Below, one piece after another: positions 1 to 64,000 of a stretch of 64,000 nucleotides of DNA; the first letter of the stretch is position 1; each line of letters starts with the position of its first letter. The notes beneath the pieces are model-generated. The model saw nothing but the letters and a program-made list of their open reading frames with translations. It was not told the origin of the DNA and ran no database searches. The stretch lies in NCBI RefSeq assembly GCF_007860105.1, contig NZ_SJPU01000002.1, positions 733,739 to 797,738 of the forward strand, written 5' to 3'. Position numbers and translations under genes: made by a program. This stretch comes from Allorhodopirellula heiligendammensis. Its GTDB lineage: Bacteria; Planctomycetota; Planctomycetia; Pirellulales; Pirellulaceae.

Positions 1-63
1 ACGCCTCCGGTGGGCTCGATTCGAGTCTGCCGGTAGCCACGAATGCCGAAAGAGTGATACAAC

Positions 64-102
64 AAGGAGGTGGACATGTACGTTCCTGCAAAGAAGATGT
101 GA
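64..102 (+). other. Possible eight-codon ORF with a strong ribosome binding site
   Basis: A near-perfect Shine-Dalgarno sequence (aaggagg, 64-70) stands five bases before an ATG at 76, which opens a frame of only eight codons ending in TGA at 100-102. The encoded peptide would read MYVPAKKM. It could be a leader peptide, the end of a gene disrupted outside the window, or chance. Nothing else is recognisable in 1-323. Confidence 0.2.
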
Positions 103-323
103 GAATTCTCTTTGAAGGATGGCATGTCCACACTTTTTTATCCATCCGTCGTAACTTCCGCGACTTCAAACCCGGCGCACGCTTTAGTCGGATGAGCCTG
201 CCTTTTCTTGTTTGCCGAAACGCAGGCATTCGTTTCGGCACGACACATACAGTTGCCCGCACAAAGCTTCGCAACGCACAATTCAGGCTAGAACACTCGT
301 CGGCTGATAGCGCAATTCGGTGC

Positions 324-1472
324 CTAGTTCCGATTCGAAAACGGTACGGTGTTTAACATTTGTTGTTGCTGAAGAATACCGCCGCCAAAGATTCCATTAA
401 ATTGTGTCGGCGGGCCAAAATTGATTCTTGGTGTTGCTTGCCGAAACATTTGGTCGCTCGCACTTGGCGCAATCGATGGTGGAGTGTGTTCGTTAATACC
501 ATCTCTCAAATGCATTTTGTACTCATTAAGCATTGCTCCGCTTCTCAGTGAAGATTCTGGGATCGGTTCGATCTGAAGGTCTGGGAAAACCGCGTGCAGG
601 CTTGGCAATAGTGACTCGATAGTTTTGAAATCCGGCGCGTTTTCTACAGCGCTTTTGACTAGATCCTGGGATGCGTGAAACTTGGCCGAGGCTGACAGAC
701 GCAGGTCATTCTCAATTGTCTGCGAACTATCGTCTGCGGAAACGACGGCGTGTACTTCTTGCACGTGAGTTCCTTTCGTTGCGAATTCACCCGCTTCGTT
801 TAGATAGTATGTGACGTCTTTAAAACCAGGACCGGATGCAGGCTGACCAGCGGCATAATCGATGATTGTCATCACCAACTTCGAGAATTCTTGCCGCTGG
901 CAGGGATCAACCCATATATATGTCCCACAGTTTTTGGCGTAACTATCACAGCACGTCTTTGGAACATCTCGCCAGCAGTCCGATTTGCATACCCAACCGC
1001 ACGTGACACCGCAGGGATCGTAGCACGACGCCGGATCGCCGGTCCAAGCGGCGAGGTAGTTACAGCACTTGCTACACTCGTCGGGAGGATGACCCACGGC
1101 CCGCTGATACGCACATTGCATCAGCTTCAATCGGGCTGGGCTCGTTACCGGAACGAGTGTGAAGTTTTGATCGACGGCACGAGAGCCGCCAGCAGAAACG
1201 TTAGCCCAGAATCGTCCAACGAAACCACCATCAGAAACTGCGATCCGCCCCTCGTCCTTTACCCCGTTCGTTGCCTGCGAGGCCACCGCAAATGACGGAG
1301 TCACGTAAGGATTGTTCACAAACTTCGCCAGATTATCCAGCACCTGTTGCTCGTAGATTTCGGATACCGTATTCACTTGGCGAATCGAATTTCGCTGCAG
1401 TTGCATGTGAGTACATCCGCTGCTTGACGCGACGCAAATACACGCAGCAGCAAAATAATATGCAATTTGCAT
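324..1472 (-). CDS. Cysteine-rich lipoprotein of unknown function
   Basis: The 382-residue protein begins with a short hydrophobic leader ending in a lipobox-like ASSSGC, so Cys20 is probably lipidated. The start at 1472 was chosen because it puts this leader at the N-terminus; the frame stays open upstream to 1586. Residues about 120-191 hold 13 cysteines, several as CC or CxxC pairs, between two ordinary segments. This suggests a disulfide-knotted or metal-binding insert in an exported protein. The C-terminal 60 residues are rich in Gln, Pro and Asn. I do not recognise the family. It stands alone, with IS remnants upstream. Confidence 0.7.
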   Translation of the reverse strand: MQIAYYFAAACICVASSSGCTHMQLQRNSIRQVNTVSEIYEQQVLDNLAKFVNNPYVTPSFAVASQATNGVKDEGRIAVSDGGFVGRFWANVSAGGSRAVDQNFTLVPVTSPARLKLMQCAYQRAVGHPPDECSKCCNYLAAWTGDPASCYDPCGVTCGWVCKSDCWRDVPKTCCDSYAKNCGTYIWVDPCQRQEFSKLVMTIIDYAAGQPASGPGFKDVTYYLNEAGEFATKGTHVQEVHAVVSADDSSQTIENDLRLSASAKFHASQDLVKSAVENAPDFKTIESLLPSLHAVFPDLQIEPIPESSLRSGAMLNEYKMHLRDGINEHTPPSIAPSASDQMFRQATPRINFGPPTQFNGIFGGGILQQQQMLNTVPFSNRN

Positions 1473-1855
1473 TTTCGAGTTCCATCTCTTGGAGTCACGG
1501 AATGTGCATCTTTGCTCATTCATTGTTGTCTGGGGTTCCAAACTGGCATTTAGATTCACTAGCAATATCGAGAAGGAGTGAGGCAATACTTGCGAGGTAG
1601 TTGTATCCCCTCGGCGGTGCTGGTGTGAGCCGGTACGTTTGGTTTGGTTACAGGAGATATGTCAATTGGTTTGAACACTTTGTATTTGACTGGGGACAAA
1701 GTCCTTCGCCGAAGGAACTTGCCGTTCGAGCCGGTACGGCTGGATCGCCGAGGCCGACGATCTCGATCAACTCTCCAACCCGTGTAGTCGAGCGGAGCCG
1801 ATTCGTGTTCTCGGTCAGAAGCGTCAACGATAGTCTTGAGATCCAGAACCCGACC

Positions 1856-2012
1856 GCCGAACTCAGGCCGCTAGCAGAACGCAAAGCCGGCACGATGCTC
1901 TCCCAAATGGGCTTGCAGGGCGGTGACCGAAAATCAAATAGTTACGATGACCGTGTGAAACTGAGCGACGTGGGAGTCACCCAAAAACCAGTCCAAACGT
2001 TGGCAGCGAGCA
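1856..2012 (+). pseudogene. Fragment of a ParB-like / DNA-binding protein
   Basis: A plus-strand frame shows a stretch with AERKAGTMLSQM, then GGDRKS, then KLSDVGVTQ. This order is typical of the helix-turn-helix part of ParB-like proteins of phages and mobile elements (pattern: ERxAGxMLxEM, GGDRKS, LSDLGVTKxQSSRWQ). The frame loses the expected SSRWQ part and has no convincing start or N-terminal nuclease domain, so this is a remnant. It lies directly upstream of transposase fragments. Family assignment is by motif memory only. Confidence 0.45.
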
Positions 2013-2094
2013 GCCACCATCTCCGATCGTACCTATTCAGCCGCCTGAAATTGGGATTGGCTAAATCTGGGATTTTCGTTCTGTTTTGCAGATC

Positions 2095-2493
2095 ATGGAC
2101 GGAACCGGAGTCACTATCGTTCTCGATCGTCCGATCGACGTCACCTTGCTCGACAAGGTGATGAACAACCAGCTTAGCGAATGCGATGCGCTCGCGCTGG
2201 AACGTTTAGAACCAGAGATCATCGCGTTCACGATGCTGGCGCTCCAGCAGCGAATCGCCGGGACAACCCAGTCCACCGGACCCAACACGCCTCCATCGAC
2301 GATCCCACCCTTTTCGAAGCCGGCAGCGAAGCCGTCCAAGGGCAAGGAAAAACGTGGCGGGCAAGCTGGCCACACGGGACGAACACGCCCGCCGTTGCCC
2401 GATCCCGATCGCACTCGCGAGCACCAGCACGACCGCTGCCCAGACTGCGACGGCGTAACCGTACACCGGAGCCAGTCAGTGGGGTGGGGTTGA
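2095..2493 (+). pseudogene. IS66-type transposase, N-terminal fragment
   Basis: The frame encodes the N-terminal part of an IS66 transposase: an alpha-helical leader, a Pro/Lys-rich linker with GGQAGHTG, and the first half of the IS66 zinc-binding motif (CPDCDG). After about 130 residues the similarity stops and the frame closes, so the DDE catalytic core is missing. The matching C-terminal piece is nearby but on the opposite strand, so the element has been broken and partly inverted. Confidence 0.65.
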
Positions 2494-2832
2494 CTTCTTA
2501 GGGAGTCGGCGGCGGGCACGGCGGGTTCGTTTGCGGTCGGCGGCGTGGCGACGCTCCTCCGCGCGGTACTCGCGAATCGCTTCGGGGTGATCCGCTTTCC
2601 AGGCGTGCGGTGCCATCGATGACCAGTCCGTCTCCCCGGCAAGCGCTCGACGCAACACGTCATCCAAGTACGCACGTACGTCCAAGTCGTTGCGGATGGC
2701 AGATCCGATAATCGTAAGCAAGTTCGCCGCTCGTTCGCCCGCTGACAGCGATCCTTTGAATAGCCAGTTCTTGCGACCTGTCGCTACGCGCTTCATCAAC
2801 TGTTCGCAGTCATTGTTGTCGATCGGGATCCC
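2476..2832 (-). pseudogene. IS66-type transposase, C-terminal fragment
   Basis: On the minus strand the frame starts at GIPIDNNDCEQ and runs through GRKNWLF, the conserved end of the IS66 DDE domain, then the IS66 C-terminal tail (HAWKADHPE). The N-terminal three quarters are absent. It converges on the plus-strand IS66 N-terminal fragment, with a small overlap at 2476-2493. At its 5' side it is joined directly to an IS4-like start in another frame. Confidence 0.65.
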
Positions 2833-2929
2833 GCTGTGTGCCGACCTCATGCAACAACTGCAGCACTTTGAGGTACTTCAGTCCTTGGACATCTTTGGCA
2901 GCGGGCTTCGGCTTGGATCTTCGGGCCAT
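2828..2929 (-). pseudogene. IS4-type transposase, N-terminal scrap
   Basis: About 34 residues beginning MARRSKPKPAAKDVQG and continuing to LHEVGTQRD resemble the N-terminus of IS4-family transposases found in planctomycetes (GLKYFKLL...LHEVGTQRD). The frame then shifts into the IS66 C-terminal piece and ends. No catalytic residues remain. It marks insertion of one element into another followed by deletion. Confidence 0.4.
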
Positions 2930-3113
2930 TACGTGTGCAGGTACAGCGACACAAGTCAAATTGGCAGTGGGATGGAAGTCTATTGCACGGCGCAAATTTC
3001 GTGCCAATCGCCGCTGCCCACCACTTCTGCTAAGTACCTAAACGCCGTGCCGAACAGTATTGGCTCTGTCCCTATCTATCAAGGTTTCTCCTAGTCCGTC
3101 GTCCTGTCGTAAT

Positions 3114-4022
3114 TCAGCGCGCACCGTCTTTGGGGGCGATCAGGCTACGAAATAGCTCGCCATCCACGCTGGATGTGAGGAATACCGTCGATCCATCTAG
3201 TCTAGAAAACAGGGCGCCACCCGGATGGGCGGATCCCCAGTTGTCTTGATAACGTGCGCCGGGGCCATCTCGCTCGATCAACAAACCGCTGCGAACGGTC
3301 CCGTTGCTGCCGCCACTGAAGATCGGTTCGTCGTAGTACCAACTTGTTTCTGTTTGAATGATTGGGTCAAACGCCTTCTCCCCCGTCCCTAAGGTATTGC
3401 TGAGTCCGTCCACGATCGCACTGAGCGGCTGCGCGTCAGGGAAGTTCAGCATGACCCGGCGGTTGCCGGCGTAGTCCGTTTTGGCCCATGCTCGATCGCC
3501 CGCAGAGTACCGGCCGTACGAATCATCCCGTGGAACCAATGGATTTGCTCGGGTACGGCTGGGGCAACGAAAGAGCGGCCCGGCGGATTCGACCCGGACG
3601 GACTGATACGCTTCGGTTTGTTCCAACGATGGCAAAATTGCGTAGGCCCAACTGCCCGTTTGTTGCGGCGGCGCGGCTCCGGGTAGGCCGACTCCCCACC
3701 AAAATTGTCGATCAGCGGCCAACGTATAAGTGCCAATTCGGACTTGATCGCCAGAGGCCGACCTCACCGTGGACGTGCCATCGTTGCCGCCATTGCTGGG
3801 TAAATACCCGTGCTTGGAGGCGTGCATTTGAATGCCCAACGCCAATTGTCGTTGTTGGTTCATGCATTGGGTGCCTCGAGCTGACTCACGTGCATTCTGG
3901 ACGGCACCGGTGAGCAACGACGCCAGCAGCGCCATGATGGCAAATACGATCAGCAGTTCAATCAAGGTCATGCCGTAGCGAAGCGGCCTGATACTACCCG
4001 ATTTCGAATGAGATTGGTTCAT
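3114..4022 (-). CDS. DUF1559 pseudopilin-like protein
   Basis: The 302-residue protein has a type IV prepilin-like N-terminus: a basic leader, then GMTLIELLIVFAIMALLASL, where cleavage after Gly and methylation would be expected. The rest is the DUF1559 domain common in Planctomycetes. It ends with the H-x9-DG motif (HPGG...LDG, about residues 266-277). Such proteins are probably surface or type II secretion pseudopilins; their exact role is unknown. It is the last gene of a four-gene operon, starting eight bases after the stop of the glycosyltransferase gene. Confidence 0.88.
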   Translation of the reverse strand: MNQSHSKSGSIRPLRYGMTLIELLIVFAIMALLASLLTGAVQNARESARGTQCMNQQRQLALGIQMHASKHGYLPSNGGNDGTSTVRSASGDQVRIGTYTLAADRQFWWGVGLPGAAPPQQTGSWAYAILPSLEQTEAYQSVRVESAGPLFRCPSRTRANPLVPRDDSYGRYSAGDRAWAKTDYAGNRRVMLNFPDAQPLSAIVDGLSNTLGTGEKAFDPIIQTETSWYYDEPIFSGGSNGTVRSGLLIERDGPGARYQDNWGSAHPGGALFSRLDGSTVFLTSSVDGELFRSLIAPKDGAR

Positions 4023-4029
4023 GGGAGTC

Positions 4030-5853
4030 CTATCGGATGGGTGGCACTGCTGCGTTGTCGACTCGGAAAAGAAGGTGGCTTGCGCCGATCGGTTCGATGG
4101 GCTCGGTTGGAAGTGAGTGCAGAAGGCTGGGATTGCGAGAGAGGTCTGACTTGCTGACGATCAACCACTTTTGGTTGGGATCATTGTACCGGCCCAGCAT
4201 TGCAAATTCTGGATAGGCCTCTCGGATCCCCATTCCGAGCCCGGTACTGGAGATCAATTTGAGTGGACGATGTTGCGGATGGGTCGCGATCCAATGCGCG
4301 ACCAAATCATTGTCTTGGCCCCAGTCGGTGGCGTCGTTGAAAAGATGAAAATGGCCATTTTCAGTACCACCCGAAACGGTATTGAAGGCGCCTAGCCAAT
4401 GGGGTGCGATGCCAATGGATGCAATCAACGTGGCCAGAAGTCCCACGAGGATGCCAGCATTGACGATCCGGCCTGGCTTTGACTCGTAATGACGTGCCAG
4501 CGGCGCGACGATCAACAGGAACAGGAAGGGATACAATGGAAGAATGTATCGGTGTTGCTGTGCAAAACCACTCTTGTAGGCGGTGATCTCAATCATTGCG
4601 GCGGCGACACAGCCGATAAGAACTTGATCCAAGGAAATGGACCAACGATGGTCACGATCGAAGATGCGACCGATCAGGTAGAGCAGGCTGGCGGCTATCG
4701 CAAAGAGCGTTCCCGTTGGCAGTTTTACTAACATGGAATACAGATAGAACCACCACCATCCGTGTGTCGTGTTCATCCCTGCGGCGTAGCTGATGATCCC
4801 TTCACGAAAGTCACTCTGTTGACGGTCCATGCCGTTGAGATACTGTTCGGGAACTGGACAGGGAATTCCACCGAACCAAGCGTTCTCGAATCGGGACGCG
4901 ATTTCATCATTCGTTTGGCCATACAGGGCATCTTCGGAGAATTTCAATTCTCCAAGCGGCTTTCCCACACCATCGAAGCCATAGGGCAATGCGATCACCA
5001 GCAAGGTGATTGCCAGCGCCAGTGTCGCTTGGCCGATGATGCGCGGCTGCCTGGTGCTGCAATATCTCCAAATCACGAAGGCGAGATAGATCGGGCAAAG
5101 TAACAGTGCTGTGAATTTACAAGACAGTGCCAGCCCGAGTGTTGCACCGCCCAAAGCTGCATCTTGCCAATGAAGCGACCTGACCCAACGGCCAAAGCAT
5201 AGGCTGCTAACCAGCATCGCTGCCGTCACCGCAATGTCATTGGTGATCAGTGATCCATGCGCCAAGACTTGTGGCTGGAATGCCCAAAAGCCGGCCGCAA
5301 CCAATCCGATCGCCGACCCGTACGGGCTCAGCTTGCGCGCACTCGGATTGTGCTGTGTTACCCCGTACAACGTTTGGCCCCATCGAAAAACCGCCACCGT
5401 TGCCGCGACCGCGAACAGGCTGACAAGAAGTCGTCCCCAAAATAGCTGCTGTTGAAACCGCTTGGGAGCAGTGGCATAGAGCTCACGTCCGAACGGGAAC
5501 TCGCTCCGCACTGAAACCCGGCTCAGGGCGCCCGACCTCAGGGTATCAATCATGTCAAAGGAGGGCGTGAAATCTGCCAGTTCGTCCCAATTCAAATAGG
5601 CAGGGAGAGTTCCAAGAGCACGAACCAGGGGAGGGTTGACGTTGAACGAGTGCAAGTCTCCGTGATGCCAGTATCGGATTCCAGCATAAAAATGGCCGTA
5701 TTCATCACTGACGGGCGATGAACGATAGGCATGCCATCCCAGCAAGGCGGACTGCATCGCTATCATAACCATCAAGATGACCAAGTGGTTGCGGTTGGCG
5801 AACTGGATCGTAGTGAACCAAGACGTCCTCCAGAGCAGAGCCCTATTCCACAA
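4030..5853 (-). CDS. GT-C family (PMT/ArnT-like) glycosyltransferase, membrane protein
   Basis: The 607-residue protein has a first membrane segment (about 23-42), then an extracytoplasmic loop with SDEYGHF and NPPL, as in dolichyl-phosphate-mannose:protein mannosyltransferase and ArnT-like enzymes, where acidic residues of the first loop bind metal and substrate. About ten further hydrophobic segments follow, then a soluble C-terminal part of some 100 residues. It would transfer a sugar from a polyprenyl-phosphate donor on the outer face of the membrane. The start appears to be TTG at 5853, overlapping the preceding gene by 11 bases with an AGGGG ribosome site, so it is probably translationally coupled. 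Acceptor unknown. Confidence 0.8.
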   Translation of the reverse strand: MWNRALLWRTSWFTTIQFANRNHLVILMVMIAMQSALLGWHAYRSSPVSDEYGHFYAGIRYWHHGDLHSFNVNPPLVRALGTLPAYLNWDELADFTPSFDMIDTLRSGALSRVSVRSEFPFGRELYATAPKRFQQQLFWGRLLVSLFAVAATVAVFRWGQTLYGVTQHNPSARKLSPYGSAIGLVAAGFWAFQPQVLAHGSLITNDIAVTAAMLVSSLCFGRWVRSLHWQDAALGGATLGLALSCKFTALLLCPIYLAFVIWRYCSTRQPRIIGQATLALAITLLVIALPYGFDGVGKPLGELKFSEDALYGQTNDEIASRFENAWFGGIPCPVPEQYLNGMDRQQSDFREGIISYAAGMNTTHGWWWFYLYSMLVKLPTGTLFAIAASLLYLIGRIFDRDHRWSISLDQVLIGCVAAAMIEITAYKSGFAQQHRYILPLYPFLFLLIVAPLARHYESKPGRIVNAGILVGLLATLIASIGIAPHWLGAFNTVSGGTENGHFHLFNDATDWGQDNDLVAHWIATHPQHRPLKLISSTGLGMGIREAYPEFAMLGRYNDPNQKWLIVSKSDLSRNPSLLHSLPTEPIEPIGASHLLFRVDNAAVPPIR

Positions 5854-6142
5854 AATCCGCCCCTACCTTCAAGGATGCGGTAACCGTTTCTGCTCCCAAC
5901 GCGATACGCCACGCTGCCTGCAAGTTCTCCGCACATCGCTGGGCAGCTTCCAAGCCGCAGAAGCCGTCCTCCTCAGACGGGTTGTTGCGGGATGGTTCTT
6001 CGTTCACACTTGAGTTGTGGTTTTGATCTCGCTCGCGTTGCGGGTTATCGTTCTGTGCGTTGTCGGTCGAAGCCCACGTAGTGTAGCAAGCCAAACACAG
6101 ACCGATAAAAAAGGTAGAGACGGCTTTTCCGAAAACGGTCAT
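5843..6142 (-). CDS. Small exported protein of unknown function
   Basis: A 99-residue product with an N-terminal hydrophobic leader (residues about 5-24), then a polar Asn/Asp/Glu-rich stretch and a C-terminal part with two cysteines. Its ATG overlaps the stop of the gene before it by one base (TAATG), and its own end overlaps the glycosyltransferase start by 11 bases. This tight packing is the main support for its being real. I do not recognise a family. Confidence 0.6.
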   Translation of the reverse strand: MTVFGKAVSTFFIGLCLACYTTWASTDNAQNDNPQRERDQNHNSSVNEEPSRNNPSEEDGFCGLEAAQRCAENLQAAWRIALGAETVTASLKVGADFVE

Positions 6143-7314
6143 TAGACTGGCTCCGATCGTGGCCAAAAGCGGTACACCGCCATTGCAATAATGAGACCGA
6201 TCAAGCCAAGGTTGAGATAGAAGAACCAAGACGACTTCGGCTGCGGTGCATTGGCACGAGCATTGGCCAAAGCGTGTTGCTGAATCGATGCCAGTTGCGC
6301 ATCGGAGTAAGGAACATGAGTTCGTTTCCTGTCTCTCTCACGCATCCACTCGGTGCCAGCGGGCCAGGGTGGGATCCATTCAAAATTGTGGACGTCGATC
6401 TCGCGAATGTCGAGCATTTCGATCGAGCAGATGTATCCGAATGTTCCATCCGGTGTGAGAGATTGATAGGTTGCCTTCTTGGGGTAACGAAAACCGTCAA
6501 AGACCATCAGTTCTGAAATATCAATTTGCAATGGACCATGGGGTGGCCGTGGTTGCTCAAGGGGCAGGTATTCAGGTCCTGATGTGAAGACCGCATAACG
6601 TGGATCATCAGGGTCGGTTGTCGACATGCGAATCGCTTTCCGATCTGCTTTGTGTTCGATCCATTCGGTTTGAAGCTTGTCGCCCATTGCGACAAACTCG
6701 ATGTCATCAGGCGGTTCGCAGCCAATGATTGCGCAGAGATCGTTGACAAGTAGGCAGGCAAGTGGGTCTAGCTGAAAAGCAGGCAAGCCATATCCAACCG
6801 ACTCGTTGCCAAACGAAGTCACCCTCTTTCTGCCTTCGAAGTTGTACAGAAGCTTGCGGACGAAACTATGACTGATGCGTCCATTGGTTCCCTCGAAATA
6901 GGTGAGCAAAGGATCGTCATCGATATGGGGTTCCCCCGGGTTCTCCTGGTAATGCATCAGACGAACGGGAATGTACGAACGATGCGGGCTCGGCTTGCCA
7001 ATGGCGAGCGTGCGCACACCATTGGCAGCCGTATTTAAGTGACCCGAGAAAAAGGTTGCTCCACCGCGTTCGGTGCGGCTTTCGGTTTCAATCTTGTAAC
7101 GAAATTCTTTGCCGTAAAAGTAAGTGCGTGGTACCATCCGGGTTCGACGAAGCTCGTCGGCGCTCAACAAATGATCTTCGGCGCTGGGCGACTGAGCTCC
7201 CAAGGGAGCGGCGGCAATGCACAAAAATGCTAACAAAATGAAGCATTGACTTAATCGTACGTTGCCCACATCGGTTGCTGGGCGACCCGATCTGATAACT
7301 GCGTTGAAGACCAT
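6142..7314 (-). CDS. Exported, membrane-anchored protein of unknown function
   Basis: The 390-residue protein has a signal peptide (hydrophobic part about 21-42, ending LGAQS), a large extracytoplasmic region, and a C-terminal transmembrane segment (about 361-384) followed by a short basic tail. The middle resembles beta-rich outer-envelope proteins of planctomycetes, but I cannot name a family. It leads an operon with a small exported protein, a GT-C glycosyltransferase and a pseudopilin, so it may take part in building or glycosylating an envelope structure. Start at the ATG 7314; the signal peptide follows within 20 residues. Confidence 0.7.
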   Translation of the reverse strand: MVFNAVIRSGRPATDVGNVRLSQCFILLAFLCIAAAPLGAQSPSAEDHLLSADELRRTRMVPRTYFYGKEFRYKIETESRTERGGATFFSGHLNTAANGVRTLAIGKPSPHRSYIPVRLMHYQENPGEPHIDDDPLLTYFEGTNGRISHSFVRKLLYNFEGRKRVTSFGNESVGYGLPAFQLDPLACLLVNDLCAIIGCEPPDDIEFVAMGDKLQTEWIEHKADRKAIRMSTTDPDDPRYAVFTSGPEYLPLEQPRPPHGPLQIDISELMVFDGFRYPKKATYQSLTPDGTFGYICSIEMLDIREIDVHNFEWIPPWPAGTEWMRERDRKRTHVPYSDAQLASIQQHALANARANAPQPKSSWFFYLNLGLIGLIIAMAVYRFWPRSEPV

Positions 7315-7406
7315 GATTATTGCAACGTAACAGAGTCGTTGTGATGAAACCCAGGGGAGTGCGATAGATTCTAAAACTCTGAATCAGATCGGCACCCCAA
7401 TTTAGC

Positions 7407-7731
7407 GGTCCATCCGGGTTTATCGTGGAAAAATCCAGCATGTTGGATTTTGGAGGCATCGCGGTGGCGTCCGAAATGAGTGATGCCGTCTCAGAAGTAA
7501 CGCTGACGGCGGACACAGCCGCCGCCATGTGAAGGCATCTTTCGGTTCACCCCGACCGAGATATTCCTCGGCAAGTTGCTTCCCAGCAGAACGCGCTTCC
7601 GCTTCTCCCGGCGAAACGATCCTACCACAGCTGCATCAGCCTGACAAAGATTTCGGACGCCACCGACATGCCTTGAAAATCCCGCACACCTGGCTCACCG
7701 CTGCGAAACCCACGATAAACCCGGATGGACC
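7407..7731. repeat. 22-bp perfect inverted repeat enclosing about 280 bp
   Basis: The 22 bases at 7407-7428 (starting ggtccatccggg) recur as an exact reverse complement at 7710-7731. The outer flanks are also similar (acccc...tagcgg outside both arms). The enclosed 281 bp has no gene I can identify. The arrangement resembles the ends of a small non-autonomous transposable element or a decayed IS. The 7315-7847 interval holds no other recognisable feature. Confidence 0.5.
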
Positions 7732-7847
7732 AATATAGCGGGGTACAATGTGATCGTGGACGAAACGGCCAAGTATCTTCCCAAGCACCTACGTAAAAAA
7801 CAGGTTGAGTGAGTCGGTCGGTCGCTGCAGGTTCGAGCCTCCCGGAC

Positions 7848-9011
7848 TCAACCCTTCAGTTTGCGGATGCCGATTCCCGGTAAGTCATTCAGGGTCATCT
7901 TGCCATCGACAACCTGTACTCCGGCGAAGACATCGTTGCTGATCAGGAGGTTGCCATCCAGATCGGCCCAATCCACCAGCGGTGACAACTGCGCTGCCGC
8001 CGATATCGCGCAGGAGGTTTCCGTCATGCAACCTAGCATAACCTTCATGTCCATTGCTCGGGCCACCGTGATCATCTTGTGGGCCTCACGCAACCCGGTG
8101 CTCTTCATCAATTTAATATTGATTCCTGAATACACCCCTTTGAAGGCGGCCACATCGCCAAGTCGCTGAAACGCCTCATCGGCAATGATGGGAAGCGGGC
8201 TGTTGGCTGTTAACCAGGCTGAATCGTCCACGGCAGTCTTGGGGAGCGGCTGCTCCACGAACTCAACGCCCTGTTCTGCGAGCCAGTGGATTATGTCCAA
8301 GGCTTGGCGTTTATCACTCCATCCCTGATTCACGTCGACATAGATCGGCACATTGGTTACCGAACGCACCGTCTCGATCATCTCCCGGTCATGGCCTCCC
8401 CCTAACTTCACTTTCAGTACTTTGAATCGGTCTGCTTCCTTGGTTTTGATCCGCACCATCTCGGGGGTGTCGATTCCGATGGTGAACGAGGTCATCGGTG
8501 TATTGTTCGGGTTGATCCCCCAGAGTCGGTAGAGCGGCATGTCTACTAACTTGCCAATGAGATCATGTAGCGCAATATCCACACAGGCTTTTGCTGCACG
8601 ATTGCCTTCGTCGAGCGAGTCCACATACGAGAGAATATCATCCAGCATAAACGGATCGTTAAACTGCCCGAGATTCACCTTGCTCAGAAATTGAAGCACC
8701 GAGTCTTGTGACTCTCCCAGATAGGGAGGCATGGATGCTTCTCCATAACCGGTCTGTCCCTCGTACTCGATCTCGGTAAGCACCACGGGGGTGGTGTTCC
8801 GGGAGCTCCCCGCGACGGTAAAGGTGTGTTTCAACTGCAATTGATATGGTCTGAATCTGAGCTTCATTTTCCCGCTTCCAATGTGAGCCGGAGCGACCGG
8901 TACAGGCGGCGGTGCGGGGCGTTCCTCTGCGCCACACGGGGTCCAGGGTAAAGCGGTTCCCAGGGAAGCTGCTCCCACGGCTTTTAAAAAATCCCTTCTT
9001 TCGTTTCCCAT
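7848..9011 (-). CDS. L-Ala-D/L-Glu epimerase (dipeptide epimerase), Tat-exported
   Basis: An enolase-superfamily enzyme of 387 residues that epimerises L-Ala-D-Glu from murein peptides to L-Ala-L-Glu. Visible active-site pieces are the KxK base (K200, K202), metal ligands D226, E253 and D278, the second base K300, and the DLD motif near 350-352 typical of dipeptide epimerases. The N-terminus carries a twin-arginine leader (RRDFLKAVG), so the protein is predicted to be exported, unlike the cytosolic YcjG and YkfB. Its ATG lies inside the end of the NlpC/P60 gene (28-base overlap), coupling the two. Other dipeptide substrates are possible. Confidence 0.88.
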   Translation of the reverse strand: MGNERRDFLKAVGAASLGTALPWTPCGAEERPAPPPVPVAPAHIGSGKMKLRFRPYQLQLKHTFTVAGSSRNTTPVVLTEIEYEGQTGYGEASMPPYLGESQDSVLQFLSKVNLGQFNDPFMLDDILSYVDSLDEGNRAAKACVDIALHDLIGKLVDMPLYRLWGINPNNTPMTSFTIGIDTPEMVRIKTKEADRFKVLKVKLGGGHDREMIETVRSVTNVPIYVDVNQGWSDKRQALDIIHWLAEQGVEFVEQPLPKTAVDDSAWLTANSPLPIIADEAFQRLGDVAAFKGVYSGINIKLMKSTGLREAHKMITVARAMDMKVMLGCMTETSCAISAAAQLSPLVDWADLDGNLLISNDVFAGVQVVDGKMTLNDLPGIGIRKLKG

Positions 9012-10225
9012 TCTGTGCTACCGATAATTTCATTGTAAAATGCATTCTCCGGGATGGGCCGGAACCCCTCGTAGTCCTCGCCAAGAATCCGGACTGCTCG
9101 CACAAAAATGCGTGGATAGCTCGCAATGAAATTTGATTGCGTGCTATCCATGCTGTTGATGCTGACACGCTCCTTGTATCCCGCAGCATGGATATATTCT
9201 CCATTTCCAATATACATGGCCACATGGGTTACTCGCTCCGCGTCTTCTCGCGATGCCTTCTTACCGAAGAATAGGAGGTCACCCGGTTCCAGTCCGTCTG
9301 GAACAAACTCGGTCGTCAGTTCCCTGCCGATCTGGGTTTGCATGCTTGCATCTCTGGGGAGCTGTATCCCATTCATGAAATAGATATTGCAGATCAGTCC
9401 GCTGCAATCGATGTTCTTGGACGAAGTCCCACCCCACAGATAGGGAATTCCGTGAAACTTCAGGGCCGTCTTAACGAGCTTTCCCTGCGAGGCGGTTTGG
9501 TGAAAGATTTCATCCATCGGCAGGAGCTCGCTGCTCTTAACCCAACCTAAGCGTCCATCGGGATATTGGATCTGAGTGAATCCAGACTGTTCCGAAACTT
9601 TGCAAAGAATGTTCCCGATGACCAGGTCGGTCACCGGCATGGAGTCGACGTCCGGGCTGATGTAGGCCGATCCATACTGCGGCGTGAAGATGACCTTTTC
9701 GGCGTCCCGGTAGGCCGCCAGTTCCTCGTGGTTGATGCGGTGCACCTCGCCGTTCTTCGCCCAGCCGAGGTATCCGTCTGGAACCTGGATCAGACTAACT
9801 CCTCGCTGCGTTTTCAGAATCCGAACCGGGGCACCCAACAGGGCTTGGGTCACAAGTTCCTTGGTGCTGCCGGGTTCGCGGCGCAATTGGATCACTGAAT
9901 TATTCACCAGTGCATTGACGAGCGATCCGGTCTCATTCTCTGGAAGGAGTTTCAGCTGGTTATCCACCTCAGGGTACTGTTGCTCTAAGGCTTTCTCGAC
10001 TGCACGAAAAGCCCTCTTGCTGGATAGATTGCCGAGGACTTTCATCGCCCCCTCATCGGTATGAACGTGAACGTCCCACAACGCGACACGGTCATCCGGT
10101 ACATACTCTTGATGCAGAGAATCCAGAAGCTTATTGAGGGCAGGGATGCTTCGAGCTGAGGGAGGTGCACAGGAGGATAGCAACACAAATGCCATCAGCG
10201 TCATGGACTTGAACATAGAATTCAA
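8984..10225 (-). CDS. NlpC/P60 murein-peptide endopeptidase, lipoprotein with SH3-like domains
   Basis: A 413-residue lipoprotein (lipobox LSSC, Cys19) with two bacterial SH3-like segments (about 110-165 and 175-235) and a C-terminal NlpC/P60 cysteine peptidase domain. The catalytic residues are visible: Cys274 in DCSGLI, His334 in THVAMYIG and His346 in YIHAAG. The architecture matches YkfC-type gamma-D-glutamyl-L-diamino-acid endopeptidases that release L-Ala-D-Glu from murein peptides, the substrate of the epimerase encoded next. The start is TTG at 10225, chosen because AGGGAG lies about nine bases upstream; an in-frame ATG at 10216 has no such site. Confidence 0.88.
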   Translation of the reverse strand: MNSMFKSMTLMAFVLLSSCAPPSARSIPALNKLLDSLHQEYVPDDRVALWDVHVHTDEGAMKVLGNLSSKRAFRAVEKALEQQYPEVDNQLKLLPENETGSLVNALVNNSVIQLRREPGSTKELVTQALLGAPVRILKTQRGVSLIQVPDGYLGWAKNGEVHRINHEELAAYRDAEKVIFTPQYGSAYISPDVDSMPVTDLVIGNILCKVSEQSGFTQIQYPDGRLGWVKSSELLPMDEIFHQTASQGKLVKTALKFHGIPYLWGGTSSKNIDCSGLICNIYFMNGIQLPRDASMQTQIGRELTTEFVPDGLEPGDLLFFGKKASREDAERVTHVAMYIGNGEYIHAAGYKERVSINSMDSTQSNFIASYPRIFVRAVRILGEDYEGFRPIPENAFYNEIIGSTEWETKEGIF

Positions 10226-10525
10226 CGGAAATCTCCCTCTGATAGACTCATGGGCTTTCGAATGATTCGTCGGAGGCCAATTCTACCTGTCAGCATGCCA
10301 CCATCCGCCTGGCGTCCTACCTGCATCACGACTCATTCGAGAAAAACATGCCAGTCAGGGTGAACTTACAATCGAGATGCGCGCCCCTCCGCGTCGACGA
10401 CGCAGTATTAGAAATGGAAGTGCGTTTCGGTATCGCACGCAAGCCCGGCAAACGACGCGTCCGATTTCGGTGCGGATCTTTGACCACATGCTAGACGACA
10501 GGAAGAAAATGAGACTTTCACGATC

Positions 10526-10818
10526 TCAGCGAGGAGCGATGGCGACGGCCCAGTTGTCGGCACTGGACGGCGAAAGCGTGACATCGCCGCCGGCTGCGAT
10601 TCCTTTTTTGGCCCCGTACTCGCCGCTGTTAATGTGGTTCGAGTAATCGATCAGAGGAACTTGCGCCGCCGTCAGATCCAAATTAACTTCCCCGCCGGCG
10701 GGGAAGTAGACGGCGTACGATCCGCTCGTATTGGCAGCAACATACGCCGCATTCGGCTCAGATCGCGCGAGTAATTCACCGGCGGGTTCGCTTGACCACA
10801 GCGGAGTCCATGCTACCA
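10526..10818 (-). pseudogene. C-terminal remnant of a putative collagen-binding / glycoside-hydrolase-associated domain
   Basis: A minus-strand frame without a start codon encodes about 95 residues ending SADNWAVAIAPR and stop. The succession GSYAVYFPAGGEVNLDL, SGEYGAKKGIAAGG and SPSSADNWAVAI resembles the 'putative collagen-binding' domain that ends DUF4038-type hydrolases (YLPxGGxVxLDL ... tPPxxxDWVLvl). An upstream in-frame stop at about 10819 cuts it off from any catalytic domain, so it is a relic. The surrounding stretch 10226-10525 shows no gene. Confidence 0.4.
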
Positions 10819-11045
10819 GCTAGCGGGCGGCTTTGATGCAGGCATCCGCCCGATCATTCAAGCGTAGATGAGAATCGGGACAAAAAAGCGAACGGAGGCG
10901 GCGCGGGGAGCACGAAAATGGCTCAATTCCACCCACCTGGGTTTTCGAAACGATCTTTTTCGGCAACGATATCGGACGCCAACGGTCGAAAACTTTTGGC
11001 ACCGTTGCACCACACTCTCAAATTCCATTTTACAAAGCGAAACCG

Positions 11046-11327
11046 ATGGCCCAAGCAAGCGCTCGACACATTCTCGTTGAAACCGAAGAAGTCTGTACCG
11101 ATCTGAAAGAGCAGATTGAAGGCGGTAAGGACTTCGGAGCCATTGCGGCAGAGTTCTCAGCGTGCCCGTCGGGCAAATCCGGTGGAGTGTTGGGATCGTT
11201 CCGTCCTGGTCAGATGGTCCCCGAGTTTGACAAAGTCGTCTTCAGCGGCGACCTGAATAAGGTGCATGGGCCCGTGAAAACACAGTTTGGTTATCACTTA
11301 ATTGAAATCACCAGCCGCGAGGACTAA
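11046..11327 (+). CDS. Parvulin-type peptidyl-prolyl cis-trans isomerase
   Basis: A complete stand-alone rotamase domain of 93 residues, like E. coli PpiC. It catalyses cis-trans isomerisation of X-Pro bonds and helps folding, probably in the cytosol since there is no signal peptide. Family motifs are clear: ARHILV at the start, AAEFSACPSGKSGGVLG in the middle, then VPEFDKVVF and the closing TQFGYHLIEI. It is monocistronic. Confidence 0.95.
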   Translation: MAQASARHILVETEEVCTDLKEQIEGGKDFGAIAAEFSACPSGKSGGVLGSFRPGQMVPEFDKVVFSGDLNKVHGPVKTQFGYHLIEITSRED

Positions 11328-11373
11328 CGGTTTACACGAAACGCGGGCGTCCCTTGTGCAGGCGAGTCATGTT

Positions 11374-11404
11374 AAGCCCTTTCCGTCGGTTTTGCCGAGG
11401 GCTT
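11374..11404 (+). terminator. Possible terminator hairpin after the parvulin gene
   Basis: aagccct (11374-11380) pairs exactly with agggctt (11398-11404), with a further cgg/ccg pairing inside the loop, 47 bases after the parvulin stop. There is no clear T tract after it, so termination is only suggested. Confidence 0.35.
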
Positions 11405-11730
11405 CTCCGGTGTCATGTGGAATCGAGCCATATTGAGCAGCCAAACGTGTGTGAGTTCTCGGGGCTGGTTCGACGCCGGATTTATAAATTTTGAAGGCGT
11501 GGAATCTTGAACCTCTGGGTTACTGGCGAACTCAGCGGCGGCGGACAAGAAAGATGTCTCGTCCTTTCAATCTGATGGGTGGTTCAGGCGAAACGTAACA
11601 ATGAGCTCAATCACAGCAGATCTCTATTTTCGAGATGAATGGCCGTGTTCGATTTGCGCGATAGTTTGCTCGTCTGTTGGCCTTTGGGATACGCACATTC
11701 GTGTAAGTGCTTGGATAGAATCCCGAGATC

Positions 11731-11805
11731 AGCCGGTGGGCGCTAGCCCCGGTTATTGTGTGAAACGTGGAGCGTTGCAATAACCGGGGCTAGCGCCCAC
11801 CGGCT
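11731..11805. repeat. Perfect 28-bp inverted repeat with a 19-base loop
   Basis: Arm 11731-11758 (beginning agccggtgggcgctagcc) is an exact reverse complement of 11778-11805. The hairpin would be very stable. It sits in the long gap between the convergent parvulin and sulfatase genes, so it could end both transcripts, or be a copy of a dispersed palindromic repeat family. The rest of 11405-11968 holds only weak short hairpins (for example near 11869) and no gene. Confidence 0.8.
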
Positions 11806-11968
11806 AATTCAAAACGATACCTTCTGCAGAGGTGCTTGCTGTGCTGCCATCGCATGAACAGCAACGCTCGCCAGAGCGTGGTATGCCACCGGATGACGAC
11901 GGTAGCTAAGGGAGAGTTCAACACTCGTTGTGCATTCCCGCTGCGAAAGTAACTCGCCCGTCAGGTTG

Positions 11969-13441
11969 CTAGGGGCGTTTGCGTTGGTCGAGCCGTTCGC
12001 CCTCGGGAATGCGAATGGGCAAGTTCAGTCCGCCGCTTTCGGCCAGTTCCGCGAAAAGCTGATTTCGCAACGACTCGATTTGGTCCTGGTACGCGGGCAC
12101 ATCGATTAAATTGTGTCGTTCGATCGGGTCGGTTTGCAAATCATAGAAGCTGTCTTGATCCCAATCGCCGTGGTAGTAGACATATTTAAATCGGTCGGTG
12201 CGGATCGCAAGCGTTGTCGGGGTTGCCGGGAAATTCCATTCCCAGTGATATTCGTACAAAATATGGTCGCGCCAGGGTGGCGTTGAGCTGAGACGGGGCT
12301 GCCACAATGACTGCATGGAGCGACCATCAAACTTCATTTCTTCGGTCAATGTGATGCCGCACAGATCCAGCACAGTGGGGGCGACGTCGATATTCTGTAC
12401 CAACTCATCGATCTTCGTCCCGGCCGCAATACGACCAGGCGCCAAAGCCAGCATCGGGACACGAATCGATGTCTCGAACGCATCTCGTTTGTCGTAGAAC
12501 CCGTGCTCACCAAGGTGGAAGCCGTTGTCTCCCATGTAGATCACGATCGTATTGTCCATGTCCCCCGCCTCTTCCAACGCCGTCAGTACGCGGCCGATGT
12601 TCTCGTCGAGTCCATGGACTGTTTCACAGTATTGGTGGAACAGTTGATCAAAGTCTGGCACAGGATCCTTGTCAAACGCTCCCGTTTCCATGTGATCAAT
12701 GCCGTGGATGCTGTAGCGACGATCGAGTACCCAGCGAGGCTGCGTGCGATAGTTGCGTTCCGTGTTAGCCATCTTTTCAGGATAGTCAATTGCTTCGTCT
12801 CGGTAGCGATGTTCATCCCGCGGGCTGGGCTGAAACGGGTAATGGACAGCTTTATAGGATAAATACAGTAGGTACGGATTGTCTTCGGAATGATCTTGCT
12901 TCAACCAATCGAGAGCAACATCGGTCAAGATGTCCGTCGTGTACCCATCGAACGTTTGTTGCGTGCCGTTGATGTTGAGAACGGGATTGGTGTACACCCC
13001 CTGCCCACGAAAGCTCGCCCAGAAATCGAACCCCGGTCGCGGCGCATCGTCATCGTGTCCCATGTGCCACTTGCCTATGAACGCCGTGGTGTAGCCGGCG
13101 TGCTGCAGATGCGACGGAAAGAACTCTGTGCCCGCCGGGATGGGCCGTTGGTTGTCAACGACCCCATGATGGTGCATGTAACGCCCCGTTAATATCGACG
13201 CGCGACTGGGCGAACACAACGATGTGCTGACAAATGCGTTGCGGAAATGGGCTCCTGCGTTCGCCATGCGGTCGAAATTCGGTGTCTTCAGAAAATCCGG
13301 GCAGGAGTCGACACAGCTCATGAAATCATAACGATGATCGTCACTGAGAATGAAAACAATGTTCGGCCGGGAATCCCCGTGAGCGGGGAGGCACCATGCC
13401 CAAGAAACAACTGCAAGCGATAGACAAATAGGCAAACGCAT
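11969..13441 (-). CDS. Secreted sulfatase, class I FGly (CSPSR)
   Basis: A 490-residue formylglycine-dependent sulfatase that hydrolyses sulfate esters, probably on polysaccharide. After the signal peptide (1-22) come the metal-binding start NIVFILSDDH (D34, D35) and the CSPSRASILTGR signature, where Cys76 is the residue converted to formylglycine. The second metal-binding motif GDNGFHLGEHG is present too, and the length is normal. Its stop lies close to the 28-bp hairpin; upstream, 30 bases away, is a DUF1080 gene on the same strand, suggesting co-transcription. The natural substrate cannot be told from the sequence. Confidence 0.93.
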   Translation of the reverse strand: MRLPICLSLAVVSWAWCLPAHGDSRPNIVFILSDDHRYDFMSCVDSCPDFLKTPNFDRMANAGAHFRNAFVSTSLCSPSRASILTGRYMHHHGVVDNQRPIPAGTEFFPSHLQHAGYTTAFIGKWHMGHDDDAPRPGFDFWASFRGQGVYTNPVLNINGTQQTFDGYTTDILTDVALDWLKQDHSEDNPYLLYLSYKAVHYPFQPSPRDEHRYRDEAIDYPEKMANTERNYRTQPRWVLDRRYSIHGIDHMETGAFDKDPVPDFDQLFHQYCETVHGLDENIGRVLTALEEAGDMDNTIVIYMGDNGFHLGEHGFYDKRDAFETSIRVPMLALAPGRIAAGTKIDELVQNIDVAPTVLDLCGITLTEEMKFDGRSMQSLWQPRLSSTPPWRDHILYEYHWEWNFPATPTTLAIRTDRFKYVYYHGDWDQDSFYDLQTDPIERHNLIDVPAYQDQIESLRNQLFAELAESGGLNLPIRIPEGERLDQRKRP

Positions 13442-13471
13442 AACAACGCGACTTCTAAAAAAAGGAATCTT

Positions 13472-14176
13472 CTACTTCTTGGTCAGTGGCAGGACTTTGA
13501 CGTTTTTATACCAGACTGGATGCCCATGGTCTTGGAACCCGAGATATCCAACTCGTGAGAAATCCTTAATGGCACGACGTTTTCCATTTAGTTTGAATTT
13601 GTGATCGCCATCAATCGCACGTTCACCTGGCTGATCAAACTCGTCGGCATTCATTTGGCAGACCAACTCACCGTTCACCTTGACGGAAAACTTTGCGCCC
13701 TCGCATCGAATCTCCACATTGTCCCATTGGCCTGAACCCTTGGACGCATTATGGGTGGTTGGCACCAGATCATAGATGGCACCGAAGTCATGGCAACTCG
13801 TGCCGTTGCCGGTCGCGATTTGCGTCTCAAAACCTGTGTTCACGGGATCGGCTGGATTCTCAACCCGAAAGAAGATCCCGGAATTACATTGCTCAGGCAT
13901 CTTGACGTCGCATTTAAAAATAAAGTCGCCGAATTGCTTGTCATGGATGATGATGTAACCGCCCGACTCGTACGGCTGCATCGCATGATCAACAACGTCT
14001 GACGCGATTTCCTTTCCGTTATTGCACTTCCAGCCCGTGTAGTCAGTGCCGTTAAAAAGGAGCTGCCAGCCAGCGTCTCGCTCTTCGTTGGTGAGTTCAT
14101 TGTCCGCAGCGATCGATACGCTGCAACAGGCCAGTGTGCAGATCGCCCCAGCAAATAGTGAAAAAATGGTCTTCAT
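13472..14176 (-). CDS. Exported DUF1080 (3-keto-disaccharide hydrolase-like) protein
   Basis: A 234-residue exported protein with a signal peptide (ending SVSIAA) followed by one DUF1080 domain, a concanavalin-like beta-sandwich. Typical landmarks are GWQLLFNGTDYTGWKCNNG, the SGGYIIIHDKQFGDF strand and the final GYLGFQDHGHPVWYKNVKV. Members act as 3-keto-glycoside hydrolases or carbohydrate binders. The ATG at 14176 was preferred to an upstream open frame because it places the signal peptide first and has GAGAGCC before it. It precedes the sulfatase gene by 30 bases, which suggests joint action on sugar polymers. Confidence 0.88.
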   Translation of the reverse strand: MKTIFSLFAGAICTLACCSVSIAADNELTNEERDAGWQLLFNGTDYTGWKCNNGKEIASDVVDHAMQPYESGGYIIIHDKQFGDFIFKCDVKMPEQCNSGIFFRVENPADPVNTGFETQIATGNGTSCHDFGAIYDLVPTTHNASKGSGQWDNVEIRCEGAKFSVKVNGELVCQMNADEFDQPGERAIDGDHKFKLNGKRRAIKDFSRVGYLGFQDHGHPVWYKNVKVLPLTKK

Positions 14177-14357
14177 GGAAAGGCTCTCTCGATGTGGAAA
14201 ATAGGAAGCGGATTTTGACGGGTTTTCACAGGCCTCGCAAACGCGAACGAACAACTTGAGTAGCCGGGTTTGCCAGGACATGGACTCCACCGTCTGGCGA
14301 TGGTAGCTGTCTCAGCGGTCGCGTGTTGGATGGCCTCATCCCGGTGTCGCTGCGAGC

Positions 14358-15320
14358 TCACGGCAAGTCAACTTTTTCAGGCACATCGTCCATTGGCCAG
14401 TATTGGTGTTCGATCTTCATTTCATCAACGATCACGATCCGAAAGCCGGACGGATCGTTGCCCAGCGGTCGCCCCACGGGTCCGGTCGTGATCATTTCCA
14501 TGTCACCGGCGCGGCCATACGCGTTTCGATGGTAGTGGCCTGCGAGGACGGCTCGGACATTGGCCAGCTTCAGTTGCTCCAACAGCGGCGTGCGACGCTC
14601 GAGTGGAATGTTGAAGTACTGATCCGGCTCATCTTCTTGCTCGAGAAACAACGGGTGATGTTGGAACACAAAAATGTGTTGTGCTTTGGCGGCGACGGCA
14701 GTTCGCAGTTGCTGATCGAGCCATTCCTGCTGGTTGGCCAGCACTTCGGGAGCGGCAGTCGGATCCTTCAGAACGCTGGAATTGAGGACGATGTTGAAGG
14801 TTCCGCCGACCCAAAACGAAAAATAGTCATCGCCAAAATGCTCGCGGTAGCTCGCGATCGAGCCACTGCTCGGCCGATTGCCTACGTCGTGGTTGCCACA
14901 CACGCAAACGAGCGGAATTTCGGGGGCTATCTTTGAGAAGTCACTGTGGAACTGGTTAACCTGAGCTCGATAGCGAGGGTGGTTAGGAGTGGCATTGGTG
15001 AGATCGCCGCAGACGATTACGAATCGAGGGCGAAGCCGGTTGATGTGCTCGACCGTCCGTTGAGCCAACGCGGCTTCCTGCTCGAATCCCTCATTTCCGG
15101 TGAACATGCCGTACTGGGTATCGGCGAGCTGCATGAAGAAGTAAGGCCCTCGCCATGTCCGCTCCCGTTCAGGATCAAACCTCTGAAAGCTGCGACTGGA
15201 CGCCTGCGAGAATCGAGATTTGATTTCCGGAGAAAGTTCGTCGACAGCCTGGAGTTTTGCCGCCGACAGGATCATCGCGATTTGACAGACGATCAGGGTG
15301 AGCCAAATTTGCTGTCGCAT
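14358..15320 (-). CDS. Secreted calcineurin-like metallophosphoesterase
   Basis: A 320-residue exported protein with the binuclear metallophosphoesterase motifs in order: ADTQYG (D of the first motif), VCGDLTN, CGNHDVGN, FQHHPLF and AGHYHRN. The pattern is closest to CPPED1-like phosphoesterases of planctomycetes. It would hydrolyse phosphomono- or diesters in the periplasm. The frame is open to a GTG at 15362; the ATG at 15320 is preferred because a signal peptide (IWLTLIVCQIAMILSAAKLQA) follows at once. It probably has its own promoter in the 200 bases below the propeller gene. Confidence 0.88.
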   Translation of the reverse strand: MRQQIWLTLIVCQIAMILSAAKLQAVDELSPEIKSRFSQASSRSFQRFDPERERTWRGPYFFMQLADTQYGMFTGNEGFEQEAALAQRTVEHINRLRPRFVIVCGDLTNATPNHPRYRAQVNQFHSDFSKIAPEIPLVCVCGNHDVGNRPSSGSIASYREHFGDDYFSFWVGGTFNIVLNSSVLKDPTAAPEVLANQQEWLDQQLRTAVAAKAQHIFVFQHHPLFLEQEDEPDQYFNIPLERRTPLLEQLKLANVRAVLAGHYHRNAYGRAGDMEMITTGPVGRPLGNDPSGFRIVIVDEMKIEHQYWPMDDVPEKVDLP

Positions 15321-15423
15321 TTGATTATCAAGGTTGCTGGTTTTGGGGGATCGAGTGAGCACGTTCTCAGCTCGGCGGTTAGGGCGAGCGGTCGATGAGT
15401 TTGTACCGAGCAGGTGGGGTGTT

Positions 15424-15442
15424 CGAGTCTCGGAGAGACTCG
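15424..15442. repeat. Perfect 8-bp stem, 3-base loop hairpin
   Basis: cgagtctc (15424-15431) and gagactcg (15435-15442) flank gga. It lies in the gap between the propeller gene and the phosphoesterase gene, both read on the minus strand. No T run follows. It may be a weak terminator or a dispersed repeat. Confidence 0.4.
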
Positions 15443-15521
15443 TCTACTTACGACTCAAACGCTGCTGTCTGCTGCTCGGCATAAGGAAAAGGAAACAGTG
15501 GGGCACTGAGAGGTCCAAATG

Positions 15522-17336
15522 TTAGTCAGCGGTGGGCTGGGGATCCATTTTCGGGATCGCGTTGAGCGTATAGAACGCGTTGGAATGCAATAGTGGCTGA
15601 CCGTGGATGCCGCGGACACCGCGGGCGTCGAGTTCGTGTACGAAGTGGGGCCGCAGGCCGCTCGTATAGAGCCGAACGCTCAGGCCATCTGACGCAACGA
15701 TGGCTCGATCGATCGTCAGGGGCTTTTTTTGAATCTCATCACTACCGTAGGCTTTGTGATAGAGATAGGTGTAACTGTTCATCGCGTATGAGTTGGGATC
15801 GCTGGCGGTACTTAGCTCGACGGGGGTCGTGAACTGAAGTTCAAAACCGTCCGGCTTGGCGCGCATCTCGAGAATCTCGAACGGGGTCACTCCGGTCCAA
15901 ACCAATCGCTGCAGTCCGTACGAAGCCGTCCCCAAACTGCTCCATCCCCGGTTAGTCAATCCGACAAAGAGACTTCCGTCGATGCCTTGCTCCATCCTCA
16001 AGACCGCCGAGGCGAAGCCACGGCGGAATGGGAAGCACGCCCCTTGGTATTCCCCATCGACCTTCTCGAGGAAGACGCGATTCATCGCTGCTTGAGTGAA
16101 CTCGCCGACGAAAAGTTGGTTTGCGAACGGACCAAATTTGCCGCCGCTGTGGTCGAGCACGATGTCAGTGGTCGATTGGCCCGCCTTTTTGTAGGGAAAC
16201 CAAACCGCTGGCGGTCGCATTGCTGGGAACTGCTTCAAGGCCTCCGGGTAGGGCAGCCCGCCGGGGATGTTTGTTACATCGTGGATCGTCGAACCGGGCT
16301 GGCTCATCGACGCCAGCGATTCCGGGTGGTGGAAGAACACGCCTTCACGAAGATGGTGCAGGGCGTTAGTCGCGACCCAGTTACCTTGCTGGTCGGTGTA
16401 GAACAAATCTCCCTCGGCGTTGGTACCGATCCCCGAAGGTGAACGCATCCCCGCACAAACTGGGACCAGATTCCCGTCAGGCTCTCGCTTCATGGCCCAT
16501 CCTCGCCACAGCGATTGCGACACATTCAAGACAGGGTCGGTGACACGCCGGCTTCGCTCGTCGCCCTTAAAACCCATGCCGATATTCAGCGTCAGCCACA
16601 AATTGCCATCGCGGTCAGCTTGTGGTCCGTAGGCGTACTCGTGGTAGTTCCCGCTCACGCCCCAACCGGTCGCGAGTGTCTCGTACAGGTCAGCGACTTC
16701 GTCACCATCGAGATCGACCATCCGTGTCATCTCAGTTCGCTGCACCGTGACCAACGAATCTTTCCACTTCAAGAGACCGAGTGGTTCATGAAGCGCCGAA
16801 GCGAATTGATGGAACGTCACCTTGTCTGGAGATTCGTCGTAGGCGTGGTCAAGGATCCAGACTTCACCCTTGCGAATCGAGACCGCGACGCGGTGGTCAT
16901 CCAGGATTGCGATGCCGCTGACCTCCAACGCAATCCCATCATCGGCGGGCTTCCAATTCGGGTCACGCGAATCGGTGGCGGTTTGCGGTGTAGCGATGGC
17001 AACGATTCGATAATAGTCCGCTTCGCTACCAGAACTGTCAGTGACACCGAAAGCGGGTGCTTCCGCGACTACGGAGTTGAACATCAGGTAAAACGCAGCG
17101 AGCGCAATCAACCACCCAAATCGGATCACAGCGTATCGGCCGACCGACATGGCGCTCGAGTCAACGCACTTTCCGGTTCTCAATGGGGCAACCTTGAGTT
17201 GGGTCGAATGGCATGAAGGCTTAAGTTGAGATGGCATTTTAAAATTGAACGTTGATGTTTGACACGTTCCGAGTTGCATGGCCTGTTGTTTCGAGAGTTT
17301 GGCAAAATCGGAATGCCGATCAGTACGATTGTTCAT
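15522..17336 (-). CDS. Sorbosone/glucose-dehydrogenase-like beta-propeller protein
   Basis: About 600 residues with repeated propeller blades such as GEVWILDHAY, DGNLWLTLNIG, RSPSGIGTNAEGDLFYTDQQGNW and FVGEFTQAAMNRV. These are typical of planctomycete propeller proteins related to sorbosone dehydrogenases. The enzyme is probably periplasmic and passes electrons to the cytochrome encoded just before it. The ATG at 17336 overlaps that gene's stop (ATGA), implying coupling, but the clear membrane leader (RFGWLIALAAFYLMFNSVVA) begins only after a Met at 17150, which is an alternative start. No heme motif is present here. Substrate unknown. Confidence 0.75.
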   Translation of the reverse strand: MNNRTDRHSDFAKLSKQQAMQLGTCQTSTFNFKMPSQLKPSCHSTQLKVAPLRTGKCVDSSAMSVGRYAVIRFGWLIALAAFYLMFNSVVAEAPAFGVTDSSGSEADYYRIVAIATPQTATDSRDPNWKPADDGIALEVSGIAILDDHRVAVSIRKGEVWILDHAYDESPDKVTFHQFASALHEPLGLLKWKDSLVTVQRTEMTRMVDLDGDEVADLYETLATGWGVSGNYHEYAYGPQADRDGNLWLTLNIGMGFKGDERSRRVTDPVLNVSQSLWRGWAMKREPDGNLVPVCAGMRSPSGIGTNAEGDLFYTDQQGNWVATNALHHLREGVFFHHPESLASMSQPGSTIHDVTNIPGGLPYPEALKQFPAMRPPAVWFPYKKAGQSTTDIVLDHSGGKFGPFANQLFVGEFTQAAMNRVFLEKVDGEYQGACFPFRRGFASAVLRMEQGIDGSLFVGLTNRGWSSLGTASYGLQRLVWTGVTPFEILEMRAKPDGFELQFTTPVELSTASDPNSYAMNSYTYLYHKAYGSDEIQKKPLTIDRAIVASDGLSVRLYTSGLRPHFVHELDARGVRGIHGQPLLHSNAFYTLNAIPKMDPQPTAD

Positions 17337-19867
17337 TGCCATCGGTAGATAAGCTCCAAATTGTCTGCGGCACCCAGAGGGAGCATCCAGTCCTCTTTCT
17401 GCACGGGCGTTTGATTTGGGCTGAGCACTTGCACTGAGAGTCCCGACTCGTTGTGAAACTGATGCTTCGTCGCGTCCTGGGTCACTTGGGTACCGTGAAT
17501 GATCCGGAACAGAAGTTTCTCGGTAGCATTAGCTTGGTCAGAGTGAAGATGAATCTGGCGTCGTAATCCGCCGCTAATCGCGGGCACGATGCGGTCCTCG
17601 ATCCGATAGCCGCCACATCGGTATCGGAACGTGGGAACACGATCGCTGTCGAGCTGGTAGCCAAGAAATTCAGCGAGGACTGCGACCGGCGTGCCGCTAA
17701 CCGGATTGATTTTGAAAAAGCTGGGGCCTGTGTCGAGGGGCTGCGGCTCAGTGCCTAGCGGATCGATAGGCGGAGAAAACCGTTCAAACCAAGTACTTCT
17801 CGCATCCAAAAATTCCCCTCGCCAACCGATCGCCAGCCGCGCCTCTTGAGCGTCCATTGCAAAGTTTTCGCCCGAGGGGAACCCGACCGCGATGGCGTGC
17901 ATCCCGACACCATTCATGAACGTCCGCAGCATCAGCGGGTGATCTGTCGGTGTCAGTTGATAGTTTTTGGAGCGTTCGGCCTCGATCTTCGGCGGAATGC
18001 CGAGACGGTCGGAATGCTCGAGATAGTCCCACATCGAAGCGATCTGTTTTGACGCGTTGCCGCCGAGCACGTGCGGAACTTGGCTTTTGCCCTCTGGGAA
18101 GAAAGTCGGCATGCGGGTTCGGTTCTTGATCGCTGCCGGGTTCATGACAAAGTCGTGGAACCACGCTGGGAAAACGCGATCGGGCACGCCAGTTAGGTCA
18201 ACGCCGACGACGCCCGGCATCGCTTGGCCGTCGAAGGAATGGCATTCAATGCAGCCGATGCCCATCAGGTCGCGCCCGATCTCGCCACTCGGCTTCGCTG
18301 CCGCTCCCGTCGTCGAAGTGGCAAACACTTCGCTAGCCGGTGCGGTGTTCGCTCCATCGACGCCACCCAATCGATCGGCGAGCGCCATTACATCACCGTG
18401 TGGGAATTTCGGCATTCGAATCGTCATATGCGGACGTAGCGTCGTCTTGGGATCCCCGCGAAACACCCGCTTGAGCCATTCCGGTTTGAGCTTGCGACCG
18501 ACTCCGGAAAGTGGTGGCGGCAAGCGACCTTCATCCCCCAGATCAACACCCCCGACCGTTTCAAAGTAGGGTTTGCGATATCGGCCAACACCTCCCAACG
18601 CGTCTCGGGTGTGACAACCATAGCAGTTCATCTGTAGCAGCGTTCGGTCGACTAAATCGGCCTGCTCGGATTGATCGTTTTTGACCTGCCTGCGTGATTT
18701 CAGATCGACGATCGCTGCTGTGATGGCTGAGGTCTGTGTCGAATCGAGCGGGTACCTCGGGTACTGTCGCCGGACGGCGTCGCCGTCCGCCAGTGCCTCT
18801 GATCTATGGGCCGACTCGACGCCATGGGGCGTGCTGCTGGTTCCCGTGGCGAGACAGGCTGCTGCTGCTTTCGTCAAATCCAGATCTGCGAGTGGTATAT
18901 AGGCTTGACGTTCGGTGTTTCCTGCCTGGTGGCAATTTGCACAGCCCAATGATACGAAGAGCTTGCGACCGGTCTCGACCAACGCTGTGTTGGTCGAGGG
19001 TGCGACCATGTCGCGGTCATTGAGATGGTCGGTGGACCTCAGGCCCTCGGGCTTATCATCCGATGCGTAGTTTCCTCGTTGGAGTAGATGCGCCGCGATA
19101 TCAGCCGCCTCATGGGGTGCCAGTTTCAGGTTGGGCATCCGCCCGGACGGACGGAAATGTTCGGGTTGAAACAAAAAATGGGTTAGCGATCGTCGCGAAT
19201 ACTTCCGACGCAAATCCCCATGTGGTACCGATTCGACTCGACGCGCGGTACTTGCCAAGCCCATTTCGGCGAGCTCCTCGGGATCGAACTCCTCGAGAAG
19301 TTGATCGATCGAAGACTCTCGAACCTCGGAGACATGGTAGCTCGCCTCCGGTGCATGGCAGGCCACGCAGCCGACCTGGTGATAGAGGTCGGCTCCGCGA
19401 TCAGCATCGCCCTTCTTCCAGAACTCGAACTCAACCGGATTGGCACCCCCCGCCTTGATCGTCGGCAGGTCCTCATCCAGTGTTGATAGAAACGCGACAA
19501 GGGCCGCGACGACCTCTTCCTTGGAATCCTGGGACAAGCCTGATAGCACGTCAGGCATCGTCGTGCCTGGATGAACTGATGTCGGCGAAGCCAAGTAATC
19601 ACTTAGCCACTCCTGACTAACTCGGCGTGCGATGCCATTGAGTTGCGGTCCCCCTTTGGCACTGATCCGCTCGTTCAAATGACAGGCTGTGCAACTCAGT
19701 TCACTCAGTAACACCTCGCCAGCGAGCGCCTGGTCAACCTCATCATGGCGACCAAATCGTTCAAAACCGGAAACGAATGGAACAGAACTCTCCGCAGCCA
19801 CGATCGTACTGTTCAGAATTGCGAGCAGACCCATCCAGAAGATCTTTGCGATGCGATTGTCGATCAT
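17333..19867 (-). CDS. Exported five-heme c-type cytochrome
   Basis: An 844-residue protein with a signal peptide (1-25) and five CxxCH heme-binding motifs: CTACH at 59, CVACH at 167, CANCH at 309, CYGCH at 415 and CIECH at 539. The first 600 residues are thus a string of cytochrome c domains. The last 230 residues lack heme motifs and look like a beta-rich domain seen in planctomycete exported proteins. It should carry electrons in the periplasm. The overlap with the propeller gene makes a dehydrogenase-cytochrome pair likely. Confidence 0.9.
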   Translation of the reverse strand: MIDNRIAKIFWMGLLAILNSTIVAAESSVPFVSGFERFGRHDEVDQALAGEVLLSELSCTACHLNERISAKGGPQLNGIARRVSQEWLSDYLASPTSVHPGTTMPDVLSGLSQDSKEEVVAALVAFLSTLDEDLPTIKAGGANPVEFEFWKKGDADRGADLYHQVGCVACHAPEASYHVSEVRESSIDQLLEEFDPEELAEMGLASTARRVESVPHGDLRRKYSRRSLTHFLFQPEHFRPSGRMPNLKLAPHEAADIAAHLLQRGNYASDDKPEGLRSTDHLNDRDMVAPSTNTALVETGRKLFVSLGCANCHQAGNTERQAYIPLADLDLTKAAAACLATGTSSTPHGVESAHRSEALADGDAVRRQYPRYPLDSTQTSAITAAIVDLKSRRQVKNDQSEQADLVDRTLLQMNCYGCHTRDALGGVGRYRKPYFETVGGVDLGDEGRLPPPLSGVGRKLKPEWLKRVFRGDPKTTLRPHMTIRMPKFPHGDVMALADRLGGVDGANTAPASEVFATSTTGAAAKPSGEIGRDLMGIGCIECHSFDGQAMPGVVGVDLTGVPDRVFPAWFHDFVMNPAAIKNRTRMPTFFPEGKSQVPHVLGGNASKQIASMWDYLEHSDRLGIPPKIEAERSKNYQLTPTDHPLMLRTFMNGVGMHAIAVGFPSGENFAMDAQEARLAIGWRGEFLDARSTWFERFSPPIDPLGTEPQPLDTGPSFFKINPVSGTPVAVLAEFLGYQLDSDRVPTFRYRCGGYRIEDRIVPAISGGLRRQIHLHSDQANATEKLLFRIIHGTQVTQDATKHQFHNESGLSVQVLSPNQTPVQKEDWMLPLGAADNLELIYRWQ

Positions 19868-20604
19868 CGGTCAGACACCCCCAGATCGATATTGTGATCC
19901 ATGTCGATACGGTTTCTCCTGGAGAGCACACGCTCGCAGCGGTGAAGCAGAGCCGAACCAACGGACGAATGTCTCCATCTCCGAGGTGGTGCAGCGGCCA
20001 TCGTGACGTCTTGGCGAAATGAAAGTTTGCTAAACAAGTGCGTCTGAGTATAGGAAGTGTGAATCGTGGGAACAGCTATTGGTGGGGAAAGTGAACGAAT
20101 CTTCATTCCGAAGCAGAGGCGTACCGGTGATCGGATGAAGTCGTGCGGTGCTGAATCGGAATATCGAGCGGCGCATAGTGTACACCATGAGACGTTGCTC
20201 TACGGCGGTGCTCCTCATGCTTCCTCTTACGGCTGTCCACCACCGCAAGCTGGAGGATTGATCCTGCTCAGCATGGCGAAGCCTGCCAACAGGCTCACTG
20301 TTGGGGAAAACTGCGTCACCAGCGCCTTTGATGTGGGAGATCCGTTGATCGCCCTGCCATACTCACTCCAATTGCAGCATGAAGTGTGGTCGATCACACT
20401 GCATCGGTCCGCAAGGCCTCCCTGCTTCGACTGATACAAAAGGGAACCCCCCGGCGGGTTTGCTGAGATGGTCGCTGCATCCTCCGATGGGCAAGCTATA
20501 CTTGACCTACGCTCAGAGGTCGAACTCGCTGCGTGATTGCGCTGCGATCGCGGCCGCGGTGAGTCTCCCTTCGATTTCCTTACGAACTACCAATTGCATC
20601 CCAC
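19868..20604. other. Divergent intergenic region, no gene recognised
   Basis: This 737-bp gap separates the cytochrome gene (minus) from hflK (plus), so promoters for both must lie here. I see a small hairpin with aaccc/gggtt arms near 20442-20457, but no convincing promoter boxes, RNA gene or conserved frame. Confidence 0.4.
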
Positions 20605-21591
20605 ATGAAGTTTGATCCTGACGACTGGCGAGACTTTGACTGGCGCGACATCGATTGGAATCAAGTGCGAATGCTTTGGCTCGGCGCAGCATTTCTCCTG
20701 GTGTTGGTCGTTTACTCTTGCGTGTACACCGTGCAGGCGGAGTCTGAGGGCGTCGTCCAGCGATTCGGTAAATACGTTCGCAACGCGGAGCCTGGCCTGC
20801 GGTTCAAACTGCCCTTCGGGATCGAACGTGTGTCCATGGTACCCGTGAAGAGACAGTTGAAGCAGGAATTTGGATTTGGATCTGCCAATGCGACGAATCC
20901 GAACCAGTTTTCATCGGAACAGACCCTCGAGCGCGGCATGGTGACCGGCGACCTCAATGCAGCCACGGTTGAGTGGATCATCCAATACCGCGTGCGTGAA
21001 CCCGAACTTTACCTGTTTAAAGTTCGCAATCCCGACAGCACTCTGCGAGCGCTTTCTGAGTCTGTCATGCGTACCGTCGTAGGCGATCGAACTGTCGATG
21101 AGGTCATTACGGTCGGCCGTCAGGAGATCGAAGCTGATGCCCTGATTCAACTGCAGCAGCTCGTCGACAAGTATGAGTTGGGTTTGAGCATCGACCAGGT
21201 GCAACTGAAGAATGTGAACCCGCCACTGCCGGTCCAGCGTTCGTTCAACGAGGTGAACCAGGCTCAACAGGAGCGGGAACAACTCATCAATGTTGCCAAT
21301 GGCGAGTACAACAAAGTCGTTCCCCGAGCGAGTGGCGAAGCGGAACAAAAGATCCAGGCCGCCGAAGGCTACGCTCTGAAGCGGGTCAACGAGGCTGAAG
21401 GCGATGTCGCGCGGTTCAACGCTGTGATGACAGAGTACGTCAAAGCCCCTGAGGTCACCAGACAACGCATCTACATTGAGACCATGCGTCAGATCGTTCC
21501 TAATCTCGGCAAAAAGATCATCCTTGACGAAAGCGCCAGTCAGATCTTGCCGCTATTGCAATTGTCCACCGATTCAACAAAGAACCCATGA
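20605..21591 (+). CDS. hflK: HflK-like SPFH membrane protein
   Basis: A 328-residue protein with a short Asp/Trp-rich cytoplasmic start, one transmembrane segment (about 26-46), then the SPFH/band-7 domain (AESEGVVQRFGKYVRNAEPGLRFKLPFGIE) and a helical, Ala/Glu-rich C-terminus. With HflC it forms the large periplasmic assembly that surrounds and tempers the FtsH protease in quality control of membrane proteins. Its stop overlaps the hflC start (ATGA). The glycine-rich N-terminal extension of E. coli HflK is absent, replaced by a short acidic leader. Identity as HflK rather than another SPFH protein rests on gene order. Confidence 0.9.
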   Translation: MKFDPDDWRDFDWRDIDWNQVRMLWLGAAFLLVLVVYSCVYTVQAESEGVVQRFGKYVRNAEPGLRFKLPFGIERVSMVPVKRQLKQEFGFGSANATNPNQFSSEQTLERGMVTGDLNAATVEWIIQYRVREPELYLFKVRNPDSTLRALSESVMRTVVGDRTVDEVITVGRQEIEADALIQLQQLVDKYELGLSIDQVQLKNVNPPLPVQRSFNEVNQAQQEREQLINVANGEYNKVVPRASGEAEQKIQAAEGYALKRVNEAEGDVARFNAVMTEYVKAPEVTRQRIYIETMRQIVPNLGKKIILDESASQILPLLQLSTDSTKNP

Positions 21592-22556
21592 TGAAAAATG
21601 CACCACTTACCATTCTGGGCGGAATCGGACTGTTCTTGCTGATTCTGTACTTCACCGCGACCTACACCGTGGACGAGACCGAGCAGGTGATCATCACCCA
21701 ATTCGGAAAGCCCGTTGGTGATCCGATCACCGCCGCAGGTCTGCACCTCAAACTTCCGTTCGTCCAAGACGTGACGCGGATCGAAAAACGCATGCTTGAG
21801 TGGGACGGTCGCCCCAATGAAATGCCCACCAAGGATAAAACCTATATTGTTGTCGACACTTTTGGGCGATGGCGAATTAGTGACGCGAAACAGTTCTTTC
21901 TGCGACTGCGAGATGAGCGGAGTGCTCAGTCACGTCTCGACGATATTCTCGGCAGCGAGACTCGCAATGCGATCGCGAAACATGAGCTGATCGAGGTGAT
22001 CAGGACTACCAAGGACCGTGAGCCTAATCAAGATGCCGTGCTCGTCGATGCTCCCGGAAACGTGGGACGTCTCTATCCCATCTCAAAAGGGCGTGCGAAG
22101 ATCGAAGAGGAAATCTATGGCGAGGCAGCTGAGAAGCTATCGGATTTTGGCATCGAGCTGCTCGACGTACGATTCAAGCGGATCAACTACAACGAGAGCG
22201 TACGTCAGCGAATCTATGACCGCATGATCAGCGAACGCCAGCAGATCGCGGAGCGATTTCGTAGCGAGGGCGAAGGCGAAGCCGCGAAGATCCTTGGAAA
22301 GAAGGAACGCGACTTATTGAAAATTGAATCCGAAGCATATAAACGGGTCCAAGAAGTCCAAGGCGAAGCAGACGCGAAGGCCAGCGAAATCTATGCGAGC
22401 GCCTACAACCAAAGCGAGGACTCCGTCGCATTCTATGAGTTCATCAAGACGATGGAGACCTACCAAGAAATGCTCGGGGGCGACAGCACGCTAATCATGA
22501 CCACTGGTAGTGATATCTTCAAATTCCTTAAACACGTCAATCCGCCGAAGCAATAG
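21588..22556 (+). CDS. hflC: HflC-like SPFH membrane protein
   Basis: The 322-residue partner of HflK: an N-terminal transmembrane segment (about 7-26), then TVDETEQVIITQFGKPVGDP and GLHLKLPFVQDVTRIEKR, the characteristic HflC start, with a long helical tail containing SERQQIAERFRSEGEGEA. It anchors in the inner membrane and acts with HflK on FtsH. The gene begins with ATGATG overlapping the hflK stop by four bases. Confidence 0.93.
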   Translation: MMKNAPLTILGGIGLFLLILYFTATYTVDETEQVIITQFGKPVGDPITAAGLHLKLPFVQDVTRIEKRMLEWDGRPNEMPTKDKTYIVVDTFGRWRISDAKQFFLRLRDERSAQSRLDDILGSETRNAIAKHELIEVIRTTKDREPNQDAVLVDAPGNVGRLYPISKGRAKIEEEIYGEAAEKLSDFGIELLDVRFKRINYNESVRQRIYDRMISERQQIAERFRSEGEGEAAKILGKKERDLLKIESEAYKRVQEVQGEADAKASEIYASAYNQSEDSVAFYEFIKTMETYQEMLGGDSTLIMTTGSDIFKFLKHVNPPKQ

Positions 22557-22893
22557 CATCTATCCGGTTCTGATGGGTGACCAACGTGAACTTCGGCTGA
22601 CCACCGGCATGTAGAAAGGCAGAGCTGTCTTTAAGATGACAGCACTTCGCAACCTCTGACGCGCGATTCCGTCGGTTGAGCCAGGAGACAGGCATGGATG
22701 CCCACTGAACCCCTGCCACAGGTTAAGATTGGGCTCCCTCCAAACTGCCTGTTGATTTATCAATCCGCACCGCCAGCGAGACGATCCAGTTGATCGTTTG
22801 CTTGAGTTCCGGTTTGGTATTTGTGAATTCGGACAGCGAAAGCAACGAACTCAACAGGCTGTGAAGCCTCCCACTGCCCGCCTGCGATCTTCA
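22557..22893. other. Intergenic region with one small hairpin
   Basis: A gctgtc/gacagc stem near 22629-22648 lies 70 bases after hflC and could be part of its 3' end, though no T run follows. A pair of imperfect caacaggc motifs in opposite orientation (near 22748 and 22852) may be repeat debris. No gene is visible. Confidence 0.35.
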
Positions 22894-25800
22894 ATGCATT
22901 CTCTCCGCTCCAGACTGACCGCAACTCGATTCCCGACTTGCTTCGTAGTAGCGGTCCTGTCGGCAAACCTGATCTCATCAGCCAGCCTCAGCACTGCTGT
23001 ACGTGCCCAATCTCCGCAGCCCACCCCTGCCTCGGACACCTCCTATGCAGGAAACGCTGAGGTCGCCGAAATTATGCGGACGCGCCCTGGTCGTGGTGTC
23101 ATGCGAGATGATTCGGAACCTACCCCCGTCGATATTGCGTTAACCCAATTCGAAGTCATCGAGGGGCTTGAGATCCAATCCGTGGCCGCGGAACCGGACA
23201 TCTCACAGCCGCTGTTTATCTCGTGGGACTCGCGGGGGCGAATGTGGGTGGTCCAGTATCGTCAGTACCAGTTTCCCGCCGGGCTGAAGATCGTGCGCTA
23301 CGACCAGCACCTGCGCGCAGTTTTCGATCGTGTTCCCGAACCACCACCGCTGGGTACGCCGGGCGCAGACAAGGTCACCGTGTTCGAAGACACCGACGGA
23401 GACGGCGTTTACGACAGCCACAAAGATATCATCACCGGTCTGAATATCGCCTCATCCGTCCAAGTCGGCCACGGTGGGATTTGGGTGTTGAACCCACCTT
23501 ATTTATTGTTCTATCCTGATGCTAATCAAGACGACGTGCCCGATGCAGACCCCGAAGTTCATCTAGCGGGCTTTGGATTGCAAGATACCCACTCGGTTGC
23601 CAATAGCCTGACCTGGGGACCAGACGGGTGGCTGTACGGTTGCAATGGCAGCACGACGGTCGGCGACGTCAGCTCCGCAGTCACCAAAGGTGTGCGTTTT
23701 CAGGGACAGTGCGTATGGCGATACCATCCCGACACCAAAGTTTTCGAGATATACGCTGAGGGAGGCGGGAATAATTTCAGTCTCGAGATCGACTCGAAAG
23801 GCCGTGTGTTTACTGGCACTAACGGTGGGAACACGCGAGGATACTATTTTCCGCAAGGAAGCTACAGTGAAAAGAATTGGGGCAAACACGGCCCGCTGAC
23901 CAATCCCTATGCCTTCGGATTCTTCCATGCGATGAAGTTCGACGGAGATGGACGCAGATTTCCGCAAGCGTTCTGTATCTACGAGGGAGGGCTGCTACCG
24001 ACGGAGTACGAGCAAGGAATTATCGCGCCGAATTCACTACATAACCTTGTATGGCATAGCCAGCGAATTCCCGACGGATCCACCTATCGAACCGTGGATC
24101 TGCCCAACTTACTTGAGACCTCCGATCGTTGGTTTCGCCCCGTCTATGCCGGTGTGGGCCCTGATGGTGCTGTCTACATGGCCGATTGGTATGACAGTCG
24201 CCTAAGCCACGTCAGTCCAGTCGACGATTGGCACAAAGAGAGCGGCCGCATCTATCGCGTCGTCCCGTCGGACGCCTCGCCAAGCTATCAGCAGGGCGAC
24301 CTCAACAAAGCCAGCAATGAAGAGTTAATGAGTTACTTCTCCCATCAGAACAAGTGGGTGCGGCAGCGCGCCGTGCTTGAACTGGGGTGGCGAGGTGACG
24401 CTGCCGTGACGGAGCCACTCATTAAGCTCGTCGATGAGCAGGCCTCGCTCGAAGCGCTCTGGGCTTTAAGCATGATCGGAAGATTCGATGCCACCTTGGC
24501 GTCACGTTGGCTGTCGCACTCCGACGCCCACATTCGCCGCTGGGTCGTGCGTCTGCTCGGAGATCGCCACGAAGATCACAGTGGACTGGCGGTGATGGCG
24601 GCGACGGAGCCGGACGTTCAGGTTCGCAGCCAGTTGGCCGCCACCGCTAAACGGCTGTCCCCCGCGGTGGGCTTGGACATCGTGGCGGCGCTACTGCGTC
24701 ACGAGAATGATGCTCACGACCCACACATGCCGCTCATGAACTGGTGGGCGATCGAAGCTCATGCCGACGTGTGGCCTGCGGTCGCGACGATGTTCGCAGA
24801 TAAGTCAATATGGAATCTCTCAATGGTCAAGCATGACGTTTTGCGACGTCTCATTCAACGCTACGCTTCGGCCAGTGACGATGAGAACCTTCATCACTGT
24901 GCACAGTTAATCGAGATGGCACCCGACGACGAGGCTCGGGCTCTACTGATTCAAGGTATCGATATGGCGTATCAAGGCCGTGCCATTCCGCAATTACCCA
25001 TCTCGCTCGATAGAGCCCTGGCGGAATACAAGGCGTCGCTCGGGGAATCGAACTTAATTTTGTCGCTCCGGCGAGGCGATTCCCGAGCGATCGTCGATGC
25101 GATCGAATTACTCGCGAGTCCACAATCCAACTTGCCGCTCGCGATCGAGGCAGCCAACGTATTCGGCGAAATTCATCACCCCGACGCCACAAAGAACTTG
25201 CTCGCTCTGGCAACGGGAAACCGGACCTCCGAACCGGCCCTTCAGCGCGTTGCGATCGCTTCGCTGCGAAAATACGACGCCGCATCGATCGGCACTACAC
25301 TGCTGGCATCGTTTGGGAGCCGAGTGTCCGAGGAGCATGGTTTGCGGGCAGCGGCGTTTCGGACTCTCGCCTCGCGCCCCGTGTGGGCGTTGCAATTGCT
25401 AGAAGAGTTGACGCAGTGGAGACTCCAACGCGACCACGTTCCCTACGACGTCATCCAGCAACTTCGCACGTACGAGGACCCTCAAATTGCGGAGCAGGTG
25501 AAACGAGTGTTCGGGCCTATCTCAACAACCGCGACGCCCGAGCAAATATTAGAAACCAATCGCTTACGAGAGATGCTCGCCGCGACACCCGGCGACGCTC
25601 AAGCAGGCAAGAAGATTTTTGCAAAAGCTTGTGGTGTGTGTCACCAATTGTTCGGGGAGGGCAGCAAGATTGGACCGCCTCTGGACGGATACGAACGAGG
25701 AAAGATCGGATTTTGGGTCGATTCAATTGTGTTGCCTAATCTGGAAATTCGCGAAGGCTACCAGTCCTACGTGGTTTTGACCGAGGATGGTCGCGTGATC

Positions 25801-25998
25801 AATGGAGTCATTGCCGAACAAACGCCGACCACCGTGACGGTTCGCAACGCAGATAGCCAAACCACCATGATTGCCCGTGACGAGATCGAAACCCTGCAGG
25901 CGCTACCTACCTCGCTGATGCCGTCGGGTTTGCTCAATGAGTACAGTGACGAACAAATTCGTGATCTTCACGCCTATCTGTCGCTAGGGGCTCGCTAA
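22894..25998 (+). CDS. PVC-type propeller-HEAT protein with C-terminal heme-binding domain
   Basis: About 1,034 residues in three parts: a signal peptide and a sorbosone-dehydrogenase-like propeller (roughly 40-480, with SRGRMWVVQYRQY, EDTDGDGVYD and GADGAVYMADWYD-like blades), a HEAT-like helical middle (about 490-870, for example NKWVRQRAVLELGWRG), and a cytochrome c-like end with CGVCH (about residue 915) in the planctomycete heme-binding form that finishes with LPTSLMPSGLL. Such exported proteins are frequent in Planctomycetes and are thought to oxidise sugars or alcohols, but no substrate is proven. Start at 22894 chosen for the signal peptide; the frame is open upstream to 22798. Confidence 0.9.
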   Translation: MHSLRSRLTATRFPTCFVVAVLSANLISSASLSTAVRAQSPQPTPASDTSYAGNAEVAEIMRTRPGRGVMRDDSEPTPVDIALTQFEVIEGLEIQSVAAEPDISQPLFISWDSRGRMWVVQYRQYQFPAGLKIVRYDQHLRAVFDRVPEPPPLGTPGADKVTVFEDTDGDGVYDSHKDIITGLNIASSVQVGHGGIWVLNPPYLLFYPDANQDDVPDADPEVHLAGFGLQDTHSVANSLTWGPDGWLYGCNGSTTVGDVSSAVTKGVRFQGQCVWRYHPDTKVFEIYAEGGGNNFSLEIDSKGRVFTGTNGGNTRGYYFPQGSYSEKNWGKHGPLTNPYAFGFFHAMKFDGDGRRFPQAFCIYEGGLLPTEYEQGIIAPNSLHNLVWHSQRIPDGSTYRTVDLPNLLETSDRWFRPVYAGVGPDGAVYMADWYDSRLSHVSPVDDWHKESGRIYRVVPSDASPSYQQGDLNKASNEELMSYFSHQNKWVRQRAVLELGWRGDAAVTEPLIKLVDEQASLEALWALSMIGRFDATLASRWLSHSDAHIRRWVVRLLGDRHEDHSGLAVMAATEPDVQVRSQLAATAKRLSPAVGLDIVAALLRHENDAHDPHMPLMNWWAIEAHADVWPAVATMFADKSIWNLSMVKHDVLRRLIQRYASASDDENLHHCAQLIEMAPDDEARALLIQGIDMAYQGRAIPQLPISLDRALAEYKASLGESNLILSLRRGDSRAIVDAIELLASPQSNLPLAIEAANVFGEIHHPDATKNLLALATGNRTSEPALQRVAIASLRKYDAASIGTTLLASFGSRVSEEHGLRAAAFRTLASRPVWALQLLEELTQWRLQRDHVPYDVIQQLRTYEDPQIAEQVKRVFGPISTTATPEQILETNRLREMLAATPGDAQAGKKIFAKACGVCHQLFGEGSKIGPPLDGYERGKIGFWVDSIVLPNLEIREGYQSYVVLTEDGRVINGVIAEQTPTTVTVRNADSQTTMIARDEIETLQALPTSLMPSGLLNEYSDEQIRDLHAYLSLGAR

Positions 25999-26071
25999 AC
26001 CAATAACGTCAACAGCTTATCGAACGTCCCTGCGTGTTCACCGTCGGCCTCTGGCTGAAAAATGTGTTTCA

Positions 26072-26674
26072 TCACTCAGCGTTCTTGGTCCAGGTGAATA
26101 CACGCAGTGGAGGGAGGTTCAGGATCACGTTGGTCACAGTGGGCTTGCCAAATAGCGGTTCGGCGTACGTCACTACATGACTCCTCAGTTGGTAGGCTAT
26201 GAACGTGCCACCGACACTCAAGTCTCGATGAATCGCCTTGATCGTCGACTCGGCGGTTTCGGCATCCAGCGACGAGAATGGAATACCAGATACGATAACG
26301 TCCGGCGACTTGAAATCGTGTATCATTAGGACACGTTCCAAACCTACCACGTCGTCCTGCACGACAGTCAGTCGTGAGTCACCGATTTCCTCTAACGGCT
26401 CAATGAAACCGGTCGCCTTCTCGATTGCCAGTACGCGGCAGTCCGGGCCAGCATGTTTGAGCAAACGCTCGGTAGTGCCTCCGGTGCCAGGCCCGAGGTC
26501 GACGATCCGCTGAGCCGATCGTACACAGTCGCGATCAGCAATCTGCTCAGTGAGAAACGGAAAGCTGGGAATGATCGATGCGACTTGCGACGGACATCGC
26601 AGCCACTCTTTCATCACAGCAATGGCGCGAGTCCAATAAGGACGACGACGGGGAATTGCGGCTTGGCTTGTCAT
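26072..26674 (-). CDS. SAM-dependent methyltransferase, phospholipid N-methyltransferase-like
   Basis: A 200-residue class I methyltransferase. Motif I is IVDLGPGTGGTTERLL, followed by an acidic end of strand 2 (AIEKATGF), and motif IV is VIVSGIPFSSLD. The order and the ending ILNLPPLRVFTW recall PmtA-type phosphatidylethanolamine N-methyltransferases and relatives of rRNA dimethylases. The likely role is methylation of membrane lipid at the cytoplasmic face, but the acceptor is inferred only. The ATG at 26674 was preferred over a longer frame to 26731. It lies downstream of the ferritin-like gene on the same strand, with a strong hairpin between. Confidence 0.78.
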   Translation of the reverse strand: MTSQAAIPRRRPYWTRAIAVMKEWLRCPSQVASIIPSFPFLTEQIADRDCVRSAQRIVDLGPGTGGTTERLLKHAGPDCRVLAIEKATGFIEPLEEIGDSRLTVVQDDVVGLERVLMIHDFKSPDVIVSGIPFSSLDAETAESTIKAIHRDLSVGGTFIAYQLRSHVVTYAEPLFGKPTVTNVILNLPPLRVFTWTKNAE

Positions 26675-26708
26675 CAATAGGTGCCTGTAGGTGGTGAGTC
26701 TATAAGGA

Positions 26709-26739
26709 GACGCCGCGTGGCGCGAGTCCACGCGGCGTC
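26709..26739 (-). terminator. Strong hairpin, 12-bp perfect stem
   Basis: gacgccgcgtgg (26709-26720) and ccacgcggcgtc (26728-26739) enclose a seven-base loop, 14 bases after the stop of the ferritin-like gene. On the minus strand the stem is followed by tccttat, a weak T-rich tail. It probably ends or attenuates transcription before the methyltransferase gene. Confidence 0.65.
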
Positions 26740-26752
26740 AAATGTTCGTGAT

Positions 26753-27247
26753 TCAACCAGTGGCCAGTGCATCCTTGTTAATCGCCTTGGCCAGCTGCGA
26801 AAGTTTCTCATCGGCCGCTTCTTCCTCATCAATATTCTGTTTGAGCAGCTTCAGTGCATTGTCATATCCGAGAGCTTTCGCCCAGGTGCATAGCGTTCCA
26901 TAGGTCGCAATCTCGTAGTGCTCAACTTTCTGCGCACAGGCGATGATGACGGCGTCCTTGACGGCCGGTTCAGCGTCTTCCTTGAGCATGTCCTCGGCTT
27001 CAGTAATCAAGCCCTTCATAGCCTCGCAAGTTTTTGCCTTGGCAGCTTTACCGGTATCCTGGAATGCCTTTTCAACTCGCTGGACCTGTTCTTCTGTTTC
27101 TGTCAGATGGTCTTGAAGGGCTTTCGTGAGCTTCTCGCACGACGCGTTTTTGGCCATCTTTGGGAGGGCCTTCACTAACTGCTTCTCCGCGCTAAGGGCG
27201 TCGCGAAGTTCATCATAGAATGCATCGGCTAAGGTTTTCATCGACAT
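26753..27247 (-). CDS. DUF892 ferritin-like stress protein (YciE/YciF family)
   Basis: A 164-residue all-helical protein beginning [27 protein letters not shown], the usual DUF892 opening. It contains the Glu and His residues expected of a ferritin-like di-metal four-helix bundle (for example [10 protein letters not shown]). Members are induced by osmotic, oxidative or starvation stress; the enzymatic role is not settled. The gene leads a minus-strand unit with the methyltransferase and neighbours other stress-type genes. Confidence 0.93.
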
Positions 27248-27835
27248 TTGGATACTCCATTAGAAAGGGGAAGTCTGGTTTGAGTTCTTGATGGCTGCGT
27301 GTAAGCGATTTTCGTGCCAAAGGCTGGTCAACTGTGCGGCGTTGCCTTGGGATGATGATGGGCCCGCAATCTTCCGAATGGGCATCGATTCTGAAATGTT
27401 GAGAGGAAGATTGCCATGGTACGAGCGACTGCCACGCACCACGTTGACCAAGCTGGACGACAAACTACCATCGCAGATCTTGCGTCGAGCAATTCTCTAT
27501 TGAAGACATCACACGAGCCAGGATTCGGTGAGGACGTCACATATCGAACATCTCATGACTCGATGTTCGTTACCCGACGAACCTGAAAGCGAACCAATGC
27601 TTTGTCGATTTCACCGGCCTTGCAAGAGTTGCCGACATGTCTCGCGTTTCATGTCAGATCCAGTCCGTTGGAAACGTCGAGGATGGCCGGTGGCGATACT
27701 ATGAATGCATCAAGAAGGTTGGGCGAGCAATTAGCGACGCGGCGAAGTTTGCCGCCGGCCTGACACGCGGTGCTGGTTTCTGGCGCATCACCGCCTTCCA
27801 GCTCGCTATCCAATTGAGCGGCGAAAGGCTCGTAG
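27248..27835. other. Intergenic region, no gene recognised
   Basis: A 588-bp gap between two minus-strand genes. Short frames exist on both strands, but none has a ribosome site together with a recognisable family or conserved-looking composition. The promoter of the ferritin-like gene should lie at its left end. Confidence 0.35.
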
Positions 27836-28294
27836 CTACTGATCTGCCGCCACGAATGCGGCATCGGGGTCCGCGTGAATACCGTCTCGAGAAATGATTC
27901 GCTCGAAGTCACCTCGTAGCGCCTTCAGTGCATATCGCTCTTCATTGATCTCGGCAGACGTGCGAAATCCCATGCGGCGTAAAATTGGTAGCGGCGGACA
28001 CCAACCCTGCAAAGCGTGCTGGAACAGAAAGCCCGTCACTAAACCTGGTAATAGCAACCATCGCTTGTCGACGGTTGCGGATAATAGCACACCGGAGAAC
28101 GCCAGCGCTGAGGCATTGCACTCGAGTGCCCGCTCAATGTCCCACTCTTGATTGAGTTCCAGGATACGGCGTGAGATTACTTGTGGCGGTTGTGTCGAGT
28201 AGTGCGCGATTCGATTCTGAGTTTCGCGCGCGATCGATTCATTGATCGCTTGGTGGGTGTGTTGTTCAACTCGGTGATTGGTTGCGGGCAACAT
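27836..28294 (-). CDS. DUF2892-type small membrane protein
   Basis: A 152-residue protein. The N-terminal 60 residues are soluble and helical; then IERALECNASALAFSGVLLSA and LLPGLVTGFLFQHALQGW form the two membrane helices of the DUF2892 (YgaP-tail-like) fold, followed by PPLPILRRMGFRTSAEINEERYALKALRGDF, the typical planctomycete ending. Function unknown; such proteins sit next to stress or sulfur-transfer genes. The ATG at 28294 has an excellent AAAGGAGAGG ribosome site, so the longer frame to 28327 is unlikely. Confidence 0.8.
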   Translation of the reverse strand: MLPATNHRVEQHTHQAINESIARETQNRIAHYSTQPPQVISRRILELNQEWDIERALECNASALAFSGVLLSATVDKRWLLLPGLVTGFLFQHALQGWCPPLPILRRMGFRTSAEINEERYALKALRGDFERIISRDGIHADPDAAFVAADQ

Positions 28295-28531
28295 AGTTCC
28301 TCTCCTTTGTTCGCGAAGGTCTGACATGAGCTTGGACGGCTGGCATCTTGAAGGATGCCTGACTAGATCGGCAATTCTTGCGCCATTAACGGAGATTTGG
28401 TACAGAAAATGCCAGTCGTTTACCGTCGTTGGGCATGGTTGCGTGACCGGAAATTATGCGGTTCGACAAGCTTCCCAATCAAGTTCCCACTTCGCACAGA
28501 TCTCACACTCTTAGAAAACAGGAAACGGACC

Positions 28532-29041
28532 ATGTCAAACAAGAAACCAGCTCACGATGAAACCCGTGAAGAGCTTCGCAACGAAGATGCGATTACCGGA
28601 GAACCTGGATCCCATCCGGTTGGGACGGGCCTGGGGGCGGCTCTTGGCGGAGCGGCTGCCGGAGCTGCCGCAGGCACGGTAGCGGGCCCCATCGGGACCG
28701 TCGCCGGAGCGATTGTCGGTGGGGTCGCAGGCGGGTACGGTGGCAAAGCCATTGCGGAGAGCGTCGACCCGACGATCGAGACGGCGTACTGGGAGGAACA
28801 GCACGCGAGTCGCCCCTACTACAACGACACTTACGACTACGAGCAGTACCGCACGGCGTATCAATCTGGTTGGGAAGCCTTCGACGCTGACGCCAACGAC
28901 GAGTGGAATAGTCGCGAAGCCATCGCTCGAAAACAATGGGAAGATGCCGGCGGTGGCGAACACATGACGTGGGAGGAAGCTCGCCCGGCAGCGCTCGATG
29001 CGTACACTCGAGTCCAGAACCGGACCAGTAAGCCCAAATAG
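28532..29041 (+). CDS. Glycine-zipper stress protein
   Basis: A 169-residue protein. After a polar start of about 25 residues comes a Gly/Ala-rich segment (GTGLGAALGGAAAGAAAGTV and onwards, about 30-68) that forms a glycine zipper able to insert in membranes. The C-terminal 100 residues are acidic and aromatic, with repeated W/Y and WEEARPAALDAYTR-like helices. Proteins of this layout occur next to DUF892 and DUF2892 genes in stress clusters. The start at 28532 was chosen because it follows ggaaacggacc and gives the usual polar N-terminus. Biochemical role unknown. Confidence 0.78.
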   Translation: MSNKKPAHDETREELRNEDAITGEPGSHPVGTGLGAALGGAAAGAAAGTVAGPIGTVAGAIVGGVAGGYGGKAIAESVDPTIETAYWEEQHASRPYYNDTYDYEQYRTAYQSGWEAFDADANDEWNSREAIARKQWEDAGGGEHMTWEEARPAALDAYTRVQNRTSKPK

Positions 29042-29183
29042 TCCCGGGCAGCCTCGGCCACACTGGCTCGACGCTATTCGTGTCGCGCACACCTGTATGC
29101 TACGGCGCGACTGGACGGTTGAAGAATTGATCGGGGCCTAGGCGCCGATCGCGACATTCTAAGATGCGAAAAGGAGAGGCTTG

Positions 29184-29972
29184 ATGAAGATTGATCTACG
29201 TGGTCGGGTCTATGTCGTCACTGGCGGCAGTGACGGTATCGGCAAGGGGATTGCAGAAACGGTCGCGGAATGCGGCGGCAAAGTGGCGATCATCAGTCGC
29301 GACGAGCATGCCATGCAATCTGTCGTTCAGGCTATTGGAGCTGCTGGCGGTGAGGCGTTCTATGCTGCCGCCGATGTGTCGAAAAACGATCAGATGCGAG
29401 ATGCCTTCCGATCGATCGTCGATCACTTTGGAAGCATCGACGGGGTCGTGGCGAACGCAGGGACCAACGGAACCTGGGCACCCGTTGATGAATTGACGCT
29501 GGAGGACTGGGAGCGCACGATAAACGTGAACCTCACTGGGACGTTTCTGACAGTTCATCACAGCGTGCCCTATCTACGCGATCGAGGTGGCGGCAGCATC
29601 GTCATTATTTCATCGATCAACGGAACCCGTACATTTACCAATGAAGGTGCGTCTGCCTACGCGACCAGCAAAGCGGGCCAATTGGCTTTCGGGAAGATGC
29701 TCGCGTTGGAACTCGCCAAGTCAAAGATCCGCGTCAACATCCTGTGTCCTGGCGGAATCAAATCCAACATCCACCAGAAAACAGAGCGTGATAATCTCGA
29801 AGCGATTGAGATTCCCGTCAATTATCCTGAGGGCGAGATTCCGCTAACTGCTGGTGAGATGGGAGATCCTATCGATGTCGCCGCGATGGCCGCATTCTTG
29901 CTCAGTGACCTTGCTTCGCACATCACGGGGACTCCCGTTTGGATTGACGGCGGACAATCCCTGCTGCAATAG
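29184..29972 (+). CDS. Short-chain dehydrogenase/reductase (SDR)
   Basis: A 262-residue classical SDR. Visible are the nucleotide-binding TGGSDGIGKG near residue 14, the NAG motif (VVANAGTNG), the catalytic YATSK (YxxxK), and a C-terminal DGGQSLL end. Its substrate is not evident; relatives oxidise or reduce sugars and 3-oxoacyl groups. ATG at 29184 follows aaaaggag at the right distance; a TTG one codon earlier is less likely. It lies inside the stress-type gene cluster. Confidence 0.9.
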   Translation: MKIDLRGRVYVVTGGSDGIGKGIAETVAECGGKVAIISRDEHAMQSVVQAIGAAGGEAFYAAADVSKNDQMRDAFRSIVDHFGSIDGVVANAGTNGTWAPVDELTLEDWERTINVNLTGTFLTVHHSVPYLRDRGGGSIVIISSINGTRTFTNEGASAYATSKAGQLAFGKMLALELAKSKIRVNILCPGGIKSNIHQKTERDNLEAIEIPVNYPEGEIPLTAGEMGDPIDVAAMAAFLLSDLASHITGTPVWIDGGQSLLQ

Positions 29973-30114
29973 CGGATTGCTGACTTTAACTGAGATCGCT
30001 TATGCGAACACGCCGCTGATGTAGACCACCTTGTACTTGTCTACTCTGATGGCGGATACACCGTTCGCGAAGGCTGAGGCGAGCACATCCCAGCTCTGGC
30101 GGTCGCGGCTGAGA

Positions 30115-31722
30115 CTAGTCAGCTGGAGAGTTCCCATCGAGCTGAGCCAAACCGTTGCCGGTCGGATCACAGATGTCACAGCGGCAAGGAGTGCGACCGA
30201 GCGTCCGTTCATCTTCAAAGTGATCGAGCAGAGCTGCCCATCGACAACTGCGGCTCTCTGCATAGTTGACCATTTGGCGCACGGCGATTTGACGATTCTC
30301 GGCGCGGTGTTGCCCTTGGCGAGCTAAATCGTCTGTCACATCATGGTCAATCACGTCGACCACGCACCGCCAACGTCCTCGTCCTGCTGGCGATACGAAT
30401 CCGCGTGAGGCGAGCTGTTGTAGACAACTCGTTAGAGTAGGCCGGCCGAGAGCGCTGATTTTCTTAAGTTCGGATAACGACACCGTACCGTCATCGGAAC
30501 CCCACCGCTCGATCCCCTGCTGAAGACAATGATGGGCGGTATTGAGCTGCGATGAATCGAGATGTCCGCCCGCGAACATCTTCAACACGTCTACATCAGC
30601 AGGGTCATACAGAAGTGTGCAATTGGCATTCTTGCCGTCTCGCCCTGCTCGGCCGACCTCCTGATAGTAGGCTTCCAAGGACCCCGGCAGGCTATAGTGA
30701 ATGACACGTCGAATATCCGCCTTGTCAATTCCCAAACCAAACGCGTTGGTGGCAAACATCACCCCGGGCGGACCATCCATGAACGCTTGATATGACTTCA
30801 ACCGGTCGGCGGTCTTCATCTTGCCATGGTAGCCCATAACCGGCATCTTCATATCGGCAAAACGATCACGCAGCCGATCGACTTCTTTCGTCGTATTGCA
30901 GTAGATAATTGCCGGCTCATTCCCAATGAGCGAATCATCCGCAGTCAGTAGTTCGCGAACTTTGGCATCCTTTTCGTTCACTCCTGAGCACGGCAGAACC
31001 GCAAGCCGCAGATTGGGCCGAAACACTCCACTGGAGACAATGACGGGATCGTCGAGGCCAAGGGAATAGACAATGTCATCAATCATGGCGGGAGATGCGG
31101 TTGCTGTCATGGCCAGAAGCGGTGGATTACCTAGACGCTTGCGAGCGTGCTGCAAACAAAGGTAGTCTGGACGGAAGTCATGTCCCCATTGACTCACACA
31201 ATGCGCCTCGTCGACAACGAAGAAATCAACACCGATCTCGCCCAGCAAGTCACAGAGATCTGTCTGCTGCAATCGCTCTGGCGTCGTGAAAACAAACTCT
31301 GTTTTCTTCGATTGCAAGTCGTCGCGAAATTGCTGGATTTGCCGCGCCGACTTGGAACTATTGAAAATCGCTGCTTCGATCCCGTTATCGCGAAGGCTTG
31401 CCGCTTGATCTTCCGCCAAGGATATCAGCGGACTGACGACGACCGTCACGCCCTCGAGTTCGAGTCCTGGAAGCTGGTAGCAAAGACTTTTCCCGGATCC
31501 AGTTGGCATCAATATCAGGGTATCGCGACCCTCCATGGCAGCACGGCAAGCTTTTGTCTGTCCCGGGCGGAAGCGAGTGAATCCAAATGCTGTCTCGAGT
31601 CGCTGATGGAGATTCGACCAGCGTCCCGTGGGTAGGGATGACCGCTGGTCTCCAGGTAGCCTGGACCTGTGCGAATCATTGGCAGGGGTTTCGACAACGA
31701 CGCTTTCAGTTTCTTGATCCAC
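30115..31722 (-). CDS. RecQ-type ATP-dependent DNA helicase
   Basis: A 535-residue 3'-5' DNA helicase. The N-terminal RecA-like domains have Walker A GSGKS (75-79), the DEAH box (171-174), the aromatic-rich loop SQWGHDFRPDY, and in domain 2 GLGIDKADIRRVIHYSLP and QEVGRAGRDG. The C-terminus has a winged-helix-like part (about 405-460) and then a zinc cluster of four cysteines (C493, C513, C515, C518). No HRDC domain follows. It probably unwinds DNA in repair, as other RecQ proteins do. The start is GTG at 31722. It is transcribed away from the plus-strand membrane-protein pair. Confidence 0.93.
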   Translation of the reverse strand: MDQETESVVVETPANDSHRSRLPGDQRSSLPTGRWSNLHQRLETAFGFTRFRPGQTKACRAAMEGRDTLILMPTGSGKSLCYQLPGLELEGVTVVVSPLISLAEDQAASLRDNGIEAAIFNSSKSARQIQQFRDDLQSKKTEFVFTTPERLQQTDLCDLLGEIGVDFFVVDEAHCVSQWGHDFRPDYLCLQHARKRLGNPPLLAMTATASPAMIDDIVYSLGLDDPVIVSSGVFRPNLRLAVLPCSGVNEKDAKVRELLTADDSLIGNEPAIIYCNTTKEVDRLRDRFADMKMPVMGYHGKMKTADRLKSYQAFMDGPPGVMFATNAFGLGIDKADIRRVIHYSLPGSLEAYYQEVGRAGRDGKNANCTLLYDPADVDVLKMFAGGHLDSSQLNTAHHCLQQGIERWGSDDGTVSLSELKKISALGRPTLTSCLQQLASRGFVSPAGRGRWRCVVDVIDHDVTDDLARQGQHRAENRQIAVRQMVNYAESRSCRWAALLDHFEDERTLGRTPCRCDICDPTGNGLAQLDGNSPAD

Positions 31723-32301
31723 TGGGACACTTTGCGATTAGTTTGTTGAAGGAAGCGTTTCGATGATACGTCACCGAATGGATAGCTTCACAAATGCGGC
31801 GATACGCAACTGGTGTGCCAAGGTGGACACAGATGTGCCATAGCAGTTGATGCGTTCCATCCTACTCCGCGTGGCGATCCACACCGAAACGTCTCCAAGC
31901 AAAGCTGCCTTGTGATGTCACTGCGAACCCTCTGGTACAAGAAATGCTACACCGCGTCGTGAGAACTGTTTGCGTCTCGGTCTGGACGAACACGGTCTCC
32001 TTCCGGGGAGCCCTTCGAGACTCCCAACTAGATCAAAGTGCGGTAACACCCTTCATGGTCATTCCTTTCATGGTTGAGTTTACTCATTGCGCAATCGCCT
32101 TGAGCCGGTTCGAGCTTCACGCATCTCGGGGATGCGCAACCAAGACAGGGCACCTCCCAGCAGGGCGGATTCACAACATTACTACGTTTTCGTTTCTGCG
32201 TGTCGCCGTTCGTCGGCACCTCAGCAGGTCGGGCAAACTCTTGGTCGGCAGCCATGTCCGAGCGGTGTTGCTGACCGCGATCTCGAGTCTGACGCCAGCC
32301 C
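31723..32301. other. Divergent intergenic region, no gene recognised
   Basis: A 579-bp gap between the helicase gene (minus) and the TIGR02587-type gene (plus). It should hold both promoters. A short direct repeat (ttcatggt, near 32051 and 32065) is visible, but nothing that suggests a gene or structured RNA. Confidence 0.35.
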
Positions 32302-33153
32302 ATGAATGACGCTACTGACTCCTCGAACAAATTTTTGACTGGACTTGCGAGAGCATCAGGCGGAGCATTGTTGTTCTCGCTGCCGATGCTACTGACGATG
32401 GAGATGTGGTGGCTGGGCTTCACGATGCCAGCGATGCGGCTGGCCGTGCTCCTCGCCGTGACTCTGCCGACACTGATGGGGCTGGCCTACTACAGTGGCT
32501 TCGAAGTTCCTCAGGGTTGGGTGGGAACCGTCGTTGATGCATTTGTCGCATATTGCGTTGGCATTGTTGTCGCTTCCAGCGTTCTTGTGCTTATCGCAGT
32601 CATTCGATCCAGTGAGACCATGTTCAGCGAGGGCTTGGGAAAGATCGTTCTGCAAGCGATTCCAGCAAGTTTTGGGGCCGTGCTGGCGTCAAGCCAGTTC
32701 GGTGATGACAATGACAATGGGAGAAGACACGAGCCAAATGGGCATGCGCATCATGATCTCGGATGTTATTTCCGTGAATTGTTCTTGATGTTCGCCGGAG
32801 CGATCTTCCTGGCTTTCAACGTCGCGCCGACTGAAGAGATGCTTGTGATTGCCTTGAAGATGACGGCGTGGCATGCCATTGCCATGGGGCTGTGTTCGCT
32901 CGTCGTCATGCATGCGTTTGTTTTCGTGGTCAAGTTTCGCGGCCAGGAAGCGGTGCCGGATGAGTCATCCCAAGGCAGTGTCTTCCTACGATTTACCATT
33001 CCGGGGTATGCCATCGCTCTACTTGCCAGCCTGTTTTGCTTGTGGGTCTTCGGCCGGCTCGAGGATACTGCGTTGGAAGAAACGCTCATGGCAACGATGG
33101 TGCTCGCGACGCCAGCCGCCGTTGGAGCAGCCGCAGCGAGACTGGTTTTATGA
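32302..33153 (+). CDS. TIGR02587 family integral membrane protein
   Basis: A 283-residue membrane protein with about eight hydrophobic segments and a His-rich loop (HEPNGHAHHDLG) in the middle. The start (GLARASGGALLFSLPMLLTMEMWW) is the hallmark of the TIGR02587/DUF2391 family. Function unknown. The stop overlaps the start of the next gene (ATGA), and that gene encodes the TIGR02588 protein that regularly accompanies this family. Confidence 0.88.
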   Translation: MNDATDSSNKFLTGLARASGGALLFSLPMLLTMEMWWLGFTMPAMRLAVLLAVTLPTLMGLAYYSGFEVPQGWVGTVVDAFVAYCVGIVVASSVLVLIAVIRSSETMFSEGLGKIVLQAIPASFGAVLASSQFGDDNDNGRRHEPNGHAHHDLGCYFRELFLMFAGAIFLAFNVAPTEEMLVIALKMTAWHAIAMGLCSLVVMHAFVFVVKFRGQEAVPDESSQGSVFLRFTIPGYAIALLASLFCLWVFGRLEDTALEETLMATMVLATPAAVGAAAARLVL

Positions 33154-33551
33154 TGACAGAAAAAGATGATCGTGCGGATCAGCCAACGCAGAATGGCATT
33201 CCTGTCGCCGAGTGGATTGTGGCGGCGGTCGGTGGAGTGCTGGTCATTGCCTCGTTCCTGTTTTTGGCATACCGCGCCGTCAGTGAACGCGAACCCGCCT
33301 CGTTTGAGTTCACGATCGAAGAGATCCAACGCGTGCAGCAACAGTTGGTGGCGACTGCCTCTGTACACAACCGCGGTGGTCAGCCCGTCGCAGACCTGCG
33401 TTTGCGTGCGATTTGCAAGCGAGATCAGGTGAAAGAAGTTGTTATCGAATATGTTCCCGCAAAATCATCCAGGCGAGTTACATTTTACTTCGACGATGCG
33501 GACGTGGACGCCCCCATCGAGTTCGTCGTCGATTCTTTTACGGAGCCTTAG
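33150..33551 (+). CDS. TIGR02588 family membrane-anchored protein
   Basis: A 133-residue protein with one N-terminal transmembrane segment (about 17-42) and an extracytoplasmic beta-sandwich-like domain (FEFTIEEIQRVQQ ... VHNRGGQPVADL ... SSRRVTFYFDD). This layout matches TIGR02588, whose genes are found directly after TIGR02587 genes. The ATG at 33150 overlaps the preceding stop by four bases, so it is translationally coupled. Function unknown. Confidence 0.85.
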   Translation: MMTEKDDRADQPTQNGIPVAEWIVAAVGGVLVIASFLFLAYRAVSEREPASFEFTIEEIQRVQQQLVATASVHNRGGQPVADLRLRAICKRDQVKEVVIEYVPAKSSRRVTFYFDDADVDAPIEFVVDSFTEP

Positions 33552-33555
33552 AAAA

Positions 33556-34155
33556 ATGGCAGAGCAGAGAGAAGATCGCTCACTCCATGGAAGTGTTCCC
33601 GATCAAAGTGACGTGGCGCTCTTGATCATCGATGTGATCAATGATCTGGAGTTTGATGACGGCGACAAACTTCTCCAGTTCGCACTTCCGATGGCAGAAC
33701 GCCTCGCAGAGCTACGACAGCGATTCCGCGACACAGGCTTGCCGGTCGTTTACGCTAACGACAATTTTGGGAGGTGGCGTTCAGACTTTCGGGTGCAAGT
33801 CGACCACTGCTTGAACGAGGGTGTCCGCGGAAAGCCCATTGTGGAACTATTGCGGCCACACGACGATGACTACTTTGTGCTCAAACCCAAGCACTCGGCA
33901 TTCTATGCTACAACGTTGGACGTATTGCTGGAACATCTGCAGGTCCGGAGCTTGGTCATTACTGGGGTCGCTGCCGATATCTGCGTGCTATTCACCGCCA
34001 ATGATGCGTACATGCGTGACTTCGACATCGTCATCCCGTCCGACTGCGTGGCGGCGAACACACGTCAGCAGTCCGACGTCGCGTTGCAATTGATGCACCG
34101 GGTATTGAAGGCGGATATCCGTCCGTCAAGTCAATTGTTGAGGAGTATCGGTTGA
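33556..34155 (+). CDS. Isochorismatase-family cysteine hydrolase
   Basis: A 199-residue cysteine hydrolase. The catalytic triad is visible: Asp in LLIIDVINDL, Lys in VLKPKHSAF, and Cys in GVAADICVLFTANDAYMR. The fold serves isochorismatases, nicotinamidases and ureidohydrolases; the substrate here is not evident. It follows the TIGR02588 gene by four bases and so belongs to the same operon, the third gene of a compact unit. The start at 33556 fits this spacing. Confidence 0.88.
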   Translation: MAEQREDRSLHGSVPDQSDVALLIIDVINDLEFDDGDKLLQFALPMAERLAELRQRFRDTGLPVVYANDNFGRWRSDFRVQVDHCLNEGVRGKPIVELLRPHDDDYFVLKPKHSAFYATTLDVLLEHLQVRSLVITGVAADICVLFTANDAYMRDFDIVIPSDCVAANTRQQSDVALQLMHRVLKADIRPSSQLLRSIG

Positions 34156-34484
34156 AACTGACCGTCACCAGTGCAAACTCGACTTGCCGCAACACCAACA
34201 GCACTCTCGGCTATAGCGGAGTCGCATTGCTCGTAGAACTGCTGGTGCTTCGGCGAGTTGCGACTGCGTTATACAGTGGCGAATGGACGATTCTGCTCAA
34301 TCCCGAGCGAAGGACCACTATTGACGCGGGAGTTCCAGAAACGGAATCGTGTAGCCAAAGCATCCACGTCAGTTCGCTGCTCGCGCAGCGAGCCGCTCTC
34401 TTTTCGGCCGAAGACGACGTGGCTTGCGGGAGATCAGCCGTGCAGGACTTCATTGCGCAGGCGGACACCCCTCCGTTAAGCCGG
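34156..34484 (+). other. Region between convergent genes, no gene supported
   Basis: A plus-strand frame starting TTG at 34152 and running to 34625 overlaps the hydrolase stop, but it invades the opposite-strand nuclease gene by 141 bases and matches no family I know. I do not call it a gene. Confidence 0.3.
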
Positions 34485-35624
34485 CTAATCCTCCTTCGGC
34501 TGATCAAGGGCACCAGGTTCGTTCAATGCCTCTACCGCTGCCTCGGCGTCTTCTGCGTCGCCGGCGTCAAGATGCGGAGCCGACTGCGTCGCCCGTGCCT
34601 CCGGTTCGTGGCTAAGGATCACTGACAACGGCAGGTGGTCAGAACCAATTGGCGGCAGAGTTCGCAACGAGACTACCCGAAAATCTTTGGAATGAAAAAG
34701 ATGGTCGAGCGGGTATCGCCAAATCCAAGATTTCGCATTGAAAGTCGCGTAAAGACCGCGACCTTTTCGCGGATCAAGTAAGCCGCTGACCTCCTGAAAC
34801 AGGTCTGTGGTTCGAGACCATCCGACATCGTTCATGTCCCCGAGTACGATGACGCTCTCGCTATCGCGGACGTCCCGTCCCACCAAGACCAACTCACCAT
34901 CTCGTTTTGTCGTATCTTCGCCGGGACGTGGTGGATTAGGATGGACAGCAAACAAGCGGACGGAATGACCCGACGCAAGTTGAATCTCAGCGTCGATCGA
35001 AGGAATTGTCTCCTTCACCATGGCTCGAACTTCGCCGGATACCAGTTCGAGATTGGTGTAGAGTGCGATGCCGTACTTGTTCTCCAAAGGATGCTCGATG
35101 TGATGTTGAAATTGTTCACGAAGCGGCGCTAGATCCTCAATCCAACGTTGGTTGACTTCGCACAGCACGCACACGTCCGGTGACTCGGACTTGACCAACT
35201 GAACTAAGGCTGACGCATCCGTATTATCTTGCAGCACATTCGCTGTCAATATTTGCAGACGAGTGGACGAGTCGTCGGACTTGGCCGGCTGGACTTGATA
35301 AGGAGCGACAGGCAGGTATGGGAACACCCAGTAAAGCTGAATGCAGATGCTAGCGACCAGCAGCCCCGCCGCTACTTTGGCATACGGCTGACTGAGCATG
35401 AACGCCACGATGACCAGGCACACCAAATACGAGACTAAGAGCTGCACGCGCGGAAAGTCACCGATCCGAACCCACCACCAATCGACAGGCAGTAACGGAA
35501 CAAACGCTGTGGCGATCAGCACGCTGGCAATCGCGAGAACAAGGAACGTCAACATTGGGGTGTGTCTCGCTGCAATCGATTCAACGTCATTCTCGCCTCT
35601 GGTAGATTTGGGCAGTGATGGCAT
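34485..35624 (-). CDS. Membrane-anchored endonuclease/exonuclease/phosphatase-family protein
   Basis: A 379-residue protein. Three hydrophobic segments in the first 105 residues anchor it, then a DNase I-like metal-dependent hydrolase domain follows. Its motifs are LTANVLQDN, VCVLCEVNQ (catalytic Glu), FAVHPNPP, VLGDMNDVGWS and the final IGSDHLPLSV with the Asp-His pair. Relatives include the YafD-type group. It is unknown whether DNA or a phosphoester is cleaved. The last 40 residues are acidic and Ala/Glu-rich. A second Met at 35555 could also start it. Confidence 0.85.
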   Translation of the reverse strand: MPSLPKSTRGENDVESIAARHTPMLTFLVLAIASVLIATAFVPLLPVDWWWVRIGDFPRVQLLVSYLVCLVIVAFMLSQPYAKVAAGLLVASICIQLYWVFPYLPVAPYQVQPAKSDDSSTRLQILTANVLQDNTDASALVQLVKSESPDVCVLCEVNQRWIEDLAPLREQFQHHIEHPLENKYGIALYTNLELVSGEVRAMVKETIPSIDAEIQLASGHSVRLFAVHPNPPRPGEDTTKRDGELVLVGRDVRDSESVIVLGDMNDVGWSRTTDLFQEVSGLLDPRKGRGLYATFNAKSWIWRYPLDHLFHSKDFRVVSLRTLPPIGSDHLPLSVILSHEPEARATQSAPHLDAGDAEDAEAAVEALNEPGALDQPKED

Positions 35625-35995
35625 GGCGTGAGGATGATGGGTTTGGTTTGGAATGGGTGCACGCTGCCAATCGCCGGAACTCGCAGATCAATCGCCACCT
35701 CTCGTACTTCTGGCGACGCGAAACGCCCGAAGCGCACTGGCTGGTCGCTATTGAAATCCACTTCTCGCGCGCTCTGGCACCTAGATTCGCACCTCTGACA
35801 CCGACGAAAAGTGCCTCCGCGGGCATCGTAGCGTAGGCGGAACTGCAGTGCGACTGCTGTTCCAATTTCGCCCCAATGCCGGTTTGGTTCCGAAAAAACT
35901 TGTTCGGCAAAATCCGAGCGGTGATCCCGGTCCACCGTTGGGGCGGTTGGAGCCTCCCTTTCAAAATTTAACTGAAAAAACGACTTTTACTCGAA
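35625..35995. other. Intergenic region, no gene recognised
   Basis: A 371-bp gap between two minus-strand genes. Frames are open on both strands but have no recognisable family. The promoter of the nuclease gene is expected near 35640-35700. Confidence 0.3.
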
Positions 35996-36919
35996 CTACT
36001 TCAGTCGATCCCAAACGCGGACGTAATCAACTAGCATCGTCGTGGGAAACTCCTCTGTCACTTTCACCTCGGCCGGCACAAACCCCTTTGCGGTATAAGT
36101 CGAATAAGGGGGACGAAGCCCAAGTGACAGGGCAACGTGCATTTCGCGATGCCAATAACGATTCTGTTTCTGTCCAATCGCTGTGCCGTCGATGAACCAC
36201 GTGATGGTTTTAGGAGTGATCTCGCAACCATACGTGTGAAAATCACTGCGAGGGTCAAACGGCAGACGTACTTCGTTGGCTTGTTCAGCCTTAAACCGTT
36301 CGTCGTTGGGGCGGTGCCACTCGCGTCTCAACATACCTGGTTTACCGTTCGACACGATCGCGTGGAGGTTGCAATCCGCAATGCGCTCGTTGCCTTCGAG
36401 TCGATCACCGCGCTGGGTCAGTTCGACAATGTCCACTTCGCTGTATCGCGTCTCGTCCTTCGGCACAATCGTATCGTCAATTTTGCTATACAGCCAGAAC
36501 GACGGGCACACGCCGGGAAACAGGGGAGCCCCCTGAATCCGCGCCTCGTAGTAACCATACGTGCCTGTCACGTGCGACTTCAACATACCTGAGGTGTAGG
36601 GGGTCGGAGGCCTGCCTCCCTTGACGATCGGTGCTGGCAATCGTCGCATCGCAATCTGCACGTGACCGTCCGATACTGCAACATTCGCATCGTTGTCCCA
36701 AACCCAGGCCCCAAAATTCTCGGGAGACTGATTCCACTTGAGCCAATCCACTTCATCATCATTGAAATCGTCCGACCGATCCCAGCGAATGCGCCACTGG
36801 TCCGTCGATTTGGAGGACAAAGGTATGGAATTCTTACTCGTCTGAGCGAATACGAGCGTTGGGTAGCAGGTCGCCAGCGATATCGCGATGACCGCGCTAA
36901 GGATGAATCGGTGTCTCAC
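35996..36919 (-). CDS. Secreted GH16 family glycoside hydrolase
   Basis: A 307-residue secreted endo-beta-glycanase of family GH16. After the signal peptide (1-25) it shows WDRSDDFND, the TSGMLKSH and YGYYEARIQ strands, FPGVCPSFWLYS, and the catalytic E-x-D-x-x-E motif EVDIVE (about residues 161-166: nucleophile E161, acid/base E166). The beta-bulge form of the motif occurs in agarases, carrageenases, porphyranases and laminarinases, so a marine galactan or beta-glucan is likely. The start is GTG at 36919, since GGAG lies nine bases upstream; a TTG farther out has none. Confidence 0.92.
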   Translation of the reverse strand: MRHRFILSAVIAISLATCYPTLVFAQTSKNSIPLSSKSTDQWRIRWDRSDDFNDDEVDWLKWNQSPENFGAWVWDNDANVAVSDGHVQIAMRRLPAPIVKGGRPPTPYTSGMLKSHVTGTYGYYEARIQGAPLFPGVCPSFWLYSKIDDTIVPKDETRYSEVDIVELTQRGDRLEGNERIADCNLHAIVSNGKPGMLRREWHRPNDERFKAEQANEVRLPFDPRSDFHTYGCEITPKTITWFIDGTAIGQKQNRYWHREMHVALSLGLRPPYSTYTAKGFVPAEVKVTEEFPTTMLVDYVRVWDRLK

Positions 36920-37352
36920 AGTTATTTTCTCCGCCAAAGGGGTTCCAGGTTGATCACCCGCGGTGATCCCGGCAACAAACGCGCCGCTACGTTGACTTTA
37001 CGCTCAGCGACAACACACACGTCGCACAACACACACGTCGCCCAGTACATGCGTGATGCTCAAGTCCGGCTGCAGTTGCTCCAGGATCTCCAGTTTACCG
37101 AATGCAATGACTTCTCTGACTTCAGACGATCCCGCACCATCGTATCAATTTCACCGCAGCACATGTTATGCGGAATCGTCCTCCGCGTCGGACTTGGCAG
37201 CTTCTGCACTCTGTCGGGGTAATCACACTCGTGAGCCACGCCGACTAATCGTCACGCAATCCCAACGAACAAACAATTTCGGTCGCACTTGCTGGAAAAG
37301 AAACGATTCGCATGATTTTTGTGTCTGGTTAGGCGTTTCGCGCCCGCCGAGT
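36920..37352. other. Intergenic region with a short tandem repeat
   Basis: A 15-base unit, caacacacacgtcgc, occurs twice in tandem at 37011-37025 and 37027-37041. No gene or terminator is evident. The promoter of the GH16 gene should lie here, since that gene starts at 36919 and is read leftwards. Confidence 0.4.
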
Positions 37353-37682
37353 TCAGTGATCTTCTGAAACGTCTCGACGTGCTCGATCCCAAACGCTGGC
37401 CCCCTCGATGGGCACATCGGCGGAGGTAACCTGACCCTTCCGCTCGTCAAAGCTACGCGAATCCAAGTACAGTCGCTCGACCTTCGCGCGTGCCCAATCC
37501 GTCTTGCGGAGAAATCTTAACGAGCTACTGATGCTCGGTTCGCAATTGAAGCAGTGGATGTTAATGCGATCTCCCAGTCGCTCCCAACCATACTCCGCAA
37601 CCAAATATTCGAGCATCGCCTTGAGGGTCACGCCGTGGAGCGGATTATTTGGCTGAGATCTGTTTGGCTGAATCGGATTCAC
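37353..37682 (-). CDS. VF530 (DUF2132) family DNA-binding protein
   Basis: A 109-residue protein whose first 70 residues are the VF530 domain: NNPLHGVTLKAMLEYLVAEY, GWERLGDRINIHCFNC, then SISSSLRFLRKTDWAR and the YLD end. The fold is a small SAP-like helical DNA-binding module known from structural genomics; its role is unknown. The last 30 residues are polar and unrelated. Start is GTG at 37682. Confidence 0.88.
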   Translation of the reverse strand: MNPIQPNRSQPNNPLHGVTLKAMLEYLVAEYGWERLGDRINIHCFNCEPSISSSLRFLRKTDWARAKVERLYLDSRSFDERKGQVTSADVPIEGASVWDRARRDVSEDH

Positions 37683-37833
37683 TGCGCTAACTTCGGCTCG
37701 TTTTGATTAACTTGGATACGAATTCTGACTAACCGCTTCAGCAACTCTGCATGTTCGATCTGGCTCAGTTCTTGGCGGAAGGCGTCAGCAAGTGCAGTGC
37801 CTCGGATTCCTGCCAACTATCTGCCGGCTCGTT

Positions 37834-38106
37834 TCAGGATTTAGCAAGCGGTCGAATGGCAAGATGCTCGAGCGGTGCGGTTGCTTCAATCATCGGTGAG
37901 AAGCTGTTTCCGGTCAACATGAAAACTTGTTCGAGTTCCCCGGTATTGTCCTGGACTCCGAGCACAAACGTCTGACCAAAAATAATGAGTTGCCTCATAA
38001 GCAATCCAAACCGCTCAAAGATGCCGCCGGCAATTGCTGTCGAAGGAACTCGCCGCTCGGCGGGCCGCCCGGAAATATCATCGGCCTGGAGACGGGAGAA
38101 ACACAA
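37834..38106 (-). CDS. Possible small hypothetical protein
   Basis: A 90-residue frame with sound codon composition (ATG start at 38106) ending PLEHLAIRPLAKS. The middle (LLMRQLIIFGQTFVLGVQDN) is hydrophobic. No clear ribosome site and no family known to me. It could be a real small gene or the relic of one. The remainder of 37683-38202 shows nothing else. Confidence 0.3.
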   Translation of the reverse strand: MCFSRLQADDISGRPAERRVPSTAIAGGIFERFGLLMRQLIIFGQTFVLGVQDNTGELEQVFMLTGNSFSPMIEATAPLEHLAIRPLAKS

Positions 38107-38202
38107 TTTGGTTGAGAACAGCCACTGCAGTATTCGTCAGCAAAGATTATGATTTCCCGAAGCAAACAACGTTCAGCCGAAAAGATTGGAAGAATCACGA
38201 AC

Positions 38203-38502
38203 ATGAAAGTCATCGTAGATCTGTGTGTCGTCCCCATGGGAGTTGGAGTTTCCGTAGGAAAATACGTTGTGGAGTGCCAAAAGGTATTGCAGGCAGCTGG
38301 GTTGAATCATCAAGTCCACGCATACGGCACGAACATCGAAGGCGACTGGGACGAAGTGTTCACCGCGATCAAGCGTTGCCACGAGCATGTTCACGCAATG
38401 GGTGCACCGCGAATTACAACAACCATCAAAGCTGGAACTCGGACGGACCGCGAGCAGTCCATGCAGGACAAGATCGACAGCGTGGTCAAGCAGGAACTTT
38501 AA
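38203..38502 (+). CDS. MTH1187-type thiamine-binding protein
   Basis: A 99-residue ferredoxin-like fold protein of the MTH1187/YkoF-related family, which binds thiamine or related molecules as a tetramer. Landmarks are VDLCVVPMGVGVSVGKYV, HAYGTNIEGDWDEVFTAIKRCHEHVH and the PRITTTIKAGTRTDR strand. The start at 38203 gives the usual length. No TPP-riboswitch-like sequence is visible before it, so any regulation by thiamine is not evident. It stands alone. Confidence 0.9.
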   Translation: MKVIVDLCVVPMGVGVSVGKYVVECQKVLQAAGLNHQVHAYGTNIEGDWDEVFTAIKRCHEHVHAMGAPRITTTIKAGTRTDREQSMQDKIDSVVKQEL

Positions 38503-39082
38503 TTCGCGATATCACGCGGCGACTGCATGATTCTCGTCAAGTCGCATGCTAGCCTTTCTTCGATGTTCCAACACGTGTTGCTTGAAGCTGTGGGCATTGC
38601 GCAGGGCCGACCCATACCAACTCGTTGTTTTGCCAAGGACTTTCGCGAGGAAGTTCCGGGTTCAGCGGGTCTTTCTGCGACGCATCGCGATGCTCTTTTC
38701 GTCGTCAATTTGTTCTAACAGGCTAATCGCGAAACGTTTGAGCAAGGTAGAGTTTTTCCGCGAGCATACGATTGCGACCCCGGCTTTCATCCTCTTGCAA
38801 CGTGCATTCTAGGCACCAGTGAAATGTGAGCTAGTCTCCAATTCCTGTACCACCAACGGCATGACTTAAGATGCGGCGGGTAGGCTGTCCTGGTCAGCCA
38901 TTGACGATTAGCGTGACAGCGCTGTTCCCTCAGTCGCCGTTCAGTATTGTCGATGCGGCGCATCCAACCTCTGACTTTGGCGTTCGAAACGGAATGGTTA
39001 TAAAAAATGCCATGCGTGTTTCTGTCCACCGCACATTGAGCGTCGCGCCAATGCCCATTGTGGCCTGCGTCGACATCATCTG
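38503..39082. other. Intergenic region, no gene recognised
   Basis: A 580-bp gap between convergent genes. Several short frames overlap on both strands, but none carries a known motif. No terminator with a T run is evident. Confidence 0.35.
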
Positions 39083-40813
39083 CTACTTCGCTTTCGCTGT
39101 GGACGCCCTCATCCGAACTTCTTGGACCGGATGGACCTTTCCATCGATGTGCAGCTGAGCTTCCATAAATCCGGTTCCTTTTGGCAGCCTAATATCCGTC
39201 AACTCGACCTGGGTTGGGACGTCGTCAAATTCCTTGACGATCGTTTTGTCCATCCAAATGAACTTCACCGTGGCGGCCTGCCCATAATGTCGTCGATGCG
39301 GAACGATCGAAATATCGAAGCGATCGATCTGTCCGGGGTTGCTCATTCGCCATCGGCCATAGTTGTTGGGACGCCACCCCGTCTTGTCACCCCACCAGTC
39401 TTGCCAGGTAAATCGGAAGTCTAGTTTCTGCTCAGGATTCAGTTCGGTGGGATATGGCATACCGTCATTACGCCGCAGTTGAGCCGTTACGTCGTCGAAC
39501 CACGTTTCGTATTCTCGAACGAAAGCCTTGACCATGTCCGGATGTTTGTCGGACTGGTCCTGCGTTTCGCCAGGATCCTGTTTGATGTTGTAAAGCTCAA
39601 AACCTGTTGGCCCGCCTCGATTACCGACCACTTTCCACGGTCCACGACGCACCATGCAGTTTTCGTACTTCGGAGGGACATTCGCGCGGTTATGCTGCAT
39701 GAAGAGATAACGCTGTTGGAATTCCTGCGTTTCGCCATGCAGCAGACCGAGGATGCTCTCGCCATCGACCTTTACGTCGGCGGGCAAGCCAATTCCGCAA
39801 GCATCTGCCAGGGTCGGAAGCAAATCGATGTGCATCGCCGGAGTATCGAACTTACGCCCGCCGTCGAGTGTTTGGGGCCACTGAATCACAAATGGAGAGC
39901 GGATACCGTTTTCGTAAACGCTACCTTTTTTGGCCCTCAATCCGGCAGTGAAATAGGTCGAGTTCGGACCGTTGTCGCTCATGAAAATGATGATCGTGTT
40001 CTCACGCAGGCCCATTTTCTCCACGGCTTCGAGCAGGCGTCCGAAGGCACCGTCGAATTGAGTAATCATCCCGTAGATCGGCGCGACCCAGTCTCGTCCA
40101 TTGGGATCTCGAAGGTCCTGTTTGTCGTACTCCGCACGAAATTCATTCGCGACGTCGAATGGCGAGTGAGGAACGTTGAGTGGCAGGTAGCAAAAGAACG
40201 GCTGCTCACCCGAATCCTTCATGAATTGAATGGATTCGTCGATGAAGACATCTGTGCAGTAGCCTTTGGCTTTCTTAAAAGTGTCGTTGTACTGCAGCGT
40301 CGGATCCCAATAGGTGTTGCCAGGGTAGTCGGCAAATTGCCCGATGCCGCCACCGCCATGAACGACGACTTTTTGAAAGCCTTGGTCCTGGGCACGCATC
40401 GGAAAGTTTTCACCCAGATGCCACTTGCCGAAAATGCCAGTGCGGTAACCAGCGTCCGCAAAGACTTCCGCAATGGTCGTCTCCTCCGGATTCATGTTGG
40501 ACCGCCCAATGTACGTGTCGTGCGCTCCGGTTCGAAAATGATATCGCCCCGTCATCAGCGACGAACGTGTCGGCGTGCACATTGGCGAGACGTAGAAGTT
40601 CGTCAGCTCTGTTCCCTCGGCGGCAAACCGATCGAGATTGGGAGTTTTCAAGACCTCATTCCCATGGAATCCAACTTCCGCCCAGCCCTGGTCGTCAGTC
40701 ATCACCAGAATGACGTTAGGCCTGGACTCGGCGGCAACCGCTAACGTCATGCTCGAAAGCCAGGCCACGATCCAGGCGATGCTCTGAATGCTCATATTGA
40801 TTTCAATTCCCAT
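39083..40813 (-). CDS. Secreted sulfatase, class I FGly (CTPTR)
   Basis: A 576-residue formylglycine sulfatase. Signal peptide to about residue 28, then NVILVMTDDQGW (metal Asp pair) and CTPTRSSLMTGR with the modified Cys79. The second metal motif IFMSDNGPN is also present. About 130 residues beyond the usual core (from roughly 440) include FDISIVPHRRHYGQAATVKF and may be a small accessory domain. The substrate is unknown. Its upstream neighbour is an exported nucleoside-hydrolase-like gene, 115 bases away on the same strand. A Met six residues in is an alternative start. Confidence 0.93.
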   Translation of the reverse strand: MGIEINMSIQSIAWIVAWLSSMTLAVAAESRPNVILVMTDDQGWAEVGFHGNEVLKTPNLDRFAAEGTELTNFYVSPMCTPTRSSLMTGRYHFRTGAHDTYIGRSNMNPEETTIAEVFADAGYRTGIFGKWHLGENFPMRAQDQGFQKVVVHGGGGIGQFADYPGNTYWDPTLQYNDTFKKAKGYCTDVFIDESIQFMKDSGEQPFFCYLPLNVPHSPFDVANEFRAEYDKQDLRDPNGRDWVAPIYGMITQFDGAFGRLLEAVEKMGLRENTIIIFMSDNGPNSTYFTAGLRAKKGSVYENGIRSPFVIQWPQTLDGGRKFDTPAMHIDLLPTLADACGIGLPADVKVDGESILGLLHGETQEFQQRYLFMQHNRANVPPKYENCMVRRGPWKVVGNRGGPTGFELYNIKQDPGETQDQSDKHPDMVKAFVREYETWFDDVTAQLRRNDGMPYPTELNPEQKLDFRFTWQDWWGDKTGWRPNNYGRWRMSNPGQIDRFDISIVPHRRHYGQAATVKFIWMDKTIVKEFDDVPTQVELTDIRLPKGTGFMEAQLHIDGKVHPVQEVRMRASTAKAK

Positions 40814-40928
40814 CTATTTTCCACGTTTCGATGCCGGTTCGGAGCCCGCTGTCTGAGAGCATTTTACGCGAGTTACGTCCGATTGTCGTGTGGTAGCCGG
40901 CCCCCTGTATGGCGAGGTCCAGCCAGGC

Positions 40929-42428
40929 TTACTTATCGTGCCGACGTGGCTTCGTTGCATCAATCTTCATAAACGCCTGTGCCTCCTCAAAACTGATGTC
41001 GCGGTAGAGTACGAATCGGTCGATCTGAAGCAACGCGGAACGTCCTGACAGTTGCAGCTTGTACTCGCCGGGTTCAGCAAACGTGACGTTGAGCCATGAG
41101 TGATAGTGATCCGGCTCCAGAACCCCGTTCATACCAAACACGACTTTGCTTCGACCGTAGAACTTATGGAATCCGGTAACCCGGCCTTTCGCCATTTGCA
41201 CGGCATCGGGGAAGTTGATCCACACGTCGTTTGACTTGTCGCCCTCCGCCGCGGCAGGCTGACGCATGAACCACTTGACGGTATACGACCCTGGCGTTTC
41301 GATCGTTAGCGGAACTTCGATTGTCTGTTGAGCGTCGACCGCATCGTACTTATTCGGTCCTGCGTACTGGATGTAGCCCCCCCCGAACGCGTCGTCGGAT
41401 TCGACCTTCTCCCACTCCCCTCCGAGCATGAATTGCTCGGCTTCGACAATCAGCAACTTGCCCGCCTGCACAGCCTGGGCAAGTTCCGCCTGCAGGTCAC
41501 GTGCAACTCCAGGCAACTGCGTTTCTCCGTCAACGACGTTGCTGTTCGGTATACCGCTTCCCAAGAGGGCTTCAAACTTCGCGGGGCTGCCGTTTGCATC
41601 TCCTAGCAACAGCCAATAGAGCATCCCTGCGTCGGAGATGTCCGCCTTGCCTCCAGAATGGGCCTGCATGCGCTCATAGATCCAGCGCACATTGGGGTCG
41701 CGATGATCTCGCATCCAATGCCAGGGAGAGAAGTCTCTCTCTGAGTTCCAAAGAACCTCTGGATCCCAATGACCGTTCTGGTCCTTGATTCGTTGATACT
41801 TCATCAATCCACCGCTGTAGTCGATCGCTTGTTGGAGTGTGTGATGCGACGGTCGACGCAAGTGATCATCGTTGTACCCGCTGTGGGAAACGATATAGAC
41901 ATGCGTCAACGCAGCGCCATCTCCTTGATCGACAACTTCTTTCACGACTTGGTAGAAGAACTCGGCAGGGCCCATGTGAACAAAATAGAGTGGATCATCT
42001 ACCGTCGACTTCGCGAGCTCTGCTTTTAAGTGATCCTGAGCGCCATTCAAATCTTTCGTTACATCAAAGAATAGACCCGGAGCGAATCCCCAACGCTGTA
42101 CCGCCCCGTCGACACCAATCTTCATCTGGTTCTTTTCGTCTGGCCCAGGGGGTGCTGCGATAAAATTGTTGTAAGAGTAATGAACAAGCTTGTCTCGCAT
42201 CTTCAATTTGGCAAGAATCGCTAACGCGGCGGGAGTGGCGCCCCAGTCATCCGGGTCACCAGTTTTCCAATGATGCCCCTGGTCAGGTGCGCTGTTGCCG
42301 TCGGCACTAACCGCGATTCGGTTCTCCTTGTACTCCCAAGATTGGGAGAATGCTTCGTGAGATGTTGAACCAAACAGCACTAACAGCAACAAACCACCGC
42401 TGGCGTTTCGACGACTAAAATACGACAT
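40929..42428 (-). CDS. Exported nucleoside-hydrolase-like protein with a C-terminal binding domain
   Basis: A 499-residue exported protein (signal peptide ends about FSQS). The N-terminal 300 residues have RIAVSADGNSAPDQGHHW then DPDDWGATPAALAILAKL, and DDPLYFVHMGPAEFFYQVV, which recall the Asp-rich metal site and core strands of nucleoside-hydrolase-like folds. The last 180 residues (LLIVEAEQFMLGG ... GSYTVKWFMRQP ... FAEPGEYKLQLSGR) look like a CBM6/35-type beta-sandwich. A sugar-cleaving role beside the sulfatase is plausible but not shown. Assignment is tentative. ATG at 42428 preferred over GTG at 42443. Confidence 0.6.
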   Translation of the reverse strand: MSYFSRRNASGGLLLLVLFGSTSHEAFSQSWEYKENRIAVSADGNSAPDQGHHWKTGDPDDWGATPAALAILAKLKMRDKLVHYSYNNFIAAPPGPDEKNQMKIGVDGAVQRWGFAPGLFFDVTKDLNGAQDHLKAELAKSTVDDPLYFVHMGPAEFFYQVVKEVVDQGDGAALTHVYIVSHSGYNDDHLRRPSHHTLQQAIDYSGGLMKYQRIKDQNGHWDPEVLWNSERDFSPWHWMRDHRDPNVRWIYERMQAHSGGKADISDAGMLYWLLLGDANGSPAKFEALLGSGIPNSNVVDGETQLPGVARDLQAELAQAVQAGKLLIVEAEQFMLGGEWEKVESDDAFGGGYIQYAGPNKYDAVDAQQTIEVPLTIETPGSYTVKWFMRQPAAAEGDKSNDVWINFPDAVQMAKGRVTGFHKFYGRSKVVFGMNGVLEPDHYHSWLNVTFAEPGEYKLQLSGRSALLQIDRFVLYRDISFEEAQAFMKIDATKPRRHDK

Positions 42429-43001
42429 AACATTTAGATCCACATTTAAAACTATTGAAAGCGAACGCGATCTGGATTCGGCCCAGTTGAATTGCTAACC
42501 GGTTAGTACTTTTGGGTCTGTAAGAGACACGACCATGGCTTCAATTGAAGCATAGTGTTTATGATGCATTTCCTATCCAATACTTCTTTTGCCTCGATTC
42601 GGTCGTTCGCTAAAACTGAAAAGCAAGTAGCATACCTGTGGGGCGGCCACATGCATCTCGGGAATGGCAAGTATAGGCGTCTGACATGAAGCCAACGTGA
42701 AACCCGAATCGATTTCTCGGAAAATTTGGCCACGGGAGGATACTAGTTCAATTTCATGTTAAATTAAGGTGAGGTTGCTAGAATCGGTGTTGTGTGCAGT
42801 CTCGTTTGGCTCTCGGGGTTGCGAGATGTTGCGAACGGCTCAATGCAGTTTACGCAGTGGATGACGCACTGAGCGGTTCGGCGGGGGCAGTGCTGCTCAC
42901 AGCGTGGCGTTGCCCAGCGAAGCCGGGCGGGCGACGCTCTAAGGTGGCTCGTCTACGCTGTGCGGTCTTGACAATCATCAAACACCAGCCAGCCACATTC
43001 T
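42429..43001. other. Intergenic region, no gene recognised
   Basis: A 573-bp gap. The left half is AT-richer than its surroundings. The right half holds an imperfect GC-rich palindrome near 42905-42945 (gcgtggcgttgccc ... gggcgggcgacgc), probably a dispersed repeat. No coding sequence is supported. Confidence 0.35.
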
Positions 43002-43238
43002 GTGAGGAACTTTCACGTGCTACAAATCTCCACGATTCTTATTGCCTTGAGCTTGGCTGCTTCCGAAACGCCTGCCAGGTGGGATTTCGAAGCAGACGAA
43101 GTCGGAAGTCAGCCACAAGAGTTCTATTGCATTGAGACGAATGAGGCGCCGCACGCGAAGTGGGAGATCGTCCGTCACGATGGTGATCAAGTCCTGGCAC
43201 AGCTGGACGTCCACAAGAAGGATGGGCCTAGTCCTTAA
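43002..43238 (+). pseudogene. 5' fragment of an exported beta-sandwich protein, cut by an insertion sequence
   Basis: The frame begins with a short signal-like leader (ISTILIALSLAASE) and then WDFEADEVGSQPQEFYCIETN and WEIVRHDGDQVLAQLD, which match the start of DUF1080-like exported proteins of about 220 residues. After about 75 residues it runs into the left end of the insertion sequence at 43233 and closes. No continuation is found beyond the right end, where an opposite-strand gene begins at once, so the 3' part was lost before or during the insertion history. Confidence 0.6.
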
Positions 43239-45093
43239 TCAAGCGAAGCTTGATGAAGGTTTCGCGGTTGGCTGCGGAGTTTCTCGGCGCGCAGCTCCCA
43301 CCGCCCCAGCGACGCTGGTGGTGAATTTTGGTGGGTGAGTTGCTCATCGTCGAGTGGCTTTTTTGGGTTAGGCGTTGACGGCGGTATCAGTGCATCCAGA
43401 CACTGACTTCGTTGAGACCACGCCCGTCAGCAACGCAGCGGACGACGGATGTTGGAATTAATTAGCAGTAGAACATCAACCGATGGCCGGTAGCTCAGCA
43501 AGCGGTACACCAAGGTCCGACTGCGGCGGATGATTTGAGCAGGGACCATCAAGATGCGGTCGCGGAAGGTTCGGAAGTCCATCCCGATCACGCGTGATTT
43601 TGTCGCTGCTTGATCGATACGTTCTTGCTCCGTCCCGCTGGGCTTGATCAGCAGACCTGACCAAACTTTTAAATTCCAAGCCAATGATGCGATCACCATG
43701 TAGGCCCAGTTGCTTGTCAGATCGCTCAGCGGTGCGCTCAGGCAACACTGCTTCAGTTGGGCGATGTTGTTCTCTTGATCGCATCGTGCGTTGGCGTCGA
43801 CGACCACCTGGCGCGGCGACTTCATCTTCTTCGTCGCGTTAGTGATGTAGAAAAAGTAGACCGGCTGTTCCTTATCGAACAACCTCATCTGCCCGCGAGT
43901 CAAATGTACTTCTTTGTGAAGCACCACCACGCGGTAGGTCCTGTTGCACTTGCCCGGTTGATAGTCGAACTCAGCGATTCGTTCGCTGGCAAGTTTCTTG
44001 TTGAGGTAGCCATTCCTGACGACGATCTGTTCTTTAAATCGAGGCCGCCGTGCCCGTGGTTTCTCCACCGCCGGCTTCTGGCTACGCCTTCGTTTCATCG
44101 CCTTCCACGCCGAAGAGTCAAGGTTTTCAGCAATTTCGACCAATTTGGGCATCGCGTCGATACCAAAGACAAACTCGACGTTGTCAGCATCCCAACGATC
44201 GAAATTTTCGGTCAACGCGAAGTCGGTGTCACCTCGCAGCACGATCTTGCGGAAGCCTGCGTCGCGGCAACGCTGGACGGCCAAATCAAAATAGAATGCA
44301 GAGTTCTCGTGGCTGGGGCGGTTGCCGCTGCGGTTGGCGATAAACAGTGGCTCACGCGTGTTGGCTAACGTCACCACCAGCGGATGGTAGCCCCACTGGC
44401 CTTTGTAGTTGATGCCGATGCCCTGCTTTCGTTCGCCCGAAGTTTCGACCTGGGTTCCGTCGGCTTCGATGACGGCGCAGTCGAAGAACTCATCGGACTG
44501 CTGTTTCCAAACTTTCTCACGGACACGATTGAAGGCACTCATCAAGCTGAGCACGTGTCTGTCATTGAACCGGCGACAGAAGTCACCTGCGGTGGTTGGG
44601 TCAGGAATGCGATGGGCGCCGACCGCGTTGAGATAAGCTTCATCCTGTCGCCGGTCTTCGAGGTGATCCAAGCAGTTGCCACCGGCAAGAAGATTCAGCG
44701 AAATATTTAGAACGTGATCGGCCTCATCGTAAGGGAGATGCATTTTGAATAACTTAATGGCGCGGTTGATTTCGCCCCGCAGATCGAGTTGCTTGGTGAG
44801 CTGCAGCATCGCCCCGATGCCACCGGCCGCGATCGCTTGCTGCTTCTCGGCGAGTTCATAACTGATAGCAGGCGGTGTGATCATTGGCGACGACCAAGGC
44901 CCCTCAAACTTATCGATTCGGCGTCGCATTTTTCGCTTGCGTTCTTTGACTTTTCGTCGTAGCTTAGCGTTCACTCGAAACCCTCGTTTGCGTGCGTGGA
45001 TGGAAGGGGTAGTAACCTCCAATACACGCGTAAAACGCCGAGGGTTTTCGAGTTTTTCAGTTAAATAGAAAATCAAGCTTCGCTTGATTAAGG
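43233..45093 (-). mobile_element. Complete IS1380-family insertion sequence (1,861 bp)
   Basis: The element is bounded by perfect 22-bp inverted repeats (ccttaatcaagcgaagcttg..., 43233-43254 and 45072-45093), each of which also contains an internal palindrome (atcaagc gaa gcttgat). The six bases cctagt stand directly outside on both sides (43227-43232 and 45094-45099), as expected for a target-site duplication. One transposase is encoded on the minus strand. Intact ends and frame suggest a recent, perhaps active copy. Confidence 0.92.
43427..44974 (-). CDS. IS1380-family DDE transposase
   Basis: A transposase of about 515 residues. Characteristic pieces are GGIGAMLQLTKQLDL, ADHVLNISLNLLAGGNCLDHLEDRRQDE, the first catalytic Asp region (AVIEADGTQVETSG), the second (VVLRGDTDFALTENFDRW) and the Glu region (DANARCDQENNIAQLKQC). 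The frame is open into the right inverted repeat (TTG at 45076), but GTG at 44974 has a GAGGG site six bases before it and is the better start. Basic N-terminal helices probably bind the inverted repeats. Confidence 0.92.
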   Translation of the reverse strand: MNAKLRRKVKERKRKMRRRIDKFEGPWSSPMITPPAISYELAEKQQAIAAGGIGAMLQLTKQLDLRGEINRAIKLFKMHLPYDEADHVLNISLNLLAGGNCLDHLEDRRQDEAYLNAVGAHRIPDPTTAGDFCRRFNDRHVLSLMSAFNRVREKVWKQQSDEFFDCAVIEADGTQVETSGERKQGIGINYKGQWGYHPLVVTLANTREPLFIANRSGNRPSHENSAFYFDLAVQRCRDAGFRKIVLRGDTDFALTENFDRWDADNVEFVFGIDAMPKLVEIAENLDSSAWKAMKRRRSQKPAVEKPRARRPRFKEQIVVRNGYLNKKLASERIAEFDYQPGKCNRTYRVVVLHKEVHLTRGQMRLFDKEQPVYFFYITNATKKMKSPRQVVVDANARCDQENNIAQLKQCCLSAPLSDLTSNWAYMVIASLAWNLKVWSGLLIKPSGTEQERIDQAATKSRVIGMDFRTFRDRILMVPAQIIRRSRTLVYRLLSYRPSVDVLLLINSNIRRPLRC

Positions 45094-45094
45094 C

Positions 45095-46393
45095 CTAGTT
45101 TTGTGGCAACGCAGCGAAATCGATTTCCGGTTGGGCACCACTCGATGCGCGTTCAAACGTTTGGTCGAGCGCAACCTGGTCATCGAAAAAACCGCAATTG
45201 CGAAGGAAGAAGCTTGCCTGCTTGCTGCCGCCCGCATAGTCGAGTCGTTGCCGGGCCCGCGCGGTGTTGTCGCCGGTGAACTTCATGCTGGTGATCTCGT
45301 GCCACTTTCCGGCGGTATCACGCACCCACTGATTACCGTAGTGGGCCGAACGCTCGGCGTTTCCATATTCAGGGGAAAAGTTTTCTAGGAACGAATGGAA
45401 CCCGGTGAGATGTTTGTCAGTCTTAGGGCGTTGGAAGCTTGCAATCAGCCGCCATTCACCTGCGGCTTTGTCGCCGAACCAAGACGTATAGTGTGTGTTG
45501 CCATCGCCGTCGGGAGTAACCTTGGTCAAGAATCGATAGGTCGCCCCAGCCTGCCAAGGATAGATCATGTAGCTTTGGCCCCCTGAGCCTTCGTTCCCGA
45601 AATCCTGCGCTCTCACATCGGTACCTTTCGCAAGCGTGCGGATCCGATCCTCGTCAGGAATTTCGTTGGGGTTGTCGGTATGAAAGGGGCTCCATACCGA
45701 AAACAACACGCGTCGCTCGGTATTGCTGTTGACCTGCATGCCGAAGTAACCCTCCCCAAAACCGTTGGCCATGAAGTATGAACCAATCGCATCCTGACCC
45801 GCCGGTACCGTGATCTCGCTGTAGGCATAGGTGACGTCGGTGTCTTTGGGGAGGTGGTAATGCAGATGTACCGATGGACCGCGGCGGCCCCAGTAAAACA
45901 TGTTCCCCTTGTTGCTCTGGACAAAATCGAGCTTCATACCATCGGTATCGGAACGGACAATCAAATCGCTGATCTCCGTAGCAGAAGAGGCGTCTGCCTC
46001 GTCACGACTGAGGTCGATACGAACATATCCCGGCTTGGCAATGGCCACATCGCCGAGCGAGTAGGTTTGAAGCTGGGAATCGTTCAGCCGTGTCGATAGC
46101 AACGTATCGCCCACTCTCGCCTGGATACTGGATTGGCCGTCAACGCTACGACCCTTGATAGCTAGTTCCACTTGGCCAGGGCGATCGACGTGGAAATAGA
46201 CCGAGTAAACGCGGTCGCCTCGGATCCGCAACGCCCCGTCGGTGAGAGGCAGGCGTCTGCCCGAGGGTGGGGCACGGTGAAAAGCGTTCCCCGCCAGCGG
46301 CACCGTCCATTCCTCGGCAGCGATTGGAGTCACCGCCCCTAGTAGGGTCACCATGGCTGCCGTGAAAAAGGAGTTAGTAGTCAGCATCGTCAC
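45095..46393 (-). CDS. Exported DUF5077-DUF3472 protein
   Basis: A 432-residue exported protein. Signal peptide ends about AAEE; the next 120 residues (WTVPLAGNAFHRAP ... VYSVYFHVDRPGQVELAIKG) fit DUF5077, and the rest (SVHLHYHLPKDTDVTYAYSEITVPAG ... FGEGYFGMQVNS ... VLFSVWSPFHTDNP) is DUF3472. Such proteins are found with polysaccharide-degrading genes, but their activity is unknown. The stop codon (45095-45097) lies inside the target duplication of the adjacent IS, so the insertion just spared the reading frame. Translation probably starts at the GTG 46393, five bases after GGAG. Confidence 0.85.
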   Translation of the reverse strand: MTMLTTNSFFTAAMVTLLGAVTPIAAEEWTVPLAGNAFHRAPPSGRRLPLTDGALRIRGDRVYSVYFHVDRPGQVELAIKGRSVDGQSSIQARVGDTLLSTRLNDSQLQTYSLGDVAIAKPGYVRIDLSRDEADASSATEISDLIVRSDTDGMKLDFVQSNKGNMFYWGRRGPSVHLHYHLPKDTDVTYAYSEITVPAGQDAIGSYFMANGFGEGYFGMQVNSNTERRVLFSVWSPFHTDNPNEIPDEDRIRTLAKGTDVRAQDFGNEGSGGQSYMIYPWQAGATYRFLTKVTPDGDGNTHYTSWFGDKAAGEWRLIASFQRPKTDKHLTGFHSFLENFSPEYGNAERSAHYGNQWVRDTAGKWHEITSMKFTGDNTARARQRLDYAGGSKQASFFLRNCGFFDDQVALDQTFERASSGAQPEIDFAALPQN

Positions 46394-46755
46394 GTGGTCT
46401 CCAGAGAGTTAATAGCGAGTTTGATATGAGGGAGCATTGCCCCGTCGCGGACCGCTCCCCTCGCCCATGGAAGTGCTCCTCCGCTGGATTCTACTTGAGT
46501 GGCCGAGCGTCCCCGCTCAATCCACGAATCCATTGCTAGCTCTCGATCTTACAGCTCTTGAGGAATTCGGGTCAGCCGCAGCCGTGTGGATGCCAGCTGC
46601 TACACCCTTAGTCAACTGTTATGCTAGCAGGCGTGCCCGCAGATGCCGCTGTCGATCGACAAGTCTGACCTTCCGCCCACACATCTCTCGCTGGGGCGGG
46701 TATCATGGAAGACTTCCACTTTCCTGCAACACGCTCAAGTCACCGATGGTGTGCA
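46394..46755. other. Divergent intergenic region, no gene recognised
   Basis: A 362-bp gap between DUF3472 (minus) and a sulfatase (plus). Promoters for both are expected. No clear motif or RNA structure is visible. Confidence 0.3.
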
Positions 46756-48216
46756 ATGACTTTTTTTAAACAGATCCCCCTCGCACTCCTAACTCTCGCT
46801 CTGCTGTCGGGGGCCACGACGGCAACGGCGGCGGAGGCCACCAAGCCGAATTTCGTGTTTCTCCTGGTGGACGATTTAGGTTGGGGCGATTTTGGTTGTT
46901 ATGGCGCGGAGTTTTACGAAACACCCCACATTGATCGATTGGCGAGTGACGGAATGCTGTTCACCAACAGCTACGCGGCCTGCACGGTCTGTTCCCCCAG
47001 TCGGGCGGCGATTCTAACGGGGTGTTATCCCGCTCGATTGCATCTGACGGATTGGATCGCTGGGCATAAACACCCCCGCGCGCAACTCTCGGTACCAGAT
47101 TGGAACATGAGAATTGAACATGACCGAATCCTGCTGCCCGAAGCATTGAAGGCAGATGACTATGCCACTGGCTTTTTCGGCAAATGGCACTTGATGCCAA
47201 ACGGCCAGCCGGATTTTGACGAGCACTATCCAACCAGCCATGGTTTCGATGTCAACGTTGGTGGCCGCGAGTGGGGACAGCCCAAGGGGCCGGGGCGATA
47301 TTTTTCACCCTTTGGAATGCCGAACTTAGACGATGGTCAGCCCGGCGATTTTTTGACCGATAAGCTGACCGATACTGCGGTCGATTTCCTGGAGGTCGAG
47401 GCGCCAAAGAATCCATTTCTGTTGTACTTTGCCTACTACACCCTGCACGGCCCCATCATGGCCCCACCCGAACTGGTCGAGAAATATAAAGAGAAAGCAA
47501 AGTCGTTTGAAAACACCAAGAATGAGTTTCTCAATCCCGCGCGAGCTGGAATGGTCGAGAAACTCGACGATAGTGTCGGGCGGATCATGGCCAAACTCGA
47601 GGAACTTGGTATCGCTGACAACACCGTGATTATTTTGACGGGCGACAATGGTGGTGATGATGACCGGACGACCGGAGGGCTACGTGACTTCAAGGGCTTT
47701 TCGCATGAAGGTGCCGTCCGCGAGCCGCTCGTGATCAAATGGCCTGGGCATACCAAACCAGGATCAAGTTGCGACGAGATGGTGATCGGCACCGATCTGT
47801 ATCCGACCATGCTTGAAATGGCAGGGTTAAAGCAACGCCCCGACCAGCATCTCGATGGGATCAGTATTGAACCGTTGCTGACCGGCGAGGCGACAACCTT
47901 GCCACGCCAGTCGCTGTACTGGCACTATCCTCACTACCATCGCACACGTCCCTACGGTGCGGTCCGGAACGGGGATTGGAAGCTGATTGAGTTTTTCGAG
48001 GATGGTCGTTTAGAGTTGTTCAACTTGAAAAAAGATCCGTTCGAGACCACCGATGTGGCGGCTGAGCACTCGGAAAAAGCCAAGGAACTTTTGGCAGAAC
48101 TGAACGCATGGAGGAACGAGGTGGGCGCCCAAGAAATGACTGAGAACCCTGACTGGGTTCCTGAGAATGTGAACCAGAAGCAACAGGGAAATCGAAAGAG
48201 CAGAGGGGGTCGGTAG
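46756..48216 (+). CDS. Secreted sulfatase, class I FGly (CSPSR)
   Basis: A 486-residue sulfatase. Signal peptide 1-26, then PNFVFLLVDDLGWGDFGCYG, and TVCSPSRAAILTGC with the modified Cys79. Further marks are the FFGKWHLM motif and TGDNGGDDD (second metal site). The last 20 residues are Lys/Arg/Gln-rich. ATG at 46756 chosen for the signal peptide. Its stop overlaps the GTG of the following dioxygenase gene by one base, so the two are co-translated, an uncommon pairing. The substrate is not evident. Confidence 0.93.
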   Translation: MTFFKQIPLALLTLALLSGATTATAAEATKPNFVFLLVDDLGWGDFGCYGAEFYETPHIDRLASDGMLFTNSYAACTVCSPSRAAILTGCYPARLHLTDWIAGHKHPRAQLSVPDWNMRIEHDRILLPEALKADDYATGFFGKWHLMPNGQPDFDEHYPTSHGFDVNVGGREWGQPKGPGRYFSPFGMPNLDDGQPGDFLTDKLTDTAVDFLEVEAPKNPFLLYFAYYTLHGPIMAPPELVEKYKEKAKSFENTKNEFLNPARAGMVEKLDDSVGRIMAKLEELGIADNTVIILTGDNGGDDDRTTGGLRDFKGFSHEGAVREPLVIKWPGHTKPGSSCDEMVIGTDLYPTMLEMAGLKQRPDQHLDGISIEPLLTGEATTLPRQSLYWHYPHYHRTRPYGAVRNGDWKLIEFFEDGRLELFNLKKDPFETTDVAAEHSEKAKELLAELNAWRNEVGAQEMTENPDWVPENVNQKQQGNRKSRGGR

Positions 48217-49049
48217 TGTCAATCAAAGTCGACGAAATCCCCAACCCCACCCCCGCACAGCTCGCTGCGTTGCCGCGAGAGGTGGGGTTCGTGCCCGCGG
48301 TCAATGCGCATCCTCAGACGCTGAGCCCGGCGCAGATTGACGGTTACAATGACCTGGGGTTTTTGATGCCACTGGATGGATTGCAGGTGGACGAAGTCCG
48401 GGAACTGCGAGCTTTTTTCGACGGTGTGCTTGCGGCGTTCATTGAACTGGGCCGGACCAGCTATTCGATCAACACGGCGCATTTGCGGTTCGCACGGATC
48501 TATCAATTGGTGCAGCATCCCCGCATCGTCGCGGCTGTTGCCGATCTACTCGGGCCGAATATTGTCTGTTGGGGATCGCATTTCTTTTGCAAGATGCCGC
48601 ACGATGGTAAACGCGTGCCATGGCATCAAGACAGCACCTATTGGCCGCTCAGCCCAACGAAGACAGTGACGGTCTGGCTGGCCATCGACGACGCCGATCC
48701 CGAAAACGCGAACATGAAATTCATCCCGCGTTCGCATCAACATGGTTTGATTGACTATGACGAATCGCAGGACGCCAATACGGTATTGAACCTCGCCGTC
48801 GAGAACGCAGAATCCTACGGTGATCGCGAGGTGGACGTGACCCTGCGCTCCGGGCAGTTTTCCATGCACTCAGACCTGTTGTTGCATGGATCAGAGGCCA
48901 ATTGTTCCGATCGTCGACGATGTGGATTGACAATTCGCTACGCCGCCGCTGACGTGACGACCTGGTACGATTGGCACCAGAAAGGCATTCTCGTTCGCGG
49001 TGAGAACACGAGTGGGCAGTGGGCGAATCCGGCGATGCCCGATCATTAA
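48216..49049 (+). CDS. Phytanoyl-CoA dioxygenase-family Fe(II)/2-oxoglutarate enzyme
   Basis: A 277-residue PhyH-like dioxygenase. The iron facial triad is visible: H137-x-D139 in PWHQDSTYW and a distal His in LLLHGSEAN (about 224), followed by an Arg-rich strand (RRRCGLTIRYA) that would bind 2-oxoglutarate. Members hydroxylate small molecules, lipids or compatible solutes. No signal peptide, so it is cytosolic, unlike the sulfatase whose stop overlaps its GTG start. Substrate unknown; it may modify a desulfated product taken up by the cell. Confidence 0.9.
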   Translation: MSIKVDEIPNPTPAQLAALPREVGFVPAVNAHPQTLSPAQIDGYNDLGFLMPLDGLQVDEVRELRAFFDGVLAAFIELGRTSYSINTAHLRFARIYQLVQHPRIVAAVADLLGPNIVCWGSHFFCKMPHDGKRVPWHQDSTYWPLSPTKTVTVWLAIDDADPENANMKFIPRSHQHGLIDYDESQDANTVLNLAVENAESYGDREVDVTLRSGQFSMHSDLLLHGSEANCSDRRRCGLTIRYAAADVTTWYDWHQKGILVRGENTSGQWANPAMPDH

Positions 49050-49254
49050 TCGACCGTGATGCCCGACGACTGAAGTGACCCGGTGCTCGTCAGATCGCCA
49101 TGGGGTTGGTACAAAAACTACCTCATGCCGACCGTCGTCCTGGCTGAGTGGAATGACGTGGGGCTTGTTACGCCGCGTGCCTGTTTCCCCTTTGCCAATC
49201 CCTGGCCGATCGTCGTCGGCAGATCTTCAAAACCGTTTAAGTGTCTTGTCGCTC

Positions 49255-49710
49255 ATGAATGCAGAATCCAAACCTACTATCACGCCGACCTGCGAAATTC
49301 GCCAGGCGCTGCCTACCGATGCCGAGGCCATCCATGCCCTCATGCGGCCTTTTGTTTCGCAGCACTTGCTGTTAGCCCGCAGCGAAGCCGAGATTATTGA
49401 ACTGACTCGCCATGGATTTGTCGCCATGCAAGGCTCTCGCTGCATGGGGTTTTCGGCAGTGGAAATCTACTCGCCGAAACTCGCCGAACTGCAGTGTCTC
49501 GCCGTGCACCCAGAGGCTCAACGGACCGGAGTGGGACGCCAACTGGTGAATCAATGCATCGAACGAGCCCGCTCACTCGGTGTGATGGAAGTGCTTGCCA
49601 TCAGCTCGTCGGAGGATTTCTTGCGGTCTTGCGGTTTTGATTTTTCGTTGCCTGACCAGAAAAAAGCCCTGTTCTACCAAATCCGTGAACGTCCCTTCGA
49701 TGATCGATAG
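49255..49710 (+). CDS. GNAT-family N-acetyltransferase
   Basis: A 151-residue acetyltransferase. The acetyl-CoA binding motif A is LAVHPEAQRTGVGRQLVNQCIE, preceded by LQCLAVHP, and motif B ends SSEDFLRSCGFDF. The arrangement is like the C-terminal domain of N-acetylglutamate synthase (ArgA). It may act on an amino acid or amine, but no partner gene for arginine synthesis is seen. The ATG at 49255 gives the usual length of the domain. Confidence 0.88.
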   Translation: MNAESKPTITPTCEIRQALPTDAEAIHALMRPFVSQHLLLARSEAEIIELTRHGFVAMQGSRCMGFSAVEIYSPKLAELQCLAVHPEAQRTGVGRQLVNQCIERARSLGVMEVLAISSSEDFLRSCGFDFSLPDQKKALFYQIRERPFDDR

Positions 49711-49828
49711 TGGATGTTGCCCAAGCCCCTGATTGCCGTTGAATCTGGCGAGGCGGGGCGACCGTTTGATCCGATGCCGACGCAGATAGCCGACTCTTTT
49801 TCACTAGTTCACCTTGCAGCCTGATCGC

Positions 49829-50896
49829 ATGACGCCACTCGAATTCCTAGAAAACGCCATTCGTACGCCGAGCCCCTCTGGTTACGAGGAGCCGATTCAA
49901 AAGCTGATTTCAGAATATCTCCGGGAGCACACCGATGAGGTTTCGATTGATATCCATGGCAACCTAACCGCTTGCGTTGGACCATCCAATGCGCCGCGTC
50001 TGATGTTGGCGGGGCATTGCGATCAGATCGGGATGCTGATTTCCCATATCGATGAAGAGGGTTTCTTGTACGCACAGACTATCGGCGGTTGGGATCCACA
50101 GCAGTTGATTGGTCAGGCCATGGTAATCTGGACGGCGGCGGGACCCGTGTCCGCTGTGATCAGTCGCAAGCCCATTCATTTGCTCTCCTCAAAGGAACGC
50201 GAAGAGGTCGTGCGACTGGAGGACATGTGGCTCGATATTGGCGCTACCAGCGGCGAACAGGCATCGAAGTTGGTGCGAGTCGGTGACCCAGTGACACTGG
50301 ATTTGCAATATCGCCCCCTATTAGGCGACATCGTCAGCGGGCCGGGGATGGATAACAAGACCGGCATGTGGACGGTGATGGAAACGGTTCGTCGTTGTGC
50401 CGAGGGGTTGGCCGACCGACCGCTGCAGTGCCAACTGCATAGCGTTGCCACGGTGCAAGAGGAGATTGGACTGCGCGGGGCTAAGACTGCCGCAGCGAGA
50501 ATCCAGCCTGATGTGGCTATTGCCGTCGACGTGACGCATGCATCGGATTGCCCGACAATCAACAAGCAGCAGCAGGGGAACATTCGGCTCGGCGGCGGAC
50601 CAGTGATCGTGCGTGGGCCGAATGTGAACGTCAAGGTCGCTGCTCGATTGATCGAACTGGCGGAGAAAAATGAGATCCCCTACCAACTCGCCGCACTCGG
50701 TAGGGCCGCTCCGAACGATTCCAATGTGTTGCAAATCTCCGGTGCAGGCGTCGCCACCGGTTTGGTCGCCGTGCCCAACCGCTACATGCACTCTGCCGTC
50801 GAAACAATCTCGACGGCGGATATTGAAGCGGTCGCCAAGCTATTGACACTATTCGCTCAGAATCTCACTCCGGAATGCTCGTTCATTCCGGGCTAA
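49829..50896 (+). CDS. M42-family aminopeptidase
   Basis: A 355-residue dinuclear metallo-aminopeptidase of clan MH. Metal ligands and catalytic residues can be read: H63 in AGHCDQIG, D175 in GPGMDNKTG, E211/E212 in VQEEIGLRGAK, D234 in AVDVTHASD and a last His in NRYMHSAVET. M42 enzymes form TET-shaped dodecamers and remove N-terminal residues from peptides in the cytosol. Start at ATG 49829 preferred over TTG 49814. It is unlinked to its neighbours except by direction. Confidence 0.93.
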   Translation: MTPLEFLENAIRTPSPSGYEEPIQKLISEYLREHTDEVSIDIHGNLTACVGPSNAPRLMLAGHCDQIGMLISHIDEEGFLYAQTIGGWDPQQLIGQAMVIWTAAGPVSAVISRKPIHLLSSKEREEVVRLEDMWLDIGATSGEQASKLVRVGDPVTLDLQYRPLLGDIVSGPGMDNKTGMWTVMETVRRCAEGLADRPLQCQLHSVATVQEEIGLRGAKTAAARIQPDVAIAVDVTHASDCPTINKQQQGNIRLGGGPVIVRGPNVNVKVAARLIELAEKNEIPYQLAALGRAAPNDSNVLQISGAGVATGLVAVPNRYMHSAVETISTADIEAVAKLLTLFAQNLTPECSFIPG

Positions 50897-51004
50897 AGAT
50901 GTTCGCGGGAAAAAGAGTGTTCGTGCCGCCCCCGGACCGCCTATGCGGCCCGACACGATGGGTCAGCTCATTGGCCTGGCGGCACGCTCCAGACCCGGTT
51001 CGGG

Positions 51005-52291
51005 CTATTGGCCACTGATGTCATAGCAGAAAATGCTGTCATCTTCTCGGAGGTATAGGCGGCCGTTGGCGATTGACGGCAGCGCCCATGTGGGGCGGTC
51101 GTCCGTATTGGGTGTCTTGAACTCGCTGATTTCTACGTATTCAGCAGGGTTTGCCTCCGCTAAGACCATCGTACCATCGGAGAAATGGAGATAGAGTCGT
51201 TCGCCCGCAGCGGCAACGGAGATGGAGTTCCGTCCCGCTCCGCGAGCTTCCCACTGTACCTCGCCGGTGAGCATCTCAATGCACAGGACCCGATTGCTGC
51301 CGTCGGAGCCGCCATAGATATAGTCACCAATCCGCACAACTCCGCCTTGCTTGTTGGCTAATTTGGGATTCGAAGGATAAATCTCCTCGACTTCAAACTT
51401 ACCGTTGCCCCGTGACACTTGGCGAATCAACGCCCCGCCCAAACCGTAGCCTGCGGTCGAGAATACGAGATCATCCTTTACCACAGGCGAGGGGATGAAT
51501 GCTGTTGGCGGCTTCATTTCATAGGCCCACAAAAGTTGCCCGGTGTCCGCGGCAACGCTGATTGGCCCGCCCGCAGTGTTCTGAATATACATCTTCGTGC
51601 CCGCGAATTCGGTGGGGACGATCGATGAGTGACCGGCGCCTTGATCGCCAGGATGAATCGCTGTCCAAACCAGATTGCCATTCAATTTGTTCAGGGCAAT
51701 CATCGTGGATTGTTCTCCACCAGGCGTGCAGACGACGTTGTCGCCATCAACCAGTGGTGACTCACTGTAGCCCCATTGGTCTGCTTTCTTACCACCAAAG
51801 TCTGCTTTCAGGTCATGTTTCCAAAGGACATCTCCGTCGCTGGTCGCACAGCAATAGAGACCTCCCGCCGGCGTCAGGACGTAAACCCGGTCACCATCTA
51901 CCGTCGGTGTGGCGCGGGATCCCTGCCATGTGGGCTGGCCCTCATCCCATGCTGATCCGGTCTTGGTGGACCAGATCATCTTGCCATCGGCGTCGCTGAA
52001 ACAGGTGAGGTATTCGTCGTCATCGTCGGCCAAGGAGGAACCGTCACCGAGCGTGTACACGCGGCCGTCGGCGATGGCGGCACTGGCGTATCCGCGACCG
52101 GCGCCCTGAGCCTGCCATCGTAGTTGAGGACCCGCCTCAGGCCACGATTGTAATAAATCAGTTTCCGAGGAAACGCCGGAGCGGTCTGAACCACGGAAGG
52201 TGGGCCAATCAGCGGCAAACAGTGGTCCCGCGCCCAAGATAATGGCACAGGCACATGCCGGCCAAAGGCGGCTTTGATTCGGGGTGATCAC
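51005..52291 (-). CDS. Exported PQQ-like beta-propeller protein
   Basis: A 428-residue exported eight-bladed propeller of the BamB/PQQ-dehydrogenase-like type. The signal peptide ends GPLFAADW; PTFRGSDRSG is a planctomycete hallmark. Blade signatures follow as AIADGRVYTLGDGSS, TVDGDRVYVLTPAGGLYC and LVWTAIHPGDQG. Without the PQQ-binding and catalytic residues it is probably structural or binding. The GTG at 52291 is the likely start, since GGAG stands seven bases before it, although the frame continues upstream to 52339. Confidence 0.85.
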   Translation of the reverse strand: MITPNQSRLWPACACAIILGAGPLFAADWPTFRGSDRSGVSSETDLLQSWPEAGPQLRWQAQGAGRGYASAAIADGRVYTLGDGSSLADDDDEYLTCFSDADGKMIWSTKTGSAWDEGQPTWQGSRATPTVDGDRVYVLTPAGGLYCCATSDGDVLWKHDLKADFGGKKADQWGYSESPLVDGDNVVCTPGGEQSTMIALNKLNGNLVWTAIHPGDQGAGHSSIVPTEFAGTKMYIQNTAGGPISVAADTGQLLWAYEMKPPTAFIPSPVVKDDLVFSTAGYGLGGALIRQVSRGNGKFEVEEIYPSNPKLANKQGGVVRIGDYIYGGSDGSNRVLCIEMLTGEVQWEARGAGRNSISVAAAGERLYLHFSDGTMVLAEANPAEYVEISEFKTPNTDDRPTWALPSIANGRLYLREDDSIFCYDISGQ

Positions 52292-52677
52292 AGAATTCTC
52301 CACAAATGAGGTGACGTCAAAGGAATAGGGGCCCGCCATGCATCAACGGGGCCGCCCGCAGAACGCAGGATATTCTAGCCGACCGTTCGGTTCGGCGGTA
52401 AGGCGAGCACCCGACGGGATCGCAATCCGATGGGAACCACTTACGAAGTCGCCTGTTTCTCCCTGCGACTCTACTGTTAGTGGGACTCACTCACAAAAAA
52501 ATCATCGTTGGACACTTGAGTTATCCCTGAAAAACCTCCGGCGCACGCTTCCGTGGGACGAGCCCGAAAATTGGCCTGTCGTTGGGATCGGTATGATTCC
52601 ATCGGGCTCATCGAGGCTGTTATGATAGACAGCCTTCTCCAATTTCTCTATTCACTTCACACCGGGGCATTTTTAGT
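52292..52677. other. Divergent intergenic region, no gene recognised
   Basis: A 386-bp gap between the propeller gene (minus) and a sulfatase (plus). No frame, repeat or RNA structure stands out. Confidence 0.3.
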
Positions 52678-54267
52678 ATGAAATTCAGACACCTTGCCAT
52701 CGCCCTGCTTTGCAGCCTGGTGGGCGCCTCAGCGGTACTGGCCCAAAACAGTTCATCGCAGGACAACAGGAGCACTGCGAACAAGCCGAATATTCTTGTC
52801 ATTTGGGGCGACGACATCGGCATCCCGCAAATCAGCGCTTATACCCGCGGATTAATGGGATACCAAACCCCCAATATTGATCGCATCGCCAATGAGGGCA
52901 TGCTCTTTACGGATGCTTATGGACAGCAAAGTTGCACGGCGGGCCGAGCGAGCTTTATTCTCGGCCAAGAACCGTTTCGCACGGGCCTGCTGACGATTGG
53001 CATGCCAGGCGACCCGCATGGCATCACCGAATGGATGCCGACAATCGCCGACGTGATGAAAGACCAAGGTTACGCGACGGGGCAGTTCGGCAAGAACCAC
53101 TTGGGCGACCAAGACAAGCACCTGCCCACCAACCATGGCTTTGATGAGTTTTTTGGTAATTTGTATCACCTCAACGCCGAGGAGGAACCGGAAGGATACT
53201 TCTACCCCAAAGATCCAGAATTCCTCAAGAAGTACGGTCCTCGTGGTGTCATCAAGTCCAGTGCCGACGGCAAAATTGAAGATACGGGACCGCTCAACAC
53301 CAAGCGAATGGAAACAATCGACGAAGAGTTTCTGGCGGCCGGTAAGGACTTCATCCAGCGGCAGGTGAAAGCGGAAAAGCCATTCTTCATGTGGTTCAAC
53401 TCGACCCGGATGCATGTGTTCACGCACCTCAAAAAAGAGTCGTTAGGCAAGACGGGCAAGGGCATCCATGCCGACGGAATGGTCGAGCATGATGGTCACG
53501 TCGGGCAATTGTTAGATCTGCTCGACGAACTCAATATCGATGACAATACCATTGTCATCTACAGTACTGATAATGGTGCTGAAATCGCGTTGTGGCCCGA
53601 TGGAGCGATGACGCAGTTTCGCAGCGAAAAGGGTACGACCTGGGAAGGTGGTTTTCGCGTTCCTATGATGGTCCGCTGGCCTGGAGTGATCAAACCCGGC
53701 ACGGTGTCCAATGAGATCATTTCGAACATCGACTGGTTTCCCACCCTTTGTGCCGCAGCAGGTGCCACCGATATTAAGAAAAAATTAACCCAGGGCACAA
53801 CAATCGACGACAAGCAGTTCAAGGTGCATTTGGATGGCTATAACTTCCTGCCCTACTTTAAGGGGGACGAGAAATCAGGACCCCGCGATCAGATCTTTTA
53901 TTTCGATCAGGGTGGTAACCTCAACGCGGTTAGATGGCAGGATTGGAAGGTGAACTTTGCAATCAATGAGGGCAACATTGCCGAGGGTACCCGGAAAGTA
54001 ACAGCATGGGCGATGATTACCAATCTGCGAATGGACCCTTACGAGCGGGCTATGGAGGAGGGTGGTAGTTACATGAAGTGGTACGCACAGCAGATGTGGT
54101 TGCTCGTTCCGATTCAACAGCAGATTAAGAACTTCTTTGCCGATTTCAGTGACTATCCCTATCAAACCGGATCGTCCCTCAATGCATCGGGAATCAATTA
54201 CGGACTGTTGCAGAAACAGGATGCGCTGGAGCGTCTCAGGAAAATGGAAAGCATCAAGCCGAATTAA
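52678..54267 (+). CDS. Secreted arylsulfatase, FGly motif CTAGR
   Basis: A 529-residue sulfatase with a signal peptide (1-22). The metal Asp pair is in NILVIWGDDIG, and the modified Cys86 lies in SCTAGRASFILGQ, the C-x-A-x-R form instead of C-x-P-x-R. GQFGKNHLGD and YSTDNGAEIALWPDG complete the active site. The C-terminal 90 residues (KVTAWAMITNLRMDPYERA) are typical of the arylsulfatase group whose substrates are small or glycosidic sulfate esters. It is a close paralog of the sulfatase at 55996-57537; the two share long blocks such as FGNLYHLNAEEEPE and RGVIKSSADGKIEDTGPL. Confidence 0.93.
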   Translation: MKFRHLAIALLCSLVGASAVLAQNSSSQDNRSTANKPNILVIWGDDIGIPQISAYTRGLMGYQTPNIDRIANEGMLFTDAYGQQSCTAGRASFILGQEPFRTGLLTIGMPGDPHGITEWMPTIADVMKDQGYATGQFGKNHLGDQDKHLPTNHGFDEFFGNLYHLNAEEEPEGYFYPKDPEFLKKYGPRGVIKSSADGKIEDTGPLNTKRMETIDEEFLAAGKDFIQRQVKAEKPFFMWFNSTRMHVFTHLKKESLGKTGKGIHADGMVEHDGHVGQLLDLLDELNIDDNTIVIYSTDNGAEIALWPDGAMTQFRSEKGTTWEGGFRVPMMVRWPGVIKPGTVSNEIISNIDWFPTLCAAAGATDIKKKLTQGTTIDDKQFKVHLDGYNFLPYFKGDEKSGPRDQIFYFDQGGNLNAVRWQDWKVNFAINEGNIAEGTRKVTAWAMITNLRMDPYERAMEEGGSYMKWYAQQMWLLVPIQQQIKNFFADFSDYPYQTGSSLNASGINYGLLQKQDALERLRKMESIKPN

Positions 54268-54445
54268 GTCACTTCATTACTAGGCTTCGAAGCGTGCATG
54301 GGAAACGCACCATCGGCGATTCTCATTCACTCTCAGCCTGGGCGTGATTCGCCGCAACCTTGCTGCCGACGCTGCGGATTCGAGCATCTTCTAAACACCT
54401 GGCAGCAAATTTCAAAAACTTTTTACTCAAAATCGATCGACGCAG

Positions 54446-55516
54446 ATGAGCACGACAGCCCCGATGCAACTGGCCACATTTGGTTTTGGCATAATTTTTA
54501 TATTTGTTCTCCTGTCTCAATCGGTGATGGCTTGTACGCGAGCTGTTTACCTGGGACCGGAACAAACCATCATCACGGTGCGCAGTATGGATTGGGCATC
54601 GGATATTGGATCGAATGTTTGGCTCTTGCCGCGCGGGGTGCAGCGTGACGGCGCATGCGGACCAGGATCAATGCAATGGACGTCAAAGTATGGCAGCGTC
54701 ATTTCTACGGCATTTGATGCCGCCACTGCCGATGGCATGAATGAGAAAGGACTCGTTGCCAACCTGCTTTATCTCGCCGAATCCGAGTATCCATCCCCCT
54801 CGGCAACGGACCCACGGTCACCGATGTGTATTTCGGTGTGGACACAATATGTGCTGGACCAATTTGCAACGGTTGCCGAGGCAGTTGAGGCGCTGCGTGA
54901 AGAACCTTTTTATGTCGTCCCTGTTGAATCTCCCGATGGGCATAAAGGCACGGTGCATCTCGCCATATCGGACCCCACCGGCGATTCAGCCATCTTTGAA
55001 TATGTTGCTGGGAAACTGGTCATTCATCATGGTCGTGAGTATCAGGTGATGACGAACTCTCCTGTTTACGACCAACAGTTGGCGTTGAACAGCTATTGGG
55101 AGCAAATTGGCGGCACCGTCATGCTGCCTGGGACCAACCGTGCCGCTGACCGTTTCGCTAGAGCATCGTTTTACGTCAAGGCGATTCCTCAAACAGCCAA
55201 AATTGAGGATGCCATCGCGAGTTGTTTTGGCGTGATTCGAAACGTATCGGTTCCACTGGGAATCTCAACGCCCGGCCAACCCAATATCTCCTCCACACGT
55301 TGGCGAACGGTCTCGGATCACAAAAACCTGCGATATTTCTTTGAATCGACGCGCAGTCCGAGTGTGTTTTGGATAAGCGTGCGTGACTTGGATTTCGCCG
55401 CGGGGGCACCTGTCAAGAAATTGACCGTCAGCGATGGTTCGATCTATTCGGGTGATGCCGCGGATGAATTTAAATCTGCCCCCGCATTCAAGTTTTTGAC
55501 GGCCGCAGGGCAGTAG
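54446..55516 (+). CDS. Choloylglycine-hydrolase / penicillin-V-acylase-like Ntn hydrolase
   Basis: A 356-residue exported protein. The signal peptide ends VMA and is followed at once by Cys30 (ACTRAVYLG), the N-terminal nucleophile of linear amide C-N hydrolases; VRSMDWASD supplies the conserved Arg and Asp. The middle holds the SAIFEYVAGKLVIHHG strand. Relatives cleave bile salts, penicillin V or acyl-homoserine lactones. No such substrate is implied by the context, which is two related sulfatases. Whether the leader is removed by signal peptidase or autolysis cannot be told. Confidence 0.9.
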   Translation: MSTTAPMQLATFGFGIIFIFVLLSQSVMACTRAVYLGPEQTIITVRSMDWASDIGSNVWLLPRGVQRDGACGPGSMQWTSKYGSVISTAFDAATADGMNEKGLVANLLYLAESEYPSPSATDPRSPMCISVWTQYVLDQFATVAEAVEALREEPFYVVPVESPDGHKGTVHLAISDPTGDSAIFEYVAGKLVIHHGREYQVMTNSPVYDQQLALNSYWEQIGGTVMLPGTNRAADRFARASFYVKAIPQTAKIEDAIASCFGVIRNVSVPLGISTPGQPNISSTRWRTVSDHKNLRYFFESTRSPSVFWISVRDLDFAAGAPVKKLTVSDGSIYSGDAADEFKSAPAFKFLTAAGQ

Positions 55517-55574
55517 AGAGTGCCCTTGCCACTCAACCCATTAATCGCAGATTTCGGTTCATCGGTGCGTTCGG

Positions 55575-55832
55575 TCAAGCGGCAGGGGACTGTTCTTGCC
55601 GACGGTACGCCCCGGGGGTCACACCGCTCAGGCGGCGAAAGCCGCGGACGAAGTTGTTGGTGCCTGAATACCCAAGCTGTTGGGCAATTTCGCTGATGGC
55701 AAGTGGCGTTTCTGCGAGCAACTCGCCTGGGATTCGAGCGCGATCGAGAATCGACTCACTGTCGGCACCTGAAGACTCAAGAAACCGAACCAGCGGGGCG
55801 AGCACCCGTGCGTTGAATAGTTCGATATGCAT
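55575..55832 (-). pseudogene. AraC-family regulator with a large internal deletion
   Basis: The 85-residue frame joins the start of an AraC-type ligand-binding domain (residues 1-40, LFNARVLAPLVRFLESSGA) directly to the second half of the C-terminal HTH (AISEIAQQLGYSGTNNFVRGFRRLSGVTPGAYR). A full member is about 330 residues. The reading frame remains intact across the junction near residue 41. It stands between the Ntn hydrolase and the second CTAGR sulfatase, divergent from the latter, where a regulator of these genes would be expected. Confidence 0.6.
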
Positions 55833-55995
55833 CGTCGGATTTCCGGAATCGGGCAGGGTGAGCTAAAATGAGCGCGAGGAAACGGTGGCGTTCTCTCGCA
55901 GTGGCACTATAATCGCCCATAGGCGCCCGAAAAAGGTTCGCCTGACTCATCGTGAGCATCTCAGACTCAATTTCGCTTCTCTTGGAGGATGCAGG

Positions 55996-57537
55996 ATGAC
56001 GTATCGTCACCTACTACCAGCCATACTACTCAGTATGGTCACCGTGTCGGTCGCTCAAGCGGCCGACAAACCCAATATTTTGGTCATCTTTGGCGATGAC
56101 ATCGGGCAGTCCAATATATCTGCTTACACGATGGGTTTGGTCGGTTATCAAACCCCCAACATCGATCGTATCGCCAAGGAAGGCATGATCTTCACCGACT
56201 ACTACGCCGAGCAGAGCTGTACCGCTGGACGGTCAACGTTCATCACCGGCCAGTGCACCTATCGCACGGGCATGTCCAAGGTTGGTCTGCCGGGCTCGGA
56301 TATTGGTTTGCAAGCCGAAGACCCCACCATTGCCGAGCTGCTCAAGCCTCTCGGATATGCGACGGGGCAGTTTGGTAAAAACCACCTCGGAGATCTCGAC
56401 AAGTTTCTACCGACTAACCACGGGTTTGATGAATTCTTAGGAAATCTGTATCACCTCAATGCGGAAGAAGAGCCGGAAAACCGAAACTATCCCACCGACC
56501 CTGAGTTCCGTAAGGAATTTGGCCCTCGCGGTGTGATTAAGTCCAGTGCCGATGGCAAGATCGAAGATACTGGACCGCTGACGAAAAAGCGGATGGAAAC
56601 GATCGATGAGGAAACCGCCGCCGCTGCGATGGACTTTATGGACCGACAGGTCAAGGCAGATAAGCCGTTTTTCGTGTGGTACAACTCGACCCGGATGCAC
56701 TTCAGAACGCATGTGAAAGATTCCCATCGTGACGAACCGGGACTGACAGCACGCACCGAATATGCCGATGGTATGATTGAGCACGACGCGCTGATCGGAA
56801 CGATCCTCAAGAAAGTTGACGATCTGAAAATCGACGACAACACGATCGTCATTTACACGACCGACAACGGCCCCCACAAGAACACTTGGCCCGATGCGGC
56901 AAACAGCCCGTTTCGAAACGAAAAGGCATCGAACTGGGAAGGTGCCTTCCGTGTGCCTTGCATGATTCGCTGGCCCGGCAAGATCAAACCCGGTAGCGTC
57001 TCCAATGAAATCGTCAGTGGGCTCGATTGGCTGCCGACCTTGCTCTCAGCCGCCGGAAACCCACAGGTGAAGGATCAATTGCTCAAAGGTCACAACGCCG
57101 GGGGCAAGACCTACAAGGTTCATTTGGATGGATATGATCTGACACCCTATCTAACGGGCAAGGTCGATGAATCACCTCGGGATTCTTTCTTCTACTTCAA
57201 CGACGATACCCAGCTAGTCGGTATCCGTTTTGAAAATTGGAAAATGGTCTTTTTGGAGCAACGAGCGAGAGGCACCCTGCGAGTCTGGGCAGAACCATTT
57301 ACCCCGCTTCGGCTCCCGAAAATGTTTGACCTGCGTGCAGATCCGTACGAATCAGCGGACGTTACCTCCAATACTTATTACGATTGGTTGCTGGATCACG
57401 CATTCTTGATCGTGCCGGCTCAGAAATACGCTGGGACGTTCTTAGAGACCTTCAGAGAATTTCCACCACGCCAACCGCCAGCGAGTTTTAATCTCGAAGG
57501 CGTTATGGACAAGTTGTCCCAAGCGGCAACGCAGTAG
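55996..57537 (+). CDS. Secreted arylsulfatase, FGly motif CTAGR
   Basis: A 513-residue sulfatase with signal peptide (1-23), metal Asps in NILVIFGDDIGQSN, and Cys75 in SCTAGRSTFITGQ, to be turned into formylglycine. GQFGKNHLGD and TTDNGPHKNTWPD are also present. It is very like the sulfatase at 52678-54267. The ATG at 55996 follows TTGGAGGATGC; a longer open frame begins at 55885 but lacks a signal peptide. The stop codon lies in the first unit of an 18-bp tandem repeat that continues the frame after it. Confidence 0.93.
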   Translation: MTYRHLLPAILLSMVTVSVAQAADKPNILVIFGDDIGQSNISAYTMGLVGYQTPNIDRIAKEGMIFTDYYAEQSCTAGRSTFITGQCTYRTGMSKVGLPGSDIGLQAEDPTIAELLKPLGYATGQFGKNHLGDLDKFLPTNHGFDEFLGNLYHLNAEEEPENRNYPTDPEFRKEFGPRGVIKSSADGKIEDTGPLTKKRMETIDEETAAAAMDFMDRQVKADKPFFVWYNSTRMHFRTHVKDSHRDEPGLTARTEYADGMIEHDALIGTILKKVDDLKIDDNTIVIYTTDNGPHKNTWPDAANSPFRNEKASNWEGAFRVPCMIRWPGKIKPGSVSNEIVSGLDWLPTLLSAAGNPQVKDQLLKGHNAGGKTYKVHLDGYDLTPYLTGKVDESPRDSFFYFNDDTQLVGIRFENWKMVFLEQRARGTLRVWAEPFTPLRLPKMFDLRADPYESADVTSNTYYDWLLDHAFLIVPAQKYAGTFLETFREFPPRQPPASFNLEGVMDKLSQAATQ

Positions 57538-57597
57538 GGCGTAGCAGCGCAGTTGGGCCCGGCAGCGCAGTTGGGCCCGGTAACGCAGTAAGAACTG
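57526..57597 (+). repeat. 18-bp tandem repeat, four units, spanning the sulfatase stop codon
   Basis: Units start at 57526, 57544, 57562 and 57580. The two central ones are identical (gcagcgcagttgggcccg) and the outer ones are diverged. Unit length is a multiple of three: in frame with the sulfatase, the first unit carries the stop CAG-TAG, the middle units read AAQLGP twice, and the last unit gives CAG-TAA. So the repeat is built from the gene's own 3' end with a back-up stop. Confidence 0.8.
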
Positions 57598-57614
57598 GGA
57601 AGACCGTTCAGACT

Positions 57615-57647
57615 CCCCTCTCCTCCGCCAAGCGTGGTGGAGAGGGG
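57615..57647. terminator. Possible bidirectional terminator hairpin
   Basis: cccctctcc (57615-57623) pairs with ggagagggg (57639-57647) over a 15-base loop, between the convergent sulfatase and PP2C genes. No T tract follows on either strand; the motif may also be a dispersed repeat. Confidence 0.45.
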
Positions 57648-57726
57648 GCGACGCGAGTAATGGTATTGCACGCGGAGGCCAGCAGGAGGTCCGCGGTTGG
57701 CGTCGGTCACCCTGAGCAGGCGTCTC

Positions 57727-59112
57727 CTATAAATCCACAGCGGTGTCGCTGGCGGAGTCATCCTGCTGTTTTCTCAAGAGCATCATCGCTTGAAGCGCTG
57801 CGTCGCATTGGTACTCAATGGCCGACTTCCATTGCCCCGCAGACGCCGCTTGGGTTGCACTGGTCGAATATTTCTCAACGTCATTCCAGTCCAGGTCCCA
57901 GTGATGCTGTTCGGATGAGCGATGAATTTCAGAGACCACTTCGACGAGCCGGCTAAATACGTTTCTATGCTGATCAACGGGATAATGCCGATAGGGGCCC
58001 GTACCGGTCGCGATCTCAGACTTTTCGAGTCCAGAATCGTAGCTTCCTTGAACAGGGCGGTGTGAATGTTTACGGCGGCGTACGTTGAGTGGTCGACGGC
58101 GGTCGTCGGTAACAAGCACGCCGCTGGCCCAAATCCCCAATGCAATCGCCCCAAGAACGAACGCCACAATCGCAGACCCTGTCCATTTCGAGCCGCCCGA
58201 ATAGGCGGCGATTGCCAGACCAATCGCCCCTAGCCAGCAGACCGCCGTCGCCGCGAGAAGCGATCGAGAGGAATGCACACTGCTCCACCGGAATGCTTGA
58301 TCGCCGGGAGGGGATTGGCGTAACCGCGTGCGGTCGATCAGGTTGTCGCTCGTCACATCGACCGCGATGACAGTGATGTTATCGGGGCCACCTCTCAAGT
58401 TAGCTAAATCGACCAGTACAGGCGTCAGTTTCTCCAGCGGGAGACAATCCATTAACACGCCGAGATCGTCGTCATCGACAAGGCCCGTTAAACCGTCACT
58501 GCACAGCAGATAGCGATCCCCCAGTTCCAATTCGAAGGGGCCTTCGAGATCCACCATCACGTGAGCACCAGGCCCCAGTGATCGTGTGATCACATTCTTG
58601 GGGATCGCTTTGCCGAGCGGGCTGTCGCTGCTGACTTGGCCGCTCGCCTCCATTTCCCAGACGAGGGAATGATCGAACGTCAGTTGTTCGAGAATTCCCT
58701 TGCGCAGGCGATAAATTCGTGAGTCTCCAACTTGAGCAACGTAGCCTCGACCCTGAATGAGCACTAAAGCACTCGCCGTTGTGCCCATGTTATGGAACTC
58801 AGGGTTGCTTTGGCCACGTTCATAGATCGCCGTATTGGCTCGATGAACTGCTTCCCCGAGTGCTTGCCCAACATCGGTCTTTTGCGAGCCGATGTACCGC
58901 ATCGCGATCTGTTCACAGGCGATTTTTGAGGCGAGTTCGCCGGCAGCGTGTGCCCCCATCCCGTCGGCGACCACAAACAGGTGTCCGCGCCGCTCAAAGC
59001 GTTCCTCGGACTCGGCAACCATCACGGCGTACGAGTCTTGATTGTTTGCCCGGCGCATCCCCACATGGGTCAGCTCGGCGACTTGTACTCCGGGATGCCA
59101 AGAAACAGACAA
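57727..59112 (-). CDS. PP2C-family Ser/Thr protein phosphatase with membrane anchor
   Basis: A 461-residue phosphatase, Stp1/PrpC type. The PP2C motifs are RRANNQDSYAV, FVVADGMGAHAAGE, YVAQVGDSRIYRL, LLCSDGLTGLV and GGPDNITVIAVD, all with metal-binding aspartates. Two membrane segments follow (about 285-335), then a C-terminal cytoplasmic part of about 120 residues. It removes phosphate from Ser/Thr kinase targets. The frame begins with TTG at 59112; no ATG occurs before the first PP2C strand, so a TTG or GTG start is required. A cognate kinase is not in the window. Confidence 0.92.
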   Translation of the reverse strand: MSVSWHPGVQVAELTHVGMRRANNQDSYAVMVAESEERFERRGHLFVVADGMGAHAAGELASKIACEQIAMRYIGSQKTDVGQALGEAVHRANTAIYERGQSNPEFHNMGTTASALVLIQGRGYVAQVGDSRIYRLRKGILEQLTFDHSLVWEMEASGQVSSDSPLGKAIPKNVITRSLGPGAHVMVDLEGPFELELGDRYLLCSDGLTGLVDDDDLGVLMDCLPLEKLTPVLVDLANLRGGPDNITVIAVDVTSDNLIDRTRLRQSPPGDQAFRWSSVHSSRSLLAATAVCWLGAIGLAIAAYSGGSKWTGSAIVAFVLGAIALGIWASGVLVTDDRRRPLNVRRRKHSHRPVQGSYDSGLEKSEIATGTGPYRHYPVDQHRNVFSRLVEVVSEIHRSSEQHHWDLDWNDVEKYSTSATQAASAGQWKSAIEYQCDAALQAMMLLRKQQDDSASDTAVDL

Positions 59113-59279
59113 GCGAGAAATGCCGGTGGGATGAAGAGGTGAGAGAGCGAGTCGACAATGCTCGCCTCAGGGAGAGGACTGTATCAGCAGGGCAAGCATG
59201 CTGCGGGAGTCCCCGGTGTGGCGTGCTGCCTATGGCCTTCGAGTATAAACGCCCCGCAGGGTCGAACCTAGTACCGATG

Positions 59280-60506
59280 CTAGGAATTCGCCACCAGGAT
59301 CGATGCCGCCAGCCGACAGGCATCGAGGTAGTCAGCGACCACGAGGTACTCGTCGGCGGTGTGAATCGCAGCCTGACCGCAACCTAGCGTTACGGCGGCG
59401 ATGCCATGCCGATACAACCAATTCGCATCGAGTCCGCCGTTGGCAACCTCGCAGATCGCTTCGTGACCTAACTGAGAAACCCAGTGGCGGGCGGCTCGGA
59501 CAGAGGGGTGGTCCAAACTCAATGCGAACGCTTCGTAATCGACATTGCTGCTGAACTCGATTTGACCACAGCGCCCGTTGACATCGGTCACCTCGGTCGC
59601 CGCACGCTCCAAGGCCGCGCGGATCTGGCGGACAATCCAGCTGCGAAAATCCGCATCATGACTGCGGGCTTCGATCCGCAGACGAACTTCGGGCGTGACC
59701 ACATTGGTAGCTTCACCGCCTTCAATAACGCCCACGTTGGCAGTACCTCGTTTGCCCTCGATCTCAATTCGTCCGAGCAGTCCCGCGTCATGCAACGCTG
59801 AAATCGCTTTCGCAGCGATCACGATCGCGCTGACGCCCTGTTCGGGTGCTGCCCCGGCATGAGACGCGAACCCGCGCACCACCGCTTGCATGCGCTCGCC
59901 GCCAATCGCCCCGTGGCGGATCATCTTCATCGATCCACCGTCAAAGTTGAACGCCTGGTCCACCTTGCCGACTTTCGTCGCATCGATGTGCCGTGCACCC
60001 TCGAGTCCAACTTCTTCTTGAATCAAAAATGTGACCACAGCAGGGGCCAGCGGTGTCTCGGGATGCTTCGCTGCAAAGCGTAGTCGCTCTAAAATTGCCG
60101 TCAGAATGATCGCGCAGCCCGCCCGGTCATCACCTCCGAGTCCTGTCTCACCTTCGGCCACGACGATCTGTCCCAATACAGGGTCATCCCGCAACCCGGG
60201 TTGGGCGTTCAAGCAGATCGGCACAGTATCCATGTGAGCCGACAGCATCGTCCGCGGCAGGTTCTCGTCACCCGGCAAGCTGACAATCAGGTTGCCGCAA
60301 TTGCCGCGAATGCGAGTGCGCGTCTGCGCGTCATCGTGCGTAATCATGCTGGGATCCAGGCCCGCGTCAATCAGCGTTTTAGTTATCGCGGCAGATACGT
60401 CTGCTTCCTCGCCGCTGCGACCGCAGATGGCCGTCAGTTGCATGAACCGTTTCAAGGCTGCGTCACGGTCAACTTCGATCAGTGAACTTTCGCTGGCATC
60501 GGGCAT
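59280..60506 (-). CDS. M20-family metallopeptidase (PepT-like)
   Basis: A 408-residue M20 peptidase. Metal and catalytic residues lie in LSAHMDTVP, GLGGDDRAG and IQEEVGLEGA, with the dimerisation domain between about 200 and 310 (HAGAAPEQG, ERMQAVVRG). The final part IHTADEYLVV contains the last metal His. The likely action is removal of N-terminal residues from tripeptides, as PepT does, in the cytosol. ATG at 60506 chosen because the longer frame to 60677 is low-complexity and lies before the family's usual start. Confidence 0.92.
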   Translation of the reverse strand: MPDASESSLIEVDRDAALKRFMQLTAICGRSGEEADVSAAITKTLIDAGLDPSMITHDDAQTRTRIRGNCGNLIVSLPGDENLPRTMLSAHMDTVPICLNAQPGLRDDPVLGQIVVAEGETGLGGDDRAGCAIILTAILERLRFAAKHPETPLAPAVVTFLIQEEVGLEGARHIDATKVGKVDQAFNFDGGSMKMIRHGAIGGERMQAVVRGFASHAGAAPEQGVSAIVIAAKAISALHDAGLLGRIEIEGKRGTANVGVIEGGEATNVVTPEVRLRIEARSHDADFRSWIVRQIRAALERAATEVTDVNGRCGQIEFSSNVDYEAFALSLDHPSVRAARHWVSQLGHEAICEVANGGLDANWLYRHGIAAVTLGCGQAAIHTADEYLVVADYLDACRLAASILVANS

Positions 60507-60902
60507 GGTGGATAGGCTCGTCGTTGCGGTTGAGATTGCAGGGAATGGATCGTCCCGACATCTCCGGCAACACTCCGCCGGAGACGTAAGTCCCCGGACC
60601 AGTATGCAATCATCGCCGCAGCCCGGCGAGGGGCGACAGAACTGTACGATGACACCCGGGCTTGTTACCGCTGTCATCGCTTTGGGCCCCGCCCAGTTGA
60701 GGCGAATGCATCTCAGTTACCAAGGCCTCCGTAATAAGGTTGTGCGGTGCTGGCATTGACTCTCAGCCCGGAAGGGTTCTTTGCCACTCGCCGGAAGTTC
60801 GAGCCGATGGGTTATCACGCTTACACCGATTGCAAGACCGCCCTGGCAAGCAAAGTAGACTTTGCCGGTTGATCTGCTGAGGAAAGGTAGAGCGTCGAGA
60901 CG

Positions 60903-62477
60903 ATGGGTTTAGCAAGCCGATTCACTCCGCACTCCTCTAAACGGGCTGACGATTTCGTGATTACACCACCGCCGAGTTATCTGAAACTGCATCCCGCCGA
61001 GAGCGAAACGGACTTCACGATCCAAGCTGGGGTTGCCACCGATCAGCAGATCAAGCAGACCGAGTTGGCTGCTCAAGCTGCCGGCATCCTGAGAGACTCG
61101 ATTGCCAAACAAGGTAGCGAGCAGATCAATCAGATCTTGGCTGATGCTGTACTCGCGACGGGCTCCGTGTCCGCAGTGATCTACATGCTCGACGAAGCAA
61201 CCGAAGTGTTGACGACACGTTTCGTGTTTGGAATGCCGGCGCGGGATCGACTTGGTGCCGCTCGTCCGCTGCGAGGGGCTCGCGGAGATCTCGAAGCGAT
61301 GGTCCAGGGGAGCCACACGATCGAAGGTTTAGCAGCGAGCAGCGTCAGCCAAACCTCGGCCCCGGAATCGTTCACGTCGGCCCACTGCATCTGCTTGGGT
61401 GGAACAGACCTACCGATTGGCACGATGTGGTTCTTCAGCAACGAGCCTGCTACGTACGACGACCAAACCAAGGCCGCCGCTCGACTGGCTGCCGCCAATG
61501 TGTGTCAATTGCTTGTCTCGTTCAATCACACAGATGCCCCGGTTCCTGAGCAGCGGCTCGACGACGCGGTGGAGACTGATTTTGATGTGGAGCAATTCGT
61601 CGAAGCGATGGAGCCGTTGCCCCCATGCGCACCAGCAATTGGCGGTGGAGTGCCCTTCGAGACCAAAGATTGGTCGCATCAAATCGCCGACTGGCAGTTC
61701 GACACGCTCCCGGTAGGAAGTCGGCTTGCACCAGGGTGGGCCATCGACGGGATGGTGGAATCTCCGCTATCGGTTGCCCAAAGTTGGCACCACTGGGACG
61801 TGCTTCCCGATGGGGTCCTCGCTCTATCAATGTGCCAATTTGGGCATGACTGGAATCCAGCAGGCAACCTCGTCGACACCCTCGACGCCACTGTCGCCCG
61901 CGCCGCATTGCAGGCTCACATGGGGTATCGCCACACGCCTCAGGATGCGCTGGTGCGAATTCTGCACAGCATGCTACAGGTACGTGATGGTGCGATTGAC
62001 GAATCCGGCTGCCCGAACCTTTCACTGCTCTATGCTCATGTGGATCCTGAAACCGGGCATGCCGTGATCTCCTCGATCGGTCAGTGGTCTAGCCTGATCG
62101 TTTCCAAGCAGGGTTATCGGCCGCTGGGCCTGGGGCGTACTAGCGGATCCGTGTCTGAAGGGTTTCCCGCTGAACTGCCGATCATGAATCACGAGACGAC
62201 GCTGCTGGCAGGCGAAGCATTGCTGGTCACCGGTGCCGAGTGGATGGGCATGGGCGAGGCAGGAAGGGGGCCGGAGTCATCGCGGGCTGTGCTACCGCGA
62301 AGTGACGCCCGCCACCACGATCGCGAGTCGACTCAACATCAGGTGGGTGCGGCACTCAAGCAAGCGTTGAGTGAAGGTGAGCGGAGTCCTCTGGCGGCGC
62401 TGCGTCGGTTCACCGCCTCGCTGCCCCTGACCCAAGAGCGATCTGCCGTCGCCCTGCTTCGCGAGTCGACTCGGTAG
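60903..62477 (+). CDS. GAF and SpoIIE/RsbU-like phosphatase domain protein
   Basis: A 524-residue protein. Residues about 60-205 form a GAF-like domain (QINQILADAVLATGSVSAVIYMLDE ... AARLAAANVCQLL), and about 270-460 resemble the SpoIIE/RsbU PP2C domain (LVRILHSMLQ, LSLLYAHVDPETGHAVISSIGQWSSLIV). Usual members regulate anti-sigma-factor antagonists. However, the first metal motif (GGDFYD in active RsbU) reads HHWDVLPDGVLALSMC, and the final Asp motif reads LVTGAEWMG, so the domain may be inactive. No membrane segment. It is transcribed alone with a start at ATG 60903. Confidence 0.75.
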   Translation: MGLASRFTPHSSKRADDFVITPPPSYLKLHPAESETDFTIQAGVATDQQIKQTELAAQAAGILRDSIAKQGSEQINQILADAVLATGSVSAVIYMLDEATEVLTTRFVFGMPARDRLGAARPLRGARGDLEAMVQGSHTIEGLAASSVSQTSAPESFTSAHCICLGGTDLPIGTMWFFSNEPATYDDQTKAAARLAAANVCQLLVSFNHTDAPVPEQRLDDAVETDFDVEQFVEAMEPLPPCAPAIGGGVPFETKDWSHQIADWQFDTLPVGSRLAPGWAIDGMVESPLSVAQSWHHWDVLPDGVLALSMCQFGHDWNPAGNLVDTLDATVARAALQAHMGYRHTPQDALVRILHSMLQVRDGAIDESGCPNLSLLYAHVDPETGHAVISSIGQWSSLIVSKQGYRPLGLGRTSGSVSEGFPAELPIMNHETTLLAGEALLVTGAEWMGMGEAGRGPESSRAVLPRSDARHHDRESTQHQVGAALKQALSEGERSPLAALRRFTASLPLTQERSAVALLRESTR

Positions 62478-62579
62478 TCAGCCGGACGCCCAGGGCCGAT
62501 GACACCTGGCACTCATTGACCTCGCCAGGGCTGTGGGCGAGATTGGGCCGGTTTCTACTCGACCGCATGTAGCCCACCC

Positions 62580-63539
62580 GTGCCACCCCCAACTGCTTCA
62601 TCGCCTCGCGCTATACCCTCGATTGACCGAGTGGGGTTGGTCTGCGCAGTCGGAGCCCACACTTTGTGGGGACTTTTTCCGATTTATTGGCGTTTAGTCG
62701 ACGTTGCCAATTCAACAGAATTAGTGTGCCATCGGATTGTATGGTCGTTTGTGTCACTGGCCATTTTGCTACCGATTTTGATGAATCGAGGCTGGTGGGG
62801 TGGCGGCAAATCCGTCGTCGCCGAGTTATCGAAGCCGCGGGTGTGGTTTACCTATGGCGCCGCCGCGAGCATGATTGCGATCAATTGGTTCGCGTTTATC
62901 TGGGCTGTCAACCACGACCGGGTACTCGATGCTTCGTTAGGTTACTACATCAATCCTTTGGTCAATGTGCTGCTGGGCGTGGTGGTTCTAGGAGAGCGGC
63001 TCGATCGCTGGCAGTGGTTTGCGGTCGCCGTTGCCGCCTTCGGCGTCAGCATCATGGCGATCGGCGCCGGTGGTTTGCCCTGGGTATCCATCCTGATGGC
63101 GGGATCGTTTGGAGTGTACGGACTGGTGAAGAAGCGAGGGCAGTTGCCGCCGCTGATAGGATTGTGGATCGAAGTCTCCGTTCTATTCATTCCTGCCGCG
63201 ATTTATCTGGGATGGCAGGTTCGCGAGGGTACCAGTGCCTTTCAGCTAGGATCGCTGCGTGTCACGTTGATGCTGCTGTTCGCGGGGGTGATCACGATCA
63301 CGCCGCTGGCACTATTCGCTACCGCGGTCCGCAGGCTTGATTTGTCGCTCATCGGCATTCTGCAGTATGTCGGCCCCACGTTGCAGTTCTTGGTCGGTGC
63401 CGTGCTCTACAACGAGACGCTCGATCGCACACGAATGGGCGGATTCGTATTCGTTTGGCTGGCGCTGATTTTGTTCATTGCCGCGACGCATCGCCCCCGA
63501 CGACTAGGAACGCTCCCCTCGCAGTCCGCCCGCTCGTAG
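62580..63539 (+). CDS. rarD: RarD-like EamA-family permease
   Basis: A 319-residue membrane protein with ten hydrophobic segments, made of two EamA repeats. The start GLVCAVGAHTLWGLFPIYWR with TELVCHRIVWS is the RarD hallmark, and ALFATAVRRLDLSLIGILQYVGPTLQFL is its conserved second-half block. It would move small solutes across the inner membrane; the substrate is not known. The start is GTG at 62580. Directly upstream is the GAF/SpoIIE gene in the same direction with a 100-bp gap. Confidence 0.9.
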   Translation: MPPPTASSPRAIPSIDRVGLVCAVGAHTLWGLFPIYWRLVDVANSTELVCHRIVWSFVSLAILLPILMNRGWWGGGKSVVAELSKPRVWFTYGAAASMIAINWFAFIWAVNHDRVLDASLGYYINPLVNVLLGVVVLGERLDRWQWFAVAVAAFGVSIMAIGAGGLPWVSILMAGSFGVYGLVKKRGQLPPLIGLWIEVSVLFIPAAIYLGWQVREGTSAFQLGSLRVTLMLLFAGVITITPLALFATAVRRLDLSLIGILQYVGPTLQFLVGAVLYNETLDRTRMGGFVFVWLALILFIAATHRPRRLGTLPSQSARS

Positions 63540-63621
63540 TGGAGTGCTGACCGCGGCTCAGGCCGACGGGGCTGTTGGCAACCAAAACTTGCCTGCCGGC
63601 TTTGCCGCTGGGTATATCAGG

Positions 63622-64000
63622 CTACCGCGGGCCTAGCAATTTGAAGGGCAGATCATGCTTGCGATCTTGTCCGTCCTGCACGCTCAAGACTGCTGCCTTG
63701 TTGCCGCTGCCTCGCGTTTGAATGGGGAGGAACTCCACATTCAGTGGGATCAGTACATTGCCGCCTGGCGGTAGCATTAGTAGGTCGTCTTGAAGTACCT
63801 CAAGTGTCACATTTTCTGGAGTCACTACCGAGAGTGTGTATTGCTGAGGCTCGCTGCTGCGATTGACCAACCGCAAGCGGAAGGAATTGTTGACGTTACC
63901 TGTGGCCGTGATGGAGAAGGGGGCCCCTTTACCACGCAGCAGTCGCGCGTCAAATCCAGCTTTGCTGCCGACCGCCCACGCAAACCCACTCAGCACGGCG
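63622..64000 (-). CDS. CcoG/FixG-like protein, C-terminal part (runs off the window)
   Basis: The frame has no start inside the window and continues beyond 64000. The visible 125 residues, with GFDARLLRGKGAPF, NSFRLRLVNRSSEP and PGGNVLIPLNVEF, form the immunoglobulin-like C-terminal domain of CcoG/FixG, a membrane copper/iron-sulfur protein needed for cbb3 oxidase assembly. The iron-sulfur part must lie outside. Without it the assignment depends on this domain alone, though the order of strands is convincing. Confidence 0.7.
   Translation of the reverse strand, partial: AVLSGFAWAVGSKAGFDARLLRGKGAPFSITATGNVNNSFRLRLVNRSSEPQQYTLSVVTPENVTLEVLQDDLLMLPPGGNVLIPLNVEFLPIQTRGSGNKAAVLSVQDGQDRKHDLPFKLLGPR

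Follow-up and report, generated by a model that had tools for sequence, protein, structure and literature searches.

What holds together ten genes of mixed orientation at positions 26072–35624 (the island) of a 64,000-nt stretch of Allorhodopirellula heiligendammensis (GCF_007860105.1, contig NZ_SJPU01000002.1, 733,739–797,738 of the forward strand; the whole stretch is called the window)? All ten genes named in a preliminary description are present according to open reading frames and profile searches (Table 1). We consider it probable that they form a mosaic general-stress cluster within a sigma-54-controlled regulon, into which the TIGR02587/88 pair was recruited. Computation established the genes, the promoter-like sites together with their occurrence in further genomes, and the clustering.

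Table 1 Genes and predicted sigma-54 promoters of the island. Positions are those of the window; scores are those of the sigma-54 matrix.
Feature	Positions	Strand	Remarks
MT, SAM methyltransferase, PmtA/OlsG type	26072..26731	-	matches below curated cut-offs; read-through from DUF892 possible
DUF892, YciF-type ferritin-like stress protein	26753..27247	-	PF05974, E 4e-53
Predicted promoter TGGCACGAAAATCGCT of DUF892, perhaps MT too	27304..27319	-	score 15.2
DUF2892-like small membrane protein, weakly YgaP-like TM	27836..28327	-	PF11127, E 0.0076, below cut-off
Predicted promoter TGGCGCAAGAATTGCC of DUF2892-like gene	28370..28385	-	score 12.7
Predicted promoter TGGTACAGAAAATGCC of GlyZip-SDR	28398..28413	+	score 12.1
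GlyZip, Gly/Ala-rich, glycine-zipper-like protein	28532..29041	+	stretch judged by eye
SDR-family oxidoreductase	29184..29972	+	NF004203 above cut-off
RecQ-family helicase with RecQ_Zn_bind domain	30115..31722	-	TIGR00614, PF16124
Predicted promoter TGGCACACCAGTTGCG of RecQ	31805..31820	-	score 14.3
Predicted promoter TGGTACAAGAAATGCT, perhaps of TIGR02587	31933..31948	+	score 14.7
TIGR02587/DUF2391 membrane protein	32302..33153	+	TIGR02587, E 3e-85
TIGR02588-like partner protein	33153..33551	+	E 3e-10, 40.1 bits, below 95-bit cut-off
CHyd, isochorismatase-type cysteine hydrolase	33556..34155	+	PF00857, E 2e-35; ATG at 33556
EEP-domain protein, membrane-anchored in appearance	34485..35624	-	PF03372; doubtful member

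The labels DUF892, SDR, RecQ, TIGR02587, hydrolase and EEP stood. PF05974 spans positions 1–157 of the 159 of DUF892, and four YciF-type proteins in the PDB match it at E 1.2e-36 or below (4eru and 2gs4 among them); RecQ reaches 370 bits against TIGR00614 (cut-off 219.8), carries the zinc-binding domain PF16124, and has PDB relatives 4tmu and 1oyw; TIGR02587 matches at 285.9 bits (curated cut-off 183.7). The names DUF2892 (PF11127, which we take to be the former DUF2892) and glycine zipper reached no curated cut-off; for GlyZip, Pfam and NCBIfam profile searches gave no family above cut-off, and homologues occur in 10/60 genomes, its own counted. The lipid-methyltransferase label holds as a likeness and fails as a curated family: MT has an RrnaAD/FtsJ-type SAM fold, its best NCBIfam matches, OlsG (66 bits, cut-off 350) and PmtA (42 bits, cut-off 250), lie far below threshold, and as far as its sequence tells it is lipid methyltransferase-like only. 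The TIGR02588-like protein falls short of its family cut-off, and its position adjoining TIGR02587 still fits the pair. Searches with CHyd used 33577–34155. No Rfam match was found anywhere in the 64-kb window.

The sigma-54 consensus is TGGCACG-N4-TTGCW, with GG and GC ten bases apart (-24/-12). Our scoring matrix was set by hand from it once the alignments of GlyZip and DUF892 were known. GG-N10-GC is present in all five island sites, each of which deviates from the consensus at some other positions; TGGCGCAAGAATTGCC and TGGTACAGAAAATGCC stand back to back between the DUF2892-like gene and GlyZip, and both promoter boxes are conserved in the GlyZip intergenic alignment (5 genomes). The last base of TGGTACAAGAAATGCT lies 353 bases ahead of TIGR02587, and its assignment is less sure because of this long leader. 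A score of at least 12 was found in 5/8 upstream regions of the island vs 0/23 of the flanks (Fisher p 3e-4), or 1/24 with the doubtful ORF 2061–2675 included (p 0.0015); a score of at least 10 in 5/8 vs 2/23 (p 0.006), or 3/24 with that ORF (p 0.012). The flank set held 31 ORFs, eight of which, with fewer than 60 bases upstream, were unscored; ORF 2061–2675, left out as doubtful here and counted as flank in the composition test, has an upstream site scoring 16.5. Across the window, 12 sites score at least 11.5 vs 8.2 expected at random per 64 kb, and the best of them (2991, minus strand, 16.5) lies outside the island, beside transposase remnants. The strict consensus has 12 matches in the own genome vs 8 for the reversed control, not a clear enrichment; sites of this kind precede catalase and csrA.

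The same promoter type recurs at homologues in other genomes (relatives carry G numbers). In 77 upstream regions, none of them fetched when the matrix was set, a site was found in 44, vs 1/77 with the reversed matrix. Counts at a score of at least 12 were: MT, 8/11; RecQ, 6/7; GlyZip, 4/4; DUF892, 13/22; DUF2892-like, 7/12; SDR, 3/6; CHyd, 1/2; EEP, 2/13. The set omits the fragments DUF892 G006:C46, DUF2892-like G010:C2, EEP G010:C7, SDR G010:C12 and MT G005:C1, and also MT G036, G021 and G035, EEP G031, SDR G031 and homologues taken earlier. A mixed set of 47 regions, hand-picked and including the neighbours KatE, PfpI, FAD oxidase, DUF421, CsbD-like, lipoprotein and a longer SDR, gave 23/47 at 12 or more vs 19/248 for other genes; the 19 background sites include a Mn-catalase at 17.2 and the G001 GlyZip site, counted before an overlapping longer ORF. 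EEP homologues in the mixed set had a site in 1/2; outside it and scored later were MT G004 (16.3) and CHyd G048 (8.1), and most hydrolase homologues elsewhere score below 12. DUF892 G010a rose from 3.6 with 300 bases to 13.1 with 450 bases. Neither homologues nor genome-pairs are independent: every site-bearing RecQ gene belongs to a single genus, and G008 supplies 7/18 pairs.

RecQ and the EEP nuclease had been proposed to handle damage. For RecQ this is plausible by regulation and not by linkage: six of seven homologues beyond the first set score 16 or more, their genes being located elsewhere, and RecQ would thus belong to the set through its putative promoter. Capture of a promoter upon joining the island, first suggested by low scores in G008, G001 and G025, was dropped because 6/7 further homologues have the site and G001 has one at the called start; RecQ in G008 and G025 stays without a sigma-54 site after rescoring. 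No sign of a repair role was seen in the EEP protein. About three hydrophobic segments (by eye) precede its domain and it looks membrane-anchored, a sequence search of the PDB gave no relative at E 0.01, and its upstream site scores only 9.8; with this membrane-anchored look, no PDB relative and a promoter mostly absent from its homologues, it is doubtful as a damage-handling member and as a member of the island.

The common element of the set would be promoter type rather than position. Five transcription units may be proposed: DUF892 (MT perhaps read through); the DUF2892-like gene; GlyZip-SDR; RecQ; TIGR02587-TIGR02588-hydrolase. Since each has a predicted sigma-54 (-24/-12) promoter ahead of it, all five could be turned on jointly by at least one enhancer-binding ATPase that responds to stress. 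The genes would be drawn from a stress-gene pool whose members are repeatedly assembled in varying combinations in related genomes, TIGR02587/88 would be an outside pair captured under sigma-54 control, and RecQ a member of the same regulon located elsewhere in relatives. From the sequences we infer sigma-54 use, the operon limits, induction by stress and membrane/oxidative protection. More tentatively, sigma-54 might be the general-stress sigma factor of these planctomycetes, its scattered and locally clustered regulon held by promoters and genes of other phyla, TIGR02587/88 for example, recruited behind a sigma-54 site; such a regulon would take in DUF892, the glycine-zipper-like protein, catalases, PfpI, CsbD-like, the lipid methyltransferase and a dedicated RecQ.

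The shared promoter could be real and the regulon serve nitrogen, surface life or the cell cycle, not stress. Sigma-54 serves many functions, csrA is among the strict-consensus sites, and no activator is known here: upstream dyads, as a shared activator site, were no more frequent than in shuffles, and an enhancer-binding activator motif was not found near the clusters in 480 kb scanned, a small part of the genomes. Against this, the site-bearing genes include catalases, PfpI, DUF892, the Mn-catalase and the CsbD-like gene, and we hold such a signal to be unlikely.

Known systems offer partial likenesses to the mosaic stress cluster that we prefer. YciF/KatN-type genes are RpoS general-stress genes of enterobacteria; as there, a DUF892/YciF protein is found here with stress genes kept together (in G054 a Mn-catalase lies about 6 kb from DUF892), and unlike there the sites are predicted sigma-54 sites, no RpoS is implied, and the partner genes are others. 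Like tLST, the island is a stress-gene cluster with a transfer history; unlike tLST, it holds other genes and no block transfer is seen. Predicted sigma-54 regulons of planctomycetes were reportedly described by Studholme and Dixon in 2004, a work that both PMC12316311 and PMC2754498 cite. In Planctomycetia, UspA, chaperones, MscS and csrA are predicted to be under sigma-54 (PMC12316311), and the main text of PMC12316311 names neither RecQ, COG0514, COG3685, COG0753 nor catalase; in R. baltica, a thioredoxin induced by stress has a proposed sigma-54 promoter (PMC2754498). R. baltica carries rpoN (RB6491), which was unregulated by heat and lowered under salt, and ECF factors responded; according to the same source, rpoH, rpoE and rpoN were unregulated on the array in heat and a significantly different cascade was suggested (PMC2754498). 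This rpoN behaviour speaks against our reading, as do the hand-set matrix, the weak enrichment of the strict consensus, the near-random number of window sites with the best one outside the island, the negative activator searches, the distance of TGGTACAAGAAATGCT from its gene, the low scores of most hydrolase homologues and the non-independence of the counts. What our reading adds to the regulons of PMC12316311 is the mosaic cluster and the putative capture of TIGR02587/88; no comparable cluster appears in titles or abstract openings of the literature found. The planctomycete general stress response is poorly known, and a sigma-54 regulon, if true, would make the question directly testable and assign a RecQ helicase to a stress response.

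A chance neighbourhood of unrelated housekeeping and accessory genes without common control is quite improbable. Mixed orientations, an EEP gene without a site and a number of window sites near random expectation agree with it, as do RecQ and SDR, which lie near other island genes in 0/30 (among the matches listed) and 0/34 genome-pairs; RecQ was for this reason rejected as a linked island member and retained as a regulon member only. It is opposed by the promoter type common to five units and to homologues elsewhere, and by clustering: with the own genome left out, 18/148 genome-pairs of island families lie within 10 kb in relatives vs 0.7 expected, and 7/9 families searched (TIGR02588 was not among them) recur near another. 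In relatives the grouping exceeds chance, RecQ and SDR excepted. Matches kept for the pair count were: CHyd, 10/49; EEP, 18/40; MT, 18/59; DUF2892-like, 15/18; RecQ, 11 of >150 (among matches listed); DUF892, 34/34; GlyZip, 11/11; SDR, 9/9 (E 1e-60 or better); TIGR02587, 2/2. The stress-cluster reading of the preliminary description is upheld by neighbours in relatives, where the families recur near catalases, PfpI, DUF421, MgtC, VKOR/SPW and a CsbD-like gene (assigned by eye, NCBIfam match below cut-off), and by the shared promoter type of RecQ. In G006 the order is hydrolase-KatE-DUF892-FAD oxidase-TIGR02587-TIGR02588; in G008 the homologue of the DUF2892-like gene adjoins MT; PolX-Ku-LigD joins such a cluster in G054, and a ligase-associated helicase, a ligase and PdeM in G010.

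Acquisition of the whole set as one envelope/oxidative-stress block with its own repair genes, as had been proposed, is highly improbable: the rarity of TIGR02587 in the phylum, close relatives outside the genus (DUF892 84% and EEP 62% in G025) and slight shifts from the flanks in GC3 (p 0.046) and codon score (p 0.015) would favour it, and we reject it because GC is 0.552 in island and flanks alike, the genes have different gene neighbourhoods, and the closest relatives of different genes sit in different genomes and locations, in differing arrangements. The 64-kb window also holds no tRNA, and a Pfam scan of 30 of its ORFs showed no integrase family. A DDE transposase sits some 8 kb past the end of the island, and IS66-like remnants precede it by about 23 kb.

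TIGR02587/88 alone seems, judging by its distribution, to have been taken up from beyond the phylum. TIGR02587 is above cut-off in 2/60 relatives and in 1/392 genomes of the phylum, namely this one, three more matching partly and below cut-off; the search in other organisms yielded 75 loci, most of them in Alphaproteobacteria. A TIGR02588 partner cluster stands near it in 69/72 loci with clustered TIGR02587 ORFs (75 fetched); the next non-overlapping neighbour cluster reaches 15 loci, and the remaining clusters either are ORFs that overlap the pair or occur in no more than 15 loci. Other island genes are scattered around the 75 loci (SDR, 6; DUF892, 1; RecQ, 1; G006 apart), which again speaks against a block. 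The TIGR02587 protein model is all-helical (pLDDT 88), a fold comparison with the PDB gave no match at E 0.001 or better, and none of the papers searched mentions TIGR02587. A sigma-54 regulon, if true, would show stress genes passing between phyla and changing the sigma factor that controls them. The EcfG motif is GGAAC-N16/17-GTT. With this motif as consensus, EcfG-like sites precede TIGR02587 genes in 26/72 loci (not all Alphaproteobacteria) vs 107/1377 other ORFs in a loose search, and 11/72 vs 50/1377 in a strict one (p 1e-4; reversed control 0/72), most loci being without a site. EcfG directs the general stress response of Alphaproteobacteria (PMC3892343); unlike at loci of EcfG type, TIGR02587 in the window stands behind a predicted sigma-54 site.

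The ten-gene island within the window is rather probably a mosaic stress cluster under predicted sigma-54 control, belonging to a wider regulon. The finding is real, and the control is more interesting than the origin; the cluster extends known kinds and founds no new one, and sigma-54 stress control in planctomycetes has already been hinted at in print. The genome containing the window measures 7.18 Mb, and we infer its host to be a planctomycete.

Family searches found the genes where the preliminary description had placed them and bore out most of its names. The methyltransferase (MT) is lipid-methyltransferase-like, scoring far under the cut-offs set for PmtA and OlsG; the 'DUF2892' protein matches PF11127 at E 0.0076 only; the Gly/Ala-rich protein (GlyZip) has no family match above cut-off; the TIGR02588 partner, directly behind TIGR02587, is below its cut-off (40 vs 95 bits). 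At the start of the EEP protein about three hydrophobic segments can be made out by eye, and a sequence search of the PDB gave no relative at E 0.01, so that 'nuclease' is a fold label only. TIGR02587 is predicted with good confidence to be all-helical, and no solved fold resembles the model at E 0.001 or better.

Features of the island, its flanks and other loci (G, genome; L, locus)
Feature	Sequence	Position	Strand	Remark
IS66-like transposase pieces	window	~1600-3000		broken, several frames (by eye)
Doubtful flank ORF	window	2061-2675		upstream site of 16.5 beside transposase remnants
Top sigma-54-like site	window	2991	-	score 16.5; adjoins the IS66-like pieces
Two adjacent Band-7/SPFH membrane proteins	window	20605-22556		just upstream of DUF7133 cytochrome gene
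MT	window	26072-26731	-	island
Inverted repeat	window	26709-26739		between DUF892 and MT
DUF892	window	26753-27247	-	island
DUF2892-like	window	27836-28327	-	island
GlyZip	window	28532-29041	+	island
SDR	window	29184-29972	+	island
RecQ	window	30115-31722	-	island
TIGR02587	window	32302-33153	+	island
TIGR02588-like	window	33153-33551	+	island
Hydrolase (isochorismatase-type)	window	33556-34155	+	island
EEP	window	34485-35624	-	island
DDE transposase (PF13701)	window	43427-45076		~8 kb past island
Gene stretch	L082 (G010)	2957-17486		YihY, CsbD-like, EEP, PdeM, ligase-associated helicase, ligase, putative DNA-repair radical SAM protein, then DUF892-GlyZip
Gene row	L088 (G054)	1452-10150		Mn-catalase, gene without Pfam match, PolX, Ku, LigD, DUF892, hydrolase
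Large protein	L078 (G006)	15242-17839		phage tail tape-measure-like (by eye); ~3 kb from the G006 stress cluster
Strict sigma-54 site	L191	G000:C6:15093		~300 bases before a 192-residue protein, a 60-residue ORF between; protein without Pfam match, general-stress-protein-like (by eye)

Two conserved boxes, readable as back-to-back -24/-12 elements, are present in an alignment of five GlyZip intergenic regions. With a hand-set matrix for this element, built on the sigma-54 consensus once the GlyZip and DUF892 alignments had been seen, a score of at least 12 is reached by 5/8 island upstream regions vs 0/23 flank regions (p 3e-4), a count that excludes the doubtful flank ORF; with this ORF included the flanks give 1/24 (p 0.0015). 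At a score of at least 10 the island again gives 5/8, vs 2/23 (p 0.006), or 3/24 with that ORF (p 0.012). The island regions without a site at 12 are those of MT, SDR and EEP; MT and SDR each lie just behind another same-strand gene. A long stretch separates TIGR02587 from the site assigned to it. The whole window holds 12 sites of at least 11.5 vs 8.2 from a first-order Markov model, and it is therefore placement before genes that matters, not site number. The very strong inverted repeat behind DUF892 (71-nt fold, -30.2 kcal/mol, z -5.1; no T run after it) may be a terminator, attenuator or stabiliser, and read-through from DUF892 into MT is unsure because of it.

Upstream regions of homologues in other genomes reach 12 in 44/77 cases (reversed matrix, 1/77); none of the 77 was among the data when the matrix was set, DUF892 and GlyZip of other genomes having been seen by then. 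By family the sites are distributed as follows: MT, 8/11; RecQ, 6/7; GlyZip, 4/4; DUF892, 13/22; DUF2892-like, 7/12; SDR, 3/6; hydrolase, 1/2; EEP, 2/13. The RecQ homologues lie elsewhere in their genomes, yet the site is present; all site-bearing RecQ genes belong to one genus, and those of the relatives G008, G025 and G003 have no sigma-54 site. Other genes in the same loci reach 12 in 19/248 cases (19/247 on repeat; reversed matrix, 2), among them Mn-catalase, an AI-2E transporter, a DUF421-type and a VKOR/SPW protein, one of the 19 being the GlyZip site of G001 itself.

The strict consensus TGGCACNNNNNTTGCW has 12 matches in the window's own genome and 8 with the reversed control, so that the number of strict matches by itself is close to that given by chance. 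A catalase and csrA each follow one of the 12 sites, the csrA case in agreement with the sigma-54-dependent csrA promoters reported for Pirellula sp. strain 1 in the accessible part of PMC12316311. That paper also places UspA, chaperones and MscS of Planctomycetia under predicted sigma-54 control, and its main text contains no COG3685, COG0514, RecQ, COG0753 or catalase. In the accessible part of PMC2754498 a proposed sigma-54 promoter of a stress-induced thioredoxin is mentioned; R. baltica rpoN is described there as without heat regulation and decreased under salt, and ECF factors as stress-responsive. The accessible portions of the literature searched hold no report of sigma-54 stress control of this cluster or of RecQ. 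The search for an activator-binding motif gave none, and the 480 kb scanned for activators hold no activator motif.

Among 59 relatives, counting strong homologues only, members of different island families lie within 10 kb of each other in 18/148 genome-pairs vs 0.7 expected at random places; the 18 are not independent, because G008 alone gives 7. Among the pairings, the largest join DUF892 to GlyZip (3/7), DUF892 to hydrolase (3/9), EEP to MT paralogues (3/10) and GlyZip to MT (2/5); within the same distance RecQ (0/30) and SDR (0/34) are near no other island family. Gene arrangements vary among the relatives. The order in G006 is hydrolase, KatE, DUF892, FAD oxidase, TIGR02587, TIGR02588 and PfpI, with short ORFs interspersed; that in G008 is MT, DUF2892-like, a longer SDR, GlyZip, one more gene, FAD oxidase with Rieske domain, and DUF892. 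The L088 row is a stress cluster with end-joining repair, in which DUF892 and hydrolase adjoin LigD, Ku and PolX; its Mn-catalase, slightly further off, has a sigma-54-like site (score 17.2). In G010 the EEP homologue, PdeM, ligase-associated helicase and ligase all lie within ~11 kb of DUF892-GlyZip.

Horizontal acquisition of the whole island had been proposed at the outset and is not borne out: in the comparison of 10 island genes with 32 flanking ORFs, GC is 0.552 in both, the shifts in GC3 (0.604 vs 0.626, p 0.046) and codon score (p 0.015) are slight, and nothing in the composition shows a foreign block of recent arrival. The best matches of the genes other than the TIGR02587/88 pair are spread over different genomes (DUF892, G010 and G025; MT, G008 and G018; hydrolase, G008 and G048; EEP, G025). 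Of the whole island, that pair alone looks like an import from another phylum. TIGR02587 is above cut-off in 2/60 relatives (own genome and G006) and in 1/392 genomes sampled from the phylum (own genome; three others partial, below cut-off), and 75 loci elsewhere are mostly alphaproteobacterial. In a tree of 42 of the 77 available proteins, those of the window and of G006 group together as a pair (support 100/99) without a resolved sister. Of the 72 loci with clustered TIGR02587 ORFs, 69 have the TIGR02588 partner alongside, and the next neighbour cluster not overlapping the pair is present in 15 loci; other island genes are scattered, G006 apart (SDR, 6 loci; DUF892, 1; RecQ, 1).

In the region from 350 bases before the ORF to 60 bases inside it, a loose EcfG-like site occurs at 26/72 TIGR02587 loci vs 107/1377 other ORFs (reversed control, 2/72), and a strict one at 11/72 vs 50/1377 (reversed control, 0/72). 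The majority of the 72 are without such a site; since the sites are commoner at TIGR02587, the family looks stress-related elsewhere, under another sigma factor. These sites in other bacteria suggest that TIGR02587 may have been rewired from that factor to sigma-54.
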